DNA from: Linnemannia elongata | Taxonomy: Eukaryota > Mortierellomycota > Mortierellomycetes > Mortierellales > Mortierellaceae | Direction of reading: 5' to 3' | DNA length: 64,000 bases | NCBI GenBank assembly: GCA_036320915.1 | Contig: JAXBDG010000004.1 | Location: 1-64,000 of the forward strand | Shown here: in pieces, positions 1-64,000 of the stretch | Layout: the number at the start of each line of letters is the position of its first letter | Position numbering within the stretch: position 1 is the first letter of the stretch | Notes under the pieces: model-generated | Database searches by the model: none | Told to the model about the DNA's origin: nothing | What the model saw: the letters and a program-made list of their open reading frames with translations, nothing else | Translations under genes and position numbers: made by a program

Positions 1-470
1 AAAACCCTAAAAACCCTAAAAAACCCTAAAAAACCCTAAAAAACCCTAAAAAACCCTAAAAAACCCTAAAAAACCCTAAAAAACCCTAAAAAACCCTAAA
101 AAACCCTAAAAAACCCTAAAAAACCCTAAAAAACCCTAAAAAACCCTAAAAAACCCTAAAAAACCCTAAAAAACCCTAAAAAACCCTAAAAAACCCTAAA
201 AAACCCTAAAAAACCCTAAAAAACCCTAAAAAACCCTAAAAAACCCTAAAAAACCCTAAAAAACCCTAAAAAACCCTAAAAAACCCTAAAAAACCCTAAA
301 AAACCCTAAAAAACCCTAAAAAACCCTAAAAAACCCTAAAAAACCCTAAAAAACCCTAAAAAACCCTAAAAAACCCTAAAAAACCCTAAAAAACCCTAAA
401 AAACCCTAAAAAACCCTAAAAAACCCTAAAAAACCCTAAAAAACCCTAAAAAACCCTAAAAAACCCTAAA
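1..470. repeat. telomere, 10-nt unit CCCTAAAAAA
   Basis: About 47 uninterrupted copies of CCCTAAAAAA open the window; the first unit is one base short. The C-rich strand reads 5' to 3' inward from the left, as expected for a left chromosome end, so the G strand ends in TTTTTTAGGG. Units degenerate at 471-492 and unique sequence begins near 493. Most filamentous fungi use TTAGGG; this unit adds four T residues. The same 10-mer is known from the plant genus Cestrum. The length may be truncated by assembly. Confidence 0.96.
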
Positions 471-492
471 AACCTTTAAAAACCCTAAAAAG

Positions 493-957
493 TCCTCAAA
501 AGCAGAAAACACCCTGAAGTTCTGAATTATGCATTACAATTCTCAAAGAGCGTCGACAACGTTATGCAAAGGGAATCGTCCAGGGTCCAAATGGTCGTAT
601 AACCCATTAAATATCCACAGATGTTGTATGAACTGGTGGTGATACAAAGGGTTGTAGATTTTAAAAAGACTGTAGGAATAAAAGGTAGACATCCATAATA
701 GACCATAATGTCCAGTTGTAATGGAAAAAGAAATGGTAACGAAAGAGTGCTGACATGTTTACATTTGTTCACGCTAGTTAAATCAAGGCGTAAAGGGGGG
801 GTGTAGTTTCAGAACGGCCGATGGTCTGACCCCCCACCTACAGCCTTTTCCATTACACATACGCACTCTTGTAAAAACGTTCCACACCAGGCATTATCAA
901 GGGTGTAATTGACGTTATCATGCATGTTAAACTGCTGTCCTGCATAAGTTTAACATC
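493..957. other. telomere-proximal spacer with a GC-rich stem-loop
   Basis: No supported gene. The reading frame on the minus strand at 527-772 has no recognisable content. At 795-836 a G7 run and a C6 run bracket about 28 nt whose inner bases TCAGA/TCTGA also pair, giving a stem-loop with the core CGGCCGATG. The same stem-loop recurs at 11459, 11904, 15549 and 15844. The stretch 837-957 leads into the transposase start at 958. Confidence 0.6.
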
Positions 958-2217
958 ATGGAGACAACATTTGGAGACAAGCCCATGCCAAAAAAACTTG
1001 TACGACTGTTTGACGGTCTACTGGAGGATGAATGGGCATTCCTTGATGAACCATGGCCAATGTGCTCGAAGATCAAGACGTTTCACCGTTCAGAGTTTAA
1101 GCAAATCAAGAGAATACAGGACATGAAAGCCGTGTTGATGAAGCGACTTGGTCCCATCCCGGTGTTTTTTTTCCTGACTAATATATGGGGTAAGCATTAT
1201 TTCCCTGGGCCATTTAACTTGCTGGAGAAAGGCATTGCATTCCTGTACTTTTTCGTCGCTGGAGAGACTATGGATTCCATGTCGCAATACATGCCAAAGT
1301 CCACCTTCCATGTCATATACAGCACCTTCCTCAAGGCGGAGCGTGCGATGTTTAACAAGGAGATCAAACGCTGTTTTGCATCCATGTTTTCGTCTTTGGA
1401 GATTCGCATTCGAACGTCTAACTGGAAAAATCCACCAATGTTCAAGCATGTTACACTCATGCTAGATGGTCATGATTCACGTGTAACATATGGAGAGGAT
1501 AAAGCCGCAATGTACTCGTTTAAGCTCAAGAAATCAGGTTTGAGAACACAAGTGGCTATCGATGCCAATGGAATGGTACTCTTCGTATCCAAATCAGCAC
1601 CATGCCGTGATAACAACGATGGCAAAATGCTGCTAGAGATGGGCATTGGAAAAAAGATCGACAGCATGGACTGTGTTGCCCTTGATGGTGGATACACACT
1701 GCAAATACCTGATCTTCTAGAGAAAGAACAGTTGGAAGAGCATAACGTTTGTTTTCCCGTCCGCAAGAAACGCATGCAGCCACTTCACGAGGAGGAAACT
1801 AATTTTAATGCCATGTTTGGTGGGTTTCGATCCATGTCAGAGGATACGTTTGGTGACCTCATGAAAACATTTAAAAAGTTTAACAACAAGGAGATTGTAC
1901 GAACAGCATGCAAAACGGAATTTAATCTTGCTTTTCGCCTTTGTCTCCTCTTATTAAATGTTCGCAACTTTGTACGTGCACTGGACATCGAGGATATCCC
2001 AACTCATCGTGCGTGGATGGATGAAGGAGTGGACTATCCGCGCGAGAGGCAACTTGCTCCAGAATTAACACAAACTGTCACAGTACAATACAAACTGGAA
2101 AGTGGATTGGAATTGCAAAGAATGCAAGAAGAATTTTTGGGATTGGATGTTGCCTCGGATGATGATGAACAAATGTCGAATGCAGACGACGATAACAGTA
2201 GTGTAGCCAGTCTATGA
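958..2217 (+). CDS. DDE transposase (PIF/Harbinger-IS5-like), subtelomeric copy 1
   Basis: A 419-residue protein with no frameshift. It carries the layout of the DDE_Tnp_4 family: a first Asp in LMLDGHD, a second Asp in VALDGGY, and a Glu in FRSMSEDTFGDL, where the family has R-x-x-V-E-x-x-F-G. A conserved N-terminal block (DEWAFLDEPWPM) of unknown role precedes the core. It would cut and join DNA in the nucleus. Three other copies lie at 4513, 10142 and 14206. It faces a Rep-like gene remnant tail to tail across 47 bp that hold TTTTTAAAAA at 2251-2260. The Met at 958 was chosen because the alternative frame at 920 is a shadow. Whether it is active is unknown; the partner gene is broken. Confidence 0.72.
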   Translation: METTFGDKPMPKKLVRLFDGLLEDEWAFLDEPWPMCSKIKTFHRSEFKQIKRIQDMKAVLMKRLGPIPVFFFLTNIWGKHYFPGPFNLLEKGIAFLYFFVAGETMDSMSQYMPKSTFHVIYSTFLKAERAMFNKEIKRCFASMFSSLEIRIRTSNWKNPPMFKHVTLMLDGHDSRVTYGEDKAAMYSFKLKKSGLRTQVAIDANGMVLFVSKSAPCRDNNDGKMLLEMGIGKKIDSMDCVALDGGYTLQIPDLLEKEQLEEHNVCFPVRKKRMQPLHEEETNFNAMFGGFRSMSEDTFGDLMKTFKKFNNKEIVRTACKTEFNLAFRLCLLLLNVRNFVRALDIEDIPTHRAWMDEGVDYPRERQLAPELTQTVTVQYKLESGLELQRMQEEFLGLDVASDDDEQMSNADDDNSSVASL

Positions 2218-2264
2218 ACAGACAGACTCATGCATATATATCTATACAAATTTTTAAAAACTTG

Positions 2265-2684
2265 TCAAACATGCTCGCACTTGATATCGTCTATGCCATG
2301 TGAGCGAGATTTCCTCACAGCACGAAATGTCATGAACGGAACACCATCAACACTACCAGCTCTCTGTGTACCATCAACATGTTCTGCCCGCCATTGTCTC
2401 CAAATTTTGCCCAAAGATTTTCCAGCGCGTACCTTTAATCCACACGCTGTGATAAAATGCCACCGATGTTCACCGCGATATTCCTTGTAACCAGCTGCCA
2501 CAATGGTATACTCTGTGTCAGGTTCCAAGATTTGGTAGTCTGCCATATATAGCGACACATGAATGGCCTTCAGGTGTAGTACATTCGTGTCATCGTCCTC
2601 GTCATCATAGGCGACCATCCAAGCATAAGATATACAGCATAGACTTTTAAAAACAAGGAATATACCTTGCGCATTAGCTTCCAC
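2265..2684 (-). pseudogene. C-terminal remnant of the Rep-like protein
   Basis: The minus-strand frame reads about 115 residues that match the C-terminal ~110 residues of the intact Rep-like proteins at 8392 and 12438, including the shared strings YTIVAAG, FRG/YRG, CGLKVRAGKSL and IW. Homology stops near 2612, exactly where a ~500-bp duplicated block begins, and the frame then runs on through unrelated sequence to its apparent Met. It lies tail to tail with the transposase at 958, so the pair copies the arrangement of the intact elements. The rest of the gene is absent. Confidence 0.75.
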
Positions 2685-3106
2685 TTGTATTTATCACCTG
2701 GTTCTAATCTCCAAGTACAAGTTACATGCAGAGCACCTGCACCAAACTTTTATACTCTAGCCTGTCGATGATATTACATTGCGAATAATCTGCTCATGTT
2801 TCGTTGCTTCACGTCTTGAATGTCAGCAATTAGAAATAAATGTTGCTTCATACTCTTGAAGGCTACACACAAGATGTAGACCACCCGTGATCTTTCCCTC
2901 CACAGTCCACGATGCCCTCCACTGTGATAACACGGAGAGCGAACAGAGATTTCGTGTGGACATCATCTAGTCTCAACAGGGATTGCTATAGTATACCTGC
3001 TCACCATGACTTGATTCCACCATGAATCCTGCTTGTTGATGACCTTGATGTTTTTAAAAATATACAAGATATGCAATAGTATGAGCTAGCCTAAAATATT
3101 CCCCTA
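2608..3106 (+). repeat. ~499-bp duplicated block, copy 1
   Basis: Almost identical to 7887-8386 in the same orientation; I see two substitutions and one extra A in the T4A5 tract. In the other copy the block directly precedes the start of an intact Rep-like gene and so includes its 5' flank. Here it is joined on the left to a Rep tail in reverse orientation and on the right to AT-rich repeats. Palindromic T/A sites lie at 2645 and 3051. Confidence 0.92.
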
Positions 3107-3920
3107 GCTGATACGATCTCTACCCACACATTCACGGCATAAAAAAACACACCAATAACTGTGTAAGTGGATTTTCACGAAATAAACGATGTGTATTATA
3201 CTACACCCTATTTTCACAACACATTCACATCACGAAGCTACCAATACATTTATGACATAAAAAACTCACCAATAATTGTGTAAGTGGATTTTCACGATTT
3301 AGACAGTTCTTATACATAATCCCATGCAGACGCGACACATCTTTTCCATTTTAACATCTGACAAAGCAACCCATACATTCATGGGTTTTTTATCTCTGTC
3401 TTATTTTTTTAAAACCTTACCAATAACTGTGTGAGTGGATTTTCACGAAGTACGCGATACATGTTTCTGTCTGTTCCATCATGAAATAGCTGATACAAAT
3501 CTCTATCGGTACGATACAACCATTCACGAAATAAACGATCCATCTGCTTATCTGATCCATCATGAAATAGCTGATGCAAAACCTTGTAGGAGTTACGATA
3601 CATTCACGAGAATAACGATAGAAATAGTTTGTTTTGCATAACTGCTAGATAACCAACACGACCATTCATGCTTAAGATCCATGGCATGAACGTTTTAAAA
3701 GGGGGTCCATGCTCTGATCTATAACCTACACTTAACAAATATTACCTATGTGTTGTGCGAGTACATGATGGCTCCTACACCAATAACCTATTACACGATA
3801 AAACATCTTGTATACATGTTGTACTTAGTAGGCGGGAATAGTTACAAAAATATCTGATCTTTTCGACCATGAATCCTAACCGTTGATGAGTGTATAGTTT
3901 TTAAAAATCTAAAAAAATTC
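3107..3920. repeat. AT-rich degenerate direct repeats, no gene
   Basis: A block containing ACCAATAACTGTGTAAGTGG and TTTTCACGA recurs near 3150, 3265 and 3418; CCATCATGAAATAGCTGAT recurs at 3478 and 3557; CATTCACGA-type strings recur near 3131, 3520 and 3600. Palindromic T/A sites lie at 3404, 3693 and 3898. The last is preceded by an ACCATGAATCCT...GTTGATGA context also found before the site at 3051 and 8331. The short open frames here are repeat-derived. No gene is supported. Confidence 0.65.
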
Positions 3921-4238
3921 TTACTGGTCCATGGTTAACTTTCTAACTTTTTTTGTCAGCTTGGAAATTTCTTTATCCATATTCTCAACGTGTTCTGCAA
4001 GGTCTTGTACTATTGCCACTTGTTTTTTTAGTTGTTTAACATAGCTTTGATGGCTCTTTAGGATCTTGTCTTGTTTCTCCAATATTTTGTCGATCTTGTC
4101 ATGCATCGAGACAAGACCAACCGTTCTGCGAGTGGCTGCCAAGGCTACGGCACATTTTTTACATGTGGTAGGATTTGTTTTATAAAAATCCTCTGCCTCT
4201 TTTCGTACTTTACACTCTACACATTTTTTCTGTGACAT
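3921..4238 (-). CDS. small zinc-ribbon and coiled-coil protein
   Basis: A 105-residue protein. Residues 6-28 hold CVEC and CKKC separated by about 16 residues, with FYK before the second pair, the classic 'CxxC...F..C..C' short zinc ribbon. Residues ~46-103 are a heptad-rich Lys/Glu/Leu coiled coil (KIDKILEKQDKIL and similar). Such N-terminal ribbons are common in small proteins of nucleocytoplasmic large DNA viruses, phages and some mobile elements; that parallel is from memory of the pattern only. The gene is divergent from the transposase at 4513, with a T/A palindrome at 4376 between them and another at 3898 just after its stop. Likely a DNA- or protein-binding accessory; function unknown. 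Confidence 0.6.
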   Translation of the reverse strand: MSQKKCVECKVRKEAEDFYKTNPTTCKKCAVALAATRRTVGLVSMHDKIDKILEKQDKILKSHQSYVKQLKKQVAIVQDLAEHVENMDKEISKLTKKVRKLTMDQ

Positions 4239-4512
4239 TGTATGTTATTCGGCCCAAGCGTGTTTTTTGCCTTCTTATCACTCCATTTTGTCTATTCTAA
4301 ATTATTGGATAACCTCGCGTGTTTAGACTACATGTAGTGCTACTTGCCTTCCACCAAACCACCAACAATAGTATATTTTTTTAAAAAACATGTAATGTGC
4401 TTTCAAGCCTTTTGCATAACATAATATTTTACAGCTGATGTGCGATATAGGATAATAGTAAGACACTGACACATTCACCAACAGCAAAACCTATAAAAGA
4501 GGAAAGTACATC

Positions 4513-5814
4513 ATGACTTTAAATCAGCATTTCAACCACCTTCTCGACAAACAATGGTTGTTTCTTGAGGAAGGGTGGCCATTTGTTCCAGTAAGCACAA
4601 ACAATCGTACTGTTAACAAGGAGGTAGCATTCATGAAAACTATAAAGTCCACACTCATGGCGCGTCTTGGTGCCATTCCAGTCTTTTTCTTTCTTACAGT
4701 TATATGGCCAAATGTAAAGTACCCTGGCCCGTATCGTAAAGTAGAGAAGGGTCTTGTGCTTCTTTACCATTTGGTGAAAGGTGCATCTATGGAACAAATG
4801 TCACCGTTTCTTCCAAAGAGCAGCTTCTTTGCTATCTATTCCATGTTTTACAAGACAGAGTATACTGCGCATGACAAGTTTATTACATCTTGTCTTGCCA
4901 ACATGTTCTCAACAATTACCATTCGTCTCTTGTCAGCTAATAAGAAGAATCCTCCGCTCTTTAAACAAGTTACATTGCATCTTGATGGCCATGATACCAG
5001 GGCGACCTATCAAGGTGAGACTTCTGCAGAGATGTATTCTTACAAGCTAAAGAAATCTGGTCTGCGCACTCAAGTCGTAATGGACTGTAATGGTATGGCA
5101 CTATGGGTGTCCAAGTCTGCATCATGTAAAAACTATGCTGATGGTACAATGTTGCTCTCGATGAAGTTGGATAAAAAGATGCATGCAATGGATTGTGTGG
5201 CTGTTGATGGAGGGTACACACAGTTTTTAAAGACACTAGCCGAAAAGTCTGATCTTACTTTGCATAACTTTACACATCCATTTCGAAGGAAGAAACATCA
5301 GGATCTGACCTCACAAGAGACCGAGTACAACTCTATATTTGGAAGCTTTCGTTCACAGATGGAGGCACTATTTGGAGAACTAGGCAGTGTGTTTGAGCGA
5401 CATAACAACCGAGCTCCTATAATTACAGAGAAGAAGAATACATACAACCTACAGATGAAGTTGGCCTTGCTGCTTTTAAATATCAAGAGAATGGTAGCAA
5501 TGTTAAAGCTTACTTCTGAGCCAATTCATACATCTTGGATGCGTGATGACTTCGACTACCCAGGCGAGAACCAAGATGTCGAACAAACAATGGACTACTT
5601 TCCTATAAATGCATTACTGGAGGATGGTGATACCATGGCAAGGATGCAAGAAGAGTTTTTGGGTATGGCCATTGGTGATGAAGACATTACAATGGACCAT
5701 ATGCAGGAACACGCCACCATTGGTTTTGCGATCCCCAGATGGAGTGCAAAACGTAAATCTGCAGCCATGACGAATAAGACGCAAGATGCAGATGGTGAGG
5801 ATCATGATCTGTAA
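4513..5814 (+). CDS. DDE transposase (PIF/Harbinger-IS5-like), diverged copy
   Basis: A 433-residue, uninterrupted relative of the other three transposases and the most diverged of them. Catalytic positions are intact: Asp in LHLDGHD, Asp in VAVDGGY, Glu in FRSQMEALFGEL. The N-terminal DKQWLFLEEGWPF block matches DEWAFLDEPWPM of the copy at 958. A C-terminal extension of ~25 basic and acidic residues is unique. TATAAAAG lies at 4493, only ~14 nt before the ATG, so either it is not the TATA box or the leader is extremely short. There is no Rep-like partner; instead the next gene at 5953 encodes a zinc-cluster protein. The gene is AT-richer than the copies at 10-15 kb. Confidence 0.72.
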   Translation: MTLNQHFNHLLDKQWLFLEEGWPFVPVSTNNRTVNKEVAFMKTIKSTLMARLGAIPVFFFLTVIWPNVKYPGPYRKVEKGLVLLYHLVKGASMEQMSPFLPKSSFFAIYSMFYKTEYTAHDKFITSCLANMFSTITIRLLSANKKNPPLFKQVTLHLDGHDTRATYQGETSAEMYSYKLKKSGLRTQVVMDCNGMALWVSKSASCKNYADGTMLLSMKLDKKMHAMDCVAVDGGYTQFLKTLAEKSDLTLHNFTHPFRRKKHQDLTSQETEYNSIFGSFRSQMEALFGELGSVFERHNNRAPIITEKKNTYNLQMKLALLLLNIKRMVAMLKLTSEPIHTSWMRDDFDYPGENQDVEQTMDYFPINALLEDGDTMARMQEEFLGMAIGDEDITMDHMQEHATIGFAIPRWSAKRKSAAMTNKTQDADGEDHDL

Positions 5815-5952
5815 GAACTTTTTACAAATATGCACAAGGATGATGCCTTTTAGTTTTTTTTAAAAAAGTGCTTAGATGCTACTCGTCTTGTTGTTGTAGG
5901 AATCTCTAACAGATATTTTATTTCTTCCAATTTTCCGATAACAATTATAAGC

Positions 5953-7866
5953 ATGTACGTCCAGTTGACCGAGATTGTCTCCAAAGCCGCCAAGCTGTTT
6001 TGCAACATAACAGGAGTGGAGCTGAAGGCAAAGCAAGTAAAGAAGATTATCAAAGCACTTGCTGACGATGACAATGTGCAAAAGCACTATTTTTGCGAGG
6101 CTAAATGTGTCTCGTCCGAGCGCATTTGCATGAAGAAAGTAGATGATGAGGGCATGTGTTGTTATATTCATGATCCTGATCGCAAGTGCCAGGGAAACAA
6201 CATCAGTGGCGTTAAATGCCGTTCTGTTGCAAAGGTAGGTGAAACACACTGCCGTCGACATCTCGACCAAGCAGGGAGGCATGTAAAGAGGAGCACGAAG
6301 GTATCCACAAGCAGCGAAGATGAGAGACCTGCCAAAAAGGTCAAACGTGATGCTAAAAAGACAAAGAATCGTCACAGTTCTGTAGATTCAGACGCTGATG
6401 ACTCTACGGAGGCCGAGATTCCCAAGAAAAAAGCAAAGAAATCTCGTACTCCTGAGCTTGTTGATACAGATGCTGATGATTCTTCAGAGGATGACACACC
6501 ACACATGAAGTCCAAGGTTAAAGAATCGCGGCAGTCACACACTCTAGAGGATATCAACTCTGAGGAGGAAGAGGATGAGAATGTATCTGATAGAGAGTCC
6601 AGTTATGGCGCATTGCCGCTAAGCTCAAAGGTGTTTGACATTACGTCCAAGAAGAAAGTACCATCTGCAAAGAAGGGAAAATGGGTCAAGTGTCCATTCA
6701 ACGATAACCTTGAGTATGCCAGAAACTTTACAGTAAATGGTAAACACATCTTGAAGTTGCGAAAAAAAGACGCTTACCACCATTTGTATACAGCAAAGAA
6801 CTTGTCCGCAGATGATACAGTTTTCCAAGACTTGACAAGCAAAGAAAGTCGTATTCTCGAGAAGATGGGTCTGCGTCAAACAACAAAGGCGGAGAACCAA
6901 AAGATATTCCCAGATGAGTCCGATGAGGAATCCGACGACAAAGAGGCATCTGAAGATAAGGAATCCGATGGTTCCAACGAATCATCTGAAGATAAGGAAT
7001 CCGATGGTTCCAACGAATCATCTGAAGAAGCTGAGGCGGAAAAGTTGGTGAAAGGAAATAAAAAGCCCAAGCCTACGAGCATATGCAAGGGTTTTACTAA
7101 ACCAGGCGCAAAGTGCACAAAGCCTGTTGCCAAGGGTGAATATTGCACATTGCATCATACTCAAGCATCCAATCATGTAAGCAAAAAGAATGTTACATGG
7201 GAAACGTTTCCTTTGGCAGACAACCTAGAATACACATATGACATTTGTATTAGAGGTAGATATCCTCTGAAAAAGCGTAAAGAGGATTTAGTTGTTAAGT
7301 TGGTAACAAAGGAACAACTCTCACGTCCAGATGAATGGTATATGGGTACGATGACTCTTCAAGACAAGGAGGAACTTTTTATTATGGGACTTGTGCCAGA
7401 AGAGTATAAGCCTTGCCCACAACAGAAACAAGCAGATAACATAGCTGACAACTGCTTAGATGAAGAACAATCGGATAGCTATGATAGCAAGTATGATGAC
7501 GATTCCGCATTCCTCATAAGTAGCTTGCACAAGATTTCTCCCATAGCTGATAACTGTTTGGATGACGAACAATCGGATAGCTATGATAGCAAGTATGATG
7601 ACGATTCCGCATTCCTCATAAGTAGCTTGCACAAGAATTCTCCCATAGCTGATACCTGTTTGGATGACGAACAATCGGATAGCTATGATAGCAAGTATGA
7701 TGACGATTCCGCATTCCTCATAAGGACGATGCAAAAATATGTCGTCCGAAAACTCTTGGTGAAACCAGGGAAGAAGCCCTCGATAACACCTCCCTTGGAG
7801 ACTATCAACGAGGACCCTCCCTTGGTCAGACGTAAGGTAACATTGGAGGCTGACGATGAGCCATAA
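5953..7866 (+). CDS. acidic modular protein with Cys/His zinc clusters
   Basis: A 637-residue protein built from repeats. Short Cys/His clusters of the form C-x(n)-G-x-x-C-x(n)-C-x2-H occur near residues 60-73, 78-98 and 378-395 (for example CTKPVAKGEYCTLHH). A second module with the word DNLEY occurs twice (around residues 250 and 425), each following or near a cluster. Long Ser/Asp/Glu and Lys stretches suggest a nuclear, flexible protein. The last third has three tandem copies of ~35 residues. The cluster type is frequent in giant-virus and mobile-element proteins. TTTTTTTTAAAAAA lies upstream at 5854 and TTTTTAAAA directly after the stop at 7871. I do not recognise a named family; DNA or chromatin binding is a guess. 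Confidence 0.6.
   Translation: MYVQLTEIVSKAAKLFCNITGVELKAKQVKKIIKALADDDNVQKHYFCEAKCVSSERICMKKVDDEGMCCYIHDPDRKCQGNNISGVKCRSVAKVGETHCRRHLDQAGRHVKRSTKVSTSSEDERPAKKVKRDAKKTKNRHSSVDSDADDSTEAEIPKKKAKKSRTPELVDTDADDSSEDDTPHMKSKVKESRQSHTLEDINSEEEEDENVSDRESSYGALPLSSKVFDITSKKKVPSAKKGKWVKCPFNDNLEYARNFTVNGKHILKLRKKDAYHHLYTAKNLSADDTVFQDLTSKESRILEKMGLRQTTKAENQKIFPDESDEESDDKEASEDKESDGSNESSEDKESDGSNESSEEAEAEKLVKGNKKPKPTSICKGFTKPGAKCTKPVAKGEYCTLHHTQASNHVSKKNVTWETFPLADNLEYTYDICIRGRYPLKKRKEDLVVKLVTKEQLSRPDEWYMGTMTLQDKEELFIMGLVPEEYKPCPQQKQADNIADNCLDEEQSDSYDSKYDDDSAFLISSLHKISPIADNCLDDEQSDSYDSKYDDDSAFLISSLHKNSPIADTCLDDEQSDSYDSKYDDDSAFLIRTMQKYVVRKLLVKPGKKPSITPPLETINEDPPLVRRKVTLEADDEP
7437..7737 (+). repeat. three in-frame tandem repeats of ~102-105 bp
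   Basis: The block encoding LDEEQSDSYDSKYDDDSAF is present three times, starting near 7455, 7557 and 7662, with almost no nucleotide differences between copies. They lie in the 3' third of the zinc-cluster gene. The near identity points to recent expansion. A smaller duplicated unit, ESDGSNESSEDK, lies at about 6961-7020. Confidence 0.9.
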
Positions 7867-7886
7867 AACCTTTTTAAAACCTTTAC

Positions 7887-8386
7887 TAGGCGACCATCCA
7901 AGCATAAGATATACAGCATAGACTTTTAAAAAACAAGGAATATACCTTGCGCAATAGCTTCCACTTGTATTTATCGCCTGGTTCTAATCTCCAAGTACAA
8001 GTTACATGCAGAGCACCTGCACCAAACTTTTATACTCTAGCCTGTCGATGATATTACATTGCGAATAATCTGCTCATGTTTCGTTGCTTCACGTCTTGAA
8101 TGTCAGCAATTAGAAATAAATGTTGCTTCATACTCTTGAAGGCTACACACAAGATGTAGACCACCCGTGATCTTTCCCTCCACAGTCCACGATGCCCTCC
8201 ACTGTGATAACACGGAGAGCGAACAGAGATTTCGTGTGGACATCATCTAGTCTCAACAGGGATTGCTATAGTATACCTGCTCACCATGACTTGATTCCAC
8301 CATGAATCCTGCTTGTTGATGACCTTGATGTTTTTAAAAATATACAAGATATGCAATAGTATGAGCTAGCCTAAAATATTCCCCTA
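7887..8386 (+). repeat. ~500-bp duplicated block, copy 2 (5' flank of Rep-like gene)
   Basis: Near-identical to 2608-3106. Its right end stops 5 bp before the ATG of the Rep-like gene at 8392, so it contains that gene's promoter region. T/A palindromes lie at 7924 and 8331, the second ~52 bp upstream of the ATG. There is no convincing open frame inside it. Confidence 0.92.
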
Positions 8387-8391
8387 ACAAC

Positions 8392-10089
8392 ATGTCACGG
8401 TCAAAGGAAGCTATCATCAACGAGATCCTCAATAAGTACACGCACAACCTTGCCGACGTTGGCAAATGTGTACATCCCCTTGGTCGTCTTGGAGGTACCA
8501 AACGCAAGGGGTTCACACGGTTCTCCAAGATGTTCTGTGACAGTATGGTTTTTTGGGCTCCGGTCAACTATGCCGATGAAAAGGTCAGGGGCAAGTCCAT
8601 TGGCAAATATATGGCTGACTTACGTGAGGCATTTGGCAAGGCGGATCTACCTTACGATTCCATCAAGTCGCTGCATAGTGGCACTCTGTTGGACGAAGAG
8701 TATATCCCTGCTGACATCCAAACCGCACATGCACAAGAGCACAGCAATGGACCATACTCTGCCGGATTTGTCTCTATCAAGGTGTCTCTATACCACTGCC
8801 GTGCCAAAAAGGTGGTAATGGCCATGGCTGCCATCCTGCCTATCCTTCGGAAGCGGTACCTTGTCCTGCATGACATCGACATGACTCATGACTGCAGGTA
8901 TGTATCAACCCGGACCTATTTGGAGAGGCACTTGAAGGCTAAGGGCATTTCAACGATAGTTAACGATCGCGGACGGGTGGGTGACCACTGTGTGACCTGG
9001 TTTGCATCTGCAGACAATGCCCAAAAAATCAGGTGCAAGGTCTATAACAAGCTGGTCCAGATGCTCGAAAGCGCGGATGTGCGAAAGAGTCTCGGTTCAA
9101 GGATGGAGGATATAGTTGCCAATCCAGATGAGAAGTTCACCAGGACTCTATTGCGCCATAGGGATCATGGCCTTTCACGGCTGGAGCTAACCTTTTATGG
9201 CTCAAGGCTGCACCCTTTGGCGGTATACCAAGATAGGATGGATGATGCGCGTAGGCTTTTGGACGGCTGCACCACGTTTGACTACAGCTATGAACAGCAC
9301 TGGATAGAACGTGCTGAGCTTATAAAGGCCATGGTCGCGGTGTATATCCCTGGAAGCAAGGTCTTTGCATACTGCCACTGGTGGAACTCTACAACCCGCA
9401 AGAAGTACGGTTATATGTGGTCCAAAGTTTCAGCACCGCTTGCCATGCACCTGGTTGCCAACTACTCGTTCAACGACCGTCCCATCTACTATGTGGAGGC
9501 CAAAGTTAGCGAGAATGGTACAGTGGAGGTCACCAAGGAGAAGATGTATGAGAGAGAGCCAGGCTGCAAGGCCAAAACATTGGTACCAGGTGGTTCCAAG
9601 GGTATGTTCCCCTCATACGCACTGTTCGACCGCGAAGTATATAAGTTTGCCGACATGGGTATTGTATCTGTGGACAACATCCGCATTGGATGGCCAAAGA
9701 GGCGACACCACAAGGAGAGTGCACCGTTAGCTGTCCTTGTGGAGCGCAGATCCGATGATGGGCAGTATGTTAAGCATATGCAGAGTATACATTCATCCGC
9801 CTTTGGAACCGGCTACAATGTGCTTGAGCCAGGTCGCATATATACCATTGCTGCAGCAGGCTTAAAGAAGTTTCGCGGGACTTTGTACTGGCATATAATT
9901 ATGGACTGTGGTACCAGAGTTAGAGCCGGTAAGTCCCTCTGTAACCTGTGGGAAACGTGGCGGAGAAAATATAGGGGAACGAATGGCCAAGTAAGAATCC
10001 ACCATGTGCCAAAGATGACCTTCCTTGCAGAACGCACAGTCCGCTCCAAAGGCACGAACGACATGAAGTGTAAGCTGGTCCAGGAGTAA
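8392..10089 (+). CDS. Rep-like protein (putative replication initiator), intact copy A
   Basis: A 565-residue protein, closely matched over its whole length by the 563-residue protein at 12438. Three motifs in order resemble the Rep_trans / filamentous-phage gene II type of replication initiator: HDIDMTHDC at residues 160-168, KVYNK at 216-220 and SRLELTFYG at 262-270. An obvious HUH pair is not seen. A conserved C-terminal domain (~455-565; CGTRVRAGKSL, FLAERTV) is also what survives at 2265. The ATG was fixed by the shared start MSRSKEAIINE / MTRSNESIINE. The gene runs tail to tail into an intact transposase 53 bp away. If the motif reading is right it would nick or bind DNA to start copying of the element; no function is proven and a DNA-binding accessory is the main alternative. 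Confidence 0.5.
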   Translation: MSRSKEAIINEILNKYTHNLADVGKCVHPLGRLGGTKRKGFTRFSKMFCDSMVFWAPVNYADEKVRGKSIGKYMADLREAFGKADLPYDSIKSLHSGTLLDEEYIPADIQTAHAQEHSNGPYSAGFVSIKVSLYHCRAKKVVMAMAAILPILRKRYLVLHDIDMTHDCRYVSTRTYLERHLKAKGISTIVNDRGRVGDHCVTWFASADNAQKIRCKVYNKLVQMLESADVRKSLGSRMEDIVANPDEKFTRTLLRHRDHGLSRLELTFYGSRLHPLAVYQDRMDDARRLLDGCTTFDYSYEQHWIERAELIKAMVAVYIPGSKVFAYCHWWNSTTRKKYGYMWSKVSAPLAMHLVANYSFNDRPIYYVEAKVSENGTVEVTKEKMYEREPGCKAKTLVPGGSKGMFPSYALFDREVYKFADMGIVSVDNIRIGWPKRRHHKESAPLAVLVERRSDDGQYVKHMQSIHSSAFGTGYNVLEPGRIYTIAAAGLKKFRGTLYWHIIMDCGTRVRAGKSLCNLWETWRRKYRGTNGQVRIHHVPKMTFLAERTVRSKGTNDMKCKLVQE

Positions 10090-10141
10090 CGTAAGGTAAG
10101 GTTTTTAAAAACTTGGTACATGCTGCCACAAAAATCAGGCC

Positions 10142-11350
10142 CTACAGTTCCTCGTCATCCTCCGACATGTCCATTCCCAAGAAGGCGTTCTGGAGTTCCT
10201 GTAGTTCAGATCCATTCTGTAGCCTATTTTGGACAGTCTCTACCTCGGAGTTCTGCAGGACAGGCTTATTGGTGGTTGGATAGTCGAATCCATCCTCGAT
10301 CCATTCCATATGGTGGGGTAGTATATCCAGGCTGAGGTTGTTGGACATATTACGTGCATTTAGCAGCAGAAAGCACAACCGCAACATCATGTTAACCTCC
10401 CTCTTGTCGGTGGTACGGATGGCGTCTTTATGGTTGAACTTGGCAAAGGTGGATCCGAGCTCACCAAAGGTATTTTCAACCATAGACCTGAATCCTCCGA
10501 ACATCGTATTAAAGGTAGCCTCATCCTCATCCAAGGGCTTTCCATTGCGCTTACGTATGGGAAAACAAAAGTTGCGAATATCCAGGGTGTCTTCTTTCTC
10601 CAGGAGCTTGGGTATATGCTGTGGGTATCCACCATCAAGGCCAATGCAGTCCACCTCATGAATCCTTTTGGCCACACCCATGTCAACCAGCATGGTACCA
10701 TCGTTGTGTTTCTTACATGACTCGGACTTGGACACAAAGACCACCATGTTGTTGACGTCTATGCATACTTGTGTGCGTAGGCCTGACTTCCTGAACTTAA
10801 AGCTGTACATCTCCGACTTTAACTCCCCGTAGGTTGCCCGTGTGTCATGGCCATCCAGCAGCAGTGTTACATGCTTGAACATCTTTGGGTTACTCCATCT
10901 GGCCGATCGCATGCGTATCTCAGGGGTGGAAAACATGGTTGAGAAGCACCTTGCCATTTCCTTGTTGAACAGGCTCCTTTCCTCCTTGAAGAACGTGCGG
11001 AAGATCTCGTAGAAGGATGACCGGGGCATGAACACCGACATGGACTCCATGGATTCTCCAGAGACAAAAAAGTATAAGAAGGCAATACCCTTTTCAAGTG
11101 CCTTATACGGACCGGGGAAGTATACTTTACTCCACAGGACCGTCAGGAAGAAGTACACCGCAACAGCCCCCAGCTTGGACATGACCGCTAATTTCATGTG
11201 ACGCATACCCTTGATGACCTTGAACTCAGACCGGTGTGCCCTACGAGTTTTTGGGTACATTGGCCAGGGATCATCCAAGAAGGTCCACTCCTCCTGAATA
11301 ATCGCCCTGAACAAATCTTGAAGTTTTTCGGGAACGTTGCCGCTTGACAT
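10142..11350 (-). CDS. DDE transposase (PIF/Harbinger-IS5-like), intact partner of Rep-like gene A
   Basis: 402 residues from the Met at 11350, chosen because the homologous copies start at the same place (MSSGN / MSEPK); an in-frame Met at 11395 adds 15 residues. The catalytic triad is Asp166 in LLLDGHD, Asp239 in IGLDGGY and Glu292 in FRSMVENTFGEL, with the conserved NNDG/HNDG loop between the first two. It sits 53 bp from the stop of the Rep-like gene, tail to tail, with TTTTTAAAAACTTG between. The upstream region at 11396-11530 holds a GC-rich stem-loop. This is the only pair in the window in which both genes are whole, so it is the best candidate for an active unit. Confidence 0.75.
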   Translation of the reverse strand: MSSGNVPEKLQDLFRAIIQEEWTFLDDPWPMYPKTRRAHRSEFKVIKGMRHMKLAVMSKLGAVAVYFFLTVLWSKVYFPGPYKALEKGIAFLYFFVSGESMESMSVFMPRSSFYEIFRTFFKEERSLFNKEMARCFSTMFSTPEIRMRSARWSNPKMFKHVTLLLDGHDTRATYGELKSEMYSFKFRKSGLRTQVCIDVNNMVVFVSKSESCKKHNDGTMLVDMGVAKRIHEVDCIGLDGGYPQHIPKLLEKEDTLDIRNFCFPIRKRNGKPLDEDEATFNTMFGGFRSMVENTFGELGSTFAKFNHKDAIRTTDKREVNMMLRLCFLLLNARNMSNNLSLDILPHHMEWIEDGFDYPTTNKPVLQNSEVETVQNRLQNGSELQELQNAFLGMDMSEDDEEL

Positions 11351-11395
11351 ATTTGTTTTGTATATCCTGTACTTACCTGGTCTACCATACCGCAT

Positions 11396-11740
11396 TTGTC
11401 ATTCGTTACCTTTACATCATGCATATACCGTAGGTCATCGGCAATGGATAACACCAAAGGGGGGTTGAGGGCATCAGCCAGAGTAAAGCTACAACCCCCC
11501 CTTCGAGGTCTTTCATGCAGCACAACCTCCCAGAGCCTACTTCTTTTACCTAGAACTACTGTACGCTCCCCTCTATCCTAAACTCATCCATCCCCGGTAC
11601 CGCCTTTTTAAAACATATGGTAATCTATGCAGCATACTCTCACACACCTTGAAGCGCCTATCTATACTAGTCCCGGATGACTCCCTATGCTATGTATGAG
11701 ATGTTAGAGCAGGTTTACAAAGGCAATCGTCCACATCCCT
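11396..11740. other. element end with GC-rich stem-loop and small-ORF scrap
   Basis: No gene. At 11459-11501 a 9-bp stem GGGGGGTTG/CAACCCCCC encloses a loop with GCATCAGCCAG, the same core as at the ends of the 4-kb element. A T/A palindrome lies at 11605. At 11684-11731 a piece matches the middle of the small gene at 12116 (around 12265-12312). The whole stretch 11340-11690 recurs in eroded form at 21226-21540. Confidence 0.65.
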
Positions 11741-12089
11741 AATACATGAGGAAGCACCATAGGAGTGGTCGATCGTGTATAATATCAGGCAACTTTTAAA
11801 AAGCATGGATACAGGAGGCAGAGGATTTGTATAGATGGTAGTGGTGGGTAAGAGGAGGTGGATAATATGGGTGGTGGTGTAAAGGAGAGGCCAATGGAGG
11901 TTTGGGGGGGGGTGTAGTTTTCCACTGGCCGATGCTTACACCCCCCCTTTGGTCCATTCGAGGTGTATTTGGAGATGTCTCTTGGCTATGCAGTGCAGTC
12001 TCTGAGCACCTCCCCTGACATGTATTGGAACCCGCTTTTGCTGGTATCATAGGCCCATCTTGAATGGTCTGCGTTGGCGGGTTGTGGAC
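11741..12089 (+). repeat. left inverted-repeat arm
   Basis: Reverse complement of 15411-15752, with few mismatches and small indels. Contains ACTTTTAAAAAG at 11793 and the stem-loop G9...C7 at 11904-11947, whose stem also pairs TGTA with TACA and whose loop holds CCACTGGCCGATG. The segment 11829-12089 is repeated directly at 15770-16030 as the left end of a further copy. Confidence 0.9.
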
Positions 12090-12115
12090 GTCGCACTGGT
12101 ACCCAATATATCATC

Positions 12116-12385
12116 ATGCCTGTTTCCCATGAAAAGTCTTTCCAGCAGGATGTTGTCGCCGAATTTGTAGATGATCATCGTCTTGAGTACTGTATGTTTG
12201 TTTACCTCGATGCATTCCTCGATACCCATCACGCTAAGTATCCTGACCTTGTGGACAGATGGGATCCCTATGCTATGTATGAGATGTTAGAGCAGGTTTA
12301 CAAAGGTATCCGCCTAGAGCTCCTAAAACGCGGACTTCTTACAAATAAGGTAGCTGGTGAGTATGTGATGAAACGATCCCAGTGA
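12116..12385 (+). CDS. 89-residue conserved element protein
   Basis: Starts at the Met of MPVSHEKS; an upstream in-frame Met at 12074 lies in the inverted-repeat arm and is less likely. The copy at 16058 has the same length and about 80% identical residues, with differences spread as expected for a protein under constraint. It is predicted all-helical (DVVAEFVDDHRLEYCMFVYL, EMLEQVYKGIRLELLKRG), without cysteine clusters or a membrane segment. It lies between the left arm and the Rep-like gene, on the same strand, 52 bp upstream of it. A small regulator or accessory of the Rep-like protein is the natural guess; no family recognised. Confidence 0.6.
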   Translation: MPVSHEKSFQQDVVAEFVDDHRLEYCMFVYLDAFLDTHHAKYPDLVDRWDPYAMYEMLEQVYKGIRLELLKRGLLTNKVAGEYVMKRSQ

Positions 12386-12437
12386 GCCATGGTTGGCCTG
12401 AGTGGTTTTTAAAAATTTGCCCAAACACACTTCAACC

Positions 12438-14129
12438 ATGACAAGATCAAACGAGTCCATTATCAACGAGGTTTTTAAGAAGTACAGCGGTAATTTGGCT
12501 GACTTTGGTAGGCAGTCCTGTTCCCGCAGAGAGAGTAGACAGGGCTTTGCAAAGTTTTCCAAGATGTTTTGCGACAGCTTGGTTATGTGGGGACTCTACA
12601 ATACCTTGTCTGAGGACACCAAGGGAGTAACCATTGGGAAGTACATGGCAGAGTTGCGTGAGCTTTGTAGTAGGCACTCCTTGCCCTGTGACTCCATTAA
12701 GATGGTTACTACGGGTACAAATATCGGCGAGGAGTATTTCTCAGAGGACATGAAGGAAGCGTACGCCGCAGAGTTTGCTGGACAGTCCCTCCACATGGGG
12801 TACATTGCCATTAAGATGTCCCTGAAACAGTGCCGAGCAAAGAGGGCTGTGTTGGCACTGTCACCCATGCTGGAGACCCTCAGAAGCAAGCATATGGTGC
12901 TTCATGACATAGACATGACCCGCGACTGCCGATATGTCACAGAACGTCGTCTTGTTGAGCAACATCTGTTGCGGAATGGTATCACCAAGGTCATCAAGGA
13001 CCGTAGTCGTGTGGGTGACCATTGTATCTCCTGGATGGGCAGTTCAGATGACACCAAGAACATCCGCTACAAGGTCTACAACAAGTTTGTACAGATCCTA
13101 GAGAGCGCTGAGGTCCGTAAGAGTCTTGGGTCAAGGATGGAGGGTCTTGTAGCTGATGATGACGAAAGATTCATGGCAAGGCTGCTTCGCCACAAGGACC
13201 ATGGGATGTCCCGTCTGGAGCTGACATTCTATGGTAGTACCTTGTTGTCTTTGGACGAGTACCTGGCCCACTTGGATCATGCAAGGGCCCTGCTGAGCAC
13301 TTGTCGTGTCTATGACTACAGCTATGAGGAGATGTGGAAAGAAAGGGCCAACTACATAGAGTCCATGGTCGCAGTGCATATACCTGCCAAGAAGGTCTTT
13401 GCCTACTGCCATTGGTGGAACTCGGTGACCTCCAAAAAGTATGGATACATGTGGAAGAACGTTGGATCCAAACTTGTTCCCCTGCTGCTGGCCAACTACT
13501 CTTTCAACGACAGGCCTATCCATTACATCAAGGTCAAGGTGGATGACGCTGGAGTGGTGGAGATTATCAGCGAGAAGGTCTACGAGAGGGAATCTGGATG
13601 CACAGCCATGACATTGGTGGCTGGCAAGACCAAAGGCATGTTTCCCTCTCGAGACACCTGTGAGGGACTTGTCTACGAGTTCTCGGAGGTTGGCATTGTG
13701 GAGCATAAGAATATCTCCATTGGATGGCCCGAGAAGAAGCATAGCAAGAAGAGCAGGCCATTAGCAGTCCTTGTTGAGAAGCCTACATCCGATAGCCATG
13801 AGGGATATGTCCGGTGGATGAAGAAGCCACACTCCACCTTGTTTACCGCCGATTACAACATCCTTGTCCCAGGCACAGAATATACCGTTGTTGCCGCAGG
13901 GTTGGCAGATTTCCGGGGAAACAGCTACTGGCATTTGGTCACCGAATGTGGCCTCAAGGTCAAGGCTGGAAAGTCCCTTGAAGGCATCTGGGAACGATGG
14001 AGAGGCCAATACAGAGGAAACCATGGCGGGGTTCTCATCCACAAAATCCCCAAGATGAGGTTTTTGGCAGAGAGAAAGGTTAAAATCAGAGGTATGTCTG
14101 TCGTGAAGTGCGTCTTGGTGAGGACATAG
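12438..14129 (+). CDS. Rep-like protein (putative replication initiator), copy B
   Basis: 563 residues, uninterrupted. The three motifs of copy A are kept: HDIDMTRDC, KVYNK and SRLELTFYG, as are RVGDHC and SLGSRME between them. The ATG at 12438 matches the start of copy A; the open frame extends 36 nt further upstream through the T/A palindrome at 12406, which is unlikely to be translated. The GC content is clearly higher than in genes at 1-8 kb. The downstream junction has a duplicated ~40-bp block with two TTTTTAAAAACTTGG sites (14151, 14190) before the convergent transposase. Good conservation against copy A, with its partner transposase already broken, suggests selection on this gene or recent spread. 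Confidence 0.5.
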   Translation: MTRSNESIINEVFKKYSGNLADFGRQSCSRRESRQGFAKFSKMFCDSLVMWGLYNTLSEDTKGVTIGKYMAELRELCSRHSLPCDSIKMVTTGTNIGEEYFSEDMKEAYAAEFAGQSLHMGYIAIKMSLKQCRAKRAVLALSPMLETLRSKHMVLHDIDMTRDCRYVTERRLVEQHLLRNGITKVIKDRSRVGDHCISWMGSSDDTKNIRYKVYNKFVQILESAEVRKSLGSRMEGLVADDDERFMARLLRHKDHGMSRLELTFYGSTLLSLDEYLAHLDHARALLSTCRVYDYSYEEMWKERANYIESMVAVHIPAKKVFAYCHWWNSVTSKKYGYMWKNVGSKLVPLLLANYSFNDRPIHYIKVKVDDAGVVEIISEKVYERESGCTAMTLVAGKTKGMFPSRDTCEGLVYEFSEVGIVEHKNISIGWPEKKHSKKSRPLAVLVEKPTSDSHEGYVRWMKKPHSTLFTADYNILVPGTEYTVVAAGLADFRGNSYWHLVTECGLKVKAGKSLEGIWERWRGQYRGNHGGVLIHKIPKMRFLAERKVKIRGMSVVKCVLVRT

Positions 14130-14205
14130 GTGGTGGTAGCGTGGCATAGGTTTTTAAAAACTTGGACGTAGGTCGTAGCATGGCACAGGTTTTTAAAAAC
14201 TTGGC

Positions 14206-15386
14206 TCAGATCATCTCATCCTCATCTGACAGATCCATCCCAAGGAATTCTTCCTGTAGTCGCAACAGCTCTGCACCGCTCTCCAGCCTGTTTTGCACCG
14301 TGGCTACCTGGGACTGCACCAAGACAGACTGCTTACGTGGATAGTCAAACCCATCCTCTGCCCATGCCATATGGTGGGGTTGTACCTCAACGTTAAGAGC
14401 ATTGGACATATTACGGACATTCATCAGCAGGAAACACAGGCGCATCATCATGTTAACCTCCTTCTTGTCTGTAGTACGTATGGACTCCTTGTTGTTGAAC
14501 TTTCTAAATGTACGCCCAAGATCCCCAAATGTGGCCTCGATCATGGACCTGAAGCCAGCGAACTCGGAGTTAAATAAGCCCTCATGCTCGTCCAAGTCCT
14601 GTCCCGGTTTCTTGCGGATAGGGAAGCAAAAGTTCCTTACATCCAGAGAGTCCTCACGTTCAAGCAGGGTAGGGATATGCTGTGTATATCCGCCATCAAC
14701 ACCTACACAGTCCATCTCATGGATCTTGTTTGCAAGGCCCATTTCTACCATCATGCTGCCGTCGTTGTTGTCTTTACATGGAGCGGACTTGGATACAAAG
14801 AGTACCATGTGGTTGATGTCTATGCACACCTGGGTCCTGAGGCCAGACTTCTTAAGCTTGTATGAGTACATCTTGGCCTTGGTTTCGCGATATGTTGCCC
14901 GGGTATCATGACCATCCAGCAGCAGGGTAATATGCCTGAACATCCGTGGGTTAGTCCATACGGCAGACCTCATGCGGATTTCAGGGGTGGAAAACATGTT
15001 GGCAAAACATCTCGTCATCTCCTTCTCAAACAGCCTCTTCTCGGTCTTGAAGAAAGTTCTGTAGATCTCATAGAAGCTAGACCTGGGCAAGAACACAGAC
15101 ATGGCCTCCATAGAATCGCCTGAAACAAGATAGTACAGGAGGGCGATACCTTTCTCCACTGCTTTGTATGGACCTGGGAAATACACCTTGTTCCAAAGGG
15201 TTGTGAGAAAGAAGAACACACCAATGGCTCCTATCTTGCCTATGACCTCCTCCTTCATGTGGTGCATGTTGTAACTTTCTGGTGGTAGGGTACAATGGCC
15301 ATGGATTCTCAAGAAAACCCCACTCCTCCGCGAGTATTGCATTCAAGCAGGCGTTGAGCTTTTTTTGGAAATTTAGGCTCGGACAT
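14206..15386 (-). pseudogene. DDE transposase, frame broken twice
   Basis: The main frame (to 15342) encodes the catalytic core with all three acidic positions: LLLDGHD, VGVDGGY and FRSMIEATFGDL. The N-terminal part lies in two other frames. One break is at a run of seven A near 15360, just after MSEPKFPKK; the other is near 15285, where about a dozen residues present in the intact copies are also missing. The second change is a true deletion, so this is decay and not only a homopolymer error. The start matches Met 15386 inside the edge of the right arm. It is the partner of the intact Rep-like gene at 12438, 77 bp away. Confidence 0.75.
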
Positions 15387-15410
15387 TGGATATGTTGAAG
15401 AAAGGCCTCC

Positions 15411-15752
15411 ACAACCCACCATACCCAGACCATTCAAGATGGGCCTATGATACCAGCAAAAGCGGGTTCCAATACATATCAGGGGGATGCTCAGAAACAG
15501 CACTGCAGAGCCAAGAAACATCTCTAAATACACCTCGAGTGGACCAAAGGGGTGTAAGCATCGGCCAGTGGAAAACTACACCCCCCCCTAACCACCACTT
15601 GCCTCTCCTTTGCACCACCACCCATATTATCCACCTCCTCTTACCCACCATTACCATCTATACAAATCCTCTGCCTCCTGTATCCATGGTTTTTAAAAGT
15701 TGCCTGATATTACACACGATCGCCCACTTCTCTGGTGCTTCCTACTGTATTA
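15411..15752 (-). repeat. right inverted-repeat arm
   Basis: Reverse complement of 11741-12089. Holds the stem-loop at 15549-15588 (GGGGTGTA/TACACCCC stem, loop with GCATCGGCCAG) and GTTTTTAAAAG at 15690. Only ~18 bp separate it from the left arm of the next copy at 15770, which is again its inverse, so 15411-16030 forms a large imperfect palindrome. Confidence 0.9.
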
Positions 15753-16057
15753 AGGATACGGACGATCTCCATAGATGGGAGTGGTGGGTAAGAGGAGGTG
15801 GATAATATGGGTGGTGGTGTAAAGGAAAGGGCAATGGGGCTTCGGGGGGGTGGTTGTAGATCTCCATGGACCAATGCTTACAACCCCCCTTTGGTCCACT
15901 CGAGGTGTATTTGGAGATGTCTCTTGGCTGACAGGGCTGTCTCTGAGCATCTCCCCTGGTATGTATTGGCATCTGCTTTTGCTGGTATCACGGGCCAATC
16001 TTGAATAGTTAGCATATCGTGGGTTGTGGAGGTCTCAATCGTACCCAATATCTCATC

Positions 16058-16327
16058 ATGCCTGTTTCCCATGAAAAGTCCCTCCAGCAGGATGTTGTTG
16101 AGGAATTTGTTGATGACCTTCATCTTGAGTACTGTATGCTTGTTTATCTCGATGCATTCCTCGATGCCCATCGGGCTAACCATCCAGATCTTGTGGACAG
16201 ATGGGATCCCAATGCTATATACGACATGCTAGAACAGGTGTACAAGGGTATCCGCCTAGAGCTCTTAAGTCATGGACTTCTTACAGATAAGGCTGCTGCT
16301 GGCTATGTGACGAAAAGGTCTCAGTGA
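16058..16327 (+). CDS. 89-residue conserved element protein, second copy
   Basis: Starts MPVSHEKS and ends TKRSQ like the copy at 12116, with the same length and no gaps; conserved stretches include DLVDRWDP and LEQVYKGIRLELL. It is intact although the Rep-like gene behind it is truncated. It is followed by CTTTTTAAAAAG at 16348 and the Rep start at 16380, the same spacing as in the full element. Function unknown. Confidence 0.55.
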   Translation: MPVSHEKSLQQDVVEEFVDDLHLEYCMLVYLDAFLDAHRANHPDLVDRWDPNAIYDMLEQVYKGIRLELLSHGLLTDKAAAGYVTKRSQ

Positions 16328-16379
16328 GCCGTGGTTGACTTGTGTGCTTTTTAAAAAGTTACTCAAACACACATCAACC

Positions 16380-16511
16380 ATGGCAAGATTTAACGAGTCA
16401 ACTATCAACGAGGTTCTCAAGAAGTATATCCCCTCCAGCAAAGCTACAGGAACAATACTACCCGTCAAGTCTCTCGATAGGTACATGTCCGACCATACAA
16501 CAATGTCTTAG
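16380..16511 (+). pseudogene. N-terminal stub of Rep-like protein
   Basis: The first 16 codons (MARFNESTINEVLKKY) match the start of the copy at 12438; then the frame runs through unrelated codons to a stop at 16509. The upstream context (T/A palindrome, then CAAACACACATCAACC before the ATG) is the same as in the intact copy. Confidence 0.7.
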
Positions 16512-17273
16512 ACAGTTCGGCCATGTCTGACTTATTGCCTTGTGTAGATTCTAATTCTATTTTCTTTTGTTGTTCGTAAATCACTTTCTGTCAGCTACAT
16601 ACAGTGTACCCCTAAAAGGGTTTACTCTGGTCTTGCCAACTAATCCCCCTTTTTTATCAAGGATAAGCATTATTGAAGGCTTCAACATAACGGAGGAGAA
16701 ATCAACTTAGCAGCGTTCTTTGGAAATGCAAGGCTTGCTTGTCTGTCTCTCGCCTAGAGGTGTTTGGATGGCGAAGGTATAAAATAGAGTTGGCAAAGGA
16801 CAAAGGGCAGAAAACAAACAAAATCAGGTGAGCACCGTTTTCATCATTTCTTTGTTTTCGTTTTACCCCATACAAATAGCCATACCAGCCTTGTCTGTTC
16901 TCCCTTTCCTATTTCCGACCAAGGTCGTTAGTACTCAAGTACTTTATTCCGGCATGTTCATAACATGATACCCTGTCCTGCAGTTGGGGCTGCATTTGGA
17001 GGTTTCTCTGTCTCATTCATCGTCCTTTTACTTCTAATCCTTCTCCGTTCTGCTTCTATTGTAATCCAGTCCCAACCCCCAATTACTCCAACAAGCACCG
17101 CTCAGAGAATCCGCCTACTGTCAATTTCAAGCCCTATACTCCTACCAACAACTGTCGACCTTGCCAGCACTCTTTGTAAGTTTTGTGATATGAAATGCGT
17201 TGCAATCGATAAATACACCACAGCAAAGGATGCTGTTAACCCTTTCTCCCTTTCGTTTTTGTAGCCAGATATC
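16512..17273 (+). promoter_or_regulatory. promoter and leader of the NACHT-WD40 gene
   Basis: GTATAAAATAGAG at 16776 fits a TATA box. A likely leader intron has a donor CAGGTGAGC near 16827, and another candidate intron runs from GTAAGT at 17175 to TTTTTGTAG at 17264, nine bases before the ATG at 17274. The open frame at 16965 covers leader and intron sequence and is not counted as a gene. No similarity to the subtelomeric elements was noticed here. Confidence 0.5.
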
Positions 17274-20200
17274 ATGGCCACGAGAAGACTTTTCGACAGC
17301 CCAAGTCCGCTAAGCTCGTCCTCATCAAGAGGACCAAAGCGGATCAAAAGGCCTCCCTCATTTCTCGCCGACCAAGCAGCCCAAGACTCGTCTCAGTCTA
17401 TCATCACGGCATGCGACCCGATGTTTTGCGATGCAGCCAACATTCTATTTGTTGGCGGGATCCAGGCTGCTCCCGATATCGAACACAACCTTCACCAATT
17501 TAGAGATCAACGATTGAAGGCGCGAGAGAACTCTCTTTTCGTTCCACCTCAGGCTAAGCCTACGTTCCAGTCTTCCGACGAAGCCTTGGTCCCGTTGATG
17601 GAAATGACGCTTGAGTTTTTGAGTGGATCTGGACAGGTTCTCCTACTGCTGGGTGATTCAGGAGCAGGCAAGTCGACGTTCAACTTGGAGCTGGAGCAAA
17701 CTCTCTGGAAGGCGTACAAGAGAGGCCGCGCGATCCCTCTCTACATCAATCTTCCCGCCATCGACAACCCCCAACAAAACATGATCACCAAGAAGTTGCA
17801 GCAACTCACCTTCTCCGATGTCCATATTCAGGAGCTCAAATAGAATCGGCAGTTTATTATCATTTGCGACGGATACGATGAAAGTCACCTCAAGAAAAAT
17901 ATATACCACCAAGTTGTTCAATCAACAGCCAACGGTCAATCACTTCCATGAGGCTGTCATCGCGTCCTTCTCGCGGTTCCAGATCGAGCAGTATGTGGAG
18001 CAGTATGCCGAGCAGTTAGCCCAGAAGGCACCCTCGCCAACCGCCAATCCTACCTTGCCAAGCTGAGCGGTCAAAGACTACATGGACAAGCTAAACAAGA
18101 TCCCCAAGATGATCGAGCTCGTCTCCAACCCCTTTCTTCTCACGTTGGCCTTAAGAACCTTGCCCAGGGTTGTCCTATCTGCAGAGAACCTGTCCAATAT
18201 TCGACTCACTCGCATCGGGCTATACGACAACTTTATCGAGCAGTAGCTGGAGACGAACAAGCTGAGGCTGGAGGTTAGCGCCCTTCCTACGGAGGCGGAA
18301 GAGGCTTTCGATGCACTGCTCAATGATGGATTTGTTCAGCAGGGAGTTAAATTTCAGAAGGATTTCGCCACTGCTATCTTTTTCAGCACCAAGGTGGAGC
18401 CCCGGTGGTAAAGTATTCGCACATTCGAGAGCGCCGGACATGGAAGACTTTGTTCTTTGGCCCAGATGCTCAAGCTATGCTTCTTCGAGAGTCAAGCCCA
18501 CTGACCCGGTCCGGCAGTCAATACCGATTCCTTCATCGCTCAATCCTAGAGTACCTCTATTCTCGAGTGATTTCCGATTCGTTTAAGTCTTCCCAGCTCT
18601 CTGCACACTGCGAGTTTGGCGCAATTGAGTCCGTCGAGTCCGTCGAATCTTTTCTCGACCACCCATTGAACCAGAGGAGCATTGTCGGCGAGACGTCGAT
18701 CCTGCACTTCTTGGCGGACCGTGCTGGGTTGGACCCTCTGTTCAAGTCAAGACTCTTTGCTGCTGTTGAGGAGTCGAAGGTGGACGCGAGGGTCAGTCAG
18801 GCAGCAGCTAATACCATCTCGGTTTTGGTCAGAGCGGGAGTTCGGTTCAACGGCGCCGAACTACGTAGAGTCAGGATTCCAGGAGCCGTTATCCAAGGCG
18901 GACAATTCGACTCAGCAGACTTGGAAGGCACTGACTTGAGTAACGTCAATATGTCCAAGACATGGCTCCGGCAAGCAAACCTCAGGGGGGCGCAGATGGG
19001 AGGAGTACAGTTCGGGGAACTTCCGTACCTGACTACGGGAGCACGAGTTTTGAGGTGTATATTCTCCCCTGATGGAGCGCTCCTTGCCGTGTCGACCATG
19101 GATTCGGATATTAGTGTGTACAATACCGTGACATGGGCCAAGGTTGCCGAATAAACTGGTGGATACGCTATCGCCATTTCACCAGCCACCCGAGAACTCG
19201 CCAAGGAAGGGTATGATTATGTTGTAGAGGTGGGCGACATTCTGACTGGCGAAACTCGGCTCGTTATGAAGGGTCACAGCGATGACGTAAGACGTATTGC
19301 CTATTCACGGGATGGATCACTGATTGCTACCGCCAGTGATGATACCACTGTACGGATTTGGTCCACCGAATCCGGCTACAGTCTCCATGTCCTTCGTGAC
19401 CATACCGACGTTGTGCATGGTGTGGCCTTTTCACCATCTGGGTTGCACCTTGTGTCTTGCGGTGAGGACGGGACAATTTGAACATGAGACACAGAAACAG
19501 GAGAGCCTCTTCTTACACTTGAAAGACACAAGTATTCTGTCGTCACTTTATCGTACTCTCCCAATGACTGTCAAATCGCTTCAGCAGATCGCACAGGGAC
19601 AGTCATGTCGTGGGACGCACATACTGGCAATTTCATTCGTGATTTGACCGACTATGCTGGAGCCGTTTATTGCGTAGCATACTCTCCAAATAGCTACAAG
19701 ATTGCGTCGTGTGGACTCGATGCTACTATTCGTCTTTGGGACCCTGGCAGCGTTGAGCTAATCGGTAAACTATCCGGCCACACACATAAGGTCCTTTATG
19801 CTTCGTATTCGCCGAAAGGTGGCCTCATTGCCTCAGGATCGGTTGATGGAGCTGTGCGTCTTTGGGAGGTTGGGCGATCATTGCCGAGTGCTACCCTAGG
19901 CATGATGGACGGGTTGCGATCCATAGACATGTCCCCAGATGGTCTACAGACCGTCATAGTCAAATGTGATGGCTCAAGGCAGGTTTGGGAGACTCAGACA
20001 GGAAGAGCAGGACTCGTTTTGCCTGGCCATTCAGATGGTTATGAAAATATGCTATTCTCACCCTGTGGCGAGCGAATCGCCTCTGCAGACCTAAAAGGCA
20101 CCTTACGACTAGGGTGTGCTCGTACAGGAGTGTCTGTCCACAGCTTCGAGAGTCATGAACCGTCTTTGTCTTTTGTCTTTTCGCCTAATGGTCGTCAGAT

Positions 20201-20899
20201 CGCCACTGCCGGCAAGGATAACACTGTGCGGTTCTGGGACACAAAGACAGGCGAGCCTGGCCTTGTTCTGGAGGGTCATACCGATAAGGTCAACGGTCTG
20301 GCGTATTCACCGAGCGGGGATCAAATTGCTTCGTGTAGCGACGACAAGACGGTCCGACTTTGGTGTTCTCTGACAGGAGAGCAAGGCAAGATTCTGCATC
20401 ATAGTGATATAGTGTGTCAAGTGGCATTCTCTCCTGACAGACAAAAGCTCGTTTCTCTTTTGGGTGACGAGGTCCTTTGCTGTTGGGACTCTCGGTCTGG
20501 CGAATGTATCGATGAACTGCCATCCGAGGGTCATTACATTCTATTCTTCTCTTTTCACCTTGCGGTAACCTCGTCGCTACTGGAGGATTGGGCGGCATAT
20601 TGCAGCTGTGGGGTCGAACTTTGGATAGTTGGACGGAAGTGTTTCGTTTGTCAGCTGGGATTATACTCGGTGGTTGGTGGAGACAGGATTCGAATGGGAG
20701 AATATACCTAGCGACTCGGACATTCGGAAAAGTGAGTGTCTGGGAATTAAGCGAATCCGGGGGTTTATTCAACTTGCGGGTGCTTTGGCGACTTGGAAAG
20801 GACGAACTCTCCATGACAGAAGCAAACATGTGCAGTGTTGTTGGATTGAGCTCATCCAATCTTGCATTGATGAAGCAGCGCGAAGCTAATGGAGTCTGA
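17274..20899 (+). pseudogene. decayed NACHT-pentapeptide-WD40 (NLR-like) gene
   Basis: The remains read in order: a Ser-rich N-terminus; a NACHT NTPase with Walker A GDSGAGKST (~17660) and Walker B FIIICDGYDES (~17850); helical parts (FLHRSILEYLYSRV, ~18530); pentapeptide-like repeats (~18840-19010); and about ten WD40 repeats (19050-20890, for example DDTTVRIW, KDNTVRFWDTKTG). Stops interrupt it at 17841 (TAG), 18244 (TAG), 19152 (TAA), 19479 and 19485 (TGA), with frame changes around 17900-18070, near 18400 and near 20550. The real C-terminus ends at 20899. Fungal NLRs sense non-self or trigger cell death. Several breaks could come from single C-to-T changes. Programmed readthrough is unlikely, given the frameshifts. 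Confidence 0.82.
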
Positions 20900-21225
20900 G
20901 AGCGAGAACGAGGAGTAATCAAACAAAGTTCCATAATAAAACAGTGCGAACGTACGTTGCAGTTTCAGTGCCGTTATCCTCTTCATTCATCAAAGGATAG
21001 GGGCGTGTGTGGACCTCAAAAATGAAAAGGTTATTTCTATTTTTTCTCTGGTGTGTCGAACGATCGGTGGTTCCTTGATCGTCAATTGTTCGTATATCAG
21101 ACAAATAAAGCTGAAACCATCAAGCATCAGAACTGGTTGATCCTATCTCCGGTTGACCAACAAACGAGTTGTTGATCAATTGAAAGCAACGCATCACGTT
21201 TTTTTACTTCATGGCCTGCCAGACC
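20900..21225. other. spacer, nothing recognised
   Basis: AT-rich sequence downstream of the NLR pseudogene. It has AATAAA-like strings near 20935 and 21105 that could have served as its polyadenylation region. No supported open frame or repeat was found. Confidence 0.4.
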
Positions 21226-21540
21226 GCTTAACATATTTGTGTTTTATATCATGTACAACACTTGTCTACCATTACTGCAGATTTGTCACTGCTTACTTGT
21301 ACATCACCTAAGATGGGCAATGGATCGACCCATGTAAAGCTTCGACCCCCCATCGAGGCGTTTCATGCAGCACCACCTCTTATAGCCTTCCTCTTTTATC
21401 CAGAGCTACTGTATGGTCCCCTCTATCCTGCACATCATCCATCTCCGGTACCACTTTTTTAAAACATATGGTCATCTACGCAGCATACTCTTATACACCT
21501 TGCAAAGCCTCTCTATACTGGACCCGGATAACTCCCATAT
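21226..21540. repeat. eroded end of a Rep/DDE element
   Basis: Matches 11340-11690 in the same orientation: CGCTTAACATATTTGTG against CGCTTGACATATTTGTT, TTTCATGCAGCAC, CTCCGGTACC, a T6A4 palindrome at 21455 followed by CATATGGT, and CCCGGATAACTCCC. The G half of the stem-loop is deleted, leaving the C6 run near 21345. It therefore marks where a transposase 5' end once lay, inward of the NLR pseudogene. Confidence 0.75.
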
Positions 21541-21547
21541 TGGGTCC

Positions 21548-21637
21548 CTAGCAGGCGACGCAGTCGCCTGGAGTGTCGGGCATACGATATGAGCGCGGAC
21601 TCACAGCAGGCGACTGTGTCGTTTGGTCCCTAAGTGT
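21548..21637. repeat. paired CAGGCGAC hairpins
   Basis: At 21552-21570 CAGGCGAC-GCA-GTCGCCTG is a perfect 8-bp stem with a 3-nt loop. A second, imperfect copy (CAGGCGAC-TGT-GTCGTTTG) lies at 21607-21625. GGTCCCTA flanks the pair on both outer sides. This lies immediately inside the eroded element end. Its role is unknown. Confidence 0.7.
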
Positions 21638-21639
21638 AT

Positions 21640-22100
21640 AGCTTAGTCAAGATAGTCAAAGTTTAGTATGATGCAAAAGACGTAAGACAAAACACTATCG
21701 CTCCAGTGAAACTCTTCCGATGGCCAGAAATGCATTGGAGTAAGTCGCATACGCCTCTACTCTTTGGCAACATCGTCACCCCACATCCTCCAATGGTCAA
21801 CCAAGAAAGACATGAGGATGACTGACAGAGTAAACAGCTCTCACGCACCACTCAGTTATGAAGAGCTGACAAACGACCCAGGCTCCAAGAGACAAAGACC
21901 AGCAGCTTAAGACTCAACCGGGCCGCACAATCTTTACTATACCCACTCATGACCTGATGCCAAAAAAAAAAATAAGAAATTCTCACATGCTACACATGCA
22001 CTCTCTCTCTCTCTTTCACATTACACACTCTCTCCTGCATTCTCTTCGTTCACACACACTATACTCTCTCCATTCACAACACGCACACCAATGGTCGTAA
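21640..22100. other. spacer with CT-rich microsatellite
   Basis: No gene supported. The stretch 22000-22080 is rich in CT and CA dinucleotide runs, typical of a fungal promoter. It precedes the gene remnants that begin near 22100. Confidence 0.4.
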
Positions 22101-22372
22101 TGTAGAGCAAGAAGGAGGACCACTTCATGGCGTTCTTAAGTAAAACGGCGGATGAAGACTAGGACCCCGTGTCGTTCTTGAATGGGCAGGCTATCCTTCT
22201 TGCAGAGAGGGACATGCTGCTGCAGTGTGGAAGACAACGGCTCGCGGCCTTGATAAAGAAAAAGCAATCATGTTGGAAATAAGATGGGCAGATTTCAAAT
22301 GACAGGAGGAAGGGTATTGGGAGAAGCTGCGCCAGACAGAGATTGCACAGGCGGAAGCGGCCAGAAAGATGG

Positions 22373-22426
<54 letters not shown>

Positions 22427-23240
22427 GGTGGCCTAGAAAAACAAATGTAAAAATACCTACAAACTGATGTTTTCAATTCTGTTTCATTTAGGTTGACGTT
22501 TGTCAATTCCTTCACGACTCGCATCCTGGATGAGATACGGCCGACATTTCAAGGCCGGGGTGGATCTCCTGTAGTAAGTGACCTCGAGGATCCCAAAAAG
22601 GACAAGAGCCAACGGAGGCTTGGACGAGACTGGAGTTTTGAAGGAGCACGTACTGGAATATCTAAGCGACCGCTCATTGACCTTGGGACAGAGCTAAAGG
22701 ACCTTGAGACATCGCAAGGCGAGAAGAGGAAGCGTTAGCTTGGAACAGAGCAGGTAAGGTACGAGTTGACGGTCCTCGAACGGAAGATGCCCAACACCGG
22801 CAGCCCGCAATCTTCGTTACGCAACGCCTCTAAGTCTATGGAACAACATGAATCCTATCAGAATCTCTGTGATGCCAAGCAGAGAGCAGACTCTTACTAT
22901 TTAGACTGGGTCAAGGATGAAGAACATCTGCGTGCGGGAGCTGCGAGCGGCCAAGAATGCCCTCCAAAAGATCGCCAAAATGCGCCCGAACACCACCCAA
23001 CCCAACACTACCCAACCAGTGCGACATCCTGGGTCTCAAACTACATGGACCAACCCATGCGTGGAAAACATGATAGAGTTCATGCGAATCGACTACCTAT
23101 AGGACGGTCTTTGTCCAACGGATTCCAACACCACAGCATCGCCTCGTGGGATAGGAGTAACATCGTTGCCAAGCGTATCTCATGCCGTTGTTTTGTGCTT
23201 TTTCTTGATCATTCCCTATTTAGCGTCCCGTCCATCTTCT
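22100..23240 (+). pseudogene. fragments of an unrecognised coiled-coil gene
   Basis: Coding-like pieces in changing frames: DPVSFLNGQAILLAERDM (~22165), a charged helical stretch WEKLRQTEIAQAEAARKMV (~22318), and an 81-residue frame at 22493-22738 ending GEKRKR. Stops and frame changes separate them. A run of 47 T at 22377-22423 followed by ACAG could be an expanded polypyrimidine tract of an intron. I do not recognise the family. Called a pseudogene because no splice model joins the pieces without stops. Confidence 0.4.
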
Positions 23241-23606
23241 GAACTTGTCCGCACACTTTTGCAGTCGCCTGCATCGTCAGAGCCAGCGAGCCCGATTCAA
23301 CAGTTAATTTTTCCGACAAGATATGGATGCACAGAGACAGTTATTACCAACGAAACAATCCAAAACCATGGAGATGATGCCGACACCGTTTTCATAGGAC
23401 CCTCTGAGCACCAACAACGGGAATATCTTTTGCAAGCACTCTATGCCGGAGAACAACTTCCTCGTAACTGTGGTCCTCCAGACTATATCTTCACTCTTCC
23501 TCTTGGTGGGAGGGATTGGGGGCCACAAATGACCAGGACCTATGATGCGACAAGGCAGAAAGCAGGGCTGACCTTTCAAGACTTTAATGACGTGAATAAG
23601 AAATAA
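23220..23606 (+). pseudogene. hypothetical protein fragment next to transposon
   Basis: An open frame whose last ~110 residues look protein-like (EHQQREYLLQALYAGEQLP, RDWGPQMTRTYDATRQKAG). The frame ends with a stop that lies inside the first bases of the Mutator-like element at 23597, so the transposon appears to have cut an older gene. I could not identify its continuation right of the element. No family recognised. Confidence 0.35.
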
Positions 23607-26600
23607 GTGACCCAGAGGAAAGTGACCTTTTGAAAAGGTCACTTTTGAGAAAATACACGTGACTCTTTTTTCAACTCCGATGTACCTTAAACGAAAAGGT
23701 CACTTTTGTCTTTTTTTATTCTTTTAACATTCCGCCGCGACTCGTAGTTCCTTTCCTTCCTACTCTACAGAATCCAATTGTCGGTCACCTCTGCGTCTTC
23801 GGCAAAGACAGAACTTGCATCTTTCAGATCCTCGACCGTCAATATCCCCTGCTGAACCGCTCGCTCAATACAAGTGCGTTGAAAATGGTATGACCGTGTG
23901 CTGCTATGTATTCCGCCTTCCACCCAAGACTGCCTGATGACATACTTGTGGACCATTCTTGTTCTGTGAGTAGTTCGCAAAATCGGGGTATGGCACCCTG
24001 CACACTGTGGTACCGGACCCTTTGCTGCAACAAGACACTTGGAGAATCCTATCTCGTAATGAGGCCGCTTTCGTGGGAGAGTGACTGGTGGCTGCAAGGG
24101 CGAGGATTGCTCGGTCGGATCCATAGGCGAAGGACTTGTCGAATCGTCTGAGAGACGACGTTTATGCAACAACTCGTGTACATCTGGTGGAACTTCGTCG
24201 TCCAACAATGCTATGGGTGCAGGCGTGTTCGTGTTCTTGGGTGGTGTAGGCGTGCTTGTGTTCTTGGGTGGTGTAGGCGTGTTTGTGTTCTTGGGCGGTA
24301 CAGGCGTGTCGGGTGCAAGCGGAGGTGGAGACCATGACCTCACCTGCTCGTCACCGGACAGTTCATCTAACTCCTTTTCGGCAGACAGTGCTTGATCCTC
24401 CAACTCCTGGCCCACATTCGACATTGCTGGATACTTCAAGTATCAAGCCTCGGCTGCGTAGAAGTTTTTTTTTGCCAGCAGTCGTGTCATATCATTCTCA
24501 GTAACAAACTGGCACTTCTTCTTTACCAATCCATCGTACAAAAGTCGTTTCCCTTCCACCATCACCACCGAACAAAAATGATGCCTTCCGTGATAAATAA
24601 CTGCGCCAAGTTGATACTCCTGTCCGCAAAAGTATAGAACAGGCGTAGGAAACGGGGCGTTGCAATGGATGTTGTTGTAGCCTGCATCAACCGAGAGAAG
24701 GGTTGGTAGTTGAGTGAAGGTCGGTTCAGTGTGGATCCTGCTTCCGCTGCAAGTAATTGAATACGAAGAACAACCTGCCTCGTCCACCACCTCGATCTGC
24801 CTCCATGCACTCTGATCTCTATATATAACAGAGTCATCCACACCTTCAGCTGGCCTTTCCGTACAAATATCGCCGTCTGTATCTTCTGCTGGTCGAATGC
24901 ACTCCTCGATGGATTTGTTGATGGCCGCTTGGTTGATTGTCGACCCTGTTGAGAGTTGCCACCCGGCCGTCCGTCTGCGGTGCGTTTTAACAGGATTGGG
25001 ACAGGTTGGTGAAGAACAAGAGTAGTTCGACTGTCTGGTGACCGAAAATAAACCACTCAAGTGCTCATTGAAGTTCCTGAATGTGCTCCCTTCCATATTG
25101 TGGACACCATCAGTAGGGTACCCCAGAATGCGAGTGTACCGCATCCAACGCGCCTTGTTGTAATTCCCGTTTTGGATCTCCTGAACCACGGCCTCAAGAC
25201 ACTGACCAGCGATGGTAGCCAAGACATTGGCAGGGAGGGAGGCTGCCCAGCACTGTGTCAATAAATACCAGCTCATCAGAGTTGTATCCAATGGACATGT
25301 GTTGGTGGCATTAAAACGAAAAGACCTGAAAGACTTGTTGCCGTCCTTGTCCTCAACCATCATCTCGTGCGAGTACTCAATACCCCAGGGAATGCCAAGG
25401 TTGTCCCAGTAAGACTTGTCGACTTTTGGAAATCTGTTTGCACCTCTGGCGTGTTTCTTTTTAGCGCCCTGGTTGAAGACACGATAAGGGGAAGACTGGG
25501 CCAGGGAGATAGACGAAGACGACTGGACGGAAGACGACTTATCCTGAGAAAATGATGAAAACGAGAGACCATCTGGGTCTTGAAAGGTTGGCGAGGAAGA
25601 CTGGGCTTGTGAGGAAGATATCTCATCATGAGAAAAAGGGCGGACAGATAGTCGTCTTGACCAGAGAACGAAGAGGAGCGTTCAGACTTATTGGGGACAG
25701 ATCGCAGGTTTGGCTCGCCATCATTGTGGTACTTGGGATCAACATACTTAGGGACTGGTTTATCTTTGCTGCCATAGCTAAGAGAGTGGCCTTTCGATAC
25801 AAGCTTATCGTCACCCTCAAATCTCTCCATGTAGTAGTAGCAATCCGTGACAGCCTCCATGATCGTCATCTTGCGGTCGGTCGGCAAGGTTTTCTTGTAC
25901 GCGCTTCCCAGCCCTTCCTGTGCATTGGTGTCCTTGGCTAATCTTGAGGTATCAGCACTGGTAATGGCGGGGAAAATAAGAGACTCTCGACAGGGGTCTT
26001 GGTACCATGCAAGCCATGTGGCAATCGCTGGTCCTGGAATTCGTTCCTTTAGGGCGGTGGTGATAGACTTGTACTCCTCGACTGGCAACTTCTCGAGGAG
26101 TCTGTTTGTTGTAGACAAAAAGTATTCCTTGTGTTCGGATGGGCAATCGGGGCTTTTGGAAAACTTCCATGCATTACGCTTGAAGTGAACACTACAGAAT
26201 CCATAGATCCCCTCGAGGTTGACAGGAGTAGGCTCAGGGACATTACAAAAGTCCCTGACAGCCAGCACAAATCCTTGTTGCTCGGCAGCGGAGAGATCGC
26301 ATGTCATGCCTGGAAACTCCTTTGAGAAAACCTCCAGAGTTGGCTTAGACTCCCACTAAGTCTGGAACACCACTAAAAAATGGGCCTTGTAGTGGTACTT
26401 GGACATGCCGAGAAGAAAGCTGACGACCATAGGGAGAGTTCTCTTCAAGGGTCGACTGTATCCAGACGTCATGGTGATATTGATATCGCGATACGGGGCC
26501 TCGGTGATAACACCATGGATGGAGTCAGTCATCAAACAGCTATCTCGTGCGACAAGACGGGAACGCATGGCATCTGTCTGAATAATAACATGGCCATTGT

Positions 26601-28774
26601 TGGTGTCCGGAGAGATAGCCGCAATCACCTTCTTGTTCACTCGAGTATTGAAAGAAAGGAGGCCCGCAATCCCATCGAAAGTTTTGGTTTTTTGTTCAGC
26701 CTTGATACCCTTCCTATAGTGATAGAAGTGACCAGAATGTGCGAGACCCGGATGGATAGATGAGGCCGCAGAACGAAAATCAGTCGCAATTAGGGCCTTG
26801 CTGGTAGTCTACTCGGGCGCAAGTTTAACCCATTTTTTAAGCTCGCGCTTGGCCTCAGGAGGTACTCGAACAGGCGAGGGCTTGAGATGGTTATGGAATC
26901 CCTTGTTATGAATTTCAATAGTAGTGTCGTTGCAGGCATGATGAACAGCCATAATCGCATCGCAGTTCTTGTATGCAAGGGGGTTGTGTTGGTGTCCATT
27001 TTTATTGCATCGAGATTGTGCTGGTGGTGGGAGAGCGTCCCTTCTTTTCAAGGCTGGCTGCATAGGACGCTCGGTGTATTTACACGAAGGATCCTGATCG
27101 CAAAAGTAGATGCCTAGACACACCTTGTGGTAGACGACCTTGAGCATCGGTGGCGGGACCTTCGAGTTGATTTCTGGCTCTTGTTCAGTCATGCTCAACG
27201 GCGCGCACTCTGGTTCCAATATCTTGTAGAAAGATGATCCCTGGCGCTCTAAGGTACTAGCTGTGATAGCTCGATCGAACTGTGCGCGCTTGACCCTGGC
27301 TTCACTGTCCTTCACCTTGTGCCACTTCTCTCCAGATCTGCCTTTGCGAAACTCATGGATGTGGCTGTAAAGAAGGAACGTAGCCCACCCCACACTGTGA
27401 GGGTCAGTCTTGGAGTCGCCGCCTTCGATGATGCGTTTTTCAACAGCATCACCGTTCGGAAATTCGATGGAGGAAGGATGGTTGTATGTTCTCGCTGGCT
27501 GTGACGCGTTGGGGTCGAGTACATCAGACTGGCTTTGTGGAGGGTCCAGAATCGGTGAAAGAGAGTAGGGAGGAGACGGACTGAGCGGAAAAGGAGTAGG
27601 CGAAGACGTATTGTTGACAGAATATATGGTAGAGGTTGTTGCTGAAGGATGGCTCTCAGAGGAGGGAGAGAAAGGCAGAGGGGTATGAGCAGGCTGGGCA
27701 GAAAGAACAGGCTCGGTAGCCAAGGAAGGCGGGAAAGAAAGGCGAGGCATGGTGGGCAGTGCAGACAAGGCAGGCAGGGTAGTCAGGGTAGGCAGATTGG
27801 CCATCGGGTTCTGGTGTGGCAAACGGGACACCAAGTTTTGGCCAGAAAGAGAAAAAAATGAACCAGCGTGGTCCATAAATGCCTCTTGGTAAAGAACCAT
27901 GGATTCATCCTCAAGCAAAGCCTGTAAACGAAGGTATAAAAGACAGACATGACAAAGGGAGAAAAAGAAGTTATGTTAGATCTTGTAAATCTACTCTTGC
28001 AAATAAAAAAACGAAAACAAGTGGCGGATGTACTAGTATGTTTACCATGTCATCAAAAGGGATTTTCAACGAAGGAGCTGTAGAGGGAACACTCATACTG
28101 TCCTGGGATCCATGCGGCGAGTCACTAACAGCTGGCTGAGGTTGAGAGTCGACTGGAAAGAATTGACCTAAAGTCTGCAAGGTGAATGAGATGAATATAT
28201 GGAGCAGCTAAAAGCAGAGACAAGGACCGAAAAGAACGAGAGAGAAAAGCAAGGTTAAATTACCCATTGCTTGTACCTACTGATTGTTCTTGAGTGGGGA
28301 GAGACAATAGTGCCTGAACTGTTTCCAGCGAGCTCAAGTGGTGGTGACCACCGAGGGCAGAGTCCGAAGCACCCGGAACAGAGGCAGACTGAAAAGAAGA
28401 CGCAAAAGATCAGAAGTCGCAGGATTAGATTCAGACACAAGAATACAAACAGCAAACGCAATCTTACGTTTGTTACCTGTCCTTTCTTGGTCAACGCTCT
28501 ATAGGCGAGCTCTGCAACGCCCAAAACAAGTTTAGCCGTGTCCTCTGAAGACTTCTCTAGGACGTGTTCGATATACCGAAAGAGGGCAGCTTCGAAATCA
28601 CTTTTGGGCGACATAGTTGAAAGTGGCGGAAAGGGTGAAGCATCAGTTTTTTTTTCTTTTTTCATGACCCAAGTGACTATCTTTGTTTATTTTTTTGAGA
28701 CATGGAGTCACGTGCAGTTACCCAAAAGTGACCTTTTCAAAAGGTCACTTTCCCTATGGGTCACTTATTTCTTA
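23597..28774 (-). mobile_element. 5.2-kb Mutator-like DNA transposon
   Basis: Terminal inverted repeats of about 69 bp: 23597-23665 and 28705-28774 start with TAAGAAATAAGTGACCC and end with CACGTGACTC. Each contains a 27-bp near-perfect palindrome with a central G (AAAGTGACCTTTT-G-AAAAGGTCACTTT). A further half copy lies at ~23692. The interior carries a single broken transposase gene on the minus strand. I found no convincing target-site duplication (flanks GACGTGAA and ATGAGATG). Together with the nonsense codons this suggests an old, immobile copy. Confidence 0.85.
23765..28614 (-). pseudogene. MULE-type transposase with protease-like and zinc C-terminal parts
   Basis: Reads right to left. 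N-terminal exons near 28614, 28390, 28175 and 27921 are separated by short introns. A WRKY/GCM1-like zinc domain follows (CDQDPSCKY...CNKNGHQHN...HNKGFHNH, 27120-26860). The MULE core has Asp in LMTDSIHG, Asp in TCDLSAAEQQGF, the C-x2-H of FCSVHFKR, and Glu in NAQEGLGSAYK. A C-terminal part resembles a ubiquitin-protease fold (Cys in NTCPLDTTL, His in RHHFCSVV, Asp in YDG). A Pro/Thr linker with a PPKNT repeat and a C-x2-C...H-x4-C cluster end it. One frame runs 27918-25360 but is cut by TAG at 26809 and 26356; a frameshift near 25635 follows, then TGA at 24443. Not functional as written. Confidence 0.75.
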
Positions 28775-29923
28775 ATGAGATGGCGTGGTATATACATTTG
28801 CCTTGCTAAGTTATTTTGTATACGGGCAAATTGGTAAATTCTAACGCATTCCTCACAATATGCCTCCATTCATTAGGGTGTTGTCAGGCGTGCTCCATGT
28901 CGACGAGGAGCATGCACATTTGTCCAAGGATGCAAATCCGCTGGGATGTGCTCCAAATGTTCTACAGTACATCAAGGAACAGCAGGAGGAGGATCTGAAG
29001 TGTGCAGTATTGCACGTGACCTTTGGGCGACCTGGTTTGAGGTAAACGAAGTGAGCCTTTTGTGTACTTTTTTATATGTCATCCAATCCTCATAGCCATC
29101 TTTCTTCTCTTGTAGATATGGTCATCGATTGACCTATCCTCTAAGCTAGCTGCCGATGAAGGAGTTGAGAGCACAATCGACACCACGCCAGTAATTAAGT
29201 CAATCATGGCGGCGTATGAGGATTGCGAGGCAAAAGACATCCTTCCTGTCCTGTTTATAGAGTTGCACGTCTTCAGGAAATTCCACACTTGGTCAAGGCT
29301 GCGGAGCGCGGCAGACTGTGGGATGGCTATGGTAGGCCCGATCCTGGAGGAGATTCTCCATGTTCAACATCAAATCAAGTTTACGAGGTATTTTACTTTA
29401 GTTTTTGTTATATTATATGTTGTATTTTATTTTCCTTTCTAATACAAAAACTCCTGTCTTTAGTGCCAACTTCGCCACTGCCCACAGTCAACAGCGAAAA
29501 CAGGAGCTTGGTCAAACAGGATCATCTCGACAGCCAGACATCATTGGCTGTACCGCAGATGGGAAGGAGGTTTACTTCGGGGAGCTAAAAGGCGTCCATT
29601 CGACAAAACAAGATATTAATGTAGATACCTTACGGGTGGCTATTTTCGCCAAGGATGCCCTGAGCTACCTACACTGCTGTCTGGTACAGGACCCCCCTCT
29701 GTTGACTTTCCAGACGAAAGGAAAGTCTGTGGTGTTTTTCCCTGCGGCAAAACGAGGAAACACCAGTGTCCATACCCGCCTCTCAGCAGTTCAGCTTCCG
29801 TCAAACCTAACTGAATTGAACCTCGACCAAGAGAGTTTTTTTTTTTTTTTTTTTTTTTTCGTCTATTTCAAGTTCAGACGCTACTTAGGACCACCAGGGG
29901 GTATCTCAAGAACCAGCGTGTAA
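28775..29923 (+). pseudogene. gene fragment with PD-(D/E)XK-like motif
   Basis: From 28860 a short open frame leads to a probable intron (GTAAAC at 29042 to CTTGTAG at ~29115), a stretch reading LSSKLAADEGVESTIDTTP, a second intron ending near 29462, and a final exon with RQPDIIGCTADGKEVYFGEL followed by K. The latter has the PD...ExK spacing of restriction-like nucleases, as seen in several fungal and oomycete secreted or transposon-linked families. The last exon runs into a 24-T tract at 29836-29859. Frame choice in the middle exon is uncertain. Either a fragment or a poorly resolved gene. Confidence 0.4.
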
Positions 29924-30251
29924 ATAGACTACAAAATCACTGCCCATTTCCAACCCTTGGCACCCCTGAGTGTCACCATGCCATGAGGTCCCCCTCTAAG
30001 TTAACCAAGAGAGTATGAGTCGATTCAATAAATGAAACTGGATGTTTATGTATAGTTGGCTTCATTGCTGTGGAATGAAAGGTTATGGAAGATTGATAAT
30101 TAAGGATCGTGCCATTAGCTTTTTCTCCAAACCTTTTCGTTTTTCTTTGTTTCACTTGTTTTCGACATACAAATAGTTCTATTTCTTAGGGCCCTTAATT
30201 TCACAGAACGCATCAAGGAAAAAAGGGAGAGATGTAGTCTCGAATCCAGCC
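29924..30251. other. spacer, nothing recognised
   Basis: AT-rich sequence between the gene fragment and the foldback hairpin. No gene, repeat or RNA was recognised. Confidence 0.4.
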
Positions 30252-30529
30252 CATCACTATGTGGGTCGAATCTTTTTCAACATCTTCACGAAGTGAGGGT
30301 TTGGGTTTTTTGGACGGGTATGTGGCAGACCTGAGATTTTCGTCCCTATATGGAAGGTTGTTAAGGGTTTCTCACATCGAAAAAATGACTCTTCTGAAGA
30401 CGCAAACCATAAACCCTTAACAACCTTCCATATAGGGACGAAAATCTCAGGTCTGCCACATACCCGTCCAAAAAACCCAAACCCTCACTTCGTGAAGATG
30501 TTGAATAAGATTCAACCCACATAGTGATG
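30252..30529. repeat. foldback hairpin, 119-bp arms, 40-nt loop
   Basis: Arms at 30252-30370 and 30411-30529 are reverse complements with about two mismatches. The loop at 30371-30410 is unique. Near perfection implies recent origin or gene conversion. The right arm stops exactly where a 28S rRNA fragment begins. A foldback-type MITE or the source of a hairpin RNA are both possible. No open frame spans it. Confidence 0.93.
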
Positions 30530-30760
30530 TGCTGTTTGTTGTTCTTCCTAACAAATCTATAGCACAATGGGCTACATCTCGACAGACCGCAACAGAGCGT
30601 CTCCACTGCTTACACCCCTATCAATTAAAGTCGTCTGCAATGGATCTATCTCTTCTAATACTAGATACTGACATTAGTGGGAATCTCACAAAGCCTTATT
30701 TTACTTTCCAACAATCACCGAGTTGCGGGAGAGAAGCAAGTGATAATAGCCCTTAAAATC
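30530..30760 (-). pseudogene. diverged 28S rRNA 3'-end fragment
   Basis: Resembles the better copy at 30815 over roughly 150 bp (for example CACTGCTTACA, GTCGTCTGCAATGGAT) but with many substitutions. Only the very 3' end of 28S is represented, read on the minus strand. It is not a functional rRNA. Confidence 0.6.
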
Positions 30761-30814
30761 AGGAGATACAGTAAAGAAAAAGGAAGAAAGAAGAGGGGAT
30801 GAGTTCCTGTTGGA

Positions 30815-31207
30815 ACAAATCTTTACAGCATAGTGCTTAATCTCAGCAGATCGTAGCTACAGAGCGTCACTACTGCTTACAACACACCGTTGATTAGTCG
30901 TCTGCAATGGATTTATCTCTTCCAATATTTGAAATTAACATTAGCAGGAATGTCACCGGGTCTTTCCGCCGAGCAACATCACCCCACGTAAGATGATTCA
31001 GGATCCGAGGATCTATTCGTATTCAACTAAAAATCGGAAAAGGCGGCAATCGTCGCGTTCTAGCACGGGTTCTGACTTAGAGGCGTTCAGCCATAACTCA
31101 ACGGATGATAGCTTCGGGCCATTGCCTGCTCAGGCAGGCCCAAATACCAAATGTCCGAATGAACGGTTCCTCTCGTACCAAGTTCCACTATTGCAACAAC
31201 ATTTCAT

Positions 31208-31244
<37 letters not shown>
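30815..31244 (-). pseudogene. truncated 28S rRNA gene, last ~430 nt
   Basis: On the minus strand this reads the universal 3' part of large-subunit rRNA: GACCGTCGTGAGACAGG, TTTTACCCTACTGATGAA, CGCCTCTAAGTCAGAACCC, then GCAGACGACTAATC, GTAAGCAGTAGTGACGC and GATCTGCTGAGATTAAGC near the 3' end. The 5' break is at TAGACCGTCGTGAG, within the sarcin-ricin-proximal region of domain VI. About 3 kb of 28S, and all 18S and 5.8S, are absent. The left neighbour is a second, more diverged fragment; the right neighbour is an LTR-like sequence that abuts the break. Confidence 0.88.
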
Positions 31245-31660
31245 TGTAATAGCAGCAGAGCAAGGGGGTACTAACAAGGAGTGACAGGCAGGAGGATGGG
31301 CAAGACAAGTACAAGAGAGGACTAGGGACAAGAAGGAATAGCTAGAAACGGATGTGGTTTATTGTACAGAAGGGGTGGGGTATTTATACTAGATTAGGAA
31401 TGAGAGCGAAGTAGTAACAGGCAGAGGAAATGTTAGGGTCTAGGTTCTAGGGGGTTGTCAAGGCAACCAAGGCAATAGAAAGCAGGGGTTACATTAATCT
31501 ACAAACCTGTTACATCTAAACCCAGCTCACGTTCCCTATTACTACCTGTATAAATACCTCCTCACCTCACGCTGTACAATAAACATATCTCTTTTGCATC
31601 CGTCCCCTTGTCCCGTTGAACCCTCTCTGACACCCTTTATCTCTGTTGCTATTACAAGAA
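31245..31660. repeat. two LTR-like ends in inverted orientation
   Basis: The right copy starts TGTTACATC at 31508 and ends GCTATTACA at 31656 (TG...CA); it has TATAAATACC and TGTACAATAAAC in the places expected for an LTR promoter and polyadenylation signal. The left copy, on the minus strand (~31247-31420), shares these boxes and the ending TGCTGCTATTACA and touches the 28S fragment. No internal retroelement region lies between them. Solo LTRs or a TRIM-like element are likely; no target duplication was seen. Confidence 0.45.
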
Positions 31661-32461
31661 CACCCCGGGATGTGCAACTTTTAGTAGACTAAGAGCGCTG
31701 GGAAAAAAGGTGTTTGAGAATTTTAATGAAAATCGAGTCTCAAGTAGATGATGTGGATGAAGATGGATATAACACGATGAAAAAAGGGGTATTAAAAACG
31801 GATTGCATAGTCATGATCTCCTCGCTGTCCACCGCGGGTAGTATCATGTTTTTATAGGATCAGGTTGTCTACATACACACATCCCAACTAAGGTTGGTCG
31901 AGCAATAGATCGCAGCGGCCTAGTTGGTGGCGGTCTTGTTGGGCTTCGCATGCTGATTCTTATCCTACATTGGGCCTTTCTGAACTGACGTGAGGTTCTT
32001 ATCGCCGTCATATGTGAAGGTGTAGCTGTAATTCTCCTTAGCAAAAGCTTCTCGTTCATGTTCTATCAGCAGCGTTCCGAAAGTTAATGCTTCCGGAGTA
32101 TCTGATGGAATGAGGTAACGTGTTCCTGTCTCCCTATCATGATACCCGACCGCGTCTGACAGCTCATCAACCCCCAACACTTCTTTCAGGAACTTCCTAG
32201 TTTTCTCCACCTTCCATTTGCTGTGGCTTTGCAATTGTGGCTTTGAGGCTATTTGAAATAAAACTAACACAAAGGAAGCAGCTCAAAGGAAATTACCGCA
32301 GGACAAGCTAATGGCTCAGGAGGCTCAGAAGAACGCACACAAAACAAACAGATGGCGCAGAAGGACGTGCAAGAGGGACATCCACCACGCTCTGCTTATC
32401 TCTCCACACTAAACGATGCAAATGAGCATGGATAATTGTCCTTGCATTTAGAGGAGATTGG
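31661..32461. other. spacer with one small minus-strand frame
   Basis: A 101-residue frame on the minus strand (31965-32270; EKTRKFLKEVLGVDELSD, GTRYLIPSDTPEALTFG) looks mildly protein-like, but no partner, repeat copy or family is recognisable. It may be a fragment of a larger lost gene. Nothing else is supported. Confidence 0.3.
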
Positions 32462-33173
32462 AGTTGAGGGTTGGACATGCTCGTTCTTATCTCTTCACTC
32501 TTTTCTCTTCTCCACTACCTATTGAAAAGAATAAAGCGTTTTAAAGGTTGTGGAGATGAAAGCGCAGGAGAACAAGTGTATTCTTTAGTTCATTCAACCC
32601 CACAGATTTTTTTTTGCTTTTCGTTCGATGGTCAAAGAGAAGACTCTGTGTTGCCTTTCTGCCCCCTACTTATCGCGTGCTGTCTGTGTGTCGAATTCAC
32701 CAATGAGGGTTGGGCATGCTCGTTCTTATCTCTTCGCTCTTTTCTCTTCTCCACAGCCTATTGAAAAGAATAAAGCGTTTTAAAGGTTGTGGAGATGAAA
32801 GCGCAGGAGAACAAGTGTATTCTTTAGTTCATTCAACCCCACAGATTTTTTTTGCTTTTCGTTCGATGGCCAAAGAGAAGAGTCTGTGTTGCCTTTGTGC
32901 CTCCTTTTTATCGCGTGCTGTCTATGTGTCGAATTCACCAATGAGGGTTGGACATGCTCGTTCTTATCTTCACTCTTATCTGTTCTCCACAGCCTATTGA
33001 AAAGAATAAAGCGTTTTAAAGGTTGTGGAGATGAAAGCGCAGAACAAGTGTATTCTTTAGTTCATTCAACCCCACAGATTTTTTTTGCTTTTCGTTCGAT
33101 AGCCAAAGAGAAGAGTCCGTGTTGCCTTCGTGCCTCCTTCTTATCGCGTGCTGTCTATGTGTCGAATTCACCA
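32462..33173. repeat. three tandem repeats of ~237 bp (family A)
   Basis: Units begin GAGGGTTGGACATGCTCGTT or close variants at about 32466, 32705 and 32943. Each ends GTGTCGAATTCACCAATGA. Copies differ by a few substitutions and small indels. The short open frames inside are identical in all units and not credible as genes. A scrap of the unit's end recurs at 34030-34068 between family-B units. Confidence 0.93.
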
Positions 33174-34419
33174 ATGAAAGACAATTCGATAGGACAGGTG
33201 GTCATGCCAATGTCACAAAGCGCTTATTAGTACGCTAGTGGACAGGAGCACAAGCGACTGAAACAGCAGAAAGCGAACGATTACGGTACCAAATCCTTTC
33301 CACGCATTGAAAGCAGGCAAAAGTAAACAAAATAAGCCGTAGATAAGCAAATAATAAAGATAAGACGAGAAGAAAACGTCTTGAAGGGTTTTTGGCCCTG
33401 TACTCTCGTTTGTTTACTAAGCCGCAAGTACCTTACAAAACGGTCGAGACCGAACATGGTTCAAAGCTAAGCGAAATGGCCAAATTTTGTCGTGGACACC
33501 ACTTGGCCGTGTAATCTTGTTTTGACTTATTCCACTGGACCTCCAGGATGTCTTCTCCAACTGCTCGCGAGCGTGTATCAATGAAAGACAATTCGATAGG
33601 ACAGGTGGTCATGCCAGTGTTACAAAACAGTTATTAGTACGCTTGTGGACAAGAGCACAAGCGACTGAAAACAGCAGAAAGCGAACGATTACGGTACCAG
33701 ATCCCTTCCACGCGTTGAAAGCAGGCAAAAGTAAACAAAATAAGCCGTAGATAAGCAAATGATAAGGGTACGTCGAGAAGAAAACGTCCTGGAGAGTTTT
33801 TGGCCCTGTACTCTTGTTCGTTTACTAAGCCGCAGGTACCTTTCAAAACTCTACTCTCGTTCGTTTACTAAGCTGTAGATACGTTACAAAACGGTCGAGA
33901 CCGAATATGGTTCAAAGCTAAGCGAAATGGTCAAGTTTTGCCGTGGACACCACTTGGCCGTGTAACCTTGTTTTTGAGTTATTCCACTGCACTTTCAGGG
34001 TGTCTTCTCCACTTGCTCGCGAGCGTGTGCTTCCTTCTTATCGCGCGCTGTCTATGTGTTGAATTCACCAATGAAAGACAATTCCATAGAACAGGTGGTC
34101 AGGGCAATGTCACAAAACGGTTATTAGTACGCTAGTGGACAAGAGCACAAGCGATTGAAAACAGCAGAAAGCGAACGATTGCGGTACCAGATCCCTTCCA
34201 CTCTTTGAAAGCAGGCAAAAATAAACAAAATAATGCGTAGATAAGCAAATGATAAGGATACTAAGCCGCAAGTACCTTACAAAACGGTCGAGACCAAATA
34301 TGGTTCAAACCTAGGCGAAATGGCCAAACTTTGTCGTGGACACTATTTGGTCATGTAACCTTATTTTTGAGTTCATTCCACTGGACCACCAGGGTGTCTT
34401 CTCCAACTGCTCGCGAGCG
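33174..34419. repeat. three repeats of ~350-490 bp (family B) upstream of the transporter
   Basis: Units start at ATGAAAGACAATTCGATAGG near 33174, 33583 and 34071 and end CTCCAACTGCTCGCGAGCG near 33570, 34024 and 34419. The second unit has an internal duplication (CTCTCGTTCGTTTACTAAG) and the third an internal deletion. The third unit stops ~150 bp before the ATG of the hexose transporter, so the array is an expansion of that gene's upstream region. Confidence 0.9.
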
Positions 34420-34568
34420 AAATACAATTGGTCGATCGCCTTGCAATTTCCCCAAGCACTCTTTTCTTTAGTCTCCTCTCGGGCGGAGAGTTGTGGGAGG
34501 TTACAGGATAAAAAGGCGGTACTTTGGCCAAAAAAAAAAAAAAAATTATCCTCCTTCTCTAATTAATC
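34420..34568 (+). promoter_or_regulatory. core promoter of the hexose transporter
   Basis: ATAAAAAGG at ~34508 is a good TATA box about 60 bp before the ATG. A 15-A tract at 34530-34544 follows, then CTCCTTCTC and the ATG context ATTAATCATGTCC. Confidence 0.6.
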
Positions 34569-36167
34569 ATGTCCAAACTAGAAATCGAAACTGGTGTGGT
34601 CGTCGCCGAAAACCTTGACAGTGTCGAAGCCCCAGTTACATGGCGCACTTACGCCATGTGCGTTTTCGCCTCCTTCGGAGGTATCTTCTTCGGTTACGAT
34701 TCCGGATACATTGGTGGTGTCCAGGGTATGGACTTCTTCATCCACATGATCAGCGGCCCCGATGCCAAGGAGCTTTTGTCTTGGCAATCATCTCTTATCG
34801 TCTCCATTCTCTCAGCCGGTACCTTCTGCGGTGCTCTCATGGCTGGTGACCTTGCCGATTTCTTTGGTCGTCGCTTTACCATCATTCTTGGTAGCGCTGT
34901 CTTCATTGTTGGTGTCATCCTCCAAACTGCCTCTGCTGGTCTTGCTCTTCTTGTCGCTGGTCGTGCCGTTGCTGGTCTCGGTGTTGGTTTCGTCTCTGCC
35001 ATTATCATTCTTTACATGTCTGAGATTGCTCCCAAGAAGGTCCGTGGTGCCATCGTCTCTGGCTACCAGTTCTGCATCACCATTGGTTTGCTTCTCGCTG
35101 CCTGCGTCAGCTACGGCACCGAAAACCTCGAAAACTCTGGCTCCTACCGTATCCCCATTGGTTTGCAAATGCTCTGGGCTTTGATCCTTGGTGTCGGTCT
35201 GATGTTCCTCCCCGAATCCCCCCGTTACTTCATCAAGAAGGGAAAGGTCGAGGAAGCTCGCAAGGCTTTGGGCCGTGTCCGTGGTCAAGACCCCAACTCT
35301 CACCACATCGAAGCCGAGTTGAGCGAAATCCGTGCCAACCACGAATATGAAAAGCGCATGACCCCCGAGACTGGCTACATTGGCTCCTGGCTCCTCTGCT
35401 TCAGCGGTTCCGTCGGTCTCGCTAGCTCCAACGTCCGCAAGACTCTCCTGGGTATCTCTCTCCAAATGATGCAACAATGGACTGGTGTCAACTTTGTCTT
35501 CTACTACTCTACCATTTTCTTGAAAGGAACTGGCGCCGTCAGCAACCCCTTCCTCATGTCCCTCATCTTCACCCTCGTCAACGTGCTCTCCACTCCTTTA
35601 TCCTTCTGGCTTGTCGAACGCTTCGGTCGTCGGTCCATGCTTCTCTGGGGTGCCATCGGTATGACCATCTGTGAATTCATCGTCGCTGTCATCGGTGTCA
35701 CTGTTGGTTTCAACCACACCCACATGGAGGGTGAGCTCACCATCGCCAACAACATCTCCGCCGTCAACGCCCAGATTGCTTTCATTGCCATCTACATCTT
35801 CTTCTTTGCCACCACCTGGGGTCCCGGTGCCTGGGTTCTTATTGGTGAAATCTTCCCTCTTTCCATCCGTTCCCGTGGTGTCGCCCTTTCCACTGCCTCC
35901 AACTGGTTCTGGAACTTCATCATCGGTTATATCACTCCCTACTTGGTCGGTACCGAGCATGCCAACATGCAATCCAGCGTCTTCTTCCTCTGGGGCTCTC
36001 TTTGCGCCCTCTGCATTGTCTACGCCTACTTCCTTGTTCCCGAAACCAAAGGTCTTACTCTTGAACAGGTTGACCAAATGTTGGATGAAGTCTCTCCTCG
36101 CAAGTCTGCTGCCTGGAAGCCCACCACCACCTTCGCCGGCAGGGAGGAGAAGCAAACTACTGCTTAA
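34569..36167 (+). CDS. MFS hexose transporter
   Basis: A 532-residue, intronless sugar porter of usual length for the family, with about 12 membrane segments. Signatures: GIFFGYDSGYIGG in the first helix, FFGRRF (loop 2-3), SEIAPKKVRG (after helix 4), PESPRYFIKKGK (after helix 6), QQWTGVNFVFYYS (helix 7), RFGRRSM (loop 8-9), and VPETKGLTLEQVD after helix 12. It moves hexose across the plasma membrane by facilitated diffusion or proton symport. Strong C-ending codon bias (CTC, ATC, GTC) marks a highly expressed gene. It stands alone between repeat arrays and a dead LINE, with an expanded repeat array upstream that may affect its expression. Substrate cannot be read from sequence. Confidence 0.95.
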   Translation: MSKLEIETGVVVAENLDSVEAPVTWRTYAMCVFASFGGIFFGYDSGYIGGVQGMDFFIHMISGPDAKELLSWQSSLIVSILSAGTFCGALMAGDLADFFGRRFTIILGSAVFIVGVILQTASAGLALLVAGRAVAGLGVGFVSAIIILYMSEIAPKKVRGAIVSGYQFCITIGLLLAACVSYGTENLENSGSYRIPIGLQMLWALILGVGLMFLPESPRYFIKKGKVEEARKALGRVRGQDPNSHHIEAELSEIRANHEYEKRMTPETGYIGSWLLCFSGSVGLASSNVRKTLLGISLQMMQQWTGVNFVFYYSTIFLKGTGAVSNPFLMSLIFTLVNVLSTPLSFWLVERFGRRSMLLWGAIGMTICEFIVAVIGVTVGFNHTHMEGELTIANNISAVNAQIAFIAIYIFFFATTWGPGAWVLIGEIFPLSIRSRGVALSTASNWFWNFIIGYITPYLVGTEHANMQSSVFFLWGSLCALCIVYAYFLVPETKGLTLEQVDQMLDEVSPRKSAAWKPTTTFAGREEKQTTA

Positions 36168-36709
36168 AGAAAATATTTCTAAGCCTGCACGGCAACTTTT
36201 TATTCGATTTTCGTCACTTTTACTCGTACATAATATTAAAGAAAATCAAACATCGATAGTAATCATATGCAACGATCCGACAGAACTCGGGAAGGTGTGT
36301 GTGCTTTTTGATATATTTTATTAGAGAAGAGAATAGTGGAAGAAGAAACAGGCAGAGAAAAGAGGGAGCAGAAGGCAGAAGGGAAGGGGATGATATGTGA
36401 TTGCTGACTGGGGAACAAGACAAGGGGAACAGGGGGTCTATTTATCCAGGAGCCGGAACGGGTTGGAACGGGAACTGGGGACTGGAGGCAAACGGGCAAA
36501 AGACATAACAGGGGACAGATACTGGATAGTGACATAATGATCCTAGGCAAATATACCCTTTACGAGTATCATCCTAGAATCCAATGTAGCTTGTAAAAAC
36601 GAGATATATAAACCAAGTTACCCCTAGAACAGAGCCGTTTGGTTAGTGACAAAGATCTAGATGGTAGCGGAACTCACTTGACACACCCGAGTCTCCAAAT
36701 CTGGAGGCG
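36168..36709. other. transporter 3' region and LTR-like sequence
   Basis: AT-rich 3' flank to ~36290. The reverse strand of 36290-36515 reads TGTTATGTC, GGATAAATAGACC and AATAAAATAT in LTR-like order, as in the sequences at 31.3-31.6 kb, so a solo LTR is possible. The stretch 36540-36709 is unassigned. Confidence 0.3.
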
Positions 36710-36715
36710 CGTTCA

Positions 36716-38197
36716 ATGTCACATAGGCGGAAACAAGGGGGGAGGATGCTAGCCCTGGCCCTCCAACGCCTGAAGGTGCCAGAAAGCTTTCAGAACCTGC
36801 TGTTGTTTATTACCAAGAACAAAAGCAACCGAGTGATTACCAGTTATGGATTGACCGACAAGTACAAACCGATGTGCGGTCTTGACCAAGGCGGTGTGGA
36901 ATGTCCACTCCTGTGGAGGATAGCATACGACCCCCTACTGAGTGCCATCGACTCACTGGGAATGGGATATACAATGTCGACACCGCTTGCCCCGGGAAAG
37001 GCTCCACCCACGGTTTCGGACTTGACCTTCGTGGACGATAACAGCCTCGTAGGACCAGGACACACAGAACTCACAAGGATGATCGACGTCGGCACGGAGT
37101 TCTTTGGGATGCACGGCATCGAGATCAACGGCAAGAAAACAGAATTAATAGCAATCAACCCCACATACATCGACAACATCAACTATGGAGGAAGTTTGAT
37201 CCAGCGTCAGGTGGCAAGCAAAGCGTCTAGAGTCCTAGGGGTGTGGCTTGCAGCGGACGGAACGGCCAAAACAACAGCTGCAATGGCAATGAAGGAAACG
37301 GAGACGGTATGCGGGATTCTACTCAGGAAATCGGTCACCGATAAACAGTGTATCTATATTATCAACGCGGTTCTCATCCCAAGGCTGCTCTACAGGATGA
37401 CAGCGCAGATCTCAGCATGGACAGTCATATAACGCATCACCAAGAAATACAGGACGGTCGTGCGACAAAAACTTGGTTTACCCAGCTCAACACCATCCAG
37501 CATACTGCACCACACAAGGCTGTACGGACTACGGGACCTCAAGGACGCTCTCGCCGAACAACACATCAGCACATTGCATTTGAGAAGCACCCAGAAAGGG
37601 CTCATAGGAGACCTTACCCACTGCCGACTTCAAGACCTACAAAGGGCGGCCAGACTACGGGAATCCCCACTTTCCAATCCGGCCATCGCCAGCACGTACA
37701 CATAACATAACCTCATCGCCAGAGTGTGTCAGCTAATGGTGGAACGAGACGTCAATCTGTGCGATGTGAGCGCAAAGGAGGGCGAACGAGTGCTATTGTC
37801 AAAGGTTGTTACACCTGAGATATACGTGAAGCACAGCAAGTGGATGGAGAGGGGCCAGGTCTTTTACCTGGAGGATATAATCAACGAGGATCGGAGTCAC
37901 ACCAGACCATGGAAAGAAGTTGCGCGCACATGGGATCAAGGGAGACAGAGTATGGTTTGCAGAGGTGTGTCAGGCCGTCTCCAAGTTCCCGCAGATCGAG
38001 ATGAATCGTGTGGAGGAGCGCGAGGAGGAGAATCAGAGGCGCGCTTGCAAAAACACAGGAAGATGCCGAGGAGGAAGAGGTCGTCTTGTGGGAGTTCGGA
38101 AGCGAAGACGAGGAGGAGCCGCCTGTGGAACAACAAGAACAAAATCAACAAAAAAAAGAAAAGAAAACGGCAGCGATCAGGAGGTGATAAGAGGTAG
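36716..38197 (+). pseudogene. LINE reverse transcriptase, C-terminal part
   Basis: Holds the RT motifs GLDQGGVECPLLWRIAYDPL and LTFVDDNSLVG (FVDD in place of the common YADD), then KTELIAINPT and a thumb-like region with SKASRVLGVWL. The same frame is cut by TAA at 37430 and again at 37703, then continues to 38197. Translation would stop after the palm domain, so it is dead. Confidence 0.8.
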
Positions 38198-38705
38198 GGA
38201 AAGGGCGGTTGCGATAAGCGACGACAGCCACGGTCCATTTGAGCATCGCTGTCGAAGCCAACAAAAAGAAGAAGTCAATGAAAAAGAAAAAGAACAAGAA
38301 CAGGAGCAAGAATAAGAAAAAGAAAAAGAAAAGGACCTACAAGAGGGTGTTTTGGGTTCGGTTTCTTCCTCGTCACTTTCAGATTTGAATTCCCTTTTTT
38401 AATTTCTTCGCCCCTTTCTTTTTGTATGCCCAATATATTCCTTCCCACTCACAACACGTCAGCACAATCCGAACACACAACCTTCCCTTTTTGTTTGTTC
38501 ACAGTCAACCAAACCCCTAGTTTTAGAGTTATATTCCCCTTCTTTTTCTTCTTTTTCTTTTTCGTCACCCCTTTCACTTCCAGCAACACAATCAACCACA
38601 CAGAACAGAAGACCAGAAACGACACGCACCATCGACTTATTACAGCAAACGCCAGAAGAGCCCAGAATACCATGGACCCCACCCAAGGCGACAAGAAACA
38701 AGGCA

Positions 38706-39893
38706 GTGGACAGGGCGAATCGGAGAGCGTTCAAGCAGAGGCGCAATCAGATTATTGACCGCCACACAAAGTTCCGACGAGAGAAGGAGGTCAGAGACAA
38801 ACTCAGACAACAGGCAGCAAAGGAGACCGCAGAGGAGGAGAAGCGTCGAAAGAAGACCGAGAAACAGGCTGAGCTAGACAGACGGAGACAGGAGCTAGAG
38901 AGAGCGCTCCCGCCCAAGCGGAGACTAATGCGCGCGGTAAAGGCTCGGCTAAAGGAATTGGAGGCGGAGGCTTACCCGCTGCTCCCTGCCATCAAGGAAC
39001 GGATACAACATCATGCGACAAGCAATACACCGGAACACAGCTACAACCACATTAACATGGATGCGGCCACACAATCGGCCATGGAGGAACAGAGGAAACA
39101 CACACAGCCAGGAGTACGATATGTTTATTCGGACGGATCAATGGTCAACCTTGGGAAGGCCAGGTGCTCGATGGCATTCGCGGTGGTAGGAGAACAGCAA
39201 CCGGTCATACAAGGAATAGTCAAGGGATTCGCATCATCCGCCAAGGCCGAACTCATGGGGCTCATAACAGGCATCATCGCGACACCACAAGACCATGACG
39301 TATGCATCCGATTCGACAATCAAGCGGTGGTCAAGATGTTCAATGACATTGTCGTCAACAGAAGGAGAGCGTCGGTGAGGGCCAAACTGAGGTGCGATTA
39401 CTCGGTGGACTGGGGAATAGTAGCGCGGATATGCAACGAGCGATGAGAAGTGGACGGTATGCCACATACTCAGAGGGCTCGTACCGAAGGCTCTTGCCAC
39501 TGAGTGGCCAAAGTTCTCAAGGAGATGTCCAAGAGCGTTGCCGAGCACGTCAGACGACTATTCTGCAAGTTCATCGAGAGGGAGGGCCGAGAAAAAACAT
39601 GGAAACCGCGATGCGAGAACCGTCGAATGGGAGAAACAGCAGGGGATCACAGAGAGACGGAAGCACAAACCCCCGGAGGAACGGCCGAGGTTCCCAATGG
39701 CAACAAATATATGGACGGAAACCCCGAGCGACCCCTGGCGGAGCACGAGGAGGGTCGATGCCCTGGCGTTCAGAATGATACACATGCAGCCGACCGAGCG
39801 GTGAACGAAGCCTTACTAGGCCGGAGGAGAATGGATATTATGGAAAAGAGAGGAGCGATAATAGTTAAGGAGTTCGAGATGGAAGATACCTAG
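38706..39893 (+). pseudogene. LINE RNase H domain, broken
   Basis: After a basic coiled-coil linker (KRRKKTEKQAELDRRRQELE) the RNase H core shows Asp in YSDGS, Glu in AKAELMGL and Asp in IRFDNQAVV. The frame ends at 39446; further RNase H-like and linker residues continue in other frames to 39893. It belongs to the same LINE as the reverse transcriptase at 36716. Confidence 0.75.
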
Positions 39894-40436
39894 TCCCTTG
39901 AACCGCCCCCGAAGGGTAGCAAGGGTCATCAGGAGGTATACGCAGGTGCGCCTGGCGCAGAATACGGATTGTGTTTCCTCGGTTTTGAGCAGTACACTTT
40001 ATCTATTCTGCTTTGCTATAACAACGTAGAATACCGTGCTCGCATGGGCTACACTTAGACTTCCGTATTCGGATTAAAACTTTGACGTTCCCTTTTTACG
40101 AAATTGCTGAATTGGCTGAAGCGGCAATTGACAAAAAGAGTTCCAAATTTGCTCACATTTTTGTTTTTGTGGTGGCAAAGCTTGTTTTTGTGGTGGCAAA
40201 CTTCAGTTGAAAAAGAGTTCTGTTTTGTGGTGGCAAAACGGTTGTGCTCTCTTGATGGTCACCAAGGCAAACTGAAAGTCCAATTGTTATAAAAAGTGGC
40301 CGTTCTTTGGTCCTCTTCCTCTCCTCACCTCTTCTCCTCCCATCCAATTTTCTTCCTCCCCCATCATTCGCACGTCATTTCTCCTCTTCCATTACTTACG
40401 CTTCGTAACTTCCTCCTCCAACATTTACACTTCATT
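39894..40436 (+). promoter_or_regulatory. promoter region of the F-box-like gene
   Basis: No gene. GTTTTTGTGGTGGCAAA or a close form occurs three times at 40158-40230. GTTATAAAAAGTGG at ~40285 is a likely TATA box; a pyrimidine-rich leader with a probable start near 40315 follows. The ATG at 40437 is preceded by CTTCATT. Confidence 0.55.
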
Positions 40437-42122
40437 ATGGAAAATGATCACGCCTTTGGCGACGCCGTGATTCGCGCCGAGTTGGTCAAATACCTCACGC
40501 CTCGCGACATGACCAACCTGTGTCTTACCTCCAAACAATCCTTCGACTGGTTCGTCCCCCACCTCTGGCACACTCGCGCATTCTACACCAACCTCAAGCA
40601 TATTCCAGGCCTCAAACGCTACCAGCAGTATGTCAAAGTCATCAAGGACCTCGCTATCAACCTCGCTGTCGAGTCAAGAGACTTTTGGGCCTTCCCGAAC
40701 TTGCAATCTGTACAGTTTGTCCAGCATAGTACCGGGCAATATAGAAGCAATGCTGGCTTCGGGTTATACAATCCTCCGGTCCCGGTCTACTCTCAGTATG
40801 CCTTTGGATCTTCTCTAGGCGGCGTAAATGCTGCTCGCGTTGATCTTCGTCTCGTCCTTCTATTGCAATCCGTGCCGCTCTTACAAGATCTGACCATCAC
40901 CCTCGCCCTTGACAACTCGGACGTCTTTCAACATTTCCTCGCCTCCCTCCAATCGCTTACCCAACTCAGGACCTTAAAAATGACTTGCAACGAATATGTC
41001 AATCCTACGCATATTCAAAAAGTCATCCGCGCATGTCGACAGTGTCAAGAACTGGATTTCAGTTTCTCGGGCGTGGATTCGTTCAAGGGAAGCGAAGAAA
41101 AGGAAGAGTACGAACAGGCCAAGGTCGACATGGAAGGAATGGAGGATCTATCTGTCAAGATCTTGAAACTTGCCACGACACTCGAGGATCAAGAAGCTGC
41201 GATCATGGTCCCGTTGCTCAAGAAGTGCCCCTTGTTGCAGGAATTGCACATGTTTACGATCAAGGCCCCGGAAACCGTGGATCTCTTGCAAGAGGTATTC
41301 ATGAACGGTGCCTGCCCACAACTTTCAATTTTCCATCCGGGACGAGATGCCGCACTCAAAGACGATCCTTTGCCCATTCTCCTGAGTGTCATGGGCCCCG
41401 ATCGCGGTGTGAACGCCGTTGGACTCGCGAAAATCATGATCACTTCCGCCCAATTCAAGTCCGAATCCGCTTTGGCCATGACCGAACATCTCTCACAGTC
41501 CTTGACTGAAGTCCATTTCCAGGATCATATCATGAACTTCGAAGTGTTCAACGAACTCGTTACCGGTCTGCCATTCTTACAATTTATCCGCGCAAGAATT
41601 AACGAGATCTCCGTCCAGACAGTCGACATCAATAACTTCGATCAGATGTGCAGTCGCGACTGGGTGTGCCTCGGCTTGAAGAAGTTACAACTCGGTTCTC
41701 AATTGACTCAAGGCATTCCGACCGTCAAGGGCGACAGCTGGAAGCAGTCTCTTCCTAAGCGGTGTATGGACTACATCTTCTCCCAGGTGTCTAAACTCGA
41801 GCAGTTGGAAGAATGGGATTTCGTCGCCGGACCCGTCGACCTGTTCATCCTCGCCGCTGGTGGTTACTTGCGCCAACTGTCGGATTTGAAATCTTTAAAG
41901 AAATTGGGATTGGGACCTAGGACGGTGTATAGAATGGGAGCCAAGGAAGCCGAATGGGTGGCGGAGAACTGGACGAGTTTGGAGAATGTCGACTTGGCTT
42001 GCGATAGTATCCCGATTCATATTATGGATATCTCAAGAGTCAAGGCCGATAAGTTGGCGTTAGATACGTTTATTCATACGTTGAGATCTAAACGACCAAA
42101 GATTAGTTTCAGGAAGCAATAG
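40437..42122 (+). CDS. F-box/LRR-like protein
   Basis: 561 residues from Met 40437; the open frame extends upstream to 40296 but that part is the pyrimidine-rich leader. Residues ~10-45 (VIRAELVKYLTPRDMTNLCL, then LTSKQSFDWFVPHLWH) have the F-box look: L..yL...dl.nlclt.k....fvphlW. The rest is irregular leucine-rich repeats (LQDLTITLALDN, LTQLRTLKM, CPLLQELHMF, LKKLQLG, LKSLKKLGLG, LENVDLACD). This architecture belongs to a very large family in Mortierella-type fungi. An SCF ubiquitin-ligase substrate receptor is the expected role; the substrate is unknown. The gene is intronless and intact. Confidence 0.8.
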   Translation: MENDHAFGDAVIRAELVKYLTPRDMTNLCLTSKQSFDWFVPHLWHTRAFYTNLKHIPGLKRYQQYVKVIKDLAINLAVESRDFWAFPNLQSVQFVQHSTGQYRSNAGFGLYNPPVPVYSQYAFGSSLGGVNAARVDLRLVLLLQSVPLLQDLTITLALDNSDVFQHFLASLQSLTQLRTLKMTCNEYVNPTHIQKVIRACRQCQELDFSFSGVDSFKGSEEKEEYEQAKVDMEGMEDLSVKILKLATTLEDQEAAIMVPLLKKCPLLQELHMFTIKAPETVDLLQEVFMNGACPQLSIFHPGRDAALKDDPLPILLSVMGPDRGVNAVGLAKIMITSAQFKSESALAMTEHLSQSLTEVHFQDHIMNFEVFNELVTGLPFLQFIRARINEISVQTVDINNFDQMCSRDWVCLGLKKLQLGSQLTQGIPTVKGDSWKQSLPKRCMDYIFSQVSKLEQLEEWDFVAGPVDLFILAAGGYLRQLSDLKSLKKLGLGPRTVYRMGAKEAEWVAENWTSLENVDLACDSIPIHIMDISRVKADKLALDTFIHTLRSKRPKISFRKQ

Positions 42123-44593
42123 AATAAAAAAAGCACGATTATTTCATCCCTCTTTTTCGTTCTCGTCTTTTTTTGATGTCTGCCCTCATCTCTCCCTAAA
42201 ATTGCTCTTTTTTTTTTTTACAGCTCCTTTTCTCTGCCAGATATCGGAGGATCAGAAGGTACCTCGTCATGGACGTTTGACTGCGTTGTGCCTCGGTGCT
42301 TTTCATCTCTTGATGTTTCTCATGCCTTAATTTCGTTCATCTCTTGATGCATCTGTTCCTTAACCCTTTTTCGGCATCCGTTGACGTTCCCTTGATGCCG
42401 TTTCTGTGTGGCTTTTTGGGGATAGAAGAGGTAGGTGATCAGCTTGCAAAGGTGGTTTGAGAGAGGGTAGACTTTGATCATGCAATAACCGTTGCACCTT
42501 GGATATAAAAAAGTCGTACAAACTATGCCAATACCATAAAAATTCTCACAGAATACCGCATCATTATTTATTTTATCATCACTTTTTTTTTGCTCTCCTG
42601 TCAATAAGGTAGTTAACATCATCCATTGTCGTTCTTGATGACGGCCTTATTCGTTCATTGTGGTGACACCTGTTAACTGTTATAATCTTGGCGGTATTTA
42701 AACTTGACATGCCGTCACAAATCAATTCGACAGCATGAAGGTCCAACTCTTTATTACAAGAGAAATAATATGAAATAAACAAAGGAACAGAGTTGAAGTG
42801 TGGTTGAGCTGACAGTGGTCATTGTTCTTCCTTATTGTTATTTGCTTCGTCTGTACCTTGTTCGTTGTCTTTGTGTCTTTTGAGTCTCGGAGCCCAATAG
42901 TTGTAGCAGGCGATTCGGCTGTCAGCGCTTCGGTGGGTTCAACCTCATTTCCATGCGTGAACATCCGAGGTCTTTGTCATCTCAAGGACACACTTCAAGC
43001 CTGCTCTAAAGTCAGAATATGTGTGTCTGGTAAATGCCGACCGCATGCACTCCACTCGATAGTTCCTGTGGTGGTCCCTCCAACGTCGGCTGCTGTGGGG
43101 CAATACATGTGTGTCTGGTACATGCCAAGTGCCATGCACACCAACCGGTGGTCCTCGTGACGAAACTCATTGCTTGCTGTTCCTTAACGTGTTTTTCTAT
43201 GGGTGGTTGTGCATAATGCTTAACAACCTTAGACGTAAGTATCAACTGTCCCACATTTCTTCGTAACAACTCGACCAATATCCTCCGCCGACGTCAGTTT
43301 TTGAAAATCTATGTGTGTTTGAATAAAGGGAAACTCAAGATTAAATCAAATCTTCCACGTTGTAACGTCCTGCCACATTTTGCCCCAGGTTGCCAGATGC
43401 CGTGTTCGCCCTAGGTCGCTAACTTTCTCCAAGTCTTGTTCCGTCTATGTGATAGTTAAACGCGTACTTGGATCTAGGTTTCGAAGCGTTACCTCCGCTA
43501 CCCAACCAGACCTTTGCCACTAACCGACGCGGCTCAGTTTAAGGTGTATCTTCTAATGTACAGAACAAGCCATGCGGTCGCCGGTTTTGGAGATGGCAAT
43601 AGGGGCTGCAGTGCACACAAACAACAGCCCTCCTCTTTCTATCTCTTTGACTTCCAGCCTCAAAACATTTCAGCAATTGCAAAAGATGTTATACAATCCA
43701 TAGATGAATTTGCTGGAAGGTAGGGTAATCATGCTATTGTGCCTTTCATTCAAAATGAGTAAAAAAATTAACGACTAATTCAGTTGTGAGCGGGGTTTGC
43801 ATGGGTGTGGAACAAAACGTTGTCGTGAATAGCTGGCTAATCGGGGTTTAGCGGCCAATAACCATGTTAGTATAAGAATTTAAGAGAGCGGTCCAACCAT
43901 TGCAGTGCAACACGGTCTAACGATGATCCTCTCCAGGAAACTAGTCCTGCTTCTATCTTCCTTGGCCTCTTCGTGACTACGGTTTTCATGGTCCATGCTG
44001 CTCCTCTGGGGTCAAAGCCAAGATCGACTTCCGGATCCAGTCGTAAATTATTTTGACGGTAAAGAGTACTTGCATCATTGTCGTTTTTGCAATAGTGTGG
44101 CGACAATCTGACCAGGAGTTTGGGTGCCTCTGCCTTCTGAAAATTCATCTTTTCCATCGTACTGCGCTTGCCAATCCTTCCTGAAACCAAAATCCCATTG
44201 CTCCCATCCATATGCCCCTAAGATTCCTGGAACCTGGTCGTTCTCCATATCAAAGGACTCGCCCGCACTTGTAACTTCAATCCTATCACTCCCATCGCCA
44301 TGTCCATTGGCTGCTCATTCTCGATAATCTGGATTAGCATCCAGCTGCTGTTTATTTATCGCCGCTGCACCACCGCCACTCCTTGCCACCAAACGTGGTC
44401 TTAGCAAAATGAGTGACCACTTTGACAATACACACTGTCGGTGTATTTAACAGAACCGTGGATGAACGAAACAGAGCTGGGGTTGGTTGGTTGCTCAGTA
44501 TTTATTCAAACGCTCGCACTAAGCTGCTCTTTGATGGTGTAGGATCTGTATAGATGGTGTCAACCGTCATTCGCTCCAATGATTAGTGTCTTC
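42123..44593. other. 2.5-kb gene-poor spacer
   Basis: No gene supported. The first 150 bp are the 3' flank of the F-box-like gene. Open frames in the rest are under 115 codons and overlap on both strands without recognisable content. CTGGTA(C/A)ATGCC-like words recur at 43025 and 43115, giving a weak direct repeat. Confidence 0.4.
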
Positions 44594-45319
44594 TTAGGGA
44601 AGCACTTCACCTTCATACGGCTCCATCAGCATATTCCCTTCCACCTTCTTGGCAAACTGCTCAATATGCGTACTATGTGCCCACGGCTTGCCTTCGATCT
44701 CACTCCTCACCGTGCTCGCAAAGCACCCACTCCACTTGTTCCTAGGATATGCCTTGATAACACTCTCGATCGTCTCCTTGGCGACCAAGTCTTCACATTG
44801 GCCCACATTGTCCAGCAGCGTGGCGACTATGGTGATGGCGCCTAGGAAGGTGATGGAGCCCGTAGTGCCAACGTCCTGGTGACGTATAATGGTCTCGGCA
44901 ACCGCGTCAACGAGATCCTGGTTTGCGGAGGCTTCGCTCAGCCAAGACGAGGCAACGAAGGCACCTTTGAAGTCAAAGGACATTTTGGTCGTGTGCTGAA
45001 ATGCCTCGGCGGTGCCAATGTCATGCAGCATACAGGTGAGGTAAAACGTTTCGGCAAAGTCTGGCCAGGAGGCGAGCTGTTCGGGGAAGTGTTGCGCCAT
45101 AATGACGGACCCGTAGACGTACACGCGGTAGCAGTGGTTGACGGTTTGCAAAGGCAGATGCCGGGCGGCTAGCGCTGTGATCTTGCGGGCCAACGGTGTT
45201 GAGGGAATAGATACTGAGGAAGCAGTTGCCGGCTTCGAGTTTGACGAGGACAGCGAGGCAACAAATTTGGCGGTATCTCGTGGGACGGCAGCCCAGCCGT
45301 ACTGAATAGGGGAAGACAT
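44594..45319 (-). CDS. HD-domain protein, cyanamide hydratase-like
   Basis: 241 residues from Met 45319 (MSSPIQYGW); the longer frame to 45538 lies in the divergent promoter. Metal-binding residues of the HD superfamily are present: His in VNHCYRVYVYG, His-Asp in MLHDIGTAEAF, His in IIRHQDVG and Asp in TLLDNVGQ. Cyanamide hydratase-type proteins (DDI2/DDI3 of yeast) have this length and order and add water to cyanamide to give urea, in the cytosol, with a metal. Related fungal proteins act on other nitriles or isonitriles. It is divergent from an isochorismatase-fold gene 325 bp away, which fits a small nitrogen-compound pair. Confidence 0.8.
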   Translation of the reverse strand: MSSPIQYGWAAVPRDTAKFVASLSSSNSKPATASSVSIPSTPLARKITALAARHLPLQTVNHCYRVYVYGSVIMAQHFPEQLASWPDFAETFYLTCMLHDIGTAEAFQHTTKMSFDFKGAFVASSWLSEASANQDLVDAVAETIIRHQDVGTTGSITFLGAITIVATLLDNVGQCEDLVAKETIESVIKAYPRNKWSGCFASTVRSEIEGKPWAHSTHIEQFAKKVEGNMLMEPYEGEVLP

Positions 45320-45644
45320 GATATTGTGTGTGTTGTGTGTGTATATATGTAAAGTGAGTGGGATGGGTGAGAAGATGGTTTTTGCGCAGACAGAACTGGT
45401 TTTTAAATAAAAAAATAATAATATGTAAGCAAACACGTACGTAGGCCGAAACACATCATTCTCGATTTCAAGTTCTGTTTGCCTGCGCAGCTTATGTCTT
45501 TCCTTCTTCCACCTCCCCAGCCACGCACCTTTCTTCACGTTGGCAGTGCTCGAATCAATACAATCATTATGTACAGTAGTAGCTCATTCCAGCAACGTCG
45601 AGCAGGGATCACCTAATTGTTAAACACAAACTCCATCAACCATA
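45320..45644. promoter_or_regulatory. bidirectional promoter of HD-domain and isochorismatase-like genes
   Basis: 325 bp separate the two start codons. TTTTTAAATAAAA near 45401 on the HD side and ACACACAACACACACAATAT in the leader (minus strand) are the only notable features. Shared control is inferred from geometry only. Confidence 0.45.
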
Positions 45645-46529
45645 ATGTCGCGTCATTCCATCACTGGCGACATAGCACCAATCCCGCCCATGAGCACCAC
45701 GGCACTGCTCCTTATCGACAACCAACTCGGATTTCGTGACGTGGCTGCTTGGGGAATTGGCGCCTCCAACCTGGAGTTCGAGAAGAATGTCACGGCGCTC
45801 ATCGCAGCTTTCCGCGATGCTTGTGTTGAGAAGCCAGAGGGTCAGAGACCACTAATCATTCACGTGCAGTATCGTCCCGTCTGGACTGACCACCCGTTGC
45901 ATGTCAGCAAGGTTGGCCCGTTTGGAGCGAACGGGGAACAGGTGCGCGCCATTGACTTTCTCGAATTTGCCGCGCCGAGGGTAATGCGTCCGGAAGGGCC
46001 AAAGTTTGTCTATACTATTGACGAGACACCGCCTCCCGCGCCAGTGGATCCCAAGAAAGACGCCACGCCATCGCCACCTGCGGACGAAATCATCATGACC
46101 TCGCATGGGCATAGCGTCTTCATCAACACCCCACTTGAGTCGATCCTCAAAAAGCGTGGCATCAAGACTCTTCTCATTGCGGGCATGGCTACGGACCTCG
46201 CTGTCAGCACAGCCGTTCGAACAGCCCAGAATCTCGCTTTGACGGGGAAATGGGGCGGACGCGGCAACATGGCGGACGCAGCAGCCTCAGCACGGTGGAC
46301 TGATGGAACGAGCGTGTTTGTCGAGGCGCAGGAGGATGCGCCGGAGGATGAGCGAGGAGAGGACGGACTTGCGGTTGAGATGGGGCGCATTATTCTCATC
46401 GGGGATGCCACGAGGGCGTTTGGGAAGGCTGGAGTCGATGCACAGACGGTCCACAATGTGCATGTCGAGAGTCTGAGGGACTTTGCTGAAGTGAGGAGCA
46501 CGGCTGAGGTTATCGGCGCCTTTCATTGA
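45645..46529 (+). CDS. isochorismatase-fold protein lacking the catalytic Cys
   Basis: 294 residues. The fold is clear: ALLLIDNQLGF (with the conserved Asp), PLIIHVQYRP, SVFINTPLESILKKRGIKTL and LLIAGMATDLAVSTAVRTA. In cysteine hydrolases of this family (nicotinamidase, ureidoacrylate or biuret hydrolase) the last motif carries Cys where this protein has Ala (TDLAV), and a Lys stands four residues before the S-x-F where this one has Ser. True isochorismatases also lack the Cys. It also has an acidic insertion (EAQEDAPEDERGEDG). Candidates are an isochorismatase-like hydrolase, a binding protein or a pseudoenzyme. Intronless and intact. Confidence 0.82.
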   Translation: MSRHSITGDIAPIPPMSTTALLLIDNQLGFRDVAAWGIGASNLEFEKNVTALIAAFRDACVEKPEGQRPLIIHVQYRPVWTDHPLHVSKVGPFGANGEQVRAIDFLEFAAPRVMRPEGPKFVYTIDETPPPAPVDPKKDATPSPPADEIIMTSHGHSVFINTPLESILKKRGIKTLLIAGMATDLAVSTAVRTAQNLALTGKWGGRGNMADAAASARWTDGTSVFVEAQEDAPEDERGEDGLAVEMGRIILIGDATRAFGKAGVDAQTVHNVHVESLRDFAEVRSTAEVIGAFH

Positions 46530-48873
46530 TCGCATAATATTAGGTCTAGGTGTGAAATACATACTATTCCAAGCCCCTTTCATTCACGACGCAGATGCTG
46601 TGCTTTACTTTAGGCTTGTGCTGCAGCAGCCGTGAAACAGTGGGAGGCTTGCTCGAGCGAGGAGACTGAGGATGATAGTGGGAAACGATAGCGACGGAGA
46701 ATGGCTGTGCGACTCCTCATCAACCCGTATTTTCGATGACACTTCGGTAGCTCCCCTATGGATCCCGTCTCTTTGGCCTTTTGCTCTTAAACTGTGGCAG
46801 ACGAGCTAAGAATGTATCCAAATGAAATGTATCTTTTGATTGAGGTTCATGTCTGATCATATGTATTAGATAGAGCCGGTGGAGCATCTATGGAAACGCA
46901 CAGAGGAGGAGAGGACGAGGGAACAAGGGAGACACGGGCAAAAGGTACTGTAGAGCATCGAAGAGACTGGTGGTAAAGCATTGAGGGAAGCAGCCGACAA
47001 CTGGAACGGAGAAAAGGAAGAGGCTAGGAGGAACCCTGGACAAATTTCACCACTCCCAAGCCTTGCATTTATACCTTTGCTACGACAGTCAGATATCATG
47101 GTGGTGTTTGAGAGAGATCGTCGAAATCGTGAAGATTGGGGACACACAACATGACGACTGGCAGCGGTTTCTGCAGAGATGATAGCAGAGCGAGGAGGAG
47201 TTCCTGATCGACGACGAAGATAAAGATAAAGGGTAGTAAGAGATATTGAGAACGTGGATCACGGCGGAAATCTATTACGACCCGACTCTAGCATTCCTGA
47301 CCAAGGAGTGGACCAAGTTGTTCAAGACGACGTCAAGTATTGTAGTATTGCTGGCTAGACAGCGTGTGAGCGTGATCGAGGAGTTTGATTAGACGGAGAG
47401 GTGGAGTGTGCGTTACAAGGCGACGGTTGAGTGCGAGAAGACCAAAGGGTGCGGAGGCCAGATTGAGTAAAGAGAGTGTTCAGGACAGAGCTCCATGCGT
47501 TGACAAATATATGCTTTGAAAAAGGCAAGTCAAAGCTGTCGGTTTCCAGCCAGTGTAGAACCTGAGAAAAAATCTTAAGCGCGAGGTACTTTTCTTTGGA
47601 CGTTCCTGTAGAACGCGGGCTCATGCACTGGAGCAGCGACTCGTAAACAAATCTTTGGAGATATTCAACAGACATGGTTGCAGGGTCGTCAGGATCCGGA
47701 TACAGTGCTGCTAACATATCGGCGCACAAGTCATCGATAGCCTTGGATTTGTATGATAAAAACGCCATACGAGACTGATCGTCCACGATAGGCGAGATGG
47801 AGAATTACTGACTTACAGGCGATAGCGTGTTGATGATACTACTGGCCAATGCACCAGGTGTACAAGCATGTGGAATGTCGACAAGGGTATAGTGTTAATG
47901 CATTGCGATTCGGTAGTTATGGGAAGATTTTGATACCCAAAATTGACGAATGATTTGCATGTCAGAAACGCTACAGGCCTCCTCGAGAGTTTCATACTCA
48001 TTTATCCAAAAATCAAGATCGGTCGGTGCTACACCTTACGGATCGCACCTGCGTTCACTTTCTTTGCGCTCAAGGGTTTGCCACCAATATGTTAGACTCC
48101 TAGGTCTGTGTTACAAGACGGGTCGTTTAAAACGAACAAGCCAACATTCCTTCCTTGATGGAGAACACCTTTTGAGTACCTCAATACGGCCAAGAAAGCT
48201 CCAGAATATGTATTGGGTAACAACATATAGTCGACTCGATCTCGCTGAATCGAGAGTCCTTTTTGATATTATTGTCCAACCACGCGATTGGATTCAATAC
48301 CCCCCAATTCACCTTTGTGACAACCAATCTGAGAATATTTCCGCTCAAGTCTGCAGTACGTATCCATTGAGTGTACTTGAATCCCCTTCCACTTCTTAAC
48401 ACATAAAGGAGCGCAAGAGGAGAAGGTGAGCGTGGATGGCGAGCATCAAGCCGAATTGGGAGGTGGTCCGTGTGTGAGGGATGAAAGAGGGAATTAGAGA
48501 GATGGGAGTTGGCTGAGCAGGAATTAATTTGCTTGATGAAAATTTAACAGGTAAGTGCGAGGTGATCGAGGTGGAAGATTTTGCATGATCATGAGCACAT
48601 CCAGCGACCTCGATTATATTAGCAAGGTTTTCATATGAGAGGATGATCAGATCTACGTCCAGACATCCTTATTGACGCTCTTGGCTTCTTCCCATCTCTT
48701 ACCGTCTGAATATGTGTATGACTTACCTAAGGGTTGGAACGAGTTTTTCTCTCTCTGGAAAGTTGACGACTATCGGGTGTCATAGCTGAGTATGCACCTG
48801 TGGCATGCTTCTCAATAGCGAATGATATACAGCGGTTCGGATGTTTATTCATTCTCTTTCGAGCAAAAATAAT
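46530..48873. other. 2.3-kb spacer with weak coding traces
   Basis: The minus-strand frame 47355-47786 (CADMLAALYPDPDDP, YLALKIFSQVLHWLETDSF) looks protein-like and may be an exon or a relic of an unrecognised gene; I could not extend it. Frames at 47950-48400 lack any recognisable content. The rest shows no gene, RNA or repeat. Confidence 0.3.
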
Positions 48874-50488
48874 TTATCGTCTCTGTCTTCGGAGGCGGGC
48901 AATGGTGGGTCCCAGGACCGCAAGGACAATGGTCATGACTACCACTCGATTGGCCTTGGCAGGGCTGCTTCCGTATCCCAGGTTCTGTTTGAAACCCTCC
49001 CAAAGCCCCCTGAACGCGCTTGATCGCTTCCTCTCGACGGCATTGTTGGAGCTGTTACTGGAAAGATGTCCGTTATCGTGTCCATTATTGCTGCGCGTGT
49101 TGAGGAGCGATCCTGGAGACAGTTCGCGCTGAGACTTGAGGTTGTGCTCTTCCTTATCCTCTTCCTCCTCAGCTTCATTGTCACCATCTTGCTCCGCTTT
49201 GGCATCGATTTCCTTACGGGCGGTGATGACTTTCTCTAAAGCCTTGGACTCCTGGTAGGGCGCCATCCCCGGGATCATCTTGTTGACATTGCGGATCCCT
49301 TCAGGGACAGCCTTTGTCGACACTACAATAACAATTGCGGAGGGAGAAAATAGCATTAGCAAAAAGCACGTTCGAGCATTTTTCTCAGAGTGAAGTGGTA
49401 TTGAAATACGAAAAGCGAGATATATGAATGCGTACCAAGCTGTATAACCTTGTCAGGGATCCATCCCTTGAGATCAGCATCCATCAACTGGACGAGACGG
49501 CACTTGTTAGGCTGTCCAGGCTCTGGCCCGATGATCTGTCCTGCAACTGCCATCTCCATCCTGACAATCTTCTCCTTGGTCCTCTCGGGCATAAGCGAGT
49601 GTTCGACCGAAGACGTGACATTAAAGTACCGTCCATCATCCAGCTCTTTGATTGTTCCAAGTACAACGGTATCGCGCGAGGAGGTTGGCCACATTCCCTT
49701 AGTGCGGACGTATTGCACCTTGACGCCGGGCGAAACTTCAGTCAGAGTCCTGGCCTCCTCACAGAGGGGATCCCACTCCAAACGACGGCTAACCTCGGAG
49801 AGAGTATCGAAGGTCACTGCGGGGGTGTTATCCATGACAGCAATTACTTTGTAGCACATAGGTCGGTCCTTGAACTGGTACACCTCGATCAATCCTGGAG
49901 ATGTCTCCTCAAAGACCTTGACCCAGATGTCCTTGTTGTCGATGTAGTCCATGAACTTTTTCTCCATAGCGATCAACTCTCTGGCATAGGGCTGCTCCTT
50001 TTTTTTCTTGGTCTTCTTCGGTGCTGTAGTCGTCGTGGATGTTGATAACTTGGGCGTAGCAGCCTTTTTCGCTTTCTTCTTGATTGTAGTTGTAGTTGTG
50101 GGAGCTCCGTTGATAAGGGCTAGTTTGGAGGTTCCGTTTGCTAACGAAGTCTTGATAGGGCGAAGAGTCTCGGCTGACTGCACAGCAACCTGGGCCGGGA
50201 AGAGTCGTTCGCTCAAATCAGGTAGGCCGAACAGCTTGCGGAAAGCGAGAACAAAGATAAGTTCAAAGAACACATAGTGAACCTTGTCCAGGATGCCATT
50301 CAAGAACACTACAGGGCCGGAGTTAAAAAGAAAGAGTCAGGCACATGTCAATCTCACTTGGGTTTAGATATAGAATCAATGAGCCAACTTTCTCTTGAGG
50401 GTAACCTACACTGGTTGACAAGGTAGAGGATGGTATAGGGGGTGACCAAGACCAGCATGGCCAGGGGAGATTGTGTCGAGTCGCCCAT
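48874..50488 (-). CDS. membrane-anchored START-domain lipid-transfer protein
   Basis: Three exons by frame and splice signals: 50488-50410, 50308-49437, 49322-48874, with introns GTAGGT...TGTAG and GTACGC...TTGTAG. Exon 1 starts MGDSTQSPLAMLVLVTPY, hydrophobic. Exon 2 gives a second hydrophobic helix (FFELIFVLAF), a Lys/Thr-rich linker, and a START domain (from ~residue 130: FEETSPGLIEVYQFKDRP, RLEWDPLCEEARTL, YVRTKGMWPTSSRDTVVL, CRLVQLMDADLKGWIPDKVI). The C-terminus has an acidic stretch (DNEAEEEEDKEEH) and an anchor (VVVMTIVLAVLGPTIA). START domains bind sterols, phospholipids or ceramide in a closed pocket. Membrane contact-site lipid transfer is likely; the ligand is unknown. Confidence 0.82.
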
Positions 50489-51960
50489 TGTCGGTACTAT
50501 AGGTATGTTGTTGGTTGTGGTTGAGTAGATGTGGAGAGTTCGTTGCAATGAGGAAAGAGGGAGAGGAAGCTGCTCGCTGTTGATAAGTAAGTTTTCAGAT
50601 TCAGAAAATAAGGTCGGAATGGAGATGTGGTCGAGGGAAGGATGGAGGGGGACAACGGGAGGGGGGTTGATGACCGATACAGGGATGAAGGAAGAGTAGA
50701 AGAAAGTGGACAGAGAGGGCGACTGAATGAGCCAAGAGAGAGGAAGAGGAGGAAAGGAAGAGAGAGGAGAAGGGAAGAAAAAAAAGTAAGCAGAGGCGAT
50801 TTTAATCTTCAGCGAAGTGAACCAACCTTGGCTCAGGTGGTGGGCTCACTCCCTCGACTCAAATCCATCTCTCCCTGTCCGTTGTCCGTTGTTGAAGGGG
50901 ACCATCGGCACGGCTGAATCCTCAGTCAAGCCTCGTCATCCACACGATATCGTCCTACCGTCGCGTCTCGGCACACACACACACTACGCTGACCTGCGCA
51001 TGCACCTCCCTTCTCACCCTCGTTCTCTTCCGAGCACAACACAAAAGATTGCCATTTCTTTCTTGTTCTATTTCACTTATCACCTTCAATCATCCATACT
51101 GCGACAGAACAGACGAGGCACAAACTACTGTCCACATGGGAACATGGGTGAGGAATGTTCATGTGTACAACAGTACAGTACATTGCTATTGTATTTATGC
51201 TTACAACTCAAAAACCCAAATACGACATAAATTTGGTCCTCGCGTCGTCCGTCTGTCGATCATGAATGAATTACAGCTCACAGCGGCGAACCGAACCCAT
51301 GTTTGACTCTACCTCGTCTTCCTTATTGCCTCAGTAAAGCGGGCTTGGCGGACACTTTATCTGGTGAGTAAGCTTGTAAAGTCTTCTTCCTTACATGGTC
51401 GTATTAATACACGAATGATACTGATTTAAAAACGCTTTTAGGCCAGCAACAACAACAGCCAACCTATGCAGCTCTGATCGATTTGTTGCCGCTTATCTAC
51501 CCAACTCCACATGCAGTCACCTATGCACTCCATATTTTCAGAGTATTCGCGCCCCTGCGCCGTATTCTTGGTTGGTCTGTCCTCTTTCCACCACTGACTC
51601 TTCTTCCCGCCTATCCTTATGTCCAAATACCCGTCAGGAAAGATATGGTTTATGAAATGACTGTTCATTATCATAGTCGACAGGCTGCGGAACTTGGAAC
51701 AATCATACCTTGCTCGGTGAATGAGCCGCAACTGTGGCCGAGGAGAGGCTAGGCAAACATACAGAAATAGACGGGATTGATGCGGAAGGCGATGATTACA
51801 TGGACCATCGCTTCCTTCGCTGTTCTCACGCACAATCAATCGCATATTCATCAAGGGTGAAAGAAGCAGAAAGAGAGTAAACAATCTTTGACTGGATGAA
51901 GGACTATCCTCTCATTTTATGAGTGCAAACACACACACACACCTTGGTCTCAAGTGATTT
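50489..51960. other. 1.5-kb spacer
   Basis: GA-rich sequence at 50630-50790 is the likely promoter of the START gene. The stretch 50820-51900 has open frames up to 148 codons on both strands, none convincing. A (CA)n run lies at 51928-51940, next to the 3' end of the PIG-S gene. No RNA gene recognised. Confidence 0.4.
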
Positions 51961-52784
51961 TTATTCCTGTTTGTCGTGCTGGATGTCATGGTCATCATGA
52001 CCCTGGCTGTCCTTGTCCATTTGAGCCTGCTTCTTCTTCTCCTTTAGGCGCTTCACTTCCCTCAACAGCGACATGAGCAGTGGGACAGAGATCGGGACAA
52101 ACAGCGGCATGTAGATCGCATACTTGTGCTCATCAGGAAAATACAGCATCGACACCATCGTTGGGTCAAAAAACGCCGTCTCAGACTTGACCAGACCATC
52201 CCGCGATGCTGCCAAGGCTTCGACATACTCCTGACGAGACAAATGTTCGCAAGAGCGTCCGATATCCCGAAGTGCCTCCGTCACATCCTTCTGGATATGA
52301 TCCAACACCACCATGTTGGGCGTCTTTCTCACAAGGCGGGCCAGCGACGAGATCGTGGCCAATGAATCAACCAGGTTCTCAGCTGAGCGTCTCCTCAACA
52401 GGTTATCCAGCTCCCAGGTCGTCGGTGCCTCGTTCAGCGACTTGTGGAAAACGATTGGAAAGGAAGACGATGGCTGAGTTGTCGTAGACAGGTCAGTGAC
52501 ACCCATGAGATCTCGCAGCTGCGTCAAGAACACTCTCATCACAGGCTCCAGATCCTGGACAGTGATCACTTCGGGGTACTCCTCTGATCTCTTGGTCCTG
52601 TCGATATCGCGATTGAGGATAGCAACGCCTCCCCAGCGTGGAATAAGGAATGAGTTAGTGGACGATTTCGATGCACCTGGCCCTGTCTTGATGACCAAGG
52701 GGCTTTCGCTAGGCTTGGGAACATATGTCAAAAAGTTGAGCGATGGCAGCGATGACACCGTAGACGCTACCGTTTCCCACAGTC

Positions 52785-52827
<43 letters not shown>

Positions 52828-54311
52828 GGACGAGGGTTAGTTAGCTATACTGTTTCCTTCGACGACCGCAAGGTCCAGAATGGTTGCAAAATCTTGTGCA
52901 GCATGTCCGATTCGTACCTAGGCTCCACTCGGCGGCATTAATAAAGTTGGGCAGCGCATCCGGTGTCAGGTAGTGTTCTTGCGAGCTATAGTCCATTTGA
53001 GGAGTGAACGCCAAAGAGGCATAATGTTGGATCTGTGATTCGATAGTGAACTTTGACACGGTCGACATGGTCTTGATAAAAGGGGCGAGATATGCTACGT
53101 TATTAGAGGCCGAATACCATGATTAGCTATTGGTCGCAGCGGAAAGCGCTCAGTTGCTCGTTTAGTCCTCCCATTGAGTGGCACAGCAGCCTTACCGTGG
53201 ATGACTTCCTGCATTTTCCATTCCCGAACACCATTAGAGGCGTCACCACTGAATAAGCTAAATGTCAGTTGATATCCTGGCGCGTATTTGACCGTTTTCA
53301 GCTGATCATGCACCTTGCGCACGCCCTGAGTGTCCTCGTTAGTGTCGAGCAATTGGCGGATAGTCCTTTCTTCTGATCCAAACACAGCGCTCGACGTCTC
53401 TACAATGGTGTCAATGATATGATCTACGGGTAACAGTAAAATGTCCATCGTTAGCTCAGTGAATCACATTGCAGTTGCATCATAAGCTTGTAAGATATTG
53501 CAACATCTTACCAGTGTTCCAAGACTGAACTTGAATGAATCCTTGGCGCTGACTCCGTATGCTAGCATGTGTCACATTGCTAGGTGAAATATAAAAGTCG
53601 TATGTTCCGGGAACTGTGCTGGTATGCTCTAATATTGTGAAGGGATCGCAAAGGTTATTTATACTGGCGACTATACTGACAGATGACAGCATTCAATTCC
53701 TGAACGAAAATGAATGTTATCCTTGCCTGTGATATCCTTATTGATAGATCCTGTCCAAGGCTTGCCCGCGATGAACTCTATCGCCAACAAAGACTCTTTG
53801 ACGCCATTGGCAGTGTTCAGTTCTTGAAATCGTCTGGTAACTCCTTGAGTGACGTCGCTCAATTCTGGGTTTCTCCCGCTCTGTTGTTGTTCTGTTTCTG
53901 AAAGGTGAAGATTCACGCGAATGGGGAACTTTGGCTGACAGGCCTATATACAGGATCAAAAATGGACAGTTGTTAGCCAATCTGCTCAAAACTAGGGCAG
54001 GACCAGGCACTCGTGTTTCTTCAAGTCAGATTTTTACCTTCCACTGGTTCCACTGGTCGATCGAATCGTAAGGAAGCTCAGCTCTGTAGACGCGTGTGGT
54101 TTTCCACCAGAGGGGTAGACCGAGGAGGACCACGGCCCATACTGAGAGAATGACCATTCGTCTTGTATTGTCTAACGTGGGGTTGCATCACAAGTATGAA
54201 TGAGTGGGTTCGGGTGGCCGGATGCAATTGCTGCTCGCGATTAGCAAGGTCAAGAGTACCGAGGTGGCGAGTTGTCCTCGCGAGGCAGGCTCTCTTACCG
54301 TTTGCGGCCAT
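51961..54311 (-). CDS. PIGS/GPI17: GPI transamidase subunit PIG-S (Gpi17)
   Basis: Seven exons join in frame: 54311-54299, 54171-54038, 53943-53727, 53670-53512, 53423-53196, 53094-52918, 52766-51961. The N-terminus has the family's anchor and signature RRMVILSVWAVVLLGLPLWW followed by KTTRVYRAELPY. Later come AYLAPFIKTMSTVSKFTIES, the LTPDALPNFINAAEWSL block, IPRWGGVAILNRD, and a second membrane helix near the end (YMPLFVPISVPLL). PIG-S works with GPI8/PIG-K, GAA1, PIG-T and PIG-U in the ER membrane to attach GPI anchors. Intron 3 has a GC donor (GCAAGG). Intron 6 carries a 41-base poly(U) in the transcript. A housekeeping gene. Confidence 0.92.
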
Positions 54312-54997
54312 GGAGTCTCTGTCAGTAGGCATGGCCAGTGTGTGTCGATGAAAAGTAAGGACGAGAAAGATGATGTCTTGAGAAGACTGCATCGTGGCGC
54401 TCTTTTGCCAGGAACAGCCCACCAAACGACGTGACGGTTTACTAATTTAGATTTTGACCGCAGGATGGATGTGGGATGTGGCATGCTTGTACAGTCGAGG
54501 ATGTGTGTGATAGACAGAGCGCCGATAGGTGCCAGACTGGATAATCCTCGGCCGATCTTGTTGATCTTACTGGACTACGGTTGACTGTAGGACTGGCCGC
54601 CGTCATTAATCTGAATGGCACGGTTCTTTCCACCGGTACCCTGTTTCCCTTTGCTGCAATCTCTTCCTTTATCAGGTGCACTGAAAAGAGCAGGCTCCAA
54701 CCATTATCTCATATCAACGATGCATGTGTACGCCCCGGACCAAGACGAGCGCAGCGGATAAGAAGTCCTAGTGCTGTTATAGACAGTCGACTCTAAATGT
54801 CTGGAAGCGGCTCTTTCGAAAAAAAGACGCGGATTAGTAATCGTTGTTTAGATGGTGATGCATTGGCCAAACATTTCCCTTTTCTCACGCATAAATAACA
54901 AAGTATTTTCCTTTTCTTTCTTTTTTTCCTACCCACTCCTTTCTTATCTTCACACCCCACCCTGCCTTCACCAACAGCACTCTCACTCCCACACACA
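54312..54997. promoter_or_regulatory. divergent promoter between PIG-S and aldo-keto reductase
   Basis: 686 bp between start codons with no supported gene. On the reductase side AAATAACAAAG near 54890 and a CT-rich leader ending CCACACACA before the ATG at 54998 are typical. The short frames on both strands are not credible. Confidence 0.4.
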
Positions 54998-56335
54998 ATG
55001 ACAGGACAAAGAACAAGCCCCAAGGTCATCCTCGGAACCATGACATTCGGTCTCGATACCACCGTCGCCGAGACTTCATCCGTCAGGATTCGTGGCATCG
55101 AGAACATCAAGCCCTTCCTCGACACCTTCCACAAATACGGTCACACCGAGCTCGACACAGCTCGCGTCTATTGCGGAGGCGATACCGAGACATCCCTTGG
55201 TCTAATCGATACCTCTGCTTTTAAGATCGCCACCAAGGTTTGGCCGTCCGTTCCTAAATCCCACGGATCAGAGTTGTTGAGGAAGACCTTCCTTCAATCC
55301 CTGGCAGCACTCAAGACCGAGAAGGTCGACATCTTTTATCTCCACGCTCCAGACTACACCACTCCCTTTGAGGAGACCGTCAAAGCTGTCGACGACCTTT
55401 ACCGCGAGGGTCGCTTTGAAAGAGTAAGTTGCTGCGCCTTGGTCAATTGCGTCAATGTTGCTGAGTGAAAAAAACAGCCCACGTACTAACACCCGATCCA
55501 CCCTCCACTGCGCACCTTTTTTCCACTAATATGGTTTGCACTAGTTCGGACTCTCGAATTTCGCGGCGTGGCAGGTCACTCTTATCTACCAGCTCTGCAA
55601 ACAGAGTGGTTATGTTCTCCCCACGGTGTACCAGGGCATGGTAAGCTACCCACTCTTTTCATCAAGCTGCTCAATGCGCTGTCTTGTTTGCATGAATCGA
55701 TGACAAAGGCAAGGTAGCAGATGCGTCAGTGCACATGTCTACCTCCCTCCCCTCCAACACTTTTCTCACGGTGTCCTTGTCAAGCTCTAACTTACACCTA
55801 TTCGTTTTTGTGTGCCGAATGCTAGTACAACCCAATCGTACGCGACATTGAGCCTGAATTGCTCCCCTGTCTCAAAAAGTTCAACATTGCCTTTTACGCG
55901 TTCAACCCTCTGGCTGGAGGACTCCTCTCCGGAAAACACAATTTCTCCCAGCCAGAAGCCGAGGCTGGCGGCCGTTTCGACACTAAATCCAGCCCTGGAA
56001 AATTGTACCGCGATCGCTACTGGAACAAGCTCTACTTTGAGGCCATTACTTCGTTGACAAAGGCTGCTCAAGAGCACAGGCTGACCTTAATCGAAGCGAC
56101 GTTGAGATGGATGTCACACCACTCTGGACTGAATGCGCAAGATGGCATTATTATCGGAGTTAGCTCGATTCAGCATCTGGAGCAGAACTTGACTGACTTG
56201 AACAAGGGTCCGTTGCCCAAGGAGGTTGTCGAGGCGTTTGATGCCGCCTGGGAACACGTCAAGGTTGCCTGCCCCAAGTACTTCAAGGACGAGGCTGCCG
56301 CTCGCGCTGTGTATCAAGCAGTAAAATCCAAGTAG
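54998..56335 (+). CDS. aldo-keto reductase, AKR7 (aflatoxin aldehyde reductase-like)
   Basis: Three exons: 54998-55423, 55545-55640 and 55826-56335, with introns GTAAGT...ACTAG and GTAAGC...GCTAG. The protein of about 343 residues has the AKR barrel: VILGTMTFG at the start, catalytic Asp and Tyr in ELDTARVY, Lys in ATKVWP, His in YLHAPD, then FGLSNFAAWQV, YNPIVRDIEPELLP, FYAFNPLAGGLLSGK and the NADPH-binding end GIIIGVSSIQHLEQNL. AKR7 enzymes are cytosolic NADPH-dependent reductases of aldehydes, including succinic semialdehyde and dialdehydes. The AKR7 mark is the NPLAGGLL(S/T)GK segment. Physiological substrate not deducible. Confidence 0.93.
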
Positions 56336-56453
56336 ACCAACTTTCTCCTCACAGACAGTCTGATGTGATAGAAAGGGCAAATAAACAAGAGGCAAAGTTC
56401 CAGTGAAGCTGTGTTTTATTCTAGTGGTAGTTGTGGGTACATGCCTGAGTTGT

Positions 56454-59400
56454 CTAAGCCCAGGCTAGAATCAAAAACTCGCGGAAGGCGGAGAGCACTG
56501 TCCTCAGATCCTTGGCGACGATCTGTTCTCTGAACAAAATCTCCTCAACATGATGCTGCCCGTCGAAATAATGAATCAACCTAACAGAAGCGAAATGATA
56601 GACACAAAGTATTAGTCTGCCGTATCTCAAATCAATGCCTCGATCCAACGGATTAAACACGCGGGCGCTCTCAATAATACCTCATAAACAACTCGGTGAC
56701 ACTCTGAGGTTGGTTTTCGCACATCCTGATGACCCACTCACGTTCCACCTCAGAGGCTTGGCCAGGGTTGGGCAAGATTGAACTGGCATCTTGTCTCTTG
56801 CCCATTAATTTGTTAAATGGTGGTAAACTAAGGTGCGATTTTAGACTGGAGCTAATGGCAGCACCAGCACTTGTTGATCCAGGTACTTGGCTATTCCCGT
56901 TGGCACCGCCTACGCCCCCACCACCGCCGCTACCACTGCCACTACCGCTTCCACCAGGACCCGTCGACGAGCGGTTGTGGTAGCGATATGTCTGAGAAGG
57001 AAGTGCCTGAGGTTGCTTTTGAAACATCTGCTGTAGCTGCTGTTGTTGATGCTGCTGCTGAAGGAGCGATAGTTGCCCAAAGTCTGCAGATTTGGCGCTT
57101 CCGTTCTGCCCTCCTCCTGTTACAGTCGGGGATTCCATGGTCGGGGTCAAGGCTCCACTGTTTTCTTCCATCATCATGTGCTCGTAATCCTCAACGGAGC
57201 AACCGATCTTGATGTATTCCGGGACCATGATCAGAATGTAGGTGTGTAATTGAACCACTAAATCCTTCCGGAGTAGGTATGTCAGCATCTCCAGATAGAC
57301 CGTTTGGACTTCTTTGTCTTTCCCTGCACCGGGTATATGAGCCTTGTAGGCTTTGGGTGTCGAAAGTTCGTGGAGAACGTTGGGTAACGAGAGCGTTGGG
57401 AAATGCTGTGAAAAGTCAATGACCAATGACCTAAGGTGAAAACATACGGGAAGGAGGAATTATTTAGATTCATCTCATTAATCTTCTATAGTGATTTTTT
57501 GAGTGACAACAGTTTGAAAGCGAAAACTCGGCCAGGACGAAGCAAGACTTACTCGTTGATACCTGCTTGTGGAGCAACGACATACACATTGTTGACGCGG
57601 ATTTGGTCAATGAGCTTAGCCTTGCGCCAGTAGATCAAATGCGAGGCAAGGCGGTAAATCTGAGCCATCGAACAGTCCAAGATATATTGAAGTTCGTCAA
57701 GGCTATGCAACGAAGGAGAGGATGGGCAAAGGAAAGCAGGAGGAATGTTGAGCACTCTACAATCAATGTATGCTCAAGATAACAATAGCAATATAAAGTC
57801 ATCGTCCTAAAACTCAAAAATAACCCGACATCATACCATTGATAGGGGACAAGAATCTGCACTAGCTTGACTAGCGTTGGATTGGCATCCAGTGGAATAT
57901 CCTTCAAAATCTCCTCGGGGTCCTCAAGTAAGAGCAAGGTGTGATAGGGAAGCAACACTGGAAAGTTTTCGTATTCATAGGCGATCCCGATCTCATAGTC
58001 GTCCATCATGTATCCCATCCCGCCAATACCCCCATACTGTGTCGTTAGTGGTGTCATCAGAGCCTGCTGTGATCCCGGAATGTTGGTGTTGTTGGTGTTG
58101 TACATGTTGTTGGCGGATGTTGTTGCAGTCGGGCTGTCGCTGTTTAGTGTATTTTGAATACGACGAGTGACATAGCCGCTAGACCGCGGAAGAGGAGCAA
58201 GGTGAGGGATCTGCAATGAAACATCGATGGAGTCGTTCAAGACAATATGGCAGACCTTGTCAGTCGATACGCAATCGTATATTGAGCGAACAGCTCTCGC
58301 CAGCGAAGAGATGGACAGGACTTGCTCATGAAACTGCTCAAGATTTAGACCTATTAGAGAGGGGCAACAACAGCTTGATTAATTCCAGCGCAGTCGCAAG
58401 GGTGTAGCAAGAAATGATAGCTTTAGTCGCACCGTCTCATACATCCAGCCTCTCTTTGAAGACGAACCTGCTTGTGCTGCCTCCTCCCGGATACCAAGAA
58501 TCTTTGTAGCCTCTTGACTGACATACTGGCTGTTCAGTTCCTCGTAGCGAAGCGCTGCCGTCAACTTGCAGGCAATGTTCTTGTAGACCTGATCAGCTAC
58601 AGAGTTGAGCTGGAGTTCTTGAGGCTTCAACACAAAGACGACATGAAAGTACGACATTTGCTGGAAATGAGACGCAGGAGTCGATACCGTGTGAGAGAGA
58701 GCATTGGAAACTGATCCTTGCGAGATCTGGATCGGTGGTGGGAGTCCCAGATGAGTCGAAAATATGCCCTGAATACCGGCTGTTGGTGTCTGTGGCATCG
58801 AAACGGGGTGGTGAAGGAGAGAGGATGCAAACGTCGCTTGGTGGGTGGTTGAAGGGGTCATCTGCTGCTTGGACGGTTGTGTCGCCAAGGGGCTGTCTCC
58901 TGAAGCTGGCGATCCAACGTTAGAGTTGTACGTCTGACTCCTGAAACGATGTTGCCTCCACCCAGTTGGATCGGTGAGCGAACGAGTCCCTGTGGTGTTG
59001 TCGAGCTCGTCTTTGGAACCCCGTCGGAGGGTAGCCTCCTTGCCGTCAATCTGGCTTCTGCTTGACACTGAACCCCGAATGGAATCTGCGTCGTCCGCTG
59101 AGTCCTCATCATAGTAGTCCGAATCCGAGTCATCGTCATCCATGAAGGGCGCTATTCCTCCAACGATCCAACCGCGTTTGACTTTCTCTTTGGGTGGGCG
59201 AGACGACTTTCTCTTCCAGTAGTCGCGTCTTTGTCGGAACTCTTCCCCGCGCAACGAGACCGGGTGTCCAATGAAGGTCAAGTCGTCGACGGTGAGCTGG
59301 AACCTTTTGTCACACAGACTCAACTTTGGCGAGAGGATATTGGCGAGAAATTGAGGGTCATATCCGAGTACTTTGGAGGTAACCTGAAAGTCATCGGACT

Positions 59401-59554
59401 CCGCTAGCTGTTTTGATTTCAACTCCTGGGAAGCGAACAAAGTCGAGTCCTCATGTGGCGTGAATCCCTTCTTCTTTTCCCGAGGGTACTTGTAGACGAA
59501 ATGGTGTCCACGACTGGAGTTGGTGACGATTATAATGCCCACGAGGCCATTCAT
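56454..59554 (-). CDS. NPR3: NPR3/NPRL3, GATOR1 (SEACIT) subunit
   Basis: Five exons: 59554-58468, 58350-57837, 57756-57553, 57430-56681, 56580-56454. The N-terminal longin-like part starts MNGLVGIIIVTNSSRG and continues HHFVYKYP and FLANILSPKLSLCDKRFQL; the middle has YFHVVFVLKP and SSLARAVRSIYD; then LPYHTLLLLEDPEEIL, MAQIYRLASHLIYWRKAKLI and LHTYILIMVPEYIK; the end is LFMRLIHYFDGQHHVEEILF. NPR3 with NPR2 and IML1 is the GAP for the Rag GTPase Gtr1 and shuts off TORC1 when amino acids are short, at the vacuole. Poly-Gln and Gly-Ser tracts near 57050 and 56930 are lineage additions. At the exon 2/3 junction my splice reads TGA, so either an unusual splice or a 1-nt sequence error is present. 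Confidence 0.9.
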
Positions 59555-59945
59555 GATGATCGTTGAAGGACGAGGGTCTGGCCTGGGCGGGGTTCTTCTT
59601 GACGGGTGTGGGCGATGCGAAGTGGTTGAAACCAGTCTGGCTGGGCAAGTACAAAAGTCATATAGGACAGTGGCTTAGCCAAATTTTCAACGCGCTCACG
59701 TCCCAGTTATTCGCTCGTTCTTGCTAAAAGGGACTCAAACGAACAAATGTTGTTACTGTTCATTGTACGGCAAGACGATAGTGTTCAATATTGGAGACGC
59801 TCTTAATACATGCCAGGCCGCATCAAATTGAACTTCAGTATGTGTTGTTTATTTTCAGCGATAGGGGATGGCAGCGGTCGGTGATACAGGCACGTTTTAG
59901 AACGCAGGAAGTAATTCAGTACATCCTGCTGTGTCAGTCATCAAT
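59555..59945. other. spacer between NPR3 start and proteasome 3' end
   Basis: Leader of NPR3 (about 59555-59650) and 3' flank of the proteasome gene; no separate gene. The minus-strand frame at 59451-59654 is leader plus an out-of-frame shadow of the first NPR3 exon. Confidence 0.45.
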
Positions 59946-61293
59946 CTAAGAAATGTCCATGGCCTCGGTTGTGTGGATGTTGACGGTTTCCTTGATATCC
60001 ACGAGGTCGCGGATCGATGTCTTGAGAACCTCTGTGGTTCCCTTCTGGAACTTGTAGCTAACAAGTCGACACAGTTCAATACAAACAACCGTGTTAAAAA
60101 GTGAAAAAAAGACAAAGACTGGACCACAACCAAGACGTATATGCAGTTCTGTATGGCTATTATCAAGGAGTTGATAATTTACCTTGCTTCCTTGACACCA
60201 CGCTCGTTAGGCTTGGCGTAATTTCGGAGGACCTCGACCTTTTCACTGTTAATGACAACGACATCGACATTGGATCCAGATCCCAGATCATTGAAGATAC
60301 CCGCTTCAATGGCCTCCTGTACGAGTGAAATACCCTCTTCGCGCTATGAGGTTGTATGAAAATAAGGAGAATGTGTCCGATTAGCATCCACGCGCTCTGA
60401 AAATACCACGATGCCACGTTTGTCTCTTCTTCGCGTCTCCCATTCATCTTCGCCCGTAGACTTACAGACAAGTCGGGCTTGTAACGGCTTTCAAACACAC
60501 TCATGGCCGCAAGAGATCCTGAGCCCATGGTGACATATGGCAGCTTGTCCGTGCTTCCGTGAGGGTAGATCGTGTACAGGTGAGGTCCATTGATGTCGAC
60601 ACCTCCAAGAATCAGTGCTGCTCCAATCTGGCCCTGGTACCTATAAACATTTGGTTAGAAAGACAAAAGTATCAATGGTGAGATTTGGATTGTTAACAAG
60701 ACCTTGCCAGATTGGAGCTCAGAACGCAAGGGAACTTCCTTGCAAGAGGAGCATGATGACGTACTTGAAAAGCATCTGCTTCAGCATGGTCATGGCGGTG
60801 ACGACGCGTGCCTGGCGTCCTGTGCTGAGGCGGTGGAGCTCCAACTGACTGCTGATCAAGGCAGTCGTCATCTCTGTATCAGCAGCAGTTCCGGCACCAC
60901 AACAGTACATGTTAGGAGCCAGGTAATGAATCTTTTCACAGTTCTTGTCAGCGACAATAGGTCCAGCGGTGGCACGAGTATCGGCACCGAGGACGAGGCC
61001 GTCCTTGTAAATCAGTCCAACGATGGTTGTTCCTGTCTTTGTCGCCTTGGGAATGCCCATGCCCTTGCCCTCCATCATTGTGTTACTATTGTCAATTAAA
61101 GGTGGGGTGAGTGGAGGGGTTAGTGGGTGGTGTTGGTAGGTGTAGAAGGGTTGAATTCAAGGAAGGTGACGCGTCTGTGGGAGCAATTACAAGTGCTGCA
61201 GCGCGCAGACACGCGAGATATGTGAAAGGCAGCTTACCGGACATGGTTGTCAAAGTTGAAACCGCCCTTTGTCTGCTGCAGTCTCGAGGTCAT
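59946..61293 (-). CDS. PUP1: 20S proteasome subunit beta-2 (trypsin-like)
   Basis: Exons: 61293-61238 ([18 protein letters not shown]), 61085-60765, 60640-60466, 60342-60183, 60057-59946. The mature N-terminal catalytic Thr lies in [49 protein letters not shown] and [16 protein letters not shown] follow, all typical of beta-2/PSMB7/Pup1. It is an essential N-terminal nucleophile hydrolase in the 20S core, made with a propeptide. Joining exon 1 to exon 2 at the obvious splice sites leaves the frame off by one base just before MMEGKG; a single-base sequence error at AATGATGG or an unusual start are the likely reasons. The rest joins cleanly. Confidence 0.92.
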
Positions 61294-61831
61294 TGTCGCT
61301 TTGTGTTGTGAGGGTGCGTGTAGGTATGTATGTGTAGGTGGGTAATGTTTGAGTGAATAGAAGAGAAGCGAAGAGAAGAGAGCGGCGCAAGAAACAAAGG
61401 AGGAAGAAAAGAAGAGGGAAGAAAGGAGACGCTTCCAGAGCGTAGTGAAAATGTGTCTCGAGAGAGCGAGGTTGGTACGGCCCTAGTGCCATGCCTTACA
61501 TAGTCTCTGTGCCCTCTGGTGTGTGTGTGTGCTCTGCGTGCGTGGACATCCACCTCATCACCTCAATTCTCAATTTCTCAAGTGGCAGTCACGATGATGA
61601 TGCCAAGGGAGGCAATTGTAATCGCAGATACTATCGGGTCACCTTCCCCAGATCGGAAAGTGGCGAATGCGGCAATTTCCGAAAAAAAAAGAAAGTTTTC
61701 TGTGCCTTTTTGTTTTCTTTTTTTTATTTTTTTATCCGCTACTTCTTTTCCTTTCTTTCTTCACTCCACTCCACCCCCCCCCCCCCCCCCCCTACTCCTC
61801 TCGACAACCATTGCATTGTCTCCTCACAACA
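61294..61831. promoter_or_regulatory. bidirectional promoter, PUP1 and TypA-like gene
   Basis: 538 bp between the two start codons. CT/GA-rich tracts lie on both sides, and a 19-C homopolymer at 61774-61792 lies in the leader of the GTPase gene, ~40 bp before its ATG. Open frames reaching in from 61491, 61519 and 61667 are leader sequence. Confidence 0.5.
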
Positions 61832-64000
61832 ATGTTCATGCTTCGACCCTCCCTCAGGACTGCCAGCTCCTCAAAGCTGGCCCTGCCCAGAACCCTGTCT
61901 TCCCTCACAACCCCTGCTCGCCCCCTCCTGAAGACCGCCGCTGCCATGGGTCCTGCTAGGTCACAGGCACAGCGTCTGGGAATGCTCATGGCCAAATCTC
62001 AGCCCTGGGCAAAGCCCGCCACCGGATCACAGTTTCTTCGTCGCTGCTACTCCGCCGAAGCTGCTCAGGAGGAGAACTCAATGCCTGCCTTGACTGTGGA
62101 AGATATGATGCCTGTTGAGAACATCCGCAACATTGCCATCATCGGTAAGATTCAATGTCCCGATTCATACCTTGATCTGAAAGAAACCAGTTTCCACCGC
62201 AAGAAGGCAGCATCTTCATCGTGCATTGATCCGCCAGTCCTAACTTGCTTTCTTGTTCTTCTATGCTTAGCTCACGTTGATCACGGAAAGACGTCGTTGG
62301 TGGACAAACTGTTGGCTCAGTCTGGAGAGGCTCTCGGATCGACCCGTGTCATGGATTCAAACACATTGGAGAAGGAGCGTGGAATCACCATTTTGTCCAA
62401 GGTTACCTCGGTCGCCTACACCACTTCTGATTCTAAGGTTATGAAGATCAACATTGTCGGTAAGAGGCAACTTTCACCTTCACGAATACCGATATCGACT
62501 TTGAGGAGTGTCTTGTATAGCGGGTACCTAACTGACTTGTTTTGGTTCGTTTTTTTTCTCGTAGATACTCCTGGACACGCTGATTTCGGGGGCGAGGTTG
62601 AGCGTATCTTGTCCATGGTCGACGGAGTTGCCTTGATTGTCGGTAAGTCTCCTGTTCCAGGACGCTACGCTTTTATTTGTGCCCACGACAATTATGGATC
62701 GTCATCCATTCTTATTCAATGTCGCTCTTTCTCTCTTCAATTGAATCTACTGTAGATGCCAGTGAGGGACCGATGACCCAGACCAAGTTTGTCTTGAACA
62801 AGGCCCTTTCGCTCGGTCTTCGTCCCTTGGTCGTTCTCAACAAGGTTGATCGCCCTACTTCCCGCGTGGACGAGGTTGACGGACTTTTGCTGGATTTGTT
62901 CGGATCTTTGGGCGCAACGGACGAGCAAATGGACTACCCTATTATTTACGCCTCTGCCAAGGAGGGATGGGCTACTCGCGGCATGGATGAGCCTCGGGAA
63001 AACATGAAGCCTCTCTTTGATCTAATCGTCGACCATGTTCCCTACCCCAAGGTCGATCGCTCGGATGTCTTCAAGATGCTGGTCACCCAGATCGACAGCA
63101 ACCCTTACCTCGGCAAGTGTTTCTTGGGCAAGATCGCTGGAGGCACCTTGAAGATCGGCGACAAAATGCAGGCCTTGAGCCCTGAAGGCAAACAGACAGA
63201 GTCCGGACGTGTCACCAAGATCTTTGTCCGTCGCGGCTTGGAGATGATTCCCGTGACTGAGGCCGGAGCGGGAGATATTGTTACTGTCACTGGTGTCGCC
63301 AATGCAACTGTCAACTCGACCCTCTGTGACCTGACCGTCACCGAGCCCCTTCCCGTAAGTGGATGTGGATGTTCTGCATTCGCTGTGACCTCACCAAGAA
63401 GCAATAGTCGCGGATGGCTGCTAACCTTCTCTCCCTTTCTCTTTTCCATTGTCGCTAGTCCAACCCTATTGATCCCCCAACCATCGCCATGAAGTTTGCT
63501 GTCAACGACTCGCCCTACGCAGGAGAAGAGGGAAAGAACTTGACCTCCAACATGATCCGTGAGCGTTTGATGAAGGAGGCTGAGACCAACGTTGCCCTGC
63601 AGGTCATCGAGTCTGAAAACAAGGAGGCCTTTGAAGTCCGTGGACGTGGAGAATTGCAGCTCGGAGTGTTGATCGAGACCATGCGTCGTGAGGGATTCGA
63701 ACTCAGTGTGTCGCCACCCCGCGTGGTCTTCAAGGAGGAAAAAGGACAGCGTCTGGAGCCCATTGAGGAAGTCACTATCGACGTCGGAAACCAGTACACG
63801 GGAACGATCATTGAAAAGTTGAGCAAGCGCAAAGCCGAGATGAAGTCGTTCGATGAGAACGGTGACAAGACTAGGATCGTCTTTGAGTGCCCTACTCGCG
63901 GATTGTTGGGTTACTCTGCAGAGTTCAAGAACGACACCAGTGGTGACGGTACCCTGAACCATACCTTCTTGGAATATGCTCCCTTCAAGGGCGGTCTTGA
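61832..64000 (+). CDS. mitochondrial TypA/BipA-type GTPase, partial at window end
   Basis: Exons 61832-62144, 62271-62459, 62565-62642, 62756-63354 and 63459 to beyond 64000, joined cleanly at GTAAGN...TAG introns. Residues 1-80 are Arg/Ser/Ala-rich without acidic residues ([28 protein letters not shown]), a mitochondrial presequence. GTPase motifs: G1 [10 protein letters not shown]2 ERGIT, G3 DTPGHADF, G4 NKVDRP, G5 ASAKEG. Domain II ([12 protein letters not shown]) and the EF-G-like III/V part ([19 protein letters not shown]) follow; TRGLLGY is the TypA C-terminal mark. TypA/BipA binds the ribosome like EF-G and helps its assembly or stress response. Introns split the coding region at G1, G3 and switch positions. 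The 3' end is outside the window. Confidence 0.94.

Follow-up and report, generated by a model that had tools for sequence, protein, structure and literature searches.

Paired Genes at the Contig End

What kind of genetic unit places the gene for a DDE_Tnp_4-type transposase tail to tail with that for a protein of 563-565 residues that resembles replication initiators (Rep-like)? The question is raised by the first 64,000 nucleotides (the window) of contig JAXBDG010000004.1 of the fungus Linnemannia elongata, where a sequence-only reading had described three such loci as a two-gene system adjoining a telomere. The unit is probably a DDE transposon that has terminal inverted repeats (TIRs) and encodes a predicted nickase of Rep_trans/gene II type, whose likely site of action is the TIR hairpins. 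The relevant features are:

1-491: telomere repeat AAAACCCTAA
571-2610: subfamily C element, from its DDE-side end up to the cut by element D; the terminus GGGAATCGTCCAGGG at 571 is common to other copies
789-843, plus strand: subfamily C TIR hairpin (G-run ... GGCCGA ... C-run)
958-2217, plus strand: subfamily C DDE_Tnp_4 transposase, 419 aa (PF13359, E 1.6e-12, 958-2214)
2265-2610, minus strand: subfamily C Rep-like protein, C-terminal remnant (open frame 2265-2684)
8385-11685: subfamily A element, 5'-truncated, adjoining element D (full length elsewhere 3941 bp)
8392-10089, plus strand: subfamily A Rep-like protein, 565 aa
10142-11395, minus strand: subfamily A DDE_Tnp_4 transposase, 417 aa (PF13359, E 3.6e-9, 10145-11395)
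11375-11685: subfamily A right TIR, ending GACTCCC (311-313 bp in the full copy)
11451-11507, minus strand: subfamily A TIR hairpin, loop GGCTGA
11722-15770: subfamily B element, left terminus GGCAATCGTCC, right terminus degenerate near 15770
11898-11955, plus strand: subfamily B TIR hairpin, loop GGCCGA
12116-12385, plus strand: subfamily B third gene, 89 aa, without a Pfam match
12438-14129, plus strand: subfamily B Rep-like protein, 563 aa, 55% identical to that of A (ATG at 12438)
14206-15342, minus strand: subfamily B DDE_Tnp_4 transposase, 378-aa frame (PF13359, E 4.7e-11)
15771-16500, plus strand: further B-like element fragment with part of a TIR, an 89-codon third gene (16058-16327) and the start of a Rep-like gene

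The telomere and the pairs of A and B had been recognized correctly, but the supposed third locus (958-2612) is a remnant interrupted at 2611 by element D. The gaps between the convergent frames, previously given as 48, 53 and 77 bp, are each one shorter on a frame-to-frame recount (47 bp in C, 52 bp in A and 76 bp in B). The subfamily B transposase frame looks N-terminally damaged, because the frame has at least 417 aa in several other copies. No Rfam family matches at gathering score within positions 1-17000.

A Three-Gene Transposon Family

A genome-wide count of the pair and of its distance to telomeres had been proposed as a check, and both agree with the original description. In the 51.1 Mb genome the 565-aa partner has at least 79 matches, a lower bound with 77 of 111 candidates scored, and 29 of the 79 are stop-free and full length (query ≤4 to ≥563). 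Among the 54 matches reaching residue 480, 51 have a convergent DDE_Tnp_4 core within 1.5 kb, and the spacing from partner end to DDE core in the pairing scan is mostly 260-330 bp. Three subfamilies (A, B and C) of the pair-bearing element can be distinguished. Of the 79 partner matches, 65 are found no more than 30 kb from a contig end, where about 3 would be expected, and the contig ends carrying element copies are likely chromosome ends.

The pair is indeed the core of the system, but the whole unit is larger than two genes: complete elements measure 3.9-4.1 kb and have long TIRs, 3-bp target duplications (TSDs) and three genes. Subfamily A elements are 3941 bp long in 10 of the 11 copies whose inner ends could both be determined (3943 bp in the remaining copy), and subfamily B elements 4078-4084 bp in five copies. 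The termini begin with GG, and the TIR pair of the one subfamily A copy examined is 99% identical. Relatives of the third gene encode small proteins of 93 aa (A), 89 aa (B) and 88 aa (C), which may, at a guess, serve as a DNA-binding or regulatory subunit. Exact 3-bp TSDs flank 5 of the 40 combinations of left and right ends, where about 0.6 would be expected, and come from five separate elements (AAT, AAT, TTA, ACG and CTT); most copies have none. The B copies flanked by ACG and CTT have empty target sites at other loci of the genome (20 and 8 finds of the respective empty-site strings, overlapping loci being counted repeatedly).

It is hardly credible that the Rep-like and DDE genes represent two separate elements brought together by chance in recombining subtelomeres. 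The contig ends are crowded with nested and truncated element copies, and DDE relatives occur without the Rep-like protein in element D, as chance adjacency would have it; 26 of the 77 DDE matches have no partner in the pairing test (convergent, ≤1.5 kb). Against chance stand the pairing in 51 of 54 matches with its mostly similar spacing, and common TIRs that enclose both genes, with TSDs flanking the whole unit, also in the interior copies C1:2474929-2478871 and C28:617685-621625. Judged from sequence, the two convergent genes form the coding core of a TIR transposon family enriched near contig ends.

Active Site, Fold and Sequence Matches of the Rep-Like Protein

The comparison with initiators had started from the motifs HDIDMTHDC, KVYNK and SRLELTFYG, and their order is that of the Rep_trans active site in the available part of the published description (PMC4797284). 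As given there, Rep_trans enzymes carry metal carboxylates D46, D142 and E214 on separate strands, and the motifs D142-x-A-x-D146, R189-x-Y191-x-K193-x-x-E/Q196 and R212-x-E214 (PMC4797284). The predicted catalytic residues of subfamily A are D50, D163, K216, Y218, K220, Q223, R263 and E265. Six of them (D163, K216, Y218, K220, R263 and E265) are invariant in all 74 members, while D50 (71 of 71, with three gaps), D167 and Q223 (73 of 74 each) are nearly so. The candidate metal ligands D50, D163 and E265 lie on strands 48-59, 158-169 and 261-269 of the AlphaFold model, and the spacing and strand or helix placement of the conserved columns agree with the Rep_trans set as far as the accessible text gives it (PMC4797284). 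K216-x-Y218-x-K220-x-x-Q223 retains the Tyr, Lys and Gln of the R189 motif, with the Arg replaced by Lys. The strict signature, with R at 189, is found in none of the 74 members; a loosened signature, composed with the fungal residues already known, is found in 69 of 74, versus 5 of 22,200 shuffles, 0 of 74 reversed sequences and 0 of 2000 column permutations. No His-hydrophobic-His (HUH) pair is present among the invariant or near-invariant columns, and identity as an HUH initiator was rejected on this ground. The missing pair had been regarded as the weak point of the Rep interpretation, a concern that falls away because Rep_trans enzymes, in the part of the source available, have no HUH pair either (PMC4797284).

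The AlphaFold model of the subfamily A protein (pLDDT 94.1) has a TBP-like fold, which is also used by Rep_trans initiators. With the full model, the best Foldseek match in the PDB is the Rep_trans protein RepDE (4cwe_A; E 2.1e-3, prob 0.89) and RepSTK1 (4cij_B) ranks third (E 4.7e-3), with no match reaching E 0.001; RepDE aligns loosely (rmsd 10.2, TM 0.16/0.28). The second-ranking match among viral models is a gene II replication protein (E 3.4e-4). VIA-align scores TBP (7.3) and RepSTK1 (6.6) as tied for the full model. When only the domain is compared, the VIA-align scores are 8.6 for S6-type proteins and 8.2 for TBP, Rep_trans is absent from the best 50 rows, and Foldseek places a peroxidase first and 4cij 14th. 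The proposed fold check thus returned the TBP-like fold seen in Rep_trans, but in these model comparisons TBP and ribosomal S6 tie with or beat Rep_trans on fold score.

Member P0084 matches the phage gene II profile phrog_702 over residues 133-288 (E 1.6e-6; 1 of 74 members, among the best 25 of 47 PHROG families); as a yardstick, the C-terminal 276 aa of f1 gene II match it at E 3.5e-84. HHalign against small profiles of 11 Rep_trans sequences (three as unannotated open frames) and 7 gene II sequences (for f1, the C-terminal part) gives E 0.17-0.37, which is not significant, in a set-up where gene II against Rep_trans reaches only E 0.051. When 102 relatives and 1020 shuffles are searched with these profiles in HMMER, P0084 tops the gene II ranking at E 0.068, and real and shuffled sequences are intermingled in the Rep_trans ranking. 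The earlier Rep_trans/gene II lead is sustained by the motif order, the TBP-like fold and the single phrog_702 match, but not by the fold ranking or by profile-profile comparison.

Pfam, at E 1, returns no replication family and no Rep_trans (PF02486) for the two window proteins, and no replication family among the best 25 of 59 families for all 74 members, where a family beyond this list could rest on one member at E ~0.077 or worse. Given the lack of a Pfam match, the protein is not filed as a Rep_trans member. NCBIfam gives no replication family for the members, and weak matches to ThiC, Fcf1, ComA and others (Pfam/NCBIfam; at most 6 of 74 members) were judged to be chance. Two profiles of unknown function are also matched: phrog_37286 by two members, with P0092 giving the best E of 2.6e-4 over residues 362-439, and phrog_21655 by one (E 5.3e-4). 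Three peptide patterns combined with tblastn gave 52 pattern hits in IMG/VR contigs and 137 in the GTDB genome set, with no relative confirmed, and tblastn of P0084 against phage records gave none, so a viral or prokaryotic origin is unsupported. A protein search with a RepC fragment yielded, among the matches listed, close RepC relatives only. Pf1 orf430 (no Pfam family) and phage B5 orf9 (Pfam family Rep_1) were dropped as Rep_trans yardsticks.

The partner could instead be a non-catalytic TBP-fold DNA-binding protein that recruits the DDE transposase to the TIRs without nicking, comparable to the Myb-like protein of PIF/Harbinger. This is unlikely, given the invariant acids, Tyr, Lys and Arg in Rep_trans active-site order and spacing, and the member that matches the gene II profile.

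TIR Hairpins and a Possible Copying Route

The TIRs of subfamilies A, B and C contain a hairpin with GGCYGA in its loop. Tandem end units equal the TIR up to GGCYGA and diverge directly after it, the best unit/TIR pairs being identical over 212 bp in A and in B and over 250/251 bp in C. By folding energy, the C hairpin (z -1.4) and that of the A end unit (z -1.0) are weak. Since the end-unit tails are alike across subfamilies, the GGCYGA junction they share may go back to a single old event maintained by gene conversion. As a sequence feature, the conserved hairpin with its junction is suggestive only, a candidate site of nicking and religation.

The reading of the partner as a Rep_trans/gene II-like nickase is based on the TBP-like fold, the conserved D/D/E, Y-x-K and R-x-E residues and the phrog_702 match. 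Under it, the DDE protein would insert the element, while the Rep-like protein would hold a metal by D50, D163 and E265 and form a covalent Tyr218-DNA bond at the TIR hairpin loop. The nicked end would prime displacement synthesis, copying the element or its ends out, and the DDE enzyme would then paste the copy in; in line with the sequence-only reading, the element would likely both copy and integrate itself. In its boldest form, offered tentatively, this would be the first eukaryotic transposon whose mobility depends on two enzymes of unrelated kinds, a DDE integrase and a rolling-circle nickase of Rep_trans/gene II type. The nickase would cut GGCYGA in the element's own TIR hairpins and, by displacement synthesis, copy the element and multiply its ends in steps of 258 bp; the DDE enzyme would paste the copies in, so that they fill the chromosome ends in Mortierella-type fungi.

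DNA transposons are usually regarded as cut-and-paste elements. If the proposal is true, two transposition chemistries are united in one small element, DNA transposons gain a testable copy-out/paste-in route, and a eukaryotic relative in a DDE transposon extends the Rep_trans superfamily, a nickase type for which only bacterial, archaeal and associated viral examples have been reported, to the third domain. Before its archaeal family was described, Rep_trans enzymes seemed restricted to bacteria, according to the available part of a 2026 paper (PMC13107129). Among the titles and abstract openings listed in literature searches, none concerns a eukaryotic Rep_trans protein or a DDE element with one. 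Direct tests are feasible, with a conserved hairpin, Y218 as the predicted nucleophile and intact copies that are nearly identical.

Relation to Known Elements and Initiators

The element shares with the PHIS superfamily (PIF/Harbinger, ISL2EU, Spy, Pangu and Nuwa) a DDE_Tnp_4-type transposase (PF13359 above cut-off), TIRs, a 3-bp TSD (within the 0-3 bp of PHIS) and a second gene adjoining the transposase. However, the second protein is Rep-like here and Myb/SANT or YqaJ in PHIS, the TIRs of at least 311 bp contain a conserved hairpin, a third small gene is present, and the TSDs are neither TWA nor ANT throughout. PIF/Harbinger and Nuwa have a Myb/SANT second protein and TSDs of TWA, CWG or TNA, whereas Pfam finds no Myb/SANT domain in the Rep-like partner (two window proteins; best 25 of 59 families for the 74 members) and the five TSDs do not keep to this set throughout. 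In Pangu, according to the portion of the source available, a DDE ORF is accompanied by one that has no known motif, the TIRs begin with AG or GG, and the TSDs are ANT (PMC4482050). Membership of the Pangu group, as a cut-and-paste transposon whose Rep-like protein serves only end-unit or chromosome-end maintenance, would account for such a second ORF, for the GG termini and for the two AAT among five TSDs; it is improbable in view of the other TSDs (TTA, ACG and CTT) and of TIR length, 11-40 bp in Pangu.

Rep_trans initiators and relaxases (pT181 RepC/RepD, RepSTK1 and MOBT) share with the fungal protein the TBP-like fold class, the D/D/E columns, Y-x-K and R-x-E, and a hairpin as candidate substrate. 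The fungal protein differs in residing in a eukaryotic TIR transposon, in about 250 extra C-terminal residues, in a K for R189 and in the lack of a Pfam match. The gene II protein of filamentous phages (Phage_CRI, phrog_702) is linked by the P0084 match over the catalytic stretch, but in 1 of 74 members, and host and element type differ. Helitrons and Replitrons are likewise eukaryotic mobile elements with a replication-type nickase; unlike the element here, they use, to our knowledge, HUH enzymes without a DDE partner. Rep-Arvir, from archaeal viruses and plasmids, similarly has a Rep_trans-like fold recognizable only structurally and a hairpin origin, but it belongs to archaeal replicons, and the likeness is one of description in the accessible part of the paper (PMC13107129).

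Architecture of the elements

The window covers bases 1 to 64,000 of contig C27, one of 32 contigs in a genome of 51.1 Mb, and its opening 491 bp consist of the telomere repeat AAAACCCTAA. The convergent gene frames that the sequence-only reading had placed at three loci are present, with 47, 52 and 76 bp between frames. Copy-to-copy comparison shows that the Rep-like/DDE pair sits within a transposon, belonging to a three-gene TIR/TSD family that includes near-identical intact copies and has a hairpin in its TIRs. Subfamily A measures 3941 bp in 10 of the 11 copies in which both inner ends were read; its TIRs of 311-313 bp start GGGAGTCATCC and are 99% identical in the one copy examined. Subfamily B (4078-4084 bp in five copies) starts GGCAATCGTCC, and the arms of the window copy are 91% identical across 364 positions. 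The start of subfamily C, GGGAATCGTCC, closely resembles B in its opening bases, and the arms span at least 345 bp with 94% identity (one copy).

The third gene, which follows the Rep-side TIR and precedes the Rep-like gene, has 93, 89 and 88 codons in A, B and C. Its A and B proteins have no Pfam match beyond one chance-level hit for A. Between A and C it differs at 39 first, 25 second and 60 third codon positions, the third-position excess typical of a coding gene. In the window, the A copy has lost the third gene and left TIR, the B copy is almost complete with a shortened DDE frame, and the C copy is a remnant. Short motifs lie ~25-60 bp ahead of the start codons of the Rep-like genes and, in pair A, between the two convergent stop codons:

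8331-8392, TTTTTAAAAA-like motifs
10100-10112, TTTTTAAAAA-like motif
12404-12438, TTTTTAAAAA-like motifs

Copy number, pairing and insertion

The genome holds at least 79 matches to the A Rep-like protein, a lower bound as 77 of 111 candidate matches were scored; 29 of the 79 span the full length and have no internal stop codon. Identity to the A protein is mostly 98-99% in A copies, ~55% in B and ~48% in C. Matches within 30 kb of a contig end number 65 of 79, in 18 end regions (~3 expected from length), and the 14 interior ones lie on contigs C1, C12 and C28. Two interior clusters distant from contig ends (C12:1824505-1846472 and C1:4478210-4494072) may mark ancient chromosome fusions or, alternatively, joins made during assembly.

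A convergent DDE core lies within 1.5 kb, mostly at 260-330 bp, in 51 of the 54 matches extending at least to residue 480; those without one are at C17:10726, C3:2223170 and C7:19382. By the same test 26 of 77 DDE hits are partnerless: nine are the DDE gene of element D, a further element of the window, twelve are interior genes and five lie near broken copies, including the window C copy.

Target duplications were sought in 40 left-right end combinations, with ends read 3-5.5 kb apart. Five of them, each from a different element, agree over exactly 3 bp (AAT, AAT, TTA, ACG, CTT), where ~0.6 would be expected. Another 11 match over exactly 2 bp, in several cases owing to identical end units that face one another, and 24 show no agreement. 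The element-free target of the two B insertions is present elsewhere (20 and 8 string finds, with repeat counting of overlapping loci), which confirms the 3-bp duplication; for the three A copies with a TSD, the sequences searched contained no empty site. The ACG and CTT duplications are positioned beyond the extra end units, so unit-bearing ends are themselves mobile ends.

Comparison of the Rep-like protein with Rep_trans initiators

Named rows of the protein search, a minority of all rows, are exclusively fungal (Linnemannia elongata, Mortierella, Podila, Actinomortierella, Haplosporangium, Gryganskiella and Apophysomyces), which makes a Mortierella-type fungus the likely host. One homologue, P0089 of Mortierella alpina, annotated with a heterokaryon incompatibility domain (PF06985), matches across 37% of the query and is possibly a fusion or gene-model artefact.

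As described in the cited text on the Rep_trans initiator RepDE, the nucleophile is Y191, the metal ligands are D46, D142 and E214, and R140, A144, D146, T176, Y178, G180, R189, K193, E196 and R212 are also conserved, the counterpart of E196 in RepSTK1 being Q184 (PMC4797284). Matching columns among 74 aligned fungal members (A numbering) are D50 (71/71) and D163, Y218, E265, K220, R263 and K216 (each 74/74), followed by D167 (73/74), Q223 (73/74, once E) and A/T/S165 (72/74). In the structure model, the catalytic columns fall on strand, strand, strand, helix and strand, the RepDE pattern. However, the fungal protein has K216 for R189 and D161 for R140, and lacks T-x-Y-x-G. The strict signature fits 0 of 74 members and 8 of 11 bacterial and phage yardsticks, whereas a regular expression loosened after the fungal sequences had been viewed (K allowed at 189, S/T at 144) fits 69 and 9, respectively, with a background of 5/22,200 shuffles, 0/74 reversed proteins and 0/2000 column permutations. 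The strongest objection to a nickase is that the fold would also be accounted for if the protein were a TBP-like DNA-binding helper.

HHalign comparisons of the family with 11 Rep_trans and with 7 gene II sequences are not significant (E 0.17-0.37); gene II against Rep_trans reaches only E 0.051 in the identical set-up. The non-significant alignment of 20 divergent members with gene II (E 0.17) pairs HDFDIT/GRIDVT, KVYNK/KAYLK and SRIEI/VRFEA. One of the 74 members, P0084 (Apophysomyces), matches the curated phage gene II profile phrog_702 (replication protein) at residues 133-288 (E 1.6e-6), a profile that the C-terminal 276 residues of f1 gene II match with E 3.5e-84. As the Rep_trans Pfam profile (PF02486) matches neither window protein at E 1, the protein is classed as Rep_trans/gene II-like, not as Rep_trans.

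TIR hairpin, end units and proposed mechanism

Two parts of the first 700 bp are common to A and B: a stretch over the third gene, and ~49 bp at TIR position 185-233 (82% identical). The feature recurs in C, with a G-run pairing with a C-run around a loop containing GGCYGA; 31 distinct hairpin strings occur among the fetched loci. Against dinucleotide shuffles, DNA folding energies give z of -3.2, -2.1 and -1.4 for the TIR hairpins of A, B and C, and -1.0, -2.0 and -2.0 for those of the end units.

Many copies carry at one end one or two extra tandem units of 256-259 bp. Three B-type termini stand in tandem, 258 bp apart, at C18:312048-312564, C31:5737-6379 and the fetched loci L062 and L063, the unit tails finishing CTACTA or CCACCTA ahead of the next terminus. 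Counted from the terminus, unit and TIR are identical over 212 bp both in A, where one unit was compared with one TIR, and in B, taking the best pair from 11 units and 14 TIRs; in C, one unit agrees with the closest of six TIRs at 250 of 251 bp. In these best-matching pairs the unit diverges directly after GGCYGA, within the loop, as a nickase break-and-join site would leave it. A single old junction maintained by gene conversion would leave the same pattern, given the similarity of the tails across subfamilies. L015 and L062 contain hybrids in which the unit loop runs on into TIR sequence.

In order of falling confidence, the inferred steps are that the DDE protein would insert the element; that the Rep-like protein is a predicted Tyr nickase of Rep_trans/gene II type; that its predicted site is the TIR hairpin; and that it may prime copying of the element or its ends ahead of insertion. 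Second ORFs of PHIS elements, in the cited text, encode Myb/SANT or YqaJ proteins or are motif-less (PMC4482050), and the cited text of a 2025 paper extends the list to TET, with mention of SET genes (PMC12730594). In the titles and abstract openings of openly accessible literature, neither a DDE element carrying a Rep_trans-like gene nor a eukaryotic Rep_trans came up.

Element D

Between C and A lies an element whose DDE gene is 44-50% identical to those of A-C:

2611-8384, element D, ~5.77 kb
2611-3104 and 7890-8384, direct terminal repeats of ~495 bp each, GCGACCATCC...TATTCCCC
4513-5814, DDE_Tnp_4 gene
5953-7866, 637-aa protein, matched weakly by zf-primase/DUF5763

Duplications of 4 bp are seen in other copies: TGTG on contig C2 and CATG flanking a solo repeat in locus L025. 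LTR-like direct ends and solo repeats are unusual for a DDE element. Outside the elements, a 239-bp unit forms three tandem copies at 32465-33177.
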